From positions 365,418 to 401,616 of the forward strand of contig JACONK010000037.1 in NCBI GenBank assembly GCA_014323795.1: 36,199 nucleotides of DNA, in the 5' to 3' direction. Shown here in pieces: positions 1 through 36,199 of the stretch (position 1 is the stretch's first letter; every line of letters starts with the position of its first letter). The translations under genes were made by a program, and so were the position numbers. The notes beneath the pieces were generated by a model that did not search any database, was not told where the DNA came from, and was given only the letters and a program-made list of their open reading frames with translations. The stretch is from Paracoccaceae bacterium. GTDB lineage: Bacteria > Pseudomonadota > Alphaproteobacteria > Rhodobacterales > Rhodobacteraceae.

Positions 1-16
1 GGGGGGGTGCCGGTCA

Positions 17-61
17 TTGGGGAGGCGTTGCTCCCCAACCGACGGCTGGCGCAAGCCAGCC
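17..61. terminator. Two tandem perfect hairpins
   Basis: Bases 17-24 and 31-38 form an 8-bp perfect inverted repeat (TTGGGGAG/CTCCCCAA, 6-base loop). Bases 44-50 and 55-61 form a 7-bp perfect stem (GGCTGGC/GCCAGCC) around a GCAA loop. There is no clear U-tract on either strand. They probably terminate a gene beyond the left edge, the possible minus-strand ORF at 80-289, or both. The structures are seen directly; the terminator role is inference. Confidence 0.45.
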
Positions 62-79
62 TGGTTTCATGGACCAGGA

Positions 80-289
80 TTACGCAACCCGAAGTCCGGA
101 AATTGCCCTGAAGGTGTCATTCATCGGGCTATTCCCGTTTGATATATGCCCTGGTTCATGTTTCCCGTTTTCGTCGAACTCGATGAACCGCACACACCCG
201 CCATGTGCAATCGATGCACCCGTGTGCCGGATCAGGATTTGCGGAATTACCGCTGCCGCACCAGGCATCAGCTTTTGCGTAAGGCTCAC
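80..289 (-). CDS. Possible small hypothetical protein (69 aa)
   Basis: A 69-codon reading frame with a GTG start at 289. I do not recognise the protein and see no signal peptide, transmembrane segment or motif. Codon choice looks coding-like, the stop lies just before the tandem hairpins at 17-61, and the start faces an AT-rich intergenic stretch that also serves the plus-strand binding-protein gene. Against it: the ribosome-binding site is poor (AAAAGG directly abutting the start), the start is GTG, and the frame is short. If it is not a gene, bases 62-364 hold nothing I can identify. Confidence 0.25.
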   Translation of the reverse strand: MSLTQKLMPGAAAVIPQILIRHTGASIAHGGCVRFIEFDENGKHEPGHISNGNSPMNDTFRAISGLRVA

Positions 290-364
290 CCTTTTGTCAG
301 CAGACAGTCAGCAAAAATCTGGGCGGGCGGGGATGGCGGTTGATCCGGGCACCCTTGCGTATGG

Positions 365-450
365 GACAAATTTAAATCTTACTATTTTGATCAATTAACT
401 TGACTCTTTACTGACAGGTTCTGAATGCCGTGCGAACCGATGAAGGAGAT
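365..450 (+). promoter_or_regulatory. AT-rich promoter region of the binding-protein gene
   Basis: Bases about 365-410 are much richer in A and T than the surroundings and contain the perfect palindrome TTGATCAA (387-394), followed by TTGACT at 400-405, a possible -35 box without a convincing -10. A strong ribosome-binding site (AAGGAG, 443-448) precedes the ATG at 455. Iron-binding periplasmic proteins of this family are usually iron-regulated, so an iron-responsive operator here is plausible, but I could not match a defined Fur, Irr or RirA box. Confidence 0.35.
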
Positions 451-454
451 ATAC

Positions 455-1462
455 ATGTTCCGGTTTCCAACTACCTCTGCCTTGGCATTTGCGCTTTTGG
501 CACAGACTGCCTCTGCTGACGAAGTCAACGTCTATTCCTATCGTCAACCCTTCCTGATTGAACCGCTTTTTGACGCGTTTACCGATGAAACCGGCATCCC
601 GGTCAACGTGACCTTCCTGAAAAAGGGCATGGTGGAACGTTTGCGGGTGGAAGGGGATCGGTCACCAGCGGATTTGGTTGTGACGGTCGATATCTCTCGC
701 CTGTCGGCTGTGGTCGAGGCGGGCGTCACCCAAACTGTCGACAGCCAGGTGATCAACGCGAACATCCCGGCGCAGTTCCGCGATCCGGATGGTCACTGGT
801 TCGGCCTGACATCGCGTGCCCGTGTGATCTATGCCCATAAGGTTCGGGTGGCGGATGGGGAGGTGACAACCTACGAAGACCTCGTTTCTGACAGGTGGAA
901 GGGTCGCATCTGTACACGGTCCGGCCTGAACGCCTATAACCTGGCACTGACCTCTTCGGTGATTGCCCACCACGGCGAAGAGGCAGCCAGGGCGTGGCTC
1001 GAAGGTGTGAAGAAGAACCTGGCGCGCAAACCTGCCGGCAATGACCGGGCACAGGTGAAAGCGATCTGGGCAGGTGAATGCGATATTTCCATCGGTAACA
1101 CATACTATATGCAGAAGATGATGCAGGATGAGGAACAGAAACTCTGGACCGATGACGTGCGCATCGTCTTCCCAAAATTTGCTGATGGAGGCACCCATGT
1201 AAACCTGTCCGGCATGGCGCTGACAAAAGCCGCACCGAACAGGGAGAATGCGCTGAAGCTTATGGAATTTTTGACATCAAGGACAGCGCAGGAAATTTAT
1301 GCGGATATAAACGGGGAATACCCGCTTCTGCCGGGTGCTTCCGCATCTGACCTGGTGCTGGGCTGGGGTGAACTGCAACCGGATGATATGCCGCTGATTG
1401 ATATCGCCAAACTGCGTCCGACCGCACTGAAACTGACCGAAGAGGTCGGGTTCGACGAATAA
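455..1462 (+). CDS. Iron(III) ABC transporter periplasmic binding protein (FbpA-like)
   Basis: Predicted periplasmic receptor that binds ferric iron and delivers it to an ABC permease. The 335-residue product starts with a clear signal peptide (about residues 1-21, ending in TASA, then DEVNVYSYR). The mature part has hallmarks of the FbpA/FutA family: an N-terminal YSYR-type segment, an EGDRSPADLVVTVD segment, and the adjacent tyrosine pair Y217-Y218 (NTYYMQK) that coordinates Fe3+ in this family. I chose ATG 455, not the in-frame ATGs at 425 and 440, because AAGGAG lies at the right distance upstream of it and it puts the signal peptide at the true N-terminus. No permease or ATPase gene follows, so the transporter partners are either left of the window or elsewhere. 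Family assignment is firm; metal specificity is inferred from the tyrosine pair. Confidence 0.9.
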   Translation: MFRFPTTSALAFALLAQTASADEVNVYSYRQPFLIEPLFDAFTDETGIPVNVTFLKKGMVERLRVEGDRSPADLVVTVDISRLSAVVEAGVTQTVDSQVINANIPAQFRDPDGHWFGLTSRARVIYAHKVRVADGEVTTYEDLVSDRWKGRICTRSGLNAYNLALTSSVIAHHGEEAARAWLEGVKKNLARKPAGNDRAQVKAIWAGECDISIGNTYYMQKMMQDEEQKLWTDDVRIVFPKFADGGTHVNLSGMALTKAAPNRENALKLMEFLTSRTAQEIYADINGEYPLLPGASASDLVLGWGELQPDDMPLIDIAKLRPTALKLTEEVGFDE

Positions 1463-1980
1463 CGGGGGTGCCGGGAACGACCTTGTTCAGCGGCCCGGAC
1501 AGGTGCAAATCGTCGGCCACCGCATGCTGCCCGGTCTGCCTTACCGGACGCGGCACCAAGGCATCCCGGCGCATCGTCCATCTTCCGGACTCCGGATCAA
1601 AGAAACCGATCACGCCCCCTCGGGTGCGGTATCTTTGCCACCAGGCACGGGTTGGCAGCAGCGCGAATCGACGGTTCCCGATGGAACCGGGCGCAGAGCG
1701 GTACCTGTCCATGGAATATGCGGTAATGAGATGGCCCTGCGAACCACGCTTGATGAAACAGAACCCCGCCGGGTCTGCGATTCTGCACAGCGCGCATAAC
1801 CCGATGGACAAAAAGGCATCTCTATGACCGATCTATGGTTCCCCCGGTTATACGTCCGGCTTGTCGCCGGGGCGCGATAAACATCCGGATAAAGGCCTGC
1901 CCGGCAAGGGCTGGCCGGTTTGCGCGGCGAGGCAGAAGAGAACTGTTGACAGGCCCTGGTAATGTGATCACGAACCGGGC
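1463..1980. other. 518-base gap with a coding-like relic on the minus strand
   Basis: No standard gene is recognised here. On the minus strand a frame runs from a TTG at 1811 through the gap and into the end of the iron-binding-protein gene (stop at 1260, 183 codons). Its first ~120 codons (1811 to about 1450) read like real protein, with normal amino-acid balance and stretches such as GFFDPESGRWTMRRDAL, but the rest overlaps another gene and the start is weak. It may be a decayed or truncated gene. Bases 1856-1876 contain CCGGC/GCCGG around TTGTC followed by GGCGCG, a loose relative of the 19-bp palindromes at 14356 and 21876. TTGACA occurs in the stretch just upstream of the GntR gene, but without a good -10. 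Confidence 0.3.
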
Positions 1981-2631
1981 ATGACTGTGCCCGCGAACAG
2001 AGCCGCGCACGACCGGATCTTTCGCATCCTGCGTTCCGAAATCATGCAGGGGGAGATCGCGCCCGGATGTGCGCTAACCATTCGCGGCATCGCGGAGCGG
2101 TTTGGCGTTTCCATGACCCCGGCCCGCGAAGCCGTCCGTCGGCTGGGCGCGGAAGGTGCGCTGACGCCGAACAAAGCCGGGCGGGTTACGGTACCGCAAC
2201 TGTCTGGCAGGCGGATTGAAGAGCTCGCCGCCATTCGTGCACTGCTGGAGCCTGAACTGGCAGGCCGGGCCCGGCCGCGGGCGCATATGGCCTTGATCAA
2301 ACGGCTGGCTCAGATCAACGCGACCTGCGAACAGGCCAATGTGCAGAACGATGCAGCAGGCTACGTGCGGGCGAATCTGGAATTTCACCATACGCTGTAT
2401 TTGCGTGCCCAGGCCCCGGCAATCCTGGCACTGGTGGAAACGGTCTGGCTACAGCTTGGGCCAACGATGTGTGCGTCTTACGCCCGGCTGCAGGGGGCCG
2501 GGGCGACGGCTCACCACCGAAAGGCAATTGCCGCGCTGAAGACAGGGGATGAGGCGGTGCTGAAGGAGGCGATCCGGGCGGATGTCACCCGGGATTTGCA
2601 TGGACTGGACGGGCATCGGGCAGGATTTTAG
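1981..2631 (+). CDS. GntR-family transcriptional regulator (FadR/FCD subfamily)
   Basis: DNA-binding transcription factor of 216 residues. Residues about 12-70 form the GntR winged helix-turn-helix (IRGIAERFGVSMTPAREAVRRL is the recognition region). Residues about 80-205 form an all-helical FCD-type effector domain with the ANLEFHHTLY segment that supplies metal or ligand contacts in this subfamily. FadR-type regulators usually respond to a carboxylic acid. The gene stands alone between the iron-binding protein and the convergent TCA operon, so its target is not evident from context; self-regulation or control of the operon at 2692-13828 are both possible. The ribosome-binding site ahead of the ATG is weak. 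Confidence 0.88.
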   Translation: MTVPANRAAHDRIFRILRSEIMQGEIAPGCALTIRGIAERFGVSMTPAREAVRRLGAEGALTPNKAGRVTVPQLSGRRIEELAAIRALLEPELAGRARPRAHMALIKRLAQINATCEQANVQNDAAGYVRANLEFHHTLYLRAQAPAILALVETVWLQLGPTMCASYARLQGAGATAHHRKAIAALKTGDEAVLKEAIRADVTRDLHGLDGHRAGF

Positions 2632-2640
2632 GCGGGGATA

Positions 2641-2666
2641 CGCCACAACCGATCCCCAATGTGGCG
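2641..2666. terminator. Convergent hairpin between gntR-type gene and lpd
   Basis: CGCCACA (2641-2647) and TGTGGCG (2660-2666) form a perfect 7-bp stem with a 12-base loop, in the 60-base gap between two convergent stop codons. There is no T-tract on either side, so it is a weak or bidirectional terminator at best. Confidence 0.5.
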
Positions 2667-2691
2667 CGAAGATCACCCCGCCATCTGCATC

Positions 2692-4080
2692 TCACGCATG
2701 GATCGCCCCATCGCCGCAGGCGAGCGCGGCCTCGCGCAGGGCTTCCGAACAGGTCGGGTGGGCATGGCAGGTCAGGGCCAGGTCTTCAGCACTTGCGCCG
2801 AATTCCATGGCCACGCAGATCTCGTGGATCAGGTCGCCCGCCGCGGGGCCGATCACGTGACAACCTAATATCCGGTCCGTTTCCGCATGGGCCAGCAGCT
2901 TCACGAAGCCGTCCGCCTGGTGCACCAGTTTCGCCCGTGCGTTACCCATGAAGGGGAATTTGCCGGCCTTGTAGGGGATGCCCGAGTCCTTCAGGCTTTC
3001 CTCCGTCGCGCCCACATGCGCCACCTCGGGTGCCGTGTAAATCACGCCCGGGATCACGTCATAGTTCACGTGACCCGCCTTGCCCGCAATGATCTCTGCC
3101 ACCGCCATGCCCTCATCCTCTGCCTTATGGGCGAGCATCGGCCCCTCGATCACGTCGCCGATGGCATAGATGCCGGGCAGGCTGGTTACCCAATGGGCGT
3201 TCACGGCCACCTGGCCGCGTTCTGTCATTTCTCCGCCCAAATCGGCGAATCCCAGGCCATCCGTAAACGGCCGCCGCCCGGTGGCCACCAGCACGATGTC
3301 GGCAGTGGTCGCCATTTCCGTTCCCTTCTTGCGGTCCGTGAACGTGATCTTCGCCCTGCCGGCGGAGGTGTCCACACCGCTGACCGCCGCGTTCAGAATG
3401 AAGTTGATTCCCTGTTTTTTGAGAATGCGCTGAAAGGTCTTGGCAACCTCCGCATCCAGGCCCGGTGTGATACGGGGGAGGAACTCAATCACCGTGACTT
3501 CCGCGCCCAGCCGTGCGTAGACGGATCCGAGTTCCAGGCCGATCACGCCGGCACCGATGACCACCAGCTTGTCCGGCACCTTTTTCAGTGCCAGGGCACC
3601 GGTGGAGGTCACCACCGTCTGCTCATCCACATGGATACCCGGCAGCGCGGCCGGCACCGACCCGGTGGCGATTACGATATGCCTGGCGGAATGGGCTGTG
3701 CCGCCCACATCCACCCTGCCCGCGCCAGCGAGCCTGCCCCAGCCCTTTAACCAGTCAACCTTGTTTTTCTTGAACAGGAACTCAATGCCGGTCGTATTGC
3801 CCTTCACCGTCTCTGCCTTGTAGGCAAGCATCCGGTTGAAGTCGACCTTTGGCTTCTCCGCTATCAGCCCCATCCTGGCAAAGGTATGTTCCGCCTCGTG
3901 CAGCCGGTGGGAGGCATGGAGCAATGCCTTTGACGGGATGCAGCCCACATTCAGGCAGGTGCCGCCCAAGGTATCCCGCCCTTCCACACAGGCGGTTTTC
4001 AGGCCCAGTTGCGCACAGCGAATGGCACAGACATAGCCGCCCGGGCCCGCCCCGATTACGATCACGTCATAGTTTGCCAT
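2692..4080 (-). CDS. lpd: Dihydrolipoamide dehydrogenase (E3)
   Basis: Flavoprotein that reoxidises dihydrolipoamide on the E2 subunit of 2-oxoacid dehydrogenase complexes, passing electrons to NAD+. The 462-residue product has the N-terminal FAD fold (VIGAGPGG, residues 8-15), the redox disulfide pair C42/C47 (GGTCLNVGC), an internal NAD-binding motif ([12 protein letters not shown]) and a C-terminal dimer domain ending in [10 protein letters not shown], which carries the catalytic His-Glu pair. ATG 4080 is preferred over an upstream ATG at 4116 because GGGAGG precedes it at 6 bases and [10 protein letters not shown] is the normal N-terminus. It is the last gene of the suc operon, separated from sucB by the GIY-YIG gene and a 178-base spacer (4081-4258) in which I see no clear element; a separate promoter there is possible. 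Confidence 0.97.
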
Positions 4081-4258
4081 CGGGATCCTCCCTGGGTGGT
4101 GGCGCGGGGCTGCCATGACCGTATCCGGGCCTGTGCCGTGCGCGTCTGCCCTGCTTTAGCGTGACATCCGACACAATTGCCACAGGGAAGTGCAGGGATG
4201 GCTCAGGATTGGCCGGAAACTGCCTGCAGCGGGGTGGCGGGGGTGCTGCTTTTGGAAT

Positions 4259-4792
4259 TCACTCTCCCTCGATCATGTGCCGAATTTCCTCCAACTTTTG
4301 CCATATGTCCTCATTAGTCCTTTGTGTGCGCTCTGTATATTGCAGATACTCAACTACCCTTAAATTTCCCCAATTAGGGCCCCGCTTATTGAGCCCTGGT
4401 TCGATTATTTGGAGTAATATCGCTTCCATTCCTGTAAGTGCCTGAGTGAGGGATACTGGGATTCCATCTTCACCATCTTCCAGATTGCCGTCTGCGTTGG
4501 CGTCCAGCAAACCGAACCAAGAGAAGTTTGTCCACCTGTCCCTCATCTGACCCATCGAATGCTGTCGCAGCCGCTTGAGCAATCTTTGATCGCCGCTACC
4601 GGTCTGGCCTACGTAAACTGGTGCGCGGGTGCCGTCGTAAAGCACGTAGATCGCGATTTGTTCGCGAAAATCTACAACTACGTTTCCTCTCGTTCCTCTT
4701 AGCGTACCGCCTTGTCCGGGGCCGGGGGCACCCCATTCAATCAGTGTGCGGCTCCAATAGTGGCCGTAATTTTTTTTATTACAGACATTCAT
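4259..4792 (-). CDS. GIY-YIG domain protein with an EF-hand-like loop
   Basis: A 177-residue protein with a GIY-YIG nuclease-type core: AIYVLYD (47-53) and VYVGQTG (59-65) match the two signature strands. An Arg/Lys-rich helix follows (RLLKRLRQH, 70-78), then the motif WFGL (92-95), E123 in GMEAILLQ as the likely metal-binding glutamate, and N135 in LNKRG. Residues 97-108 (DANADGNLEDGE) fit a 12-residue EF-hand calcium loop pattern. A strong GGAGG site precedes the ATG, which lies 13 bases after the sucB stop, so it is translated with the TCA genes. Its base composition is clearly more AT-rich than the neighbours, suggesting acquisition. Substrate and role are unknown; a stand-alone nuclease or modified-DNA enzyme is possible. 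Confidence 0.8.
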   Translation of the reverse strand: MNVCNKKNYGHYWSRTLIEWGAPGPGQGGTLRGTRGNVVVDFREQIAIYVLYDGTRAPVYVGQTGSGDQRLLKRLRQHSMGQMRDRWTNFSWFGLLDANADGNLEDGEDGIPVSLTQALTGMEAILLQIIEPGLNKRGPNWGNLRVVEYLQYTERTQRTNEDIWQKLEEIRHMIEGE

Positions 4793-4805
4793 TTCCTCCG
4801 TTGTT

Positions 4806-6026
4806 TCACAAATCCATCAGCAATCGCCGCGGATCCTCCAGCACCTCTTTCACGCGCACCAGGAAGGTCACCGCACCCTTGCCGTCCACGATCCGATGAT
4901 CATAGCTTAGTGCCAGGTACATCATCGGGCGGATCATAATCTGTCCCCCAATCGCCACCGGGCGATCCTGGATTTTATGCATCCCCAAAATGCCCGATTG
5001 CGGCGGGTTCAGAATGGGCGAAGACATCAGCGAACCATAGACCCCGCCGTTGGAGATGGTAAAGGTGCCGCCCTGCATCTCTGCCAGCGTCAGCGTCCCG
5101 TCGCGACCCCTGGAACCGAGCGCGTTGATTGCTTTCTCGATGGCCGCAAAACTCATCTGATCCGCATCTTTGACGACCGGCACAACGAGCCCTGTTGGCG
5201 TACCCACGGCCACGCCCATATTAACGTAGGATTTGTAGACGATGTGGTCGCCGTCAATCTCTGCGTTTACCTCCGGGATTTCCATCAGCGCATGACAGCA
5301 GGCCTTGGTGAAGAAGGACATGAAACCCAGTTTGACACCGTGTTTCTTCAGGAACACGTCCTTGTATTCGTTGCGCAGCCCCATGATGGCGGACATGTCC
5401 GCCTCGTTATAGGTCGTCAGCATGGCCGCGGTATTCTGCGCGTCCTTCAGACGCCGGGCGACGGTCTGGCGCAGGCGCGTCATCTTCACCCGTTCCTCCC
5501 GCCCCGCCTGCGCTGCCGGTACCGGTGCATGAACCTGGGGTTGCGAGGCAGGCGGGCGCACCGCAGGCGGCGGGGCATTTGCCAGGTCTTCTTTCATGAT
5601 TCTTCCATCGCGGCCGGAACCCGATACGGTCGCCGGATCAATGCCTTTCTCCGCCATGGTTTTCCTGGCCGACGGCGCGTGCGCCACATCCCTGCCAGTG
5701 GTCGCCGGGGCCTGCACTGCCAGTTTCACGGCAGGATCTTTTGCCTCTGCCGGAACTGCGTCTGATGCGATGCCCTGCACGGCCGTTGCGCCGCCCACGG
5801 ATACCTTGGCAAGAAGTGCGTCCACAGCCACCGTGTCCCCTTCCCGGGCAACGATCTCTTGCAGCACCCCTGCCACCGGGCTTGGTACCTCTACGGTTAC
5901 CTTGTCGGTTTCCAGTTCACAAAGCATCTCATCAATCCCGACCGCATCACCAGGCTGCCTGAACCAGGTGGCGACCGTCGCCTCCACCACACTTTCGCCG
6001 AGCGTCGGTACCCTTACATCAGCCAT
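4806..6026 (-). CDS. sucB: 2-oxoglutarate dehydrogenase E2, dihydrolipoyl succinyltransferase
   Basis: Core of the 2-oxoglutarate dehydrogenase complex; transfers the succinyl group from lipoyl-lysine to CoA. The 406-residue product has one N-terminal lipoyl domain with the modified lysine K42 ([11 protein letters not shown]). A flexible Ala/Pro linker follows, then the peripheral E3-binding domain ([20 protein letters not shown]), a second Ala/Pro-rich linker, and the C-terminal catalytic domain with the active-site sequence SYDHRIVDG. Length and single lipoyl domain are usual for alphaproteobacterial SucB. The start lies 4 bases after the sucA stop, so the two are co-translated. Confidence 0.97.
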
Positions 6027-6030
6027 CTCT

Positions 6031-8982
6031 TTATCCTTCCAGGCTCAGCGCGGCCTCAACCAGCATCTGTTGTTCTGCCTTGTGCCTGCTTGCCAGCCCT
6101 GTCGCGGGCGAAGCCGAAGCATTGCGCCCGGCATATGCGGGCCGTGTGTGTTTGTGACCGATCCGGGTAAGCACCCATTCAATATTGGGTTCGATAAATG
6201 CCCAAGCACCCTGGTTCCTGGGTTCCTCCTGGCACCAGACAAAATCCGCGTTCGGGAAGCGCCGCAGCTCCGTCACCATGGAATGGGCCGGGAACGGATA
6301 GAACTGCTCCACCCGCAAGAGATAGATATCGTCACGCCCGCCGGCGTCGCGTTCTTCCAGCAGGTCAAAGTAAACCTTGCCGGAGCAAAGTACCACCCGC
6401 CTGATCTGGTCATCCGGTTTCAGCCGCACGTCAGAATTACCGTATTGCGCGTCATCCCACAGCACCCGGTGGAAGCTGGAACCGGTCAGGAAATCTTCTT
6501 TTCGGCTGACGCAGAGCCTGTGACGCAGAAGCGATTTCGGCGTCATCAGAATCAGTGGCTTGCGATAGGTCCGGTGCATCTGGCGGCGCAGGATGTGAAA
6601 ATAGTTCGCAGGCGTCGTGCAATTGGCGACAATCCAGTTGTCGCCCCCGCACATCTGCAGAAACCGTTCAAGCCGTGCAGAGGAATGCTCGGGCCCCTGG
6701 CCTTCAAACCCGTGGGGCAGAAGGCAGACGAGACCCGACATGCGCAGCCACTTCGATTCACCGGAGCTGATGAATTGGTCGAACATGATCTGCGCACCGT
6801 TGGCAAAGTCGCCGAACTGCGCCTCCCACAGGGTCAGCGTGTTGGGTTCGGCCAGCGTGTAGCCATATTCATACCCCAGCACCGCGTATTCTGAAAGCAT
6901 TGAGTCGATCACGTCAAATGCCGCTTGCTTCTGCGCGATGTTGTTGAGCGGGTAATACCGTTCTTCTGTCGTCTGATCTATGAAGGCGGAGTGCCGCTGG
7001 CTGAATGTACCGCGGGTGCTGTCCTGACCCGCAAGCCGGACAGGGTATCCCTCTTGCAAAAGTGTGCCGAAGGCAAGTGCTTCGCCGGTGGCCCAGTCAA
7101 AGCCCTTTCCGCTTTCAAACATGGCCTTCTTGGCATCCACCAAACGGGCAACTGTGCGGTGCATGTTCCAGGTGTCGGGGATCTTCGTCAACGCGGTGCC
7201 GACCTTCCGGAAGCGGGCTTCTTCGACGGCTGTTTCACCGCGCTGGTATTCTTCCCCGCGCTTATCGAGGTGGGACCAGCGCCCGTCGAGCCAATCTGCC
7301 TTATTGGGCTTGTAGTCCCGCCCGGCCTCGAACTCTTCGTTGAGGAAAGCCTGGAAATCAGCCTTCATATGCTCCACTTCGCCTTCCGGGATCAGACCGT
7401 CGGCCACCAGACGTTCGGTGTACAGCGCGAGCGATGTCTTCCGCGTTTTGATGTGCTTGTACATCCGCGGATTGGTAAACATGGGCTCATCACCCTCGTT
7501 ATGGCCGAACCGGCGGTAGCAGAAGATATCGATCACCACATCCTTGTGGAACTTTTGGCGGAACTCTGTCGCCACGCGGGCGGCGTGCACCACCGCCTCC
7601 GGGTCGTCACCGTTCACGTGGAAGATCGGTGCCTCCACCATCAGCGCGATGTCCGTCGGGTAAGGGGAGGACCGGGAATTATGCGGTGCGGTGGTAAAAC
7701 CTATCTGGTTGTTCACGACGATATGCATCGTGCCGCCGGTCCTGTGCCCGCGCAGGCCGGAAAGCCCGAAGCATTCCGCCACCACGCCTTGACCTGCAAA
7801 GGCCGCATCGCCATGCAGAAGAATCGGCATAACCATGGTTCGGTCCGCATCCCCCAGCTGCTCCTGTTTGGCGCGGGTCTTGCCCAGCACGACAGGGTTC
7901 ACCGCCTCCAGGTGGCTGGGGTTTGCGGTCAGCGACAGGTGCACCTCGTTCCCGTCAAATTCCCGGTCCGAAGAGGCACCAAGATGGTACTTCACATCGC
8001 CTGAGCCGTCGACGTCTTCGGGTTTGAAACTGCCACCCTGAAATTCGTTGAAGATCGCACGGAATGGTTTTTGCATCACGTTGGCAAGCACGTTCAGCCG
8101 CCCCCGGTGGGGCATGCCCACGATGATGTCGCGTAAACCCAACTGCCCGCCGCGCTTGATGATCTGTTCCATCGCCGGGATCAGGCTTTCCCCGCCGTCC
8201 AGCCCGAAGCGTTTTGTGCCCATATACTTGACGTGCAGGAATTTTTCAAAACCCTCGGCCTCTACCATCTTGTTCAGGATCGCCTTCCGGCCCCGTTTGG
8301 TAAAGGCGATTTCCTTTCCGTAGCCTTCGATCCGCTCCTTCAGCCAACTCGCCTGTTCGGGGTTGGAAATGTGCATATACTGCAGCGCGAAGGTGCCGCA
8401 GTAGGTGCGTTTCACTATGTTCACGATTTCGCGCAGCGTGGCGAACTCAAGTCCCAGCACATTATCGAGGAAAATCAGCCTGTCCATGTCCGCGTCGGTG
8501 AATCCGTAAAATTTCGGATCAAGCTCCGGCATCGACCCGTGAGAGCGCATGTTGAGCGGGTCAATGTCGGCTTCCAGGTGACCGACGATCCGATAAGCCC
8601 GGATGAGCATAAGGGCGCGGACACTGTCGAGCACGGCCTTGCGCAGCTGCGCGTCTGTCACTGCGGCCCCTTTTTCCGCGGCCCTGGTTCTGATCTTCTG
8701 TTCCTGCCTGTCAGGTGCCGGTGCCCACTGCCCGTCAAGTGCCGCCGTCAGCTCATCCGACGGCTGCAAAGGCCAGTCCAATCGCGCCCAGGACGGCCCC
8801 GCTGCCGCCACCGTTACATCCTCGCCTGCGTCGCCCATTGACCGGAAAAACTCCGCCCATGCCTGATCAACCGCAGTCGGGTTGTCCGCCCAGCGGGCGT
8901 GGAGCTGCCCCATATAGGCCGCATTATGGCCCTGGAGAAAAGAGGAACCGTGGAACCGGTCGTTGCGGGGCTGGTCGGTCAT
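6031..8982 (-). CDS. sucA: 2-oxoglutarate dehydrogenase E1 component
   Basis: Thiamine-diphosphate-dependent decarboxylase that starts the 2-oxoglutarate dehydrogenase reaction in the TCA cycle. The 983-residue protein has the N-terminal segment typical of SucA ([19 protein letters not shown], used to dock E2), the thiamine-binding domain ([35 protein letters not shown]) and the transketolase-like domain with [12 protein letters not shown] and [19 protein letters not shown]. The length is normal. It begins 14 bases after the stop of the small membrane protein gene and ends 4 bases before sucB. Confidence 0.98.
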
Positions 8983-8996
8983 GGCTGTGGATCATC

Positions 8997-9425
8997 CTAT
9001 TCGACTTGGGAAAGAGAGAAACCTTGACAGTTATCGTTTCGATAGGTGCCACGGGCCTTGCCGACGTTCATACCGCCGAAACCATTTCGAGCGCGACAGG
9101 TCATCCAAAAAGTATGTGTGCCGTTTTTTGAAACAGGAGAAACGCGGGTTTCCATATGCTTGAAACTGTCCGGATCACGTATCAGGCTCCTCACATGCCG
9201 CTTGAAATGCGGATGCGATCCATCCCAGGTACTCAAACAGCGAAACCCTCTTCGGCGTTTTTCCGATTCTTCAGCAATCCTGGCTGCCTTGCGCCCCTGT
9301 CGCCCCGCTTCTCGAGCTGCTTTCTCTTTATCCTTGAGTGGTGGACCAGCGCGAATCGCAAGCACGGTTAGCAACCCCAAGCCAATAAGCACCCATTTTA
9401 AAGATATTTTAAGAACCCGGAGCAT
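8997..9425 (-). CDS. Small membrane-anchored protein of unknown function
   Basis: A 142-residue protein starting at the ATG at 9425, 4 bases after the sucD stop; the longer start at 9449 would overlap sucD. It has one N-terminal transmembrane helix (about residues 5-24), a charged Lys/Arg/Ala/Glu helix (about 28-58) and a compact C-terminal domain. That domain contains CLSTWDGSH, DPDSFKHMETR, MTCRARNGFGGMNVG and a final Cys. This pattern recurs in small proteins of unknown function in various bacteria, but I cannot name the family. The single N-terminal helix followed by basic residues suggests an N-in orientation, with uncertain topology for the domain. It has no known role in the TCA cycle and interrupts the usual sucD-sucA junction. 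Confidence 0.75.
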   Translation of the reverse strand: MLRVLKISLKWVLIGLGLLTVLAIRAGPPLKDKEKAAREAGRQGRKAARIAEESEKRRRGFRCLSTWDGSHPHFKRHVRSLIRDPDSFKHMETRVSPVSKNGTHTFWMTCRARNGFGGMNVGKARGTYRNDNCQGFSLSQVE

Positions 9426-9429
9426 TTGC

Positions 9430-10323
9430 CTATTCTTCCCTGCCCGCAATCGCCTTCAGCACCGCCTCACCCAGGCCCGCAGGACTGTCCGCCACTACGA
9501 TGCCGGCGGAGCGCATGGTCTCGATCTTGTCCTCCGCCCCGCCTTTGCCGCCGGACACAATCGCACCCGCGTGCCCCATGCGGCGGCCCGGGGGCGCCGT
9601 GCGGCCCGCGATAAAGCCTGCGGTCGGCTTCCATCGGCCTTTTTTGCGTTCGGAAGCGAGGAATTCTGCCGCGTTTTCCTCGGCCGCACCGCCGATTTCG
9701 CCGATCATGAGGATACTCTCGGTCTCATCATCGGCCAGGAACCATTCCAGCACGTCGATATATTCTGTCCCTTTGATCGGGTCGCCACCGATGCCCACAC
9801 AGGTCGATTGCCCAAGGCCGACATCCGAGGTCTGCTGTACCGCCTCATAGGTCAGGGTGCCGGAACGGGACACAACGCCAACCGACCCGCGCTTGTGGAT
9901 ATGGCCCGGCATAATGCCGATTTTGCAGGCGTCCGGCGTGATGATCCCGGGGCAATTCGGCCCGATCAAAACGCTGCCTGACCCTTCCAGCACCCGCTTC
10001 ACCTTGATCATGTCAAGCACCGGAATACCTTCGGTAATGCAGCAGATCAGCTCCATCCCGGCGTCGACCGCCTCCAGAATCGAATCGGCGGCAAAGGGCG
10101 GTGGCACATAAATGACAGATGCATCCGCACCAGTCACGGCCCTGGCCTCGTGCACAGAGTTGAAAACCGGCAGGTCCAGATGCATCATCCCGCCTTTACC
10201 CGGCGTGACACCGCCGACCATCCTCGTGCCATAGGCAATCGCCTGTTCGGAATGGAATGTGCCCTGGGAACCGGTAAATCCTTGGCAGATCACCCTGGTG
10301 TGTTTATCGACGAGTACGGCCAT
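9430..10323 (-). CDS. sucD: Succinyl-CoA synthetase alpha subunit
   Basis: Alpha subunit of the ADP/GDP-forming succinyl-CoA ligase, TCA cycle. The 297-residue protein has the CoA-binding Rossmann domain ([19 protein letters not shown]) and the ligase domain with phosphorylated His H251 in [13 protein letters not shown]. The glycine-rich [10 protein letters not shown] segment is also present. A good AAGGA site precedes the ATG. In related bacteria sucD directly follows sucC; here two sulfotransferase-like genes separate them by about 2.3 kb. The alpha and beta subunits must nonetheless be made in equal amounts. Confidence 0.98.
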
Positions 10324-10375
10324 GTCCCTGGTCCTTTAATTTACGGCAAGCTTTGGCACTGATCGTGGAAAGGGA

Positions 10376-11500
10376 TCATGTTGCGCGCCCATGGCGACCC
10401 CTTCTGAACCGGAGGAATCGCCGCAGCCGGGTGACCCGCCGCGCCAAACGGGCTGGAATCCGTGGTGTCACGGGCGAAGGCGTCTCATACAGTGCGACGG
10501 CCAGTTCGGCCACCTGCCGGGAAACCCGGGGGCCGGGAACACGCGCCGGGGGGGGGGGGGGTTCCGGAAACAGTTCCGCCCGGTCAGGGAACCAGGCGGT
10601 GCGCAGGCGTTCATTGCTGTCGGCACAGGCGTTGCGAACCTTGCGAACCTGGCCTTGCGTCAGAACCGGTTTTTCATAGGTCCGATCCCGATCCAGTGTG
10701 TACAGTAATTTCGTAAAGCGGGCCACGGCAGGGTTCTTGTGACCGTTTTCCAGAAAGGCGGGATGCCCGGCGGCATGGGCGCACAGAATCTCAAGGGCCG
10801 CCCGGCTTAGCGATTCATTCAGGCGGTCGGGTATGATGAACCCGGTCTGATCCACCCCCAGCACCGCGGCGAAGTCAGCCAGCAAATCCCCGTCAATCAG
10901 CGCGTCAGGCTCCAGCAGGCGCACCTCCAGCGCATCCCGCCCCACAGCGGTGGCCCAACACTCAACCATTTTGAAATAATCGCGCCTGATAATCCGGCGC
11001 ATTACATCTTGCAGGGACGTGTTTGCCCCGCGCCGTATAGTTTGGGAATAAGCGGATGGGACGTACTCCTCTTGCCGCCGCAGATAAAGCACATAGCGCA
11101 CCTCCTCAAAGAATTCCGACAGGAATTGCGCCAGTGCGGTTATTTCTTCCCCGGTGCGCAGGGTTGCCGCAAGATTCTCGGCCGAGATCACATAGACACG
11201 CCCCTGCGCCGCCCGGACGGAGGCCCGGAACCGCGCCGTATGGGATTGGGCGAAGGCCCTCTGGCTTGCCTCATCCAGAACGCCAATTGCAGACCAAAAC
11301 CAACGGGACGGCAATTGCCGGCCCATACGGTCAAAGACACAGACGGCCAGTTCCGCTTGCGAGCTACTAGGAGCACCGGGGGCTGCCAGCCTGTCATACA
11401 CAACCCCCTGCCTGGCCAGGGCGACCTTATTGCGCTGCAACCAAGCCTGGATCGAGCTTGATCCGGCCTTGGGCATGCCAATATGGACAATTGCGTGCAT
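10376..11500 (-). CDS. Sulfotransferase-like protein, downstream copy
   Basis: A 374-residue protein that resembles the P-loop sulfotransferase superfamily. The N-terminal HIGMPKAGSSSIQAWL (6-21) matches the strand and loop that bind the 5'-phosphosulfate of PAPS, and the YVLYLRRQEEYVPSAYSQ segment matches the 3'-phosphate-binding region. There is no signal peptide or transmembrane segment. It is a tandem paralogue of the gene at 11513-12622: the first 43 residues differ at only 5 positions. Residues about 314-318 are a proline run encoded by a 14-base poly-C tract, so a one-base slip would alter the last ~56 residues, which include an Arg-rich end. Acceptor substrate unknown; surface glycan or lipid sulfation would be usual for the superfamily. 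It lies between sucC and sucD with 52 bases to sucD. Confidence 0.62.
   Translation of the reverse strand: MHAIVHIGMPKAGSSSIQAWLQRNKVALARQGVVYDRLAAPGAPSSSQAELAVCVFDRMGRQLPSRWFWSAIGVLDEASQRAFAQSHTARFRASVRAAQGRVYVISAENLAATLRTGEEITALAQFLSEFFEEVRYVLYLRRQEEYVPSAYSQTIRRGANTSLQDVMRRIIRRDYFKMVECWATAVGRDALEVRLLEPDALIDGDLLADFAAVLGVDQTGFIIPDRLNESLSRAALEILCAHAAGHPAFLENGHKNPAVARFTKLLYTLDRDRTYEKPVLTQGQVRKVRNACADSNERLRTAWFPDRAELFPEPPPPPARVPGPRVSRQVAELAVALYETPSPVTPRIPARLARRVTRLRRFLRFRRGRHGRAT
10548..10561. repeat. 14-base poly-G homopolymer (poly-C in the gene)
   Basis: Fourteen consecutive G on the plus strand, inside the downstream sulfotransferase-like gene. The corresponding tract in the upstream copy (11670-11678) is 9 G. 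The length difference shows the tract has expanded or contracted since duplication. Tracts of this length commonly slip during replication and sequencing, so exact length should be treated with care. Confidence 0.85.
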
Positions 11501-11512
11501 CCTGCGGCCCCT

Positions 11513-12622
11513 TTAGCCCTTTCTTCTGAACCGGAGGAATCGCCGCAGCCGGGCGACCCGCCGCGCCGCCGGGGCCGGAATCCGTGGTGTCACGGGCGAA
11601 GGCGTCTCATACAGTGCGACAAACAGTTCGGTTATCTGCCGGGAAACCATTGCACCGGAGACACGCGCCGGGGGGGGGAGTTCCGGAAACAGTTCCGCCC
11701 GGTCGGGGAACCAGGCCGCACGCAGGCGTTCATTGCCGTCGGCGCAGGCACTGCGCACCATGCGCACCTGGCGGTGCGTCAGCATTGGTTTTTCGTAGGT
11801 CCGATCCCGATCCAGCCTATACAGTAATTTCTTAAACAGGTCCACAGCGGGGTTCGTGCGGCCGTTTTCCAGAAAGGCGGGATGCCTGGCGTTATAGGCA
11901 CACAGGATCTCAAGCGCGGCCCGGCTTAGCGATTTGTTCATGTGTTCGGGGATGGTGAACCCGGCCTGATCCACCCCCAGCACCGCGGCGAAGTCAGCCA
12001 GCAAATCCCCGTCAATCAGCGCGTCAGGCTCCAGCAGACGCACCTCCAGCGCATCGGGCCCCACAGCTGCGGCCCACTGCCCGACCATTTTGAAATAATC
12101 GTTCATGATAACCCGGCGCATTGTATCTTGCAGGGAGGCGTTTTTCCCGCGCCGTATAGTTTGAGAATAGGCGGATGGAACGTAGTGCTCTTGCCGCCGC
12201 AAATAAAGCACATAGCGCACCTCCTGAAAGAACTCCGACAGGAATTGCGCCAGTGCGGTTATTTTTTCCCTGGTGCGCAGGCTTCCCGCAAAATGCTCGG
12301 CCGAGATCACATAGACCCGCCCCTGCGCCGCCCGGACGGAAGCCCTGAACCGCGCCGTATGGGATTGGGCGAAGGCCCGCTGGCTTGCCTCATCCAGAAC
12401 GCCAATCGCAGACCGAAACCCGCGGGCCCGGGCTTGCTCGCCCAAACGATCATGGACACAGACGGCCAGTTCCGCCTGCGCCGTAAAATGTTCGGCACCG
12501 GGGGCTGCCAGCCTGTCATACACAAACCCCTGTTTGGCCAGGGCGGCCTGATTGCGCTGCAACCATGCTTGGATCGAGCTTGATCCGGCCTTGGGCATGC
12601 CAATATGAACAATTGCGCGCAT
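11513..12622 (-). CDS. Sulfotransferase-like protein, upstream copy
   Basis: A 369-residue paralogue of the product of 10376-11500, with the same PKAGSSSIQ phosphosulfate-binding loop (10-18), the YVLYLRRQEHYVPSAYSQ segment and the Arg-rich C-terminus. It starts 12 bases after the sucC stop and is followed after exactly 12 bases by the second copy. The two spacers themselves are similar, so the duplication unit included the spacer with its ribosome-binding site. Its C-rich tract is shorter (9 bases), encoding ELPPPAR where the other copy has a five-proline run. Sulfotransferase fold is inferred from motifs; catalytic activity and acceptor are unknown. Confidence 0.62.
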   Translation of the reverse strand: MRAIVHIGMPKAGSSSIQAWLQRNQAALAKQGFVYDRLAAPGAEHFTAQAELAVCVHDRLGEQARARGFRSAIGVLDEASQRAFAQSHTARFRASVRAAQGRVYVISAEHFAGSLRTREKITALAQFLSEFFQEVRYVLYLRRQEHYVPSAYSQTIRRGKNASLQDTMRRVIMNDYFKMVGQWAAAVGPDALEVRLLEPDALIDGDLLADFAAVLGVDQAGFTIPEHMNKSLSRAALEILCAYNARHPAFLENGRTNPAVDLFKKLLYRLDRDRTYEKPMLTHRQVRMVRSACADGNERLRAAWFPDRAELFPELPPPARVSGAMVSRQITELFVALYETPSPVTPRIPAPAARRVARLRRFLRFRRKG

Positions 12623-12634
12623 CCTGCAGAACCC

Positions 12635-13828
12635 CTAGCCTTTCACCGCGGCGACGATTTTCCCTGCCCCGTCTTTCAGGCTGTCGGCGGCAATCACGTT
12701 CAGGCCGGAAGCCGCGATAATCTCTTTGCCCTTATCGACATTCGTACCTTCCAGGCGCACCACAAGAGGCACATTCAGCCCGACCTCTTTCACTGCGGCT
12801 ATCACGCCATCGGCGATGATGTCGCAGCGCATGATACCGCCAAAAATGTTGACGAGAATGCCCTTTACGTTCGGATCAGAGGTGATGATCTTGAAGGCTT
12901 CGGTCACCTTCTCCTTCGTGGCCCCGCCGCCTACGTCCAGGAAGTTCGCAGGTTCGGCCCCGTGCAGCTTGATGATATCCATTGTCGCCATGGCCAGGCC
13001 CGCGCCATTGACCATGCAGCCTATCTCGCCATTGAGCGCGATATAATTCAGATCGAACCTGGAGGCGGCGAGTTCCTTTGGATCTTCCTCTGTCTCATCC
13101 CGAAGGGCCATCACGTCCTTCTGGCGGTAAAGCGCGTTGCTGTCAAAACCCATCTTGGCATCAAGGCATTTCAGATCGCCGCCGTTTGTAACGATCAGCG
13201 GATTGATCTCCAGCATCTCCATGTCCCGTTCGATGAACATTTTGTAGAGCGTCCGGATCAGCGATACGCATTGCTTGACCTGCTTGCCTTCAAGCCCCAG
13301 GGCAAAGGCCACGCGCCGCCCGTGATAAGGTTGCAAGCCGGTGGCAGGGTCCACGGTGAAGGACAGGATTTTCCCGGGAGTCGAACGGGCGACCTCTTCT
13401 ATATCCATGCCGCCTTCGGTGGAGGAGACAAACCCCACGCGAGAGGTGTTCCGGTCCACAAGCACAGCGAGGTAAAGTTCCCGCTCTATGTCGGAGCCTT
13501 CCTCAATATAAATGCGGTTGACCTGTTTGCCGGCCGCGCCCGTCTGTTTGGTGACCAGGGTGCGACCCAGCATCTTTTGCGCCTTTTCTGCCGCTTCGCT
13601 GACTGATCCGGCGAACCGGACACCGCCGGCGGTGCCGGCGGCGGCCTCCCTGAATCTGCCTTTACCACGGCCCCCGGCATGGATTTGTGCCTTCACGACC
13701 CAAATCGGGCCGTCAAGTTCGCCAGCAGCGGTTTTTGCCTCTTCCGCACGCAACACAACGCGACCATCGCTGACGGGCACACCGTATTCCCTGAGCAGCT
13801 GCTTGGCCTGATATTCGTGGATATTCAT
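12635..13828 (-). CDS. sucC: Succinyl-CoA synthetase beta subunit
   Basis: Beta subunit of succinyl-CoA ligase. The 397-residue protein begins with [19 protein letters not shown], has the ATP-grasp nucleotide-binding domain ([25 protein letters not shown]) and the C-terminal ligase domain with [15 protein letters not shown] and [10 protein letters not shown]. The length is normal for an ADP-forming bacterial enzyme. It is the first TCA gene of the minus-strand operon; the usual upstream malate dehydrogenase gene is absent and a different catabolic operon lies 100 bases upstream. Confidence 0.98.
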
Positions 13829-13928
13829 GCGCGTTCCCGGGGCGATGTGGTTCTACACAGACATGACACATTGACGCGAGGGGGGAAAGCCCAAACGTGT
13901 TCGAAACACACGGGACGAGTCCAAGACG
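13829..13928 (-). promoter_or_regulatory. Probable leader/promoter region of the suc operon
   Basis: The 100-base gap between the CMD-family gene and sucC contains a small perfect inverted repeat, GTGTT-CGA-AACAC (13897-13909). On the minus strand it is followed by a T/C-rich stretch. It could end the upstream operon or be an operator for sucC. I see no convincing -35/-10 pair, so the promoter itself is inferred from the change of gene function. Confidence 0.3.
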
Positions 13929-14312
13929 CTACTCCTCCGATTCCAATACCTTCCGGGCCACGCGGAAACATTCCAGGGCCTGCGGTACCCCGCAATAGAT
14001 GCCCACCACATGCACGATCGCACGGATTTCCTCTTTGGTGACACCGTTGTTCAGGGCACCACGGCAGTGGATTTCCCATTCGTGCATTTTGCCGAGCGCA
14101 CCAATCATGGCAAGATTCATCATCGAGCGTGTCTTCGGCCCAATCACGTCGTCCGCCCATCCGAATCCCCAGCACCAGGCGGTCATTGCCTCCTGAAACG
14201 GTCGGGTGAAGTCGTCAGCGGCGGCAAGGTTTTTCTCAACATACTCTGCCCCCAGCGTGTTCTTGCGCTGTTCCAGGCCTGCTTTGAAGAGATCTTCGTC
14301 AAAAAAACTCAT
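13929..14312 (-). CDS. Carboxymuconolactone decarboxylase family protein (PcaC-like)
   Basis: A 127-residue all-helical protein of the CMD/AhpD-like fold. The C-terminal half carries the family signature: HEWEIHCRGALNNGVTKEEI, then HVVGIYCGVPQALECFRVA. It lacks the CxxC peroxidatic pair of AhpD, so it belongs on the PcaC side. 4-carboxymuconolactone decarboxylation is unlikely here because no other protocatechuate-pathway gene is present; members of this family often act as small decarboxylases, isomerases or accessory proteins in unrelated pathways. Its start overlaps the Rieske gene stop by 4 bases (14309-14312), so the two are translationally coupled and probably share a pathway. Confidence 0.85.
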   Translation of the reverse strand: MSFFDEDLFKAGLEQRKNTLGAEYVEKNLAAADDFTRPFQEAMTAWCWGFGWADDVIGPKTRSMMNLAMIGALGKMHEWEIHCRGALNNGVTKEEIRAIVHVVGIYCGVPQALECFRVARKVLESEE

Positions 14313-15466
14313 GTCCGTCTCCGTTTCGTAAAATCGCTGCTGTCAGCCCGCCGCGCCCCGGACCTGGTTCGGGGCTCCGATGCGCATGGCCCGTCCACCG
14401 CCTCACGCATCCAGCGCTGCAATGACAGGATCGAATGTTCAGAGTTCACCCCGCAGGCCGGATCCACAACAAGCGGTCCGGGCCGGTAGCCACGGGATTT
14501 GAGGCCCCTGTATACGCTCTCGACCAGCCGGATATCCTCTTCAACGGTGGTCTCCCGATCCTGGAGGGCGAGTTTGCGCACCGCCGCGCTTTCCTCCCCC
14601 CCGACAGAATACCAGCCGCGCCAGACCACCACGTTATCGGCATTGATGGCGCGCCAGTGATACGTGTTCAGCACATTACCCGGATAGACCTGGAAAGAAA
14701 ACATCGGCCACAGGAACCAGCTGGAATATTCATCCCAGTGCTTGAAACCCGAATGGATTTCGTAGGTCATCTTATCGAGGTTCTGACATTCCGTCGTGTG
14801 CCGCAGGCAATAGCCCTGGGGTTGGATATCGTAGGTTGCGGGCTGCACCACACCGGTAGAAAATGTGTGGTGGTTGAGCATACAATGGTAACATTCGGAG
14901 TAATTTTCCACCGACACCTTCCAGTTGCAGCGTTCCGGTATCTCCACCCATTCCAGTGGTCTTATATGCTTGTAATTCGGCACCCATTCTTCCAGCTGCG
15001 CACGGGCGTTCGGGTACCAAAATTCCATCGGTTCCGCGTCTTCATCCAGATTGACGAAGATAAATCCGAGGAATTCTTCCGTCCGCACCTCCGTCAGGCA
15101 CACGTCAGAGGTATCGAACCCGGCAACAGCACGGATGTTCGGCCCGCCTTTCATCTTGCCTTCCCAGTCGTAGGTCCAGGCGTGATAGGGGCAAGTGATA
15201 AGTTTGGTGCGCCCGGCCCCCTGCACCAGCTGGTGCGCGCGATGCTGGCAAACATTGTAGAACGCGCGAACTTTTCCATCGCGCCCACGGATGGCGAAGA
15301 TGCTTTCGCCTGCGATTTCGAACGTGGTGTATTCGCCGGGCTTCCCGATGCTGCCGCCATGGCAGGCGAACTGCCAGGTGCGGGCCAGCACCCCCTCACA
15401 TTCCTGCGCAAACACGCCGGGGTCGGTGTAATAGCGGGCCTCGAGCGATCTGATGGGCTGGTTCAT
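14309..15466 (-). CDS. Rieske non-heme iron oxygenase, betaine-demethylase type
   Basis: Oxygenase subunit of 385 residues. The Rieske [2Fe-2S] ligands are C73, H75, C92 and H95 (C-x-H-x16-C-x2-H). The mononuclear iron site is N188-x2-E191-x2-H194-x4-H199 (NYSECYHCMLNHH). This arrangement and the length match oxygenases that demethylate quaternary amines (GbcA-, Stc2- and HpbB-like), releasing formaldehyde. No reductase gene is adjacent, so electrons come from an unlinked partner. The last ~28 residues (from about DGPCASEPRTR onward) look unlike the family's normal end and are partly encoded by a 19-bp dispersed palindrome at 14356-14374. The gene overlaps both the regulator upstream and the CMD gene downstream by 4 bases. 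Substrate is inferred only from neighbours. Confidence 0.88.
   Translation of the reverse strand: MNQPIRSLEARYYTDPGVFAQECEGVLARTWQFACHGGSIGKPGEYTTFEIAGESIFAIRGRDGKVRAFYNVCQHRAHQLVQGAGRTKLITCPYHAWTYDWEGKMKGGPNIRAVAGFDTSDVCLTEVRTEEFLGFIFVNLDEDAEPMEFWYPNARAQLEEWVPNYKHIRPLEWVEIPERCNWKVSVENYSECYHCMLNHHTFSTGVVQPATYDIQPQGYCLRHTTECQNLDKMTYEIHSGFKHWDEYSSWFLWPMFSFQVYPGNVLNTYHWRAINADNVVVWRGWYSVGGEESAAVRKLALQDRETTVEEDIRLVESVYRGLKSRGYRPGPLVVDPACGVNSEHSILSLQRWMREAVDGPCASEPRTRSGARRADSSDFTKRRRT
14356..14374. repeat. 19-bp dispersed palindrome inside the Rieske gene
   Basis: CCCCGGACC-T-GGTTCGGGG: two 9-base arms with one mismatch around a single central base, preceded by CGCG. The same architecture occurs at 21876-21894. 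It resembles the CCCCGGA...TCCGGGG intergenic palindromes common in alphaproteobacteria (from memory). Here it lies within the coding frame and encodes about residues 365-371. Confidence 0.6.
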
Positions 15467-16356
15467 CCGGTGTCATCCTCAACATAGATGCCTAGCTGGT
15501 GTCGGCGTTTGTGGAATGTCTCGACCCTATCAACGATCTCGTCACTGGCAACGGCAATCACAAAGCTCATGAGCGTTTCCAAAAGCGCAATAGTTGAGAC
15601 AGAGGAAGGAAAGAACTGTGGCGTATCGGCAGAAACGACAAATCCATGGTCAGCCCCCACGATGACCGGGGAAGCGGCACTGTCGGATATGCCGACGATC
15701 TTCAGCCCCTGTTCGCGGGCCACTGCCATCGCTTTCACCACCTCTGCCCGGTAAGGTTTGCAGGTGATTGCGATCAGGATATCCCGGTGATCCGTGCGAG
15801 CCAGGTCATCAACAGCGGTGGAGCCGGGTCGGGGGATGGCGTGGAAATCGCTCATCCCCGTGGCAGCGAGGTAGCCGAAGTTGCTGGCGTTCGAATGGTT
15901 CACGCCGACGCCGAGGATATAGACCTTGCGCGAGGTCCAGATGTCTTTCGCGACGTTCCTGAGATCCGCCTCGGAGATGCCTGCGAAAGTGTCTTCGATA
16001 TTGCGAAATGCTGCGTCCAGCATGTCGTGGTAAAGTGCACCGAGCTGCCCGTCTTTGGAGAGTGATTGAAGCCAGCGTGCGCGATCAGGAAAGCTGCAGG
16101 GGCCGCTTCGGATGGCCTCGCGAAACGGGATACGGAAATCTTCAAAACCTTCAAAACCTGCCTGTCGCGCCAGGCGCACGACCGTGTTGGGTTTCACGTC
16201 TGCCGCTTCGGCGACGTCGCGCACCGATGAAATACCCACAGCATTGGGGTTTTCGAGCACCCAGGCCGCTGCCTTGCGCTGCTCCGGCGTCAGCTCGTCC
16301 ATCTTCGTCGAAAGTTTTGCCAGGATCGCGCCGGATGGTATAGACATATCATTCAT
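15463..16356 (-). CDS. RpiR/MurR-family transcriptional regulator
   Basis: A 297-residue repressor or activator with an N-terminal RpiR helix-turn-helix domain (about 5-80; SVRDVAEAADVKPNTVVRLA is the DNA-reading part) and a C-terminal SIS domain (about 125-265; VYILGVGVNHSNASNFGYLA), which binds phosphosugars or other small ligands. ATG 16356 (or 16347) is preferred over upstream starts because it restores the normal N-terminus and leaves a divergent promoter gap of 63 bases. No strong ribosome-binding site is visible. The gene is divergent from the dehydrogenase cluster and first in the Rieske operon, so it very likely controls both arms in response to a pathway metabolite. RpiR-type regulators have been seen beside other roseobacter osmolyte catabolic genes. 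Confidence 0.9.
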   Translation of the reverse strand: MNDMSIPSGAILAKLSTKMDELTPEQRKAAAWVLENPNAVGISSVRDVAEAADVKPNTVVRLARQAGFEGFEDFRIPFREAIRSGPCSFPDRARWLQSLSKDGQLGALYHDMLDAAFRNIEDTFAGISEADLRNVAKDIWTSRKVYILGVGVNHSNASNFGYLAATGMSDFHAIPRPGSTAVDDLARTDHRDILIAITCKPYRAEVVKAMAVAREQGLKIVGISDSAASPVIVGADHGFVVSADTPQFFPSSVSTIALLETLMSFVIAVASDEIVDRVETFHKRRHQLGIYVEDDTG

Positions 16357-16358
16357 GG

Positions 16359-16394
16359 TTGACGATGATACAAGTGTTGCGTATTGCCTGCAAC
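16359..16394 (+). promoter_or_regulatory. Candidate promoter and operator for the plus-strand catabolic arm
   Basis: TTGACG (16359-16364), a 17-base spacer and TATTGC (16382-16387) fit a sigma70-type promoter with a good -35 and a weak -10. The inverted repeat GTTGC-N9-GCAAC (16376-16394) covers the -10, the expected place for a repressor site of the adjacent RpiR regulator. A GAGGTG ribosome-binding site follows before the ATG at 16420. Confidence 0.4.
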
Positions 16395-16419
16395 CGGATT
16401 CTTTAAGTCGAGGTGTACC

Positions 16420-18876
16420 ATGGCCCAAGACCTTCCTTCCACCGCCCGCGTCGTGATTGTCGGGGGAGGTATTATGGGCTGCGGGCTGGCCTACCATCTG
16501 GCCCACGAGGGCTGGGGGGCGGGAACAGTCCTTCTGGAAAAGGCAGAATTGACGTCTGGTTCCACCTGGCACGCGGCGGGACAGATTACCCATTCTACTT
16601 CGTCCTTCGGCCTTGGCAGGATTGTGGATTACAACATCGGACTCTATTCCGGCACCCTTGAGGCGGAGACCGGGCAGGCGGTGACCTGGCACGGCTGCGG
16701 CTCTTTCCGGTTGGCCTATGACGACGATGAGATGGACTGGCTGCGCCATACATTAAGCGTGGGCCGGGCGTTGGGCTTCAATATTGATTTGGTGGGGACG
16801 GCGCAGATTGCCGAACTGCACCCCTTCTACAATCTTGACGGTGTACGTGGTGCCCTGCACACGCCGGACGACGGGCATGTGGATCCGTCAAATGTGACCA
16901 TGGCACTTGCCGCAGGCGCACGCACCGGGGGTGTGCGCGTATTTCGGCACTGCCGGGCCACGAATATCACGCAGCAGCCGTCAGGCGAGTGGCGGGTGGA
17001 TACAGAAAAAGGGGCAATCACTTGCGAGCATGTGGTGAACGCGGGTGGAACCTATGCCCGCCAGATGGGCGAGTGGTCGGGCCTGCAGTTACCCATGACT
17101 TCTATGACGCACCATTACTTCGTGACCGATCCGGTGCCGGAGTTTGCCGACCTCGACTACGAATTGCCGGTCATCCGCGATGACAAGCTGGTGTCCGGAT
17201 ACATCCGGATGGAACAAAAACGCGGGCTGATCGGTGTCTACGAAAAGGAAAACCCTAACACAGTATGGGAGGATTACTGCCCGTGGGAGGCGGAGAACGA
17301 GCTTTTTGAAGCGGACTACGACCGTATCATGCCATGGTTGGAGAACGCGCTGGAGCGCATGCCGATCCTGGCCGAACTCGGAATTTCGCGCGACGTACAT
17401 GGGGCGATTTCCCACCCGCCGGACGGCAACCCGATGGTCGGCCCGGCCCCGGGCGTACGAAACTACTGGTGCTGCTGTGGTACACAGATCGGTATCGGCT
17501 GGGGTCCCGGCCTGACGCGGGAGCTGGCACGCTGGATGGTGCATGGGTCTGCGGACATAAGCATGCGCGAATATGACCCGCGCCGCTTCGGTGACTATGC
17601 CGACAAGCCCTGGCAGGTAATTAAGGCCAGGGAAGATTATTGCCTGCGCCACGAGATTCCGTTCCCGCATTTCAACCGTCTTGCCGGGCGCCCGGTAAAG
17701 CCGTCTCCGCTCTATGAGACGCTTAAGGAGAAGGGGGCAGTTTATGAGGAGGTCTTCGGCCACGAGCGTCCCCGCTGGTTCGCGAAGGGAATTGAGCAGC
17801 GGGATTACTACGGTTTCAAGCGCACACCTGTCCACAACATGGTCGCGGCTGAATGCAGGGCCGTGCGTGAGGCGGCGGGGATAATGGATATTTCCGCTTT
17901 TACGAAGGTGGAGATCTCCGGGCCGGATGCGGGAATTTTCCTTGATCGGCTGGTTCCCAACAAACTCCCCCGTACCGGGCGGATCGGACTTACCCACATG
18001 CTGAACCAGCGTGGACGTATCGAGATGGAGGTCACAGTCGCCCGTCTGGCCGAAGATCGCTTTTATATCGTCTGTGCCGCGTTCTTTGAACAGCGCCTGC
18101 TGGATCACCTGGCAGCACAGCAGGGCACGGAGAATGTGACCATAACCCTGCGTTCAAACGACTGGGCGGCGATCACGCTGAACGGTCCGAAGGCGCGGGA
18201 GATCCTGTGTGCGACCACATCTCAAGACCTTTCAAACGCCAGCTTCCCCTGGATGTCGCTTCGCGAGATAGACGTCGCCGGTCACAAAATCCAGGCCTTC
18301 CGCATGTCATACGCAGGTGAGTTAGGCTGGGAATTCCATGGCCCGCACGACGCTGTCAAGGCCACCTATGGTGCGCTTTGGGCAGCAGGTGCGCCGCATG
18401 GCCTGGCCGATTATGGCAGTTTCGCCATGAACACGCTGCGGATGGAAAAAGGATTCAAGGGTGCCGGTGAACTGACCAACGAGGTTACGCTGCCAGAGGC
18501 GGATGTGATGCGATTTGTGAATCTTGACAAAAACTATCTGGGTGCCGAAGCCACTCGTGCAAGTATGAGCTCAAATACCAGGCCCTGGGTTTGTGCATAC
18601 CTGTCCATCGAACCCGACGGGGTTGAGGACGGCCACGGGGGTGAAGCCGTGCTGATGGGTGATCAGGTCGTCGGTTCCACCAGTTCGGTTGCCTATGGCC
18701 ACAGTGTCGGCACGATACTTGCTTTCGCATACGTGAAACCGGAGGCAGCGGAGCCCGGCACAGACCTTTCCGTCATAATCGCAGGCAAATCCCGGGCAGC
18801 GAAAGTGCTGGGTGAGCCTGCCTACGATCCGAAATCCGCGCTTCCGCGCACCGATGCAAAAATTGAAAAAATATGA
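16420..18876 (+). CDS. Dimethylglycine/sarcosine dehydrogenase-like flavoprotein with GcvT domain
   Basis: An 818-residue FAD- and folate-dependent N-demethylating dehydrogenase. The N-terminal DAO-type FAD domain has VIVGGGIMG (12-20) and STWHAAG (48-54), where H51 matches the histidine that binds FAD covalently in dimethylglycine dehydrogenase. A linking FAO-type domain follows (about 370-430), then the GcvT-like tetrahydrofolate domains (from about 450), which capture the one-carbon unit as methylene-THF. The start at 16420 has a GAGGTG site; the ATG at 16384 is too far upstream. It is the first gene of the plus-strand arm and overlaps the next gene by 4 bases. With the Rieske oxygenase it could remove successive methyl groups from a betaine. 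The substrate could be dimethylglycine, sarcosine or an N-methylproline-type compound. Confidence 0.9.
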   Translation: MAQDLPSTARVVIVGGGIMGCGLAYHLAHEGWGAGTVLLEKAELTSGSTWHAAGQITHSTSSFGLGRIVDYNIGLYSGTLEAETGQAVTWHGCGSFRLAYDDDEMDWLRHTLSVGRALGFNIDLVGTAQIAELHPFYNLDGVRGALHTPDDGHVDPSNVTMALAAGARTGGVRVFRHCRATNITQQPSGEWRVDTEKGAITCEHVVNAGGTYARQMGEWSGLQLPMTSMTHHYFVTDPVPEFADLDYELPVIRDDKLVSGYIRMEQKRGLIGVYEKENPNTVWEDYCPWEAENELFEADYDRIMPWLENALERMPILAELGISRDVHGAISHPPDGNPMVGPAPGVRNYWCCCGTQIGIGWGPGLTRELARWMVHGSADISMREYDPRRFGDYADKPWQVIKAREDYCLRHEIPFPHFNRLAGRPVKPSPLYETLKEKGAVYEEVFGHERPRWFAKGIEQRDYYGFKRTPVHNMVAAECRAVREAAGIMDISAFTKVEISGPDAGIFLDRLVPNKLPRTGRIGLTHMLNQRGRIEMEVTVARLAEDRFYIVCAAFFEQRLLDHLAAQQGTENVTITLRSNDWAAITLNGPKAREILCATTSQDLSNASFPWMSLREIDVAGHKIQAFRMSYAGELGWEFHGPHDAVKATYGALWAAGAPHGLADYGSFAMNTLRMEKGFKGAGELTNEVTLPEADVMRFVNLDKNYLGAEATRASMSSNTRPWVCAYLSIEPDGVEDGHGGEAVLMGDQVVGSTSSVAYGHSVGTILAFAYVKPEAAEPGTDLSVIIAGKSRAAKVLGEPAYDPKSALPRTDAKIEKI

Positions 18877-19967
18877 GCAATATACCGGACACAATGCGCG
18901 CGATGGTGCTGACCGGTCAGGGCGGCATGGAAGTGTACGAATTTCACACCGACTGGCCGGTACCAAAACCCGGTGCGGAAGACGTCCTGATTCGGGTGGC
19001 CGCCTGCGGATTGAACAATACGGACGTGAACACACGCTCCGGCTGGTATTCCAAGGCCGTAACGGGCGAAACTACCGGCGGTGCCTATGAGACCATCGAT
19101 AACGACGGTACCTGGGGCGGGGCACCACTGTCCTTTCCCCGCATCCAGGGCGCGGACGTCTGCGGGCACATTGTGGCGGTCGGCACCAATGTGGATACGG
19201 GTCGCATTGGTCAGCGGGTGATCACTGACAACTGGCTGCGCGACTGGGATGATCCGATGAACCGGGACAAAACCGCATACTTCGGATCGGAATCGGACGG
19301 TGGCTTTGCGGAATATACGAAGATCGATTACAGAAACGCGATCACCGTTAACTCGGCGTATTCCGATGCAGCGCTGGCGACGTTCTCCTGTTCCTGGTCA
19401 ACCGCCGAAGGGATGCTGGACCGTGCCGGCGTCGGCCCGGGCGACCGGGTGCTGATCACTGGTGCATCCGGTGGCGTCGGGTCGGCCCTGATCGGGCTGG
19501 CCAATCGGCGCGGGGCAATGACCATCGCCCTGGCATCGAAAGCCAAACACGCCGAAGTCGCGCCGCTGAACCCCACCCACCTGCTGCCGCGTGCTCCGGA
19601 CGACCTGCCGGAGGCACTAAAAGCGGCAACTGGTTTTGACAAGGTTACCGTCGTTGCGGACATCGTCGGGGGGCCGTATTGGGAGACGCTGATCAACGTG
19701 CTTGCCCGGGGCGGGCGCTACACCTGTTCCGGTGCTATTGCCGGGCCTATAGTCGAAATGGACCTGCGCACCTTCTACCTGAACGACCTCACATTCACCG
19801 GTTCCACCGTGATTGCCCCCCATGTGACCGAAAACCTCGTGAAATACATCGGGGCCGGGGAAGTCAAACCGGTGCTCGCCGCAACTTATCCGCTGGAACA
19901 GCTGCCAGAAGCACAGCAGGCTTTCATCGACAAAAAGCACACCGGAAACATCGTGGTGACGATGTGA
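18873..19967 (+). CDS. MDR-superfamily oxidoreductase (quinone reductase/alcohol dehydrogenase-like)
   Basis: A 364-residue medium-chain dehydrogenase/reductase. The N-terminal GroES-like domain contains VAACGLNNTDVNTR and GADVCGHIVAVG; the Rossmann NAD(P)-binding domain has VLITGASGGVGSALIGLANRRGA (AxGGVG type). The structural-zinc cysteine cluster is absent and the catalytic-zinc Glu of the usual GHE is replaced (CGHIV). A zinc-independent enoyl or quinone reductase type is therefore more likely than a true alcohol dehydrogenase. It is coupled to the flavoprotein gene upstream (ATGA overlap) and to the cupin gene downstream (GTGA overlap). The exact substrate is unknown. Confidence 0.85.
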   Translation: MSNIPDTMRAMVLTGQGGMEVYEFHTDWPVPKPGAEDVLIRVAACGLNNTDVNTRSGWYSKAVTGETTGGAYETIDNDGTWGGAPLSFPRIQGADVCGHIVAVGTNVDTGRIGQRVITDNWLRDWDDPMNRDKTAYFGSESDGGFAEYTKIDYRNAITVNSAYSDAALATFSCSWSTAEGMLDRAGVGPGDRVLITGASGGVGSALIGLANRRGAMTIALASKAKHAEVAPLNPTHLLPRAPDDLPEALKAATGFDKVTVVADIVGGPYWETLINVLARGGRYTCSGAIAGPIVEMDLRTFYLNDLTFTGSTVIAPHVTENLVKYIGAGEVKPVLAATYPLEQLPEAQQAFIDKKHTGNIVVTM

Positions 19968-20752
19968 ATGCGCTTGACCAGCTGCTGGAAGATGTGAGGT
20001 ACGCCCATGCCACGCACCCGCAGTCGGCAGATTTTAAGCCGTTCCCGGATGATCCGGAACCGGCCGCGCTGTCCGCCCCGCATCTGCCCTGTGCCGGGTA
20101 CTTTTACCGGGGCAGTGCCATGGTGGCTGATCCCGACACGTTTACCCGGGCGATCCGCCGTGCCGACGGACAGGCCAATTGGCGCAGAACCTGCGCCAAT
20201 ACATCAATCAGCGAAGACTTTCTGGACCGGTTCGGCTGCGACTGCATCATCGGTTGTGGCGGTACGTATCACAATGCACAGATGGCACGTTACATGGTAA
20301 CGCTGCCTCCGGGGCTTTACTATCCTTGGCATCACCATATGGCAGGGGTTCTGCAGGCCGGGGCTGCCGTTTGCCATGCGTCCATGCAATCCCATGCGAT
20401 GGAAACCGTGGACAGTTCGGTTCTGTGTTACGTGGTCTGGCGCAACCATCTGTGCCTGTCGCCCGTCCTGACCGAATCGACAGGTGCATTGGGGATGAGC
20501 CTGCACACCACCCTGTATGCCTTGCGCACCGCGCTTCGGGCATATGCCTGTGACCAAGCCCCTGATATTAAAGTGTTTTGCGGTCGGCTGATGGATGCGG
20601 CTGTGGCCAGGATACCTTTGCCACCCGGCCATCACCGGGGCGTGGATTCGCTGCCGGCGCAAGCGGCTCCGGCGACCCGGCCGCTTCTGGCCACCGCCTT
20701 CTGGCGCAGGTACCGGCTGGAAGCGAAATCCGGGATCGGAGCCAGCGCATGA
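19964..20752 (+). CDS. DddQ-like cupin (DMSP lyase family) lacking part of the metal site
   Basis: A 262-residue protein with a GTG start overlapping the previous stop (GTGA). The region SEDFLDRFGCDCIIG...GLYYPWHHH and the later HASMQSHAMETVDSSVLCYVVWRN match the conserved flanks of DddQ-type cupin DMSP lyases, which split DMSP to dimethyl sulfide and acrylate. The family normally has H-x3-E-x-Y and a further ~20-30 residues between HHH and the HAM histidine. Here HHHMAGVLQAGAAVCH joins the two directly, so the metal-binding Glu and Tyr are missing. About 88 residues follow the WRN segment, longer than the family's usual end. The frame is open and tightly coupled to both neighbours, so it is not an obvious pseudogene. 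It is either inactive, or has a changed function. Family assignment is from remembered motifs. Confidence 0.6.
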   Translation: MNALDQLLEDVRYAHATHPQSADFKPFPDDPEPAALSAPHLPCAGYFYRGSAMVADPDTFTRAIRRADGQANWRRTCANTSISEDFLDRFGCDCIIGCGGTYHNAQMARYMVTLPPGLYYPWHHHMAGVLQAGAAVCHASMQSHAMETVDSSVLCYVVWRNHLCLSPVLTESTGALGMSLHTTLYALRTALRAYACDQAPDIKVFCGRLMDAAVARIPLPPGHHRGVDSLPAQAAPATRPLLATAFWRRYRLEAKSGIGASA

Positions 20753-21852
20753 AAATCACACGCATCCGCATTTACAAGACCCCGTTGCCTTACGCGGATG
20801 GCTGCTATGCCTGGGGGGCGGGTAACCGGATAGAGGTCGCGCAGGCCTCGGTGGTGGTTATCGATACGGATGCGGGTCTGCAGGGATGCGGCGAGTTCAC
20901 ACCCTGTGGCGAAAATTATATGTTTGCGCATTCCGAAGGGGTAGAGGCGATCGCCCGGCTCATCGCGCCTGCGCTGCTCGGCGAAGACCCGCGCCAGGTC
21001 GCGCGGATGGAACGCCAGATGGACAGGCTGGTCCAGGGCCACGGCTACGCCAAGGCCCCCTTTGATGCCGCGTTCTGGGATATTCTCGGGCAGGCCACAA
21101 ACCAGCCGGTCTGGATGCTGCTTGGTGGCAAACTTACGGACGGTGCGCCCATGTACCGGGTTGTGCCTCAGTGCGGTATGACAGAGACCCGGGCCGAGAT
21201 GGATCGTCATCGTGCCAGCGGATATCGCCAGTTTCAGATCAAGGTCGGCGCGGATTGGGCAGCCGATATTGAACACATTCGTGCTACGGTTCCACTGCTT
21301 GAGCCGGGGGAGCAGGCCATGGTCGACGCCAATCAGGGGTGGCGTGTGGATGATGCGATCCGTGTGGCGCGGGCGACGAAGGATCTTGATTTCATCCTCG
21401 AACAACCTTGCCGCACCTATGAGGAGTGCCAGCAGGTACGCCGGGTGGTGGACCTGCCGATGAAACTTGACGAATGTGTGACAGGCCTTCAGGCTGCCCG
21501 GCGGATCGTGACGGACCGGGGAGCGGAAATCTGCTGCCTGAAAATCTCGAACCTCGGTGGTTTGTCGAAGGCGCGGCGGGTGCGGGATTATATGGTCGAT
21601 AACCGAATACCCGTGGTGGCGGAGGACACCTGGGGCGGAGAGATTGCGACCACCGTGCTGAGCCACTTCGCGGCCTCGACACCCGCGGAGTATCTGGTAA
21701 ACTCCACCGATCTGATGAACTATAATACGCGGTCGACTGGTATCGGTGGTGCCGCGGCACGGGATGGCCGGATTTATGCACCCGACGCAGCGGGTCTGGG
21801 GGTGGTGCCGGATTTCAACAGCCTTGGGCAACCGGTGGCGGACTATGCATAG
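20749..21852 (+). CDS. Enolase-superfamily (mandelate racemase subgroup) enzyme 1
   Basis: A 367-residue enzyme with the N-terminal capping domain and (beta/alpha)-barrel of the mandelate racemase/muconate lactonizing group. Acid/base lysines are K165 (FQIKVGAD) and K265 (CLKISNLGG). Metal ligands lie in VDANQGW, ILEQPC and KLDECV. The paired lysines and the missing first lysine of the usual KxK match proline-betaine epimerases and cis-3-hydroxyproline dehydratase-type members. ATG 20749 overlaps the previous stop and is preceded by GGATCGGAG. Likely reaction: epimerisation or dehydration of an amino-acid or betaine alpha-carbon. I cannot tell which from sequence alone. Confidence 0.85.
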   Translation: MKITRIRIYKTPLPYADGCYAWGAGNRIEVAQASVVVIDTDAGLQGCGEFTPCGENYMFAHSEGVEAIARLIAPALLGEDPRQVARMERQMDRLVQGHGYAKAPFDAAFWDILGQATNQPVWMLLGGKLTDGAPMYRVVPQCGMTETRAEMDRHRASGYRQFQIKVGADWAADIEHIRATVPLLEPGEQAMVDANQGWRVDDAIRVARATKDLDFILEQPCRTYEECQQVRRVVDLPMKLDECVTGLQAARRIVTDRGAEICCLKISNLGGLSKARRVRDYMVDNRIPVVAEDTWGGEIATTVLSHFAASTPAEYLVNSTDLMNYNTRSTGIGGAAARDGRIYAPDAAGLGVVPDFNSLGQPVADYA

Positions 21853-21875
21853 GGTTTGTGATAACAGCTGTCGCG

Positions 21876-21894
21876 CCCCGGATCGGATCAGGGG
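21876..21894. repeat. 19-bp dispersed palindrome between two enolase-superfamily genes
   Basis: CCCCGGATC-G-GATCAGGGG: 9-base arms with one mismatch and a single central base, the same design as 14356-14374 and also preceded by CGCG. It lies in the 93-base gap between the first and second enolase-superfamily genes, the only substantial gap so far in this operon, and may affect message processing or stability. Confidence 0.55.
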
Positions 21895-21945
21895 GTTCCC
21901 GGGGGCCAGGGTATTCCGGCCTGGGACCGGGATCGGCAGGGCCTC

Positions 21946-23052
21946 ATGAAAATCACACGCATGTCCGTCTATCACGTTGATTTGCCGCTGGAATATCCCT
22001 ACTGGCTCTCTGGCGGGCGGTTGAAGTTCGAAACGCTTGATGCAACTCTGGTAAAGGTCGAAACTGACGCGGGCCTCACCGGTTGGGGGGAAGGGACGCC
22101 TTGGGGCCATACCTATGTGCCGGCCCATGGGCCGGGCATCCGGGCCGGGCTACAAACGATGGCACCATTCATTCTGGGGCTTGATCCGCGCCGTGTGCTC
22201 GATGTGGAGCGGGCAATGGATCTTGCATTGCCCGGACACCTCTACGCGAAATCGCCCGTAGATATGGCATGCTGGGACATCGCCGGGCAGGCGGCAGGGA
22301 TGACGATTGCCGATCTGCTGGGCGGCGGCAGTCGTACGCGGCGACCGATTGCATCGTCTGTCGGCACCAAAACAGCGGAGGAAACGCGGGAGGTCATGGC
22401 TCGCTACCGCGACCGCGGCTACACCGCCCATTCCGTGAAGATCGGCGGGGATGTGGACCGCGATATTGAACGTATCCGGGATGTGGAATCGCACCGGCCT
22501 GAGGGAGAGATTATCCTCTACGACGTGAACCGCAGCTGGACGCGCCAGCAGGCACTGCGGGTGATGCAGGCGACCGAGGATCTGCGGGTGATGTTCGAAC
22601 AGCCATGCGAAACTTTGGACGATATCGCCGCTATCCGACCCCTGCACAGGGCACCGGTAAGTGTGGATGAGACGCTCGTAACTTTGCAAGACGCCGTGCG
22701 GGTCGCACACGATGGCCTGGCAGAAGTGTTCGGGATCAAACTCAACCGGGTGGGGGGGCTCACCAAGGCCGCACGAATGCGGGATGTGGCATTGAGCCAC
22801 GGCATCGACATGTTCGTCATGGCCACCGGCGGGTCTGTGCTGGCTGATACGGAGGCACTGCATCTCGCGGCTACAATCCCGGATGCCAACTGCCATGCGG
22901 TGTGGGCTTGCCAGGATATGTTGACAGTAGATATAGCTGGCGGTCGAGGTCCCCGAAACCTGGACGGACATCTGCATCTGCCGGAGGCACCGGGCCTTGG
23001 CGTTGCACCGGATGAAGATGCCCTGGGGTCCCCGGGGGCTGTTTATGTGTAG
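21946..23052 (+). CDS. Enolase-superfamily (mandelate racemase subgroup) enzyme 2
   Basis: A 368-residue paralogue with K165 (HSVKIGGD) and K265 (GIKLNRVGG) as acid/base lysines and metal ligands in LYDVNRSW, MFEQPC and SVDETL. After the second lysine it differs from copies 1 and 3: MATGGSVLADTEA replaces the EDTWGGEI/ECTWGSDI segment, so the substrate pocket is probably different. The first 17 bases of the gene are identical to copy 1, and CGGGATCGG lies 9 bases ahead of both starts, showing the start region was duplicated with the gene. Function: probably epimerase or dehydratase on a substrate related to that of its neighbours; specificity unknown. Confidence 0.83.
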   Translation: MKITRMSVYHVDLPLEYPYWLSGGRLKFETLDATLVKVETDAGLTGWGEGTPWGHTYVPAHGPGIRAGLQTMAPFILGLDPRRVLDVERAMDLALPGHLYAKSPVDMACWDIAGQAAGMTIADLLGGGSRTRRPIASSVGTKTAEETREVMARYRDRGYTAHSVKIGGDVDRDIERIRDVESHRPEGEIILYDVNRSWTRQQALRVMQATEDLRVMFEQPCETLDDIAAIRPLHRAPVSVDETLVTLQDAVRVAHDGLAEVFGIKLNRVGGLTKAARMRDVALSHGIDMFVMATGGSVLADTEALHLAATIPDANCHAVWACQDMLTVDIAGGRGPRNLDGHLHLPEAPGLGVAPDEDALGSPGAVYV

Positions 23053-23111
23053 TTGGGTCGGACAGTGCCGCCGCACCCCGGAGTTCACCCGGTCAGGGGT
23101 AAACATTGCGC

Positions 23112-23126
23112 TTTTGCGCCGCAAAA
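23112..23126. promoter_or_regulatory. Perfect 15-base palindrome upstream of enzyme 3
   Basis: TTTTGCG-C-CGCAAAA lies 16 bases ahead of the third enolase-superfamily start, in a 90-base gap. It could be an operator or small hairpin that sets separate expression of the last two genes. No promoter boxes are evident. The pattern is seen; the role is inference. Confidence 0.3.
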
Positions 23127-23142
23127 AGATGATGACATACTG

Positions 23143-24246
23143 ATGAGAATCAGCAGCATAACGCTTTGGCAGGTTCCACTCACCAGCCACGACACCTACT
23201 ATATGGCTGGCGGGAAGACCTGCGACACGGTCACCTCAACAATCCTGAGGCTCACAACAGATACCGGCCAAGAGGGCTGGGGAGAGGTATGCCCCATCCC
23301 CCGCTACCTGCCTGCCTATGCAGGCGGTGTCGCCCCGGCTATCGAAGAGCTCGCCCCGGTTATCCTGAACGCCAGCCCGGTGGGGCCGGAAGCACTGATC
23401 GCTGCCTGCGACGCCTGCCTGCCCGGCCACCACTATGCCAAATCGGTGCTCGATATCGCCTTGTGGGATCTCACCGGTAAGGCCGCTGGCTTGCCGCTTT
23501 ACGGATTGCTTGGCGGGCGGATGAACGAAACCATGCCGCTCTACCACTCAATCACCTGCGTAGCACCCGACGAAATGGCGCACATCGCCGAGGATGCCTA
23601 CGCCCAGGGCATCCGGCAGTTCCAGGTCAAACTCGGCGCGGACGGCAATTGGGAAGCCGACGTTGCCCGCCTGCGCAAAGTGCGGGAAGCCGTCGGGGAC
23701 GGCCCGCTTATCTACGGTGACTGGAACTGTGGCACGGATCCGCTGACGGCAACCCGCGTGGGCCGGGCAGTGCGGGACGAAGACGTCATGCTTGAACAGC
23801 CCTGTGCCACTATCGCCCAGTGTGCCCAGGTCAAGGACGCCTGCGGACTGCCCATGAAGCTCGATGAAACTGCCCATGACACCGCGACCCTGCTGGAAGG
23901 GGCCGGACGCGGTTGCATGGATGCGGTAGCCGTGAAATTGTCAAAGTTCGGCGGTCTCTCCGCAGCCCGCCAAGCCCGGGATCTCTGCCTTCACCTCGGG
24001 GCAAAGATGTGCGTGGAATGCACCTGGGGTTCTGATATTGTAACTGCAGCCGTGCTTCACCTTGCGGCCAGTACGCCGGGTCGCGGGCTTCTCAACACGT
24101 GCGACCTGTCGGGGTATGTCATCCCCCGCGTCGCCACTGATTGTCCGCTGCGCAAGGATGGCACCATTGCCCCGCCGAAAGGGCCGGGGCTTGGTATCAC
24201 GCCGGACCAGGACGTGCTTGGCACACCCGTCGCGGATTTCAGATAA
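23143..24246 (+). CDS. Enolase-superfamily enzyme 3 (hydroxyproline-betaine epimerase-like)
   Basis: A 367-residue member with K163 (FQVKLGAD) and K265 (AVKLSKFGG), the same numbering I recall for 4-hydroxyproline betaine 2-epimerase (HpbD) of a roseobacter. Metal ligands lie in YGDWNCG, MLEQPC and KLDETA; the ECTWGSDIVTAAVLHLAAST segment resembles DAWGGDIVSAACTHIAST of HpbD as I remember it. ATG 23143 is preferred to the ATG at 23053, which would add a non-conserved, Pro-rich leader, although the ribosome-binding site (AAAAAGA) is modest. It is the best clue to the pathway substrate, but HpbD identity is not proven. Confidence 0.82.
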   Translation: MRISSITLWQVPLTSHDTYYMAGGKTCDTVTSTILRLTTDTGQEGWGEVCPIPRYLPAYAGGVAPAIEELAPVILNASPVGPEALIAACDACLPGHHYAKSVLDIALWDLTGKAAGLPLYGLLGGRMNETMPLYHSITCVAPDEMAHIAEDAYAQGIRQFQVKLGADGNWEADVARLRKVREAVGDGPLIYGDWNCGTDPLTATRVGRAVRDEDVMLEQPCATIAQCAQVKDACGLPMKLDETAHDTATLLEGAGRGCMDAVAVKLSKFGGLSAARQARDLCLHLGAKMCVECTWGSDIVTAAVLHLAASTPGRGLLNTCDLSGYVIPRVATDCPLRKDGTIAPPKGPGLGITPDQDVLGTPVADFR

Positions 24247-24257
24247 GGGGATAAACC

Positions 24258-25640
24258 GTGGATAGTCTTTCAAATGCCTTCCCGACCCACGACCCGGAAT
24301 GGGTGCAGGACATGCACGCAAACCACTATTTGCAAAGCTGGTCCAGGCAGGGCACCCGGCCCCGGGTCATAGCAGGCGCGCAAGGGTCATGGTTCTGGGA
24401 TACGGACGGCAGGCGTTATCTGGATTTTCAAAGTCAGCTGGTAAACGCAAATCTCGGCCACCAGCATCCGAAGATCGTTCAGGCAATCAAGGATCAGGCG
24501 GACAAGCTCTGCTATATCGGCCCGGCGATGGGATCCGGTGTGCGGTCCGAACTCGCGGCACTGATGAACGAGATCACGCCGGGTGACATCTGTTCAACAT
24601 TTTTCACCACTGGTGGGGCGGCGGCGAATGAACTGGCGATCCGGCTCGCAAAACATTATACCGGGCGACCGAAGATCATCGCGCGGTACCGCAGCTATCA
24701 CGGGGCCACAGGCAGTACGCTCAGCGTGACAGGCGACCCGCGCCATCACCTGACAAGGGGCGATATGCCGGGGGTGGTGCGTATGCTTGATCCGTACCCT
24801 TATCGTATGTCCACCGGTCACACAGACCCGGCGGATTGCCCGGTATGCCAGGGCGGGCCGCATCTGGAAGAGATCCTGATGTACGAAAATCCGGCCACGG
24901 TGGCCGCCGTGATCCTGGAGCCTGTTGTGGGTACCAACGGCATCATTGTGCCCCCGGACGGTTATCTGACCTCGATCCGGGAGACGTGTGAAAAATACGG
25001 TATCCTGCTGATTGCTGATGAGGTTATGGCGGGTTTCGGGCGTACCGGTGCCTGGTTTGCGATGGATCACTGGGGCGTCGTGCCGGACATTTTGACGGGT
25101 GCGAAAGGGATTAATTCGGGCTATGTGCCGCTCGGCACTATGTCGGTGTCGAAAGTGCTCGCCGACTGGTTGCGGGATTATTCATTGCCGGGGGGGTTGA
25201 CCTATGCAGGCCACCCGCTTGCCTGCGCAAGCGGCGTGGCCGCAATTCGGACAATGCAGGAGGAAGGCACCCTGGCCCATGCCACCAGGATGGGGACAGT
25301 GATGCGGGCCAATCTGCGGGCGATGGCAGACAGGCATCCCTCTATCGGGGAGGTGCGCGGCAAGGGCATGTTCAACGGCATCGAACTGGTGAAGAACCGC
25401 GCCACGCGGGAACCCCTGGTGCCTTTTGCGGCCAAGGGGGCCGCGGCAAAACCGATGACAGAGATGATGGATTTTGCGATGGACGCCGGGCTCTACCTGT
25501 CTTTTTTCTCCAACGTCATCCGGTTGACGCCGCCGCTGAACATTTCGGAACAGGATCTGATGACGGGGCTGGAAATCCTCGACCTTACGCTGGAGATCGC
25601 GGACCGGGAAACTGGCCAGAACCGTTCGGGAAAAGACTGA
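24258..25640 (+). CDS. Class III PLP-dependent aminotransferase
   Basis: A 460-residue fold-type I aminotransferase. The PLP lysine is K283 (LTGAKGINSGYVPLG), the pyridine-contacting aspartate is in LLIADEVMAGFGRTG, and GGAAANELAIRLAKHYTGR binds the phosphate. Relatives use omega-amino acids, taurine, or alanine/pyruvate pairs. The start is GTG with AAGGGG 7 bases upstream. It lies 11 bases after enzyme 3 and is the last gene of the plus-strand operon. In the pathway it could remove the amino group once the nitrogen has been demethylated, or convert an aldehyde formed earlier. Substrate unknown. Confidence 0.9.
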   Translation: MDSLSNAFPTHDPEWVQDMHANHYLQSWSRQGTRPRVIAGAQGSWFWDTDGRRYLDFQSQLVNANLGHQHPKIVQAIKDQADKLCYIGPAMGSGVRSELAALMNEITPGDICSTFFTTGGAAANELAIRLAKHYTGRPKIIARYRSYHGATGSTLSVTGDPRHHLTRGDMPGVVRMLDPYPYRMSTGHTDPADCPVCQGGPHLEEILMYENPATVAAVILEPVVGTNGIIVPPDGYLTSIRETCEKYGILLIADEVMAGFGRTGAWFAMDHWGVVPDILTGAKGINSGYVPLGTMSVSKVLADWLRDYSLPGGLTYAGHPLACASGVAAIRTMQEEGTLAHATRMGTVMRANLRAMADRHPSIGEVRGKGMFNGIELVKNRATREPLVPFAAKGAAAKPMTEMMDFAMDAGLYLSFFSNVIRLTPPLNISEQDLMTGLEILDLTLEIADRETGQNRSGKD

Positions 25641-25705
25641 AATATCAGGCCCTTTTCCGCACTTCCGGTGCCGGGCAATATCCCGTGTCTTTCCCGAACA
25701 CCGCT

Positions 25706-25933
25706 TCAGCCCTTCCGGATCAGATACATTTGCGGTGTCGCGTCCACATTTGCCGAGACGAGCGTGTGACCCTGTTCGTTGCAGAAATGCGGGATATCGA
25801 TGACAGCCGCCGGATCATCGGCAAATACGCACAGGGTCTGGCCCCTGGCCATGGGTTGCAGCCGCTTACGGGCTTTCAGAACGGGCAGGGGGCACAAAAG
25901 CCCGGTCGCATCCAGGTTCGCATCGTGAGTCAT
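25706..25933 (-). CDS. TusA-family sulfurtransferase-like protein
   Basis: A 75-residue cytoplasmic protein of the TusA/SirA/YeeD fold. C14 sits in the CPxP motif (LLCPLPVLKAR) that carries persulfide sulfur for tRNA thiolation, molybdenum cofactor synthesis or sulfur transfer. The ATG at 25933 gives the usual N-terminus (DATGLLCPLP); the frame remains open upstream to 26032, but that adds an atypical leader. It is convergent with the aminotransferase gene and divergent from the CcdA gene. It stands alone, so whether it is TusA proper or a paralogue cannot be decided. Confidence 0.85.
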   Translation of the reverse strand: MTHDANLDATGLLCPLPVLKARKRLQPMARGQTLCVFADDPAAVIDIPHFCNEQGHTLVSANVDATPQMYLIRKG

Positions 25934-26096
25934 GGGTGGGGAATGTAGCAGGGTTCGGGACGAAGGGAAACCGATGGCTGTGTGCCATGAAATGAATGTC
26001 CGCAGGCATTCCTTGCGGTTGACCCGCCACACCCTGGGGGGCAGATGTGATGTTTTGGGGCGTGACGGCTGTGGCTGGTGCGGTTAGGTCTATCTC

Positions 26097-26852
26097 ATGT
26101 TTGGAATTGAGATCGTGGACGCAGCCCTGCTGCCAAGCCTGATTGTCGCGCTGCTTGCGGGTGTGATTTCGTTTCTTAGTCCCTGCGTACTGCCGATTGT
26201 ACCTCCCTACCTCGCCTATATGGGCGGGGTCAGCATGGGTGACATGCAGCGGCCGGACAGGGATATCCGCACCCGGGCTACGCTGGCAGCACTTTTTTTT
26301 GTACTGGGTCTGTCGACTGTGTTCCTGGTTCTGGGATTTACAGCGTCGCTCCTGGGGCAATTCTTTCTCGTCTGGAAAGACAGGCTCCTGATCCTTGCCG
26401 GCCTTGTGATCATGGTCTTCGGTGCCCATTTTATCGGCGTCTTCCGCATCGGCTTCCTTGACCGGGATGTGCGGATGGACGCGGGGGATTGTGGCGGGTC
26501 CGCTGTGGGAGCTTACGTGCTTGGCCTCGCTTTCGCTTTCGGCTGGACGCCCTGCATTGGGCCGATTCTAGGGGCGATCCTGGCATTGGCTGCGGTGGAG
26601 GAAAGTACTTCCAGGGGCATTGTTCTGCTCGGCTTCTACGCGCTGGGGCTTGGTATCCCGTTCCTGCTGGTCGCGCTCTTTTTCCCCCGCCTTTCCCGGA
26701 TTATGGCCCGGATAAATCGGCACCTGGACCGGATTGAAAAGGTCATCGGGGTGCTGCTCTGGACAGTTGGCCTGCTGATGATGACCGGCACGTTCACAGA
26801 TTTCGCGCTGTGGCTGAATGAACACTTCCCGATCCTGCAGCAATTCGGATAG
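26097..26852 (+). CDS. CcdA-type cytochrome c biogenesis / thiol-disulfide transporter
   Basis: A 251-residue inner-membrane protein with six or so hydrophobic helices. It moves reducing equivalents from cytoplasmic thioredoxin to periplasmic thiol proteins, chiefly for haem attachment to cytochrome c. The two conserved redox cysteines are C30 (SFLSPCVLP) and C153 (GWTPCIGPILG), the signature of the DsbD-beta/CcdA family. The length is that of stand-alone CcdA. It is divergent from the TusA-like gene with a 163-base gap in which I could not define promoter boxes. Confidence 0.92.
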   Translation: MFGIEIVDAALLPSLIVALLAGVISFLSPCVLPIVPPYLAYMGGVSMGDMQRPDRDIRTRATLAALFFVLGLSTVFLVLGFTASLLGQFFLVWKDRLLILAGLVIMVFGAHFIGVFRIGFLDRDVRMDAGDCGGSAVGAYVLGLAFAFGWTPCIGPILGAILALAAVEESTSRGIVLLGFYALGLGIPFLLVALFFPRLSRIMARINRHLDRIEKVIGVLLWTVGLLMMTGTFTDFALWLNEHFPILQQFG

Positions 26853-26867
26853 ACAGCCCTGTGCTTT

Positions 26868-26955
26868 CCTGCCGGGAATGCTGCGGAGAACACGGCAGGC
26901 TACAGACCCTGGAAAGTGAGGCGGGCTTGTGGCAATCGATGCCTCCGTGCCACAA
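26868..26955. terminator. Two hairpins in the ccdA/RND convergent gap
   Basis: CCTGCCG (26868-26874) pairs with CGGCAGG (26893-26899), and TTGTGGCA (26927-26934) pairs with TGCCACAA (26948-26955, 8 bp perfect, 13-base loop). Both sit in the 181-base gap between convergent genes, where a bidirectional terminator is expected. No T-tract follows. Confidence 0.5.
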
Positions 26956-27033
26956 CGATACCCGAAAAACCGATGACCAGTGCATGCCGCACGGCCGAAG
27001 TGATAGTGAACCGGTTCGCGACCCGGAAAAAAT

Positions 27034-30000
27034 TCATTCCGCTGCCTTGATTGGCGAAACGTTGTCGGGCATCCCCGGAAAAGCCGCCCCGTTTCCGATT
27101 ATTTCTGACCAGTCGAAACCGATGGCCCTGACCTTCCTGGCAGCCCGCCGCACCCGGCGATCCCGGGCGATGCGGCTTTCGCGGCCACCAAAGAGTGCGG
27201 CCAGAAGCGCACCGCCCTGATAGGCCCCCGCCACAATCCACACCCGCATGGCAAGCATGGCAGGGGTGAAAATCAGCGTAAGGCCAGTCGCCACACCGAG
27301 CCCGAAAACCACCGCTGTCGCCAGTTGCACCCACCACAGCGAGGTCGGTGCCCCAACCGAATAGCCGCCGTTCACGAAATCCACGCTGATTGCGAACATC
27401 ATCGGGGCAAGCCCCGCCATGGTGGTAAGCGTGGTCAGCAGCACCGGGCGGATCCGATCCTCCGCCGTGCGCACAATCGCCTGAAGGCGCGGCATGCGCC
27501 TGGCATACTCCTGATAGGTGTCAATCAGAACAATGTTGTTATTCACCACAATCCCGGCGAGTGCCACAATCCCCGTACCTGTCATAATAATCGAGAATGT
27601 CTGATCCATGACCAGCATCCCGATCAGCGCACCCGTGGTGCTGAGCACCACTGCCAGCAGCACGATGACCGAATTGTAGATGCTGTTGAACTGCGCCAGC
27701 AGGATGACGAACATCAGCCCGAGCGCGGCACTGAACGCTGATCCCAGGAAGGCCTGGCTTTCTGCCTGATCTTCCTGATCCCCCTTCCATTCCCAGTCCA
27801 CCCCGGGCGGAAAGATGGCCTCCGTTTCCAGCCATTTGGTCACCAGCGCGATGCGTTCGTTACCGTTGAGCGGCACCGCCCCCGCCACATCAGGGGCCAC
27901 GACATTACCTGCGCGATCCACAAACAGGGTGTCATCCACATCCGCCTTGATATCGAAATACCGCTTGCCATCCGCCCGGTCGATCTGGCCGAGCTGCGGA
28001 ACCGGGGTACGGGTGATGAAGTTTGACAGCGGTATCAGCCCCCGCTCCGTGCGCACCCGCAGCGTATTGATCGTGCTGAGCACACGGAATTCTTCCGGCA
28101 GGCGGACGCGGATCTCAATCTCTTCGTCGGAATTGTCGATCCGCATGGTATCCAGAAGCAGCCCGCGCGTCACCAGCTGCGTCATCGCGCCCACGCTCAG
28201 AACATCCGCACCATAGCGGCCCGCGGCTTCCACATCCACGTCAATTTGCCAGTCGATGCCGGGCAGGGGCCGGGTGTCCTCTATCCGGACAAGCCCCGGC
28301 GTGGTGCTGAAGTGGTCGCGCACATAGCCTGCCGCGTCCAGCAGATCCTGCCAGTTTTCGCCTTTAATCCGCAGGTTCAGCGGCTTGCCAGTGGCCGGGC
28401 CTGTGGCCAGTTCGGTGATCTCTGCCTCGATGCCGGGGATATTTTTCAGCCGCCCGTTGATGTCGTTCAGGATGCCGTTTCCGGATCCGACAGGCCGCTC
28501 TTTCCAGTCGGTCAGCTCAATCTGGATCTGGCCGATGGTGTCAAGCGGTACCTGGGCACCGCCGGTTTCGGTGTCCAGACCGCCTTCGCCGGCAAAGGCA
28601 AAGATCGATTCAATGCCGTCAATATCCTGGATCGCGGCTTCGACCTGTCTGACGAGCGCATCCTTTTCCTCCAGGCTCAGGTTGCCGCGGGCGCGGACAT
28701 AGGCGAGCGCACGCTCGGGCTCTGTTGTCACGAAGAACTCCACCCCCTTGTTGTTGGCCCCGAAATATCCAAAGACGGAAACCACGGTGAAAATGACGCC
28801 CGCGATGGCGACAATCGGCATGATCGGATTGCCGATGATCAGATGGATAACCCGGCCGAACATCGATCGGCGGTAGCCCGACCGGATTTTCCTTTCCGGG
28901 GGCTGCCAACGCACAGAAGTACCGGTTGCGGACAAGGCCATGCAGCCAAAGATGATGACCGGCACCGCCGCCAAGAATGCGCCGCGCAGCAGCATGAGTA
29001 TGCCACTGAAAAGCACCAGGCCAGAACCCGCCAGCAGCACCAGCCGCAGCACCCATGGCAGTTTGGTGCGCAGCCGGCCTGCGAGTTTTTCCAGCCCTTG
29101 GCTGATACGCCCTGCAACACCGCCGATGACCGGCAGATAGACCAGCGCAACCAGCAGGGACGCGGACAGAACAAAGATCAGCGTCACCGGCAGGTTGCCC
29201 ATGAACTCCCCCGGCACTCCCGGCCAGAACAGCATCGGCAGGAAGGCACAGAGAGTGGTCGCGGTTGAGGACACAATCGGCCAGAACATGCGTTTTGCCG
29301 CAGCGGCATAGGCACGCATCGGGCCGGTGCCTTTGGAGATTTCCTTGTCGGCGTATTCCACCACCACGATGGCCCCGTCGACGAGCATGCCTACGGCCAG
29401 GATCAGGCCGAACATGACGATGTTTGAAATCGCAATGCCCGCAACGGCCATAATTGCGAATGACAGCAGAAACGATGTCGGGATAGCAAATCCCACCAGC
29501 AGGGCGGAGCGTACGCCAAGTGCGGCCAGCACAACGATCATAACCAGCGCAACGGCGGTCAGCACCGAGGCCTCAAGCTGGCTGACCATGCCCGCGACCT
29601 GTGCGCTTTCATCCATCGAGAAGTTGACAGAGATCGAATCCCGCAGTTCCTGCGGCCATTGCTTTTGTGCATCGAGCACGGTCCGGCGTACCAGCTCCAC
29701 CGTCTGGATCAGGTTCACGCCCTTGCGCTTGACCACCTGCAGGGCGACCGTTGTTTCGCCGTTGTAGCGCGCGGTGCCGACCTGGTCCTCGAATGTCAGG
29801 CGGATCTCGGCCAGGTCGCCCAGCGTCACAACGCGGTCGCCGTTCACCTTGATCGGCAGGCTGTAGACGTCGGAGGCCGCATCAAAGGCGGAAGGTATCT
29901 TGACCGCAAAGGCACCGTTTTGGGTTTCTACCTCCCCGGCAGCGATCAACCGGTTGTTATTGGAGACGACGTTTATCAACTCTCCCGCCGTAACATTATA

Positions 30001-30582
30001 GGCCTCCAGTTTCAGGGGATCGATCAACACCTCCAGCATCTCGTCCCGATGGCCGGCAAGCCCGGCTTCCAGCACCTCGGACAGGCTTTCGACATCATCC
30101 TGCAGATCCCTGGCCACGCGCAGCAGGGTGCGTTCGGGCACCTGACCGGAAAGCGATATGATCAGGATCGGGAATTCCGAAAAGACGTATTCGGTGATCG
30201 TGGGCGTCTCATAGCCTTCCGGAAATTCCCCTTCGGCCTGGCTCAGCTTGTCGCGAACATCCGCAATCGTGGCACCCCTGTCCCAGCCGAATTCGAATTC
30301 GAGCACGATACCGGCATAATCTTCCGCTGCCGTGGCGGTCATGGCTTCCAGCCCGTCGAGGTTGGAAAACTTCGATTCCATCGGTTTAACTATTAGTTTT
30401 TCGCTGTCTTCGGCACTGATGCCCGGGAAAGGGACAGAGACAAAGAGTGCCGGGATCTGGATATCCGGCTCCCCTTCTTTGGGCAGGAGGTAGTAAGAAA
30501 CACCCCCCGTGCCAAGCGAAAGCAGCACAAAGGCGATTATCATCCTGGCCCGGGCAGAGGCCCAATCGACGATCCCTGTCAT
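27034..30582 (-). CDS. RND-family efflux permease (AcrB-like)
   Basis: Inner-membrane proton-driven exporter of 1182 residues. It has the duplicated RND layout: a first transmembrane helix (about 12-32), a large periplasmic porter loop, a helix bundle containing GMLVDGAIVVVEYAD with the proton-relay aspartate, then a second helix (near 570-660) and second loop, and a second bundle (VNNNIVLIDTYQEYARRM). A cytoplasmic tail of ~60 residues at the C-terminus is rich in Arg. It is longer than AcrB because of the tail and the extended linker between the two halves. The start overlaps the adaptor gene stop by 4 bases (ATGA). The substrate is unknown; the subgroup is hydrophobic/amphiphilic-type. Confidence 0.95.
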   Translation of the reverse strand: MTGIVDWASARARMIIAFVLLSLGTGGVSYYLLPKEGEPDIQIPALFVSVPFPGISAEDSEKLIVKPMESKFSNLDGLEAMTATAAEDYAGIVLEFEFGWDRGATIADVRDKLSQAEGEFPEGYETPTITEYVFSEFPILIISLSGQVPERTLLRVARDLQDDVESLSEVLEAGLAGHRDEMLEVLIDPLKLEAYNVTAGELINVVSNNNRLIAAGEVETQNGAFAVKIPSAFDAASDVYSLPIKVNGDRVVTLGDLAEIRLTFEDQVGTARYNGETTVALQVVKRKGVNLIQTVELVRRTVLDAQKQWPQELRDSISVNFSMDESAQVAGMVSQLEASVLTAVALVMIVVLAALGVRSALLVGFAIPTSFLLSFAIMAVAGIAISNIVMFGLILAVGMLVDGAIVVVEYADKEISKGTGPMRAYAAAAKRMFWPIVSSTATTLCAFLPMLFWPGVPGEFMGNLPVTLIFVLSASLLVALVYLPVIGGVAGRISQGLEKLAGRLRTKLPWVLRLVLLAGSGLVLFSGILMLLRGAFLAAVPVIIFGCMALSATGTSVRWQPPERKIRSGYRRSMFGRVIHLIIGNPIMPIVAIAGVIFTVVSVFGYFGANNKGVEFFVTTEPERALAYVRARGNLSLEEKDALVRQVEAAIQDIDGIESIFAFAGEGGLDTETGGAQVPLDTIGQIQIELTDWKERPVGSGNGILNDINGRLKNIPGIEAEITELATGPATGKPLNLRIKGENWQDLLDAAGYVRDHFSTTPGLVRIEDTRPLPGIDWQIDVDVEAAGRYGADVLSVGAMTQLVTRGLLLDTMRIDNSDEEIEIRVRLPEEFRVLSTINTLRVRTERGLIPLSNFITRTPVPQLGQIDRADGKRYFDIKADVDDTLFVDRAGNVVAPDVAGAVPLNGNERIALVTKWLETEAIFPPGVDWEWKGDQEDQAESQAFLGSAFSAALGLMFVILLAQFNSIYNSVIVLLAVVLSTTGALIGMLVMDQTFSIIMTGTGIVALAGIVVNNNIVLIDTYQEYARRMPRLQAIVRTAEDRIRPVLLTTLTTMAGLAPMMFAISVDFVNGGYSVGAPTSLWWVQLATAVVFGLGVATGLTLIFTPAMLAMRVWIVAGAYQGGALLAALFGGRESRIARDRRVRRAARKVRAIGFDWSEIIGNGAAFPGMPDNVSPIKAAE

Positions 30583-31667
30583 GATGCGTCATCCTTGTAG
30601 GTTACCGTAACCTTGCGGCCGTCGGTTACGTATTCCTGTCCCAGCAGGATGATGTCAGCCGTATCGCCGAGACCAGTGATCCAGATTCCGTCAGAACTCT
30701 CGTTGACGATGGTCACAGGCTTGAACATCGCGGTATCTTTTTCGATAATCCGAACACCGAGGCGACCCGAGTCATCCAGTGTCAGGGCCGATTGTGGTAT
30801 CAAGTGACCGACGTCGCCCGCAAGCCCGATATAGATTTCCGCACTCGCCCCGTCGCGGATCAGAAGATCGTCGTTGGGTACGGTAATTTCTACCCGGAAG
30901 GTTCTTGTCAGCGGGTCCGCACTGCGCGCAATGAAACTGATCCGGCCCAGTACCTCGCGCCCGTCGATCAGGCGTGCACCTGCCAGCGCATCGTCTGTCA
31001 GGCCGCGCACTTGTTGCTCGGTGGCAAAGCCCACCAGTTTGATCGGGTCCAGCTGAATAACCCGTGCGCAAGTCATGCCGGGCTGCAGCAGGGCACCGAA
31101 TTCAGCGGTGTCACTTTCCAAATGGCCGAAAAACGGTGCCTTGATGGTCAGCTGCTCGATTTCCTTTTCCGCACGTTTCACACTGGCCTGGGCGGCCTCC
31201 AATGCAGCCACGCGGGCAATCGCCGTGGTTTCTGCCGCATAACCGCGCTCCACCAGTTCGGCGGAGACCCTGTTTTTGGCTTTCGCCTCTGCCAGGCGGG
31301 CTTTCGCCTCTGCCAGTGATGCGTCTTTCGTGCCACTGTCGAGCCGGCAAAGAATCGCGGACTCTTCAACCATGGTTCCCTTGCGCAGGGGCCGGGACAC
31401 CACGGCACCTGTCGTTTCCGCCTTTACGTCGACCAAACGCCACGCCTCCGTCTTGCCGCGCAGGATGATGCTGCGGGTCACGGGCCGGGCGGATGATTTC
31501 ATGGCAACGACAGCCACAGCCGGTTTAGTCTCATCCCTTATTTTTGTCTCTGCTATGTCATCTTCCTGCTCAACCCCCGCAAATGCCAGAAGTACCGGGC
31601 GTTCAAGGATAATCACATAGAGAAATGCACACACCAGCGTTGCGGTAAGAAGAGATGTCAGTCGCAT
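30579..31667 (-). CDS. RND efflux membrane-fusion (adaptor) subunit
   Basis: A 362-residue periplasmic adaptor anchored by an N-terminal helix (about 5-27). It has barrel-sandwich/lipoyl halves (VDVKAETTGAVVSRPLRKGTMV and KAPFFGHLES), a coiled-coil hairpin between them (about 110-175, rich in Ala/Glu/Lys), a beta-barrel domain (about 205-275) and a C-terminal membrane-proximal domain. It links the permease to an outer-membrane channel not encoded nearby. ATG 31667 has GGAAAG upstream; the longer start at 31718 would place charged residues ahead of the membrane helix. First gene of a two-gene operon. Confidence 0.92.
   Translation of the reverse strand: MRLTSLLTATLVCAFLYVIILERPVLLAFAGVEQEDDIAETKIRDETKPAVAVVAMKSSARPVTRSIILRGKTEAWRLVDVKAETTGAVVSRPLRKGTMVEESAILCRLDSGTKDASLAEAKARLAEAKAKNRVSAELVERGYAAETTAIARVAALEAAQASVKRAEKEIEQLTIKAPFFGHLESDTAEFGALLQPGMTCARVIQLDPIKLVGFATEQQVRGLTDDALAGARLIDGREVLGRISFIARSADPLTRTFRVEITVPNDDLLIRDGASAEIYIGLAGDVGHLIPQSALTLDDSGRLGVRIIEKDTAMFKPVTIVNESSDGIWITGLGDTADIILLGQEYVTDGRKVTVTYKDDAS
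31278..31316 (-). repeat. 21-base tandem repeat in the adaptor coiled coil
   Basis: An 18-base sequence (31278-31295) recurs exactly at 31299-31316, a 21-base period equal to 7 codons. It encodes LAEAKAR/LAEAKAK, one heptad each, within the helical hairpin. Length change by one unit would keep frame and heptad phase. Confidence 0.75.
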
Positions 31668-31699
31668 GATCTTTCCAGTCTCGGGGATTATTACCAACC

Positions 31700-31725
31700 A
31701 AGCACTTTCTCTACACAAAGCACTT
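31700..31725. promoter_or_regulatory. Direct repeats upstream of the RND operon
   Basis: AAGCACTT occurs at 31700-31707 and 31718-31725, an 18-base period that puts both copies about on the same face of the DNA. They lie 33-58 bases upstream of the adaptor start, near a TAATAAT-like stretch (minus strand, 31686-31692), so they may be binding sites for a regulator. No regulator gene is adjacent. Confidence 0.35.
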
Positions 31726-31840
31726 CACACCCCTTAATCCTACGGAAACCCGCCAGAAAAGAAAACAATTATTTTTTTTCCTGACACATCCTGTCGCAAT
31801 CCTGGCGGCATGCCGTGATCGAAATTTGCCTTGGCATGTA

Positions 31841-31869
31841 TTGGCAACTATTGGGTGCCTCGCTATGAT
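31841..31869 (+). promoter_or_regulatory. Strong sigma70-type promoter of the YfgM-BamB-Der block
   Basis: TTGGCA (31841-31846), 17-base spacer, TATGAT (31864-31869): each box is 5 of 6 to consensus. Expected transcript start is about 31876, giving a ~30-base leader with CGGAGG 8 bases before the GTG start at 31906. A second TTGGCA at 31831 is too distant for this -10. Confidence 0.65.
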
Positions 31870-31905
31870 GCGACAGCTTTAACGTGCGCGACGGAGGCCA
31901 CGGCG

Positions 31906-32580
31906 GTGAGCAGCAGCGACAGATTTATCGAGGAAGTCAGGGAAGAGGTCCAGCGCGACCGCCTTTGGGGCTATGTGCGCCGCTACGGCTGGACCGCACT
32001 TGTGGCGGTTCTCGGCCTTGTGGCCTTTATCGCGTGGTCGGAATACCGCAAGGCACAGGCGATTCAGGCCGCCCGGGCCCTTGGCGACCGGATCATTGAA
32101 GCAGCGGATGCAGAAGATCCCGCCGCCCGTGCGGAGGCCTTGGGATCCTTGGCATCGGAATCCGGTGCTGCGAAAGTAATCGTGCAAATGCGCCAGGCTG
32201 CCGCCCTGGTGGAGGCTGAAGATACCGAAGGTGCGGTGGCGATTTACCAATCTGTGGCGGAGGGATCCGGCGATCCGATTTACGCGGATCTGGCGGCCCT
32301 GAAGGCACTCATCCTGCAGGGTGATACCTTGGGGATTGATGCCCGTGTTGCAGTGATTAATATACTGGCTGCACCGGGGGCACCGTTTCGCCCGCTGGCA
32401 CTGGAACAAAAGGCCCTGGTCCTGATCGATACGGGTGACCCGGATGGCGCGATCACCATCCTGACGGACCTGATTGAGGATAGCGAAGCAACCGATGCGA
32501 TGCGGATCCGGGCAGGACAGATTTTGGCGGCACTTGGCGGCACGGCACCGTCCGCCCCGCAACTGTTTTCAGAGCAATAA
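31906..32580 (+). CDS. YfgM-like membrane-anchored TPR protein
   Basis: A 224-residue protein with a short cytoplasmic N-terminus (MSSSDRFIEEVREEVQRD, the usual start in Rhodobacterales), one transmembrane helix (about 29-45) and a periplasmic helical repeat domain (TPR_21/YfgM type). In Escherichia coli YfgM associates with the Sec translocon and the chaperone PpiD. GTG 31906 is chosen because CGGAGG precedes it and it gives the conserved N-terminus; an ATG at 31831 lies upstream of the promoter. It is followed after 15 bases by bamB, a linkage common across many proteobacteria. Confidence 0.88.
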   Translation: MSSSDRFIEEVREEVQRDRLWGYVRRYGWTALVAVLGLVAFIAWSEYRKAQAIQAARALGDRIIEAADAEDPAARAEALGSLASESGAAKVIVQMRQAAALVEAEDTEGAVAIYQSVAEGSGDPIYADLAALKALILQGDTLGIDARVAVINILAAPGAPFRPLALEQKALVLIDTGDPDGAITILTDLIEDSEATDAMRIRAGQILAALGGTAPSAPQLFSEQ

Positions 32581-32595
32581 AGGGCACAAATACGC

Positions 32596-33951
32596 ATGAG
32601 CAGATTAAGCGGGGGTTCCATGGATACGGAACGCACGATGTACTGGCTAAGGTGCGGCATGCTTTGTGCGGGGCTCGTGCTTGTGCTTGTGAACTGCGGC
32701 AACCGTGAACCTGTTTTGCCTGGCGAACGGCTGGATCTGCGGGCACCGCCTCAAGATGATGCGGAACCGGCACCGATTGTGCCGGACAGGCTGGTGCTCG
32801 ATAAGGCCGTGGTGAACGCGGAGTGGACGCACCGCAACGGATCAGCCAGGCACAATATCCGACATCCGGTACTCAACCGCACACTCACCAGAATCTGGAG
32901 CACCGGCATCGGTTCCGGCAACAGCCGGAAGCACCAAATCACGGCGGATCCTGTCATTGCCGGCGGACGCATATTCACGCTCAACAGTCGATCAGGTGCC
33001 CGGGCGTTCAGCCCTGCCGGTGTGCTGATCTGGGACCGCGATCTGACACCACCCAACGAAAAGTCTGGCGAAGCCTCTGGCGGTGGCATGGCCTACGGCA
33101 GCGGTGCCCTGGCAGTGACCACTGGCCATGGGGATGTCTATGTGCTTGATCCGGCGACCGGTGAACCACGCTGGCGCCATCGCATGCCGGGTGCGATTTC
33201 CGCACCCCCTGCCATCATCGGTGACGTGGTTGTGGCGGTCAGCCGCAACAACACGGCACTGGGGCTGAATATCACCAATGGGCGCATCCTGTGGCAAATA
33301 CTGAGTCCCGGCCGGACCGCAGGCATCGCGGGTGCAGGGGCCCCGGCGGCCATGGGCAACCTTGCGGTAATCCCCTATGCGAGCGGGGAAGTGATCGGCG
33401 TGGTCGCAACAAACGGCCTGCGGGCGTGGTCGGCTGCCGTGACCGGCGGTCGCAAGGGTGTGGCGCGCGGGATCATCAATGATATTTCGGCTGATCCGGT
33501 GATCGTGGGCACCACTGTCTACGCGGGTAACCAGGCCGGGCGGATTGCCTCTATCGACCGTCGGTCAGGGGCTGGCAACTGGATTGCGCAAGACGGGTCT
33601 TACACACCTGTCTGGCCTGCGAGTGGTGCTGTCTTTATCGTGACCGACGCCTTCCGTGTCAAGCGGCTGAATGCCAGCGACGGGCAAGAGGTCTGGTCGG
33701 CGGATTTGCCGGGCTACAAGACCGGCCGGCCGCAACGCCGGCGGGACGCCTATGCGCATTTTGGCCCGATTTTGGCGGGGGGCCAGATCTGGGTTGCAAG
33801 TTCTGACGGGCTTCTGCGCAGCTATGATCCGGAGACCGGCACCATGACCGGCACGGCTGATATTCCCGGCGGGGCGGCAAGCCAGCCTGCCGTGGCGGAT
33901 GGCGTCATGTATATCCTGTCCGGCAATGGCCGGCTACACGCCTACCGCTAG
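32596..33951 (+). CDS. bamB: Outer-membrane assembly lipoprotein BamB
   Basis: A 451-residue lipoprotein of the BAM complex, which inserts beta-barrel proteins in the outer membrane. The signal peptide ends in LVNC with lipidated C34. The rest is an eight-bladed beta-propeller built of PQQ-like repeats, seen as recurring G-x-hydrophobic-AxD..tG...W motifs (VYVLDPATGEPRWRH, ALGLNITNGRILW, IASIDRRSGAGNW, VKRLNASDGQEVW). The start could be 32596, 32620 or 32638; all give a usable signal peptide. It sits between the YfgM-like gene and der, the usual order. Confidence 0.92.
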   Translation: MSRLSGGSMDTERTMYWLRCGMLCAGLVLVLVNCGNREPVLPGERLDLRAPPQDDAEPAPIVPDRLVLDKAVVNAEWTHRNGSARHNIRHPVLNRTLTRIWSTGIGSGNSRKHQITADPVIAGGRIFTLNSRSGARAFSPAGVLIWDRDLTPPNEKSGEASGGGMAYGSGALAVTTGHGDVYVLDPATGEPRWRHRMPGAISAPPAIIGDVVVAVSRNNTALGLNITNGRILWQILSPGRTAGIAGAGAPAAMGNLAVIPYASGEVIGVVATNGLRAWSAAVTGGRKGVARGIINDISADPVIVGTTVYAGNQAGRIASIDRRSGAGNWIAQDGSYTPVWPASGAVFIVTDAFRVKRLNASDGQEVWSADLPGYKTGRPQRRRDAYAHFGPILAGGQIWVASSDGLLRSYDPETGTMTGTADIPGGAASQPAVADGVMYILSGNGRLHAYR

Positions 33952-34015
33952 CACTCTTTTCATCGGTCTATCGATCAGGTAGGGCGCAACCCGTTCATCT
34001 GCACGTTTTCGGGCC

Positions 34016-35476
34016 ATGACCTTTACCCTTGCCATTACAGGTCGCCCGAATGTGGGCAAATCCACCATGTTCAACAGGCTGGTTGGCAAGCGCCTTGCCC
34101 TGGTCGATGACCAGCCCGGCGTGACCCGCGACTTCCGCGAGGGTGAAGGGCGGCTCGGGCCGCTGCGATTTACCGTTGTGGATACCGCAGGGCTGGAGGA
34201 AACAACCGGCAACAGCCTGCAGGGCCGGATGCGTGCGTTGACAGAACGGGCTGTGGGCCAGGCCGATATTTGCCTGTTTCTGATGGATGCGCGCGCAGGG
34301 GTGATGGCGGCTGACCATGTGTTTGCCAATATCTTGCGCAAATTCGGCATACCCGTGATTCTCGGGGCCAACAAGGCGGAAGGACGGGCAGGCCAGGACG
34401 GGTATTATGATGCCTTCGGGCTCGGGCTGGGTGAACCGATCATGCTTTCGGCGGAACACGGGGAAGGAATGGATGATCTCTTGCGCGCGCTTGCACCGCT
34501 GGCGTCGCACATGGCTGCCGAAACAGGGGTGCCGGACACGGATGTTGCCCTGGAAAACAGCGATGAGACAGCGGTGCCAACCCGTGGGCGGCCGTTGCAG
34601 CTTGCCGTTGTCGGGCGTCCGAATGCGGGCAAATCGACGCTGATCAACGTCATTCTGGATGAGGACCGGATGCTGACCGGGCCGGAGGCCGGAATCACCC
34701 GGGACGCGATCTTTTCGGACGTCGACTGGGGCGGTACGCCTATGCGTATCTGGGACACGGCTGGCATGCGCAAACGGGCCAAGGTGCAGGAAAGGCTGGA
34801 AAAACTGTCCGTCTCTGACGGGCTGCGGGCGGTAAGATTTTCTGAGGTTGTCGTGCTGCTGCTTGACGGACAGATTCCGTTTGAAAGCCAGGATCTGCGG
34901 ATTGCCGATCTGGCGGCACGGGAGGGCCGTGCGGTGGTGATCGCGGTCAACAAATGGGATCTGGAGGACAACAGGCAGGCGCGGCTCAAGGAACTGAAAG
35001 AGAAATGCACCCGCCTGCTGCCCCAGCTGCGGGGGGTGGAACTGATCACCGTCTCTGCCAGGACCGGCTGTGGCCTGAATCGCCTGCGTGCGGCGGTACT
35101 GCGGGCCTATGAAACCTGGAACATACGGGTGACAACGGCGCGGTTAAATCGCTGGCTCGCCGGTATGCTGCGCGCCCACCCGCCGCCGGCACCGGGCGGG
35201 CGGCGTATCCGGCTGCGGTATATGACCCAGGTACGCACACGACCGCCGGGTTTTGTGGTGATGTGTTCCGCACCGGACATGATGCCTGTCGCCTACACCC
35301 GCTATCTGGTGAATGGGCTGCGGGAGGATTTCGGGCTCACCGGCACACCTGTCCGGATATTTATGCGATCCCGGGCGGACATGAACCCCTGTCGCGACAG
35401 GAAAGGGAAGCGGGCCATGAATCTGACCAGGCAGATTGGAAGGCGCGACAGCCGGAAGCCGGGGAGCGGCGCATAG
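34016..35476 (+). CDS. der: Ribosome-associated GTPase Der (EngA)
   Basis: Essential two-domain GTPase for 50S subunit maturation, 486 residues. The first G domain has GRPNVGKS (9-16), [12 protein letters not shown] and NKAE. The second has GRPNAGKS (about 200-207), DTAG and NKWD. A C-terminal KH-like domain (about 375-470) follows. The length and layout are usual. There is little ribosome-binding sequence ahead of ATG 34016, so translation may depend on the upstream gene, 64 bases away. A T6 run at 35551-35556 lies after the stop without a convincing stem. Confidence 0.96.
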
Positions 35477-35609
35477 CCCTTCCGCCGCCAAAACCACATC
35501 GGCCGACGCACCCGCCGTAACCACGCCCGCCCAGGTGGCCGGTCAGAACGTTTTTTGCCGCGGGCCTGTCCCGTTGGAACCAGCCCGCCCGGGAACCGCG
35601 CCGGCGGTG

Positions 35610-36199
35610 TCAGAAAATGAGGCCATCCAAACTCAGCACCTCAAAACTGAAATGGCTCTTGTCCAAATCACCCGTGAAGCCATCAAGCCGGACGGAGGAT
35701 TGCGGCGTACCATTGATATCGGGCTGCCACGAAACAACGGTATCGGCACCCTCCCGCGTAATCGTCAGTTCATTGTATGCGCGCCCGCCAATAACGAGGG
35801 TATCTCCCTCCCCGGCATCGAAGTCTGTTACAACATCCTCCCCGTTTTGGGCATACTGGAACACGAACTCGTCTGCACCACCCTGTCCCGTCAGGGTGTC
35901 ATTTCCGCGCCCGCCCGCAAGCCAATTGGCGCGTTCATCCCCCCTGAAGGTGTCGTTTCCGTAACCGCCGGCCAGATACTCAACATTGGCCACGGTCCCG
36001 GTTCCGTTCAGCGTCTCTTCGGCAAGGTCAACGGTGACCCCGACCCCCCCGTTCCCGTAAAAGGACAGAACGTCTTTGCCGCCCCCGCCATCCACACGGT
36101 CCCTATCGCCGGCGAAAATGACATCGTTGCCCGCCCCGCCGTGCAGCGAATCATCCCCGGCACCGCCGACCAGACGGTCATTACCACTGCCACCCTCCA
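35610..36199 (-). CDS. RTX (hemolysin-type calcium-binding) protein, C-terminal part
   Basis: The reading frame enters from the right edge, so only the last ~196 residues are visible. Near the edge are nonapeptide repeats of the GGxGxDxLx type (GGSGNDRLV, GGAGDDSLH, GGAGNDVIF), which wrap Ca2+ in a parallel beta-roll. More degenerate repeats (GGYGNDTFRGD, GGRGNDTLTGQ) follow. A C-terminal domain (FVFQYAQNGEDVVTDFDAGEGDTLVIGG) ends the protein; such ends are typical of proteins secreted by type I systems. The nature of the N-terminal part (protease, adhesin, other) cannot be seen. Confidence 0.9.
   Translation of the reverse strand, partial: EGGSGNDRLVGGAGDDSLHGGAGNDVIFAGDRDRVDGGGGKDVLSFYGNGGVGVTVDLAEETLNGTGTVANVEYLAGGYGNDTFRGDERANWLAGGRGNDTLTGQGGADEFVFQYAQNGEDVVTDFDAGEGDTLVIGGRAYNELTITREGADTVVSWQPDINGTPQSSVRLDGFTGDLDKSHFSFEVLSLDGLIF

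Follow-up and report, generated by a model that had tools for sequence, protein, structure and literature searches.

What might a DddQ-family cupin, a Rieske oxygenase, a dimethylglycine dehydrogenase-like protein and three enolase-superfamily proteins do together? This question is raised by a locus of a Paracoccaceae bacterium (contig JACONK010000037.1), in which ten genes form a cluster with two arms: CMD, Rieske and RpiR genes on the minus strand lie opposite genes for an FAD/GcvT protein, an MDR protein, the cupin, the three enolases and an aminotransferase on the plus strand. The window is the whole 36,199-nucleotide stretch that was analysed. Within it, ORF positions and profile matches bear out the place and the family that the initial annotation had given for all ten genes, as well as its remark that no transporter gene is among them; neither a Rieske reductase nor an aldehyde dehydrogenase gene was found among the ten either. 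Five of the nine gene junctions are 4-base overlaps, and a gap of 63 bp separates the divergent RpiR and FAD/GcvT genes, whose starts we set inside the longest ORFs. Since GC content shows no step at either end of the cluster, its description as an island finds no support in composition. The features are as follows.

13929..14312, minus strand: CMD (carboxymuconolactone decarboxylase) family protein, 127 aa (Pfam PF02627, 69 bits)
14309..15466, minus strand: Rieske non-haem iron oxygenase alpha subunit (Pfam Rieske and Ring_hydroxyl_A)
15463..16356, minus strand: RpiR-family regulator (HTH_6 and SIS domains)
16359..16377, plus strand: promoter/operator-like motif TTGACGATGATACAAGTGT, in the 63-bp divergent gap
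16420..18876, plus strand: FAD-dependent oxidoreductase with GcvT, dimethylglycine dehydrogenase-like, 818 aa (domains; 4pab match)
18873..19967, plus strand: MDR-family oxidoreductase, not AcuI (family profile; AcuI model far below cut-off)
19964..20752, plus strand: DddQ-family cupin with GTG start, probable fused relic of two tandem dddQ genes (PF16867; metal-site Glu missing)
20749..21852, plus strand: enolase-superfamily protein 1, an optional part (PDB 2rdx, 690 bits)
21946..23052, plus strand: enolase-superfamily protein 2, an optional part found mostly with MDR (PDB 3eez, 721 bits)
23143..24246, plus strand: enolase-superfamily protein 3, the query for finding relatives (PDB 4mgg, 272 bits)
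24258..25640, plus strand: class III aminotransferase of the PRK06062 subfamily, taurine:2-oxoglutarate aminotransferase-like (PRK06062 profile; PDB 6jix)

The cluster, which belongs to marine and also other bacteria, recurs in many Alphaproteobacteria, and its gene arrangement is not due to chance. A search with enolase 3, which is 65-74% identical in 10 family loci, kept 80 named loci of 362; 17 were dropped for short flanks, and counts over the remaining 63 refer to loci chosen by enolase 3. The Rieske and FAD/GcvT genes each accompany enolase 3 in 61 of these loci and the RpiR gene in 59, so that the gene-neighbourhood check proposed at the outset came out in favour of a conserved unit. 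An aminotransferase of one of two types is likewise present in 59, DddQ in 34, CMD in at least 31, a BADH-like aldehyde dehydrogenase (ALDH) in at least 17 and formaldehyde-activating (GFA) proteins in at least 16, the last three counts being minima, since many loci are truncated on the Rieske side. Locus L068, titled Oceanobacillus, is probably contaminated or mislabelled and was left in the counts. When loci were chosen by the Rieske protein, 18 of 385 genomes matched at E<=1e-100; besides the window's own there are 17 such loci, among them three short contigs (L210, L211, L221) and three that lack parts of the core (L215, L216, L219). The FAD/GcvT gene occurs in 13 of the 17 and an aminotransferase gene in 10, and five have a complete core but no enolase that could be recognised. 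The searches led twice to each of three records (L206/L105, L158/L065, L056/L044), so that one record belongs both to the Rieske-anchored sample and to the enolase-3 set; the first counts (91/92, 95/95, 96/97, 72/72) include these duplicates, while the distinct counts given below exclude them. The core consists of RpiR, Rieske, FAD/GcvT demethylase and class III aminotransferase, often with ALDH and CMD, and the enolases, MDR and DddQ are optional parts. The initial view of the nine enzymes as a single complete route for an N-methylated cyclic or hydroxy amino acid does not fit this pattern, because enolases, MDR and cupin are optional and the cupin appears decayed. On a plasmid of a Lotus-associated Mesorhizobium, ferredoxin reductase and ETF genes adjoin a copy of the core, and relatives hold further plasmid copies; of 33 congeneric genomes, only six, including the window's own, have an enolase-3 orthologue at 63% identity or more. 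These findings show that the cluster moves or is often lost.

The gap motif TTGACGATGATACAAGTGT departs by two mismatches from the family consensus TTGACGATGGTACAAATGT. Of 86 distinct divergent gaps, 78 have a match to the motif in which no more than 4 of the 19 positions differ. The Mesorhizobium plasmid that carries the core has the motif once more, with a single mismatch, some 57 bp upstream of a gene for an Opp-like permease. The conservation of RpiR and motif with both arms strengthens the earlier suggestion of a betaine-type (N-methyl) catabolic unit under one probable regulator. A pattern fitted to the window's site finds four further operator-like sites in the same genome, each with three mismatches, and none in the backward control. 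Further sites in 11 other genomes or plasmids also have three mismatches, except for the Mesorhizobium transporter site; the backward controls there give two matches in G167, four in G036 and none elsewhere. Seven of eight three-mismatch sites inspected, one of the eight being in the window's genome, lie inside ORFs, not all of which are likely genes. In the near relatives L240 and L241, a site lies at the start of a gene that by eye resembles one for a trimethylamine methyltransferase.

The best solved relative of the Rieske protein is the carnitine monooxygenase 6y8j (202 bits, residues 12-351). Its motif NYSECYHC has the form NYxECYHC present in all 92 distinct relatives. Quaternary-ammonium Rieske oxygenases (CntA, Stc2, GbcA) have Glu rather than Asp at the bridging position that precedes the ligands of the mononuclear iron, and the window protein has this Glu at the position read from the alignment with the carnitine enzyme; the Asp form occurs in none of 95 loci, a number that includes records reached twice. 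We regard the protein as a probable quaternary-ammonium demethylase or C-N cleaving enzyme. The GbcA model NF058607, however, covers residues 7-200 only, at 140.1 bits against a cut-off of 670. The FAD/GcvT protein aligns with dimethylglycine dehydrogenase (4pab) at 501 bits, and its TWHAAG motif is found as TWH(A/S)AG in 93 of 94 distinct relatives. Both proteins score far below the curated equivalog cut-offs listed and are assigned at family level; the CMD protein, too, is below the cut-off of TIGR02425 (119.8 against 155.7 bits).

Judging from these relationships, the cluster most likely serves to demethylate a betaine and to take off its amino group afterwards. We put at about 0.62 the probability that it is a betaine-demethylation and transamination operon, under one RpiR regulator, equivalent to the dddQ locus of roseobacters. 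This reading is favoured because the Rieske protein is closest to carnitine monooxygenase and the FAD/GcvT protein to dimethylglycine dehydrogenase, because the core genes, including one of two aminotransferase types that exclude each other, are conserved together, with GFA, ALDH, ferredoxin reductase and ETF near the cores of relatives, and because the gap motif is conserved and recurs before the Opp-like permease gene. Against it stand the sub-cut-off scores of the Rieske and FAD/GcvT proteins, the lack of reductase, ALDH and transporter genes among the ten, the low identity of the aminotransferase in some Rieske-anchored loci, the data that tie DddQ to DMSP, and the DddQs encoded outside such clusters. 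We infer the chemistry, the order of steps, the regulation and the substrate class as follows. A quaternary N-methyl compound would enter via a transporter encoded elsewhere, and the Rieske oxygenase would take off one N-methyl group as formaldehyde or cut the C-N bond. The FAD/GcvT protein would then remove a further methyl group and hand it to tetrahydrofolate, the aminotransferase would remove the freed amino group, and an ALDH, found in many relatives but absent from the window's cluster, would oxidise the carbonyl. Enolases, MDR and DddQ may be optional entry modules that feed related substrates or stereoisomers to the core; in this genome DddQ would have been lost by decay, and the other cluster genes look intact.

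Which betaine would be the substrate is where two versions of this reading part. It is possible, if rather unlikely, that the substrate is an acyclic, hydroxylated omega-betaine, for example carnitine or the head group of a betaine lipid, which would be dehydrated, reduced at the C=C bond, demethylated and transaminated to an aldehyde. The nearest solved Rieske enzyme acts on carnitine, although a 202-bit match does not fix the substrate, and an omega-type aminotransferase together with the BADH-like ALDH of relatives would fit the conversion of a primary amine via an aldehyde to an acid. The aminotransferase scores 541.6 bits with PRK06062, above the cut-off of 472, and 376 bits with PDB 6jix. 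This type occurs in 7 and a GSA-aminomutase-like type in 52 of the 63 enolase-3-anchored loci, never both, and neither in four. Ten Rieske-anchored loci have an aminotransferase; in six of them its identity to the roseobacter type is no more than 41-44%, and the reaction may therefore differ there. No carnitine-specific gene was recognised among the ten, however, and the best curated match of all three enolases is a ring imino acid enzyme, cis-3-hydroxy-L-proline dehydratase (NF043002). The enolases share the conserved Lys and Asp/Glu/Asp metal-ligand columns, at positions which we take to be those of the two catalytic lysines and the metal ligands of that family. This kinship, which is what the hydroxyproline idea rests on, would suit a complete route for proline betaine or hydroxyproline betaine, in which the enolases epimerise or dehydrate the ring and the Rieske and FAD/GcvT proteins demethylate. 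The enolases are also related to PDB 4e8g, presumably the hydroxyproline betaine 2-epimerase HpbD, and several relatives have genes for an Opp-like ABC transporter next to the cluster; the proline betaine transporter Prb of S. meliloti is reportedly Opp-like as well. Yet enolases 1-3 reach 383.7, 316.5 and 324.3 bits against a dehydratase cut-off of 500, and 4e8g, ranking 9th, 6th and 3rd behind 2rdx, 3eez and 4mgg, is the closest solved relative of none. The proline racemase family and DHDPS family genes that accompany the one annotated dehydratase viewed are absent from the window's cluster, as is a Rieske reductase gene; core loci without enolase exist; and a ring imino acid would be an unexpected substrate for a class III aminotransferase. 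We consider the ring betaine a doubtful candidate. The low enolase scores, the missing partner genes and the lack of a Rieske reductase gene also count against the route proposed initially.

The cupin itself is DddQ-like by family, as had been suggested, and looks like a fused relic without the metal-site Glu. Its PF16867 score of 28.3 bits exceeds the gathering threshold of 27 over profile positions 47-114 of 162 only. According to PMC5395565, DddQ cupins bind metal through two His and one Glu in motif 1 and one His in motif 2; the corresponding HxHx(2-3)E is kept in all 69 distinct DddQ relatives of at least 140 aa. Cupin matches were obtained in 25 other genomes, 20 of which make up the set of family regions. 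The window cupin lacks the Glu-bearing stretch (20 residues shorter than L031); the confidence of its structure model is reduced at the junction and falls under 50 in the tail. It probably arose from two tandem dddQ copies that decayed and became fused in frame, although an assembly error at the two deletions, within about 20320-20700, may be behind this, and we would expect it to have no DMSP-lyase activity. A functional DMSP lyase from this gene was rejected because the Glu is absent and no second PF16867 match was found in the genome.

It is very unlikely that the locus is a DMSP-cleavage operon, in which DddQ frees DMS and the MDR and other enzymes process acrylate. An orthologous cluster encodes the DddQ of Ruegeria lacuscaerulensis whose structure is solved, and PMC3338564 links dddQ1 and dddQ2 of Roseovarius nubinhibens to an MDR gene. 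The same paper reports, however, that this MDR gene leaves an E. coli yhdH mutant sensitive to acrylate and that dddQ is not near acuI, and the window's MDR protein scores 32.5 bits with the AcuI acrylyl-CoA reductase model NF051456 (cut-off 440). PMC5395565 describes dddQ as induced by DMSP and R. pomeroyi dddQ mutants as producing 97% less DMS, so that some DddQs do act on DMSP in vivo, but it also gives a Km for DMSP of 22 mM. Moreover, DddQ accompanies just 34 of the 63 loci and is apparently decayed in the window, no part in DMSP cleavage is known for the Rieske, dimethylglycine dehydrogenase-like or aminotransferase proteins, and the genome has dmdA. DddQ relatives are also found outside such clusters (e.g. 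L033, L036, L048).

A further scenario, which we put forward tentatively and at somewhat less than even odds, is that the dddQ locus encodes an undescribed betaine pathway and that the true substrate of the cluster-borne DddQ is an intermediate of this pathway or a sibling substrate, perhaps a carboxylate that has an alpha-proton and, at the beta position, a leaving group. The cleavage of DMSP would then be a side activity, which would explain the Km, and strains such as this one would drop DddQ and keep the pathway. A search of literature accessible without subscription found no published account of the pathway, which may still have been published. In surveys of ocean metagenomes, dddQ is counted as a DMSP-lyase gene (PMC5395565). 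Should DddQ often be an optional accessory of a betaine operon, part of what is counted may reflect the use of betaines, and decayed copies such as the window's would be false positives. The conserved core offers a directly testable nitrogen-osmolyte route in roseobacters and on the plasmid of the Lotus-associated Mesorhizobium.

Among known systems, the glycine betaine and carnitine Rieske oxygenases GbcA and CntA share the domain layout and the Glu-containing mononuclear-site motif with the window protein, but it stays at 140 of 670 bits for GbcA and 202 bits for the carnitine enzyme, and no reductase gene is among the ten. Dimethylglycine dehydrogenase has the same FAD and GcvT architecture, aligned over residues 8-802 of 818, but no curated equivalog cut-off is reached. 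The group of cis-3-hydroxy-L-proline dehydratase and hydroxyproline betaine epimerase shares the enolase fold family and the conserved Lys and metal-ligand columns, but differs in score and, for the annotated dehydratase viewed, in genomic partners. The closest counterpart is the roseobacter dddQ locus, to which the window's cluster corresponds. The initial annotation had supposed a link to dddQ neighbourhoods, and a stronger form of it holds, in that the solved DddQ and two solved R. nubinhibens enolases match proteins of orthologous clusters. R. lacuscaerulensis ITI-1157 (L104) and R. nubinhibens ISM (L091) have orthologous RpiR, Rieske, FAD/GcvT, MDR, enolase and class III aminotransferase genes in the same order, L104 encoding the solved DddQ and L091 stretches of the two solved enolases. 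Their aminotransferase is GSA-aminomutase-like rather than taurine-type as in the window, L104 is without enolase 1, and L091 carries an additional enolase as well as a small cupin. DddQ is intact in both, with two copies in L091, whereas in the window it is probably a fused relic.

The gene set proposed in the initial annotation was borne out. CMD, Rieske and RpiR genes lie on the minus strand and face FAD/GcvT, MDR, cupin, three enolase-superfamily and class III aminotransferase genes on the plus strand, across a divergent gap of 63 bp. Four-base overlaps join CMD to Rieske, Rieske to RpiR, FAD to MDR, MDR to cupin and cupin to enolase 1, and the plus-strand gaps downstream of enolase 1 are 93, 90 and 11 bases in order. 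GC content is level between cluster and flanks, and TCA-cycle genes (sucC, sucD, 2-oxoglutarate dehydrogenase E1 and E2, lipoamide dehydrogenase) adjoin the cluster. The surrounding genome comprises 2.58 Mb in 37 contigs. Features of the window referred to here, including three side observations, are as follows.

4259-4792, minus: 177-aa protein without Pfam match, GIY-YIG-like by eye, flanked by the genes for 2-oxoglutarate dehydrogenase E2 and lipoamide dehydrogenase
10376-12622, minus: tandem pair of paralogues, 374 and 369 aa long, between sucC and sucD, without match in a Pfam search
19964-20752, plus: DddQ-family cupin reading frame
20749-21852, plus: enolase 1
21946-23052, plus: enolase 2
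23143-24246, plus: enolase 3
35610-36095, minus: glycine/aspartate-rich repeats, RTX-like by eye

Judged by sequence, the cluster corresponds to the dddQ locus. Relatives were sought by searching an enolase-3 alignment against named genomes, and the best 80 of 362 were kept (66-74% identical). The DddQ encoded in the Silicibacter (Ruegeria) lacuscaerulensis ITI-1157 cluster is identical in every letter to PDB 5jso across the compared stretch. The Roseovarius nubinhibens ISM cluster encodes two DddQ-type cupins as well as the compared stretches of two solved chains, 2rdx for enolase 1 and 2qdd for enolase 2. Passages of PMC3338564 link an MDR gene to R. pomeroyi dddQ and R. nubinhibens dddQ1/dddQ2, place acuI away from dddQ, and state that the R. 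nubinhibens MDR gene does not correct the acrylate sensitivity of E. coli. One related cluster comes from a record whose title names the Firmicute Oceanobacillus, where contamination or mislabelling is probable.

Neighbouring genes were counted in 63 loci with enough flank, all chosen by enolase 3. Rieske and FAD/GcvT genes each occur in 61 and RpiR in 59; the aminotransferase is GSA-type in 52 and window-type in 7, never both, with neither in 4. Because the two types replace each other, a single reaction common to both is suggested. MDR and enolase 2 (49/63 each), the DddQ cupin (34/63) and enolase 1 (27/63) are more variable, and all four are absent from eight loci. CMD (at least 31/63), BADH-like ALDH (at least 17/63) and GFA (at least 16/63) are lower bounds, since the Rieske side often falls outside the flank. 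A second anchor, Rieske matches at E<=1e-100 in 18 of 385 genomes of the class, yielded 17 neighbourhoods, one shared with the enolase-3 set; FAD/GcvT is present in 13 and an aminotransferase in 10. Five of these loci (L207, L212, L213, L214 and L220) carry RpiR, Rieske, FAD/GcvT and aminotransferase genes, with no recognisable enolase found in the 19-20 kb taken. The modules are the same on plasmid copies: Roseovarius THAF8 combines the core and enolase 3 with ALDH, CMD and a Pot-like ABC transporter, and Sulfitobacter SK012 (a conjugative plasmid) and Mesorhizobium 131-2-5 combine the core with enolase 2, MDR, ALDH and CMD. Beside the Mesorhizobium cluster lie genes for a ferredoxin reductase, ETF and an Opp-like ABC transporter; relatives of this reductase occur in 5 of 107 anchored loci, one of them weak. 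Together, locus counts and plasmid copies point to a quaternary-amine-type Rieske oxygenase, a DMGDH-like demethylase and an aminotransferase as the shared enzymes.

Some loci carry further genes. Behind the Rieske gene, at 18080-19634 of locus L159 and in similar places, lies a gene pair: one product is weakly arylmalonate-decarboxylase-like, scoring under the Pfam cut-off, and the other is a Sulfotransfer_5 protein. Relatives of the two occur in 22 and 17 of the 107 anchored loci, respectively. In the enolase-less core of L213, a DddP-related M24 protein (3010-4272, minus; 304 bits against a cut-off of 600) lies between the aminotransferase and CMD-ALDH genes; no relatives at >=80 bits were found in the other 106 anchored loci. 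In locus L031 (8100-13792), a CMD gene faces MDR-DddQ genes, behind which lie genes TRAP transporter-like by eye, and the 20 kb taken holds no Rieske, FAD/GcvT or enolase match.

The divergent gaps share a promoter-like motif, TTGACGATGGTACAwwTGT followed by TTA.CCTGTCGA. The best site has at most 4 of 19 mismatches in 78 of 86 distinct gaps and begins with TTGA in all 86, counts that best-site picking favours. The commonest 8-mer occurs in 52 of 92 gaps; 50 shuffles, which ignore relatedness, gave no more than 6. The window site (16359-16377) departs from the consensus at two positions, and a whole-genome scan with a pattern built around it returned an exact match there alone and four others with three mismatches. 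On the Mesorhizobium plasmid, the site in the cluster's own gap differs from the motif at three positions; another, at 286547-286565, has a single mismatch and lies about 57 bp before the annotated Opp-like permease start at 286490; the annotated binding-protein gene is apart from the permease gene, on the cluster's other side. This recurrence supports, short of proof, common control of the divergent arms.

In the window, DddQ's place is probably taken by a fused relic. Aligned with 33 relatives, the cupin frame lacks the metal-binding Glu stretch and is 20 residues shorter than the L031 protein; HxHx(2-3)E is kept in all 69 distinct relatives of >=140 aa. The 88-residue tail that follows looks like the two ends of a second DddQ, of the type in loci L055 and L056: the start (SLHTTLYALRTALRAYACDQAPDIKVFCG against L055) and the end are recognisable, and the middle is missing. 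Against L055, local scores are 69 for the C-half (0 of 2000 shuffles as high) and 43 for the N-half (4 of 2000), and against L056, 50 (3 of 2000) and 39 (19 of 2000), both comparators having been picked after the alignment was seen. Ordinary DddQs (R. lacuscaerulensis, R. nubinhibens) gave no signal, with 218 to 627 of 2000 shuffles scoring as high. A family-wide profile reached only 10.1 bits on the tail (E 0.006, compared with a maximum of 5.9 in 200 shuffles), and one global alignment placed the second half of the tail elsewhere. The L056 order, MDR-dddQ-dddQ-enolase 1, puts two DddQ genes at just this place and fits a fusion of two copies. In an AlphaFold model (mean pLDDT 69), confidence is high for most of residues 1-120, drops to about 65 near the deletion and lies below 50 from residue 207 onwards. 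Conceivably, the missing segments instead reflect an assembly error. The frame has remained open, which the overlap of its stop with the enolase 1 start might explain. Genome-wide, PF16867 has no match besides this cupin; the genome carries dmdA (483 bits against 410).

The Rieske, FAD and enolase proteins retain catalytic motifs, and the chemistry would consist of successive N-demethylation, then transamination. An acyclic omega-betaine is a possible, still tentative, substrate, and a proline-type betaine is somewhat less likely. The published DMSP phenotypes of dddQ mutants are real and speak against this betaine reading: according to PMC5395565, DMSP induces dddQ, and DMS falls by 97% in R. 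pomeroyi mutants and 20% in R. nubinhibens mutants. The same source gives DddQ a Km of 22 mM for DMSP. The lack of a reductase and an ALDH in the window cluster also counts against the reading, as does the occurrence of DddQ away from such clusters. We consider DMSP itself a distinctly improbable substrate.

On this comparative evidence, the cluster is a real and conserved operon of betaine type, in part already known as the dddQ neighbourhood, and the title of Lei et al. 2018 already assigns enzymes of unknown function to the DddQ-like cupin family. New here are the division into core and optional modules, the common promoter-like motif, which in Mesorhizobium is linked to a transporter, and a probable fused relic replacing DddQ.
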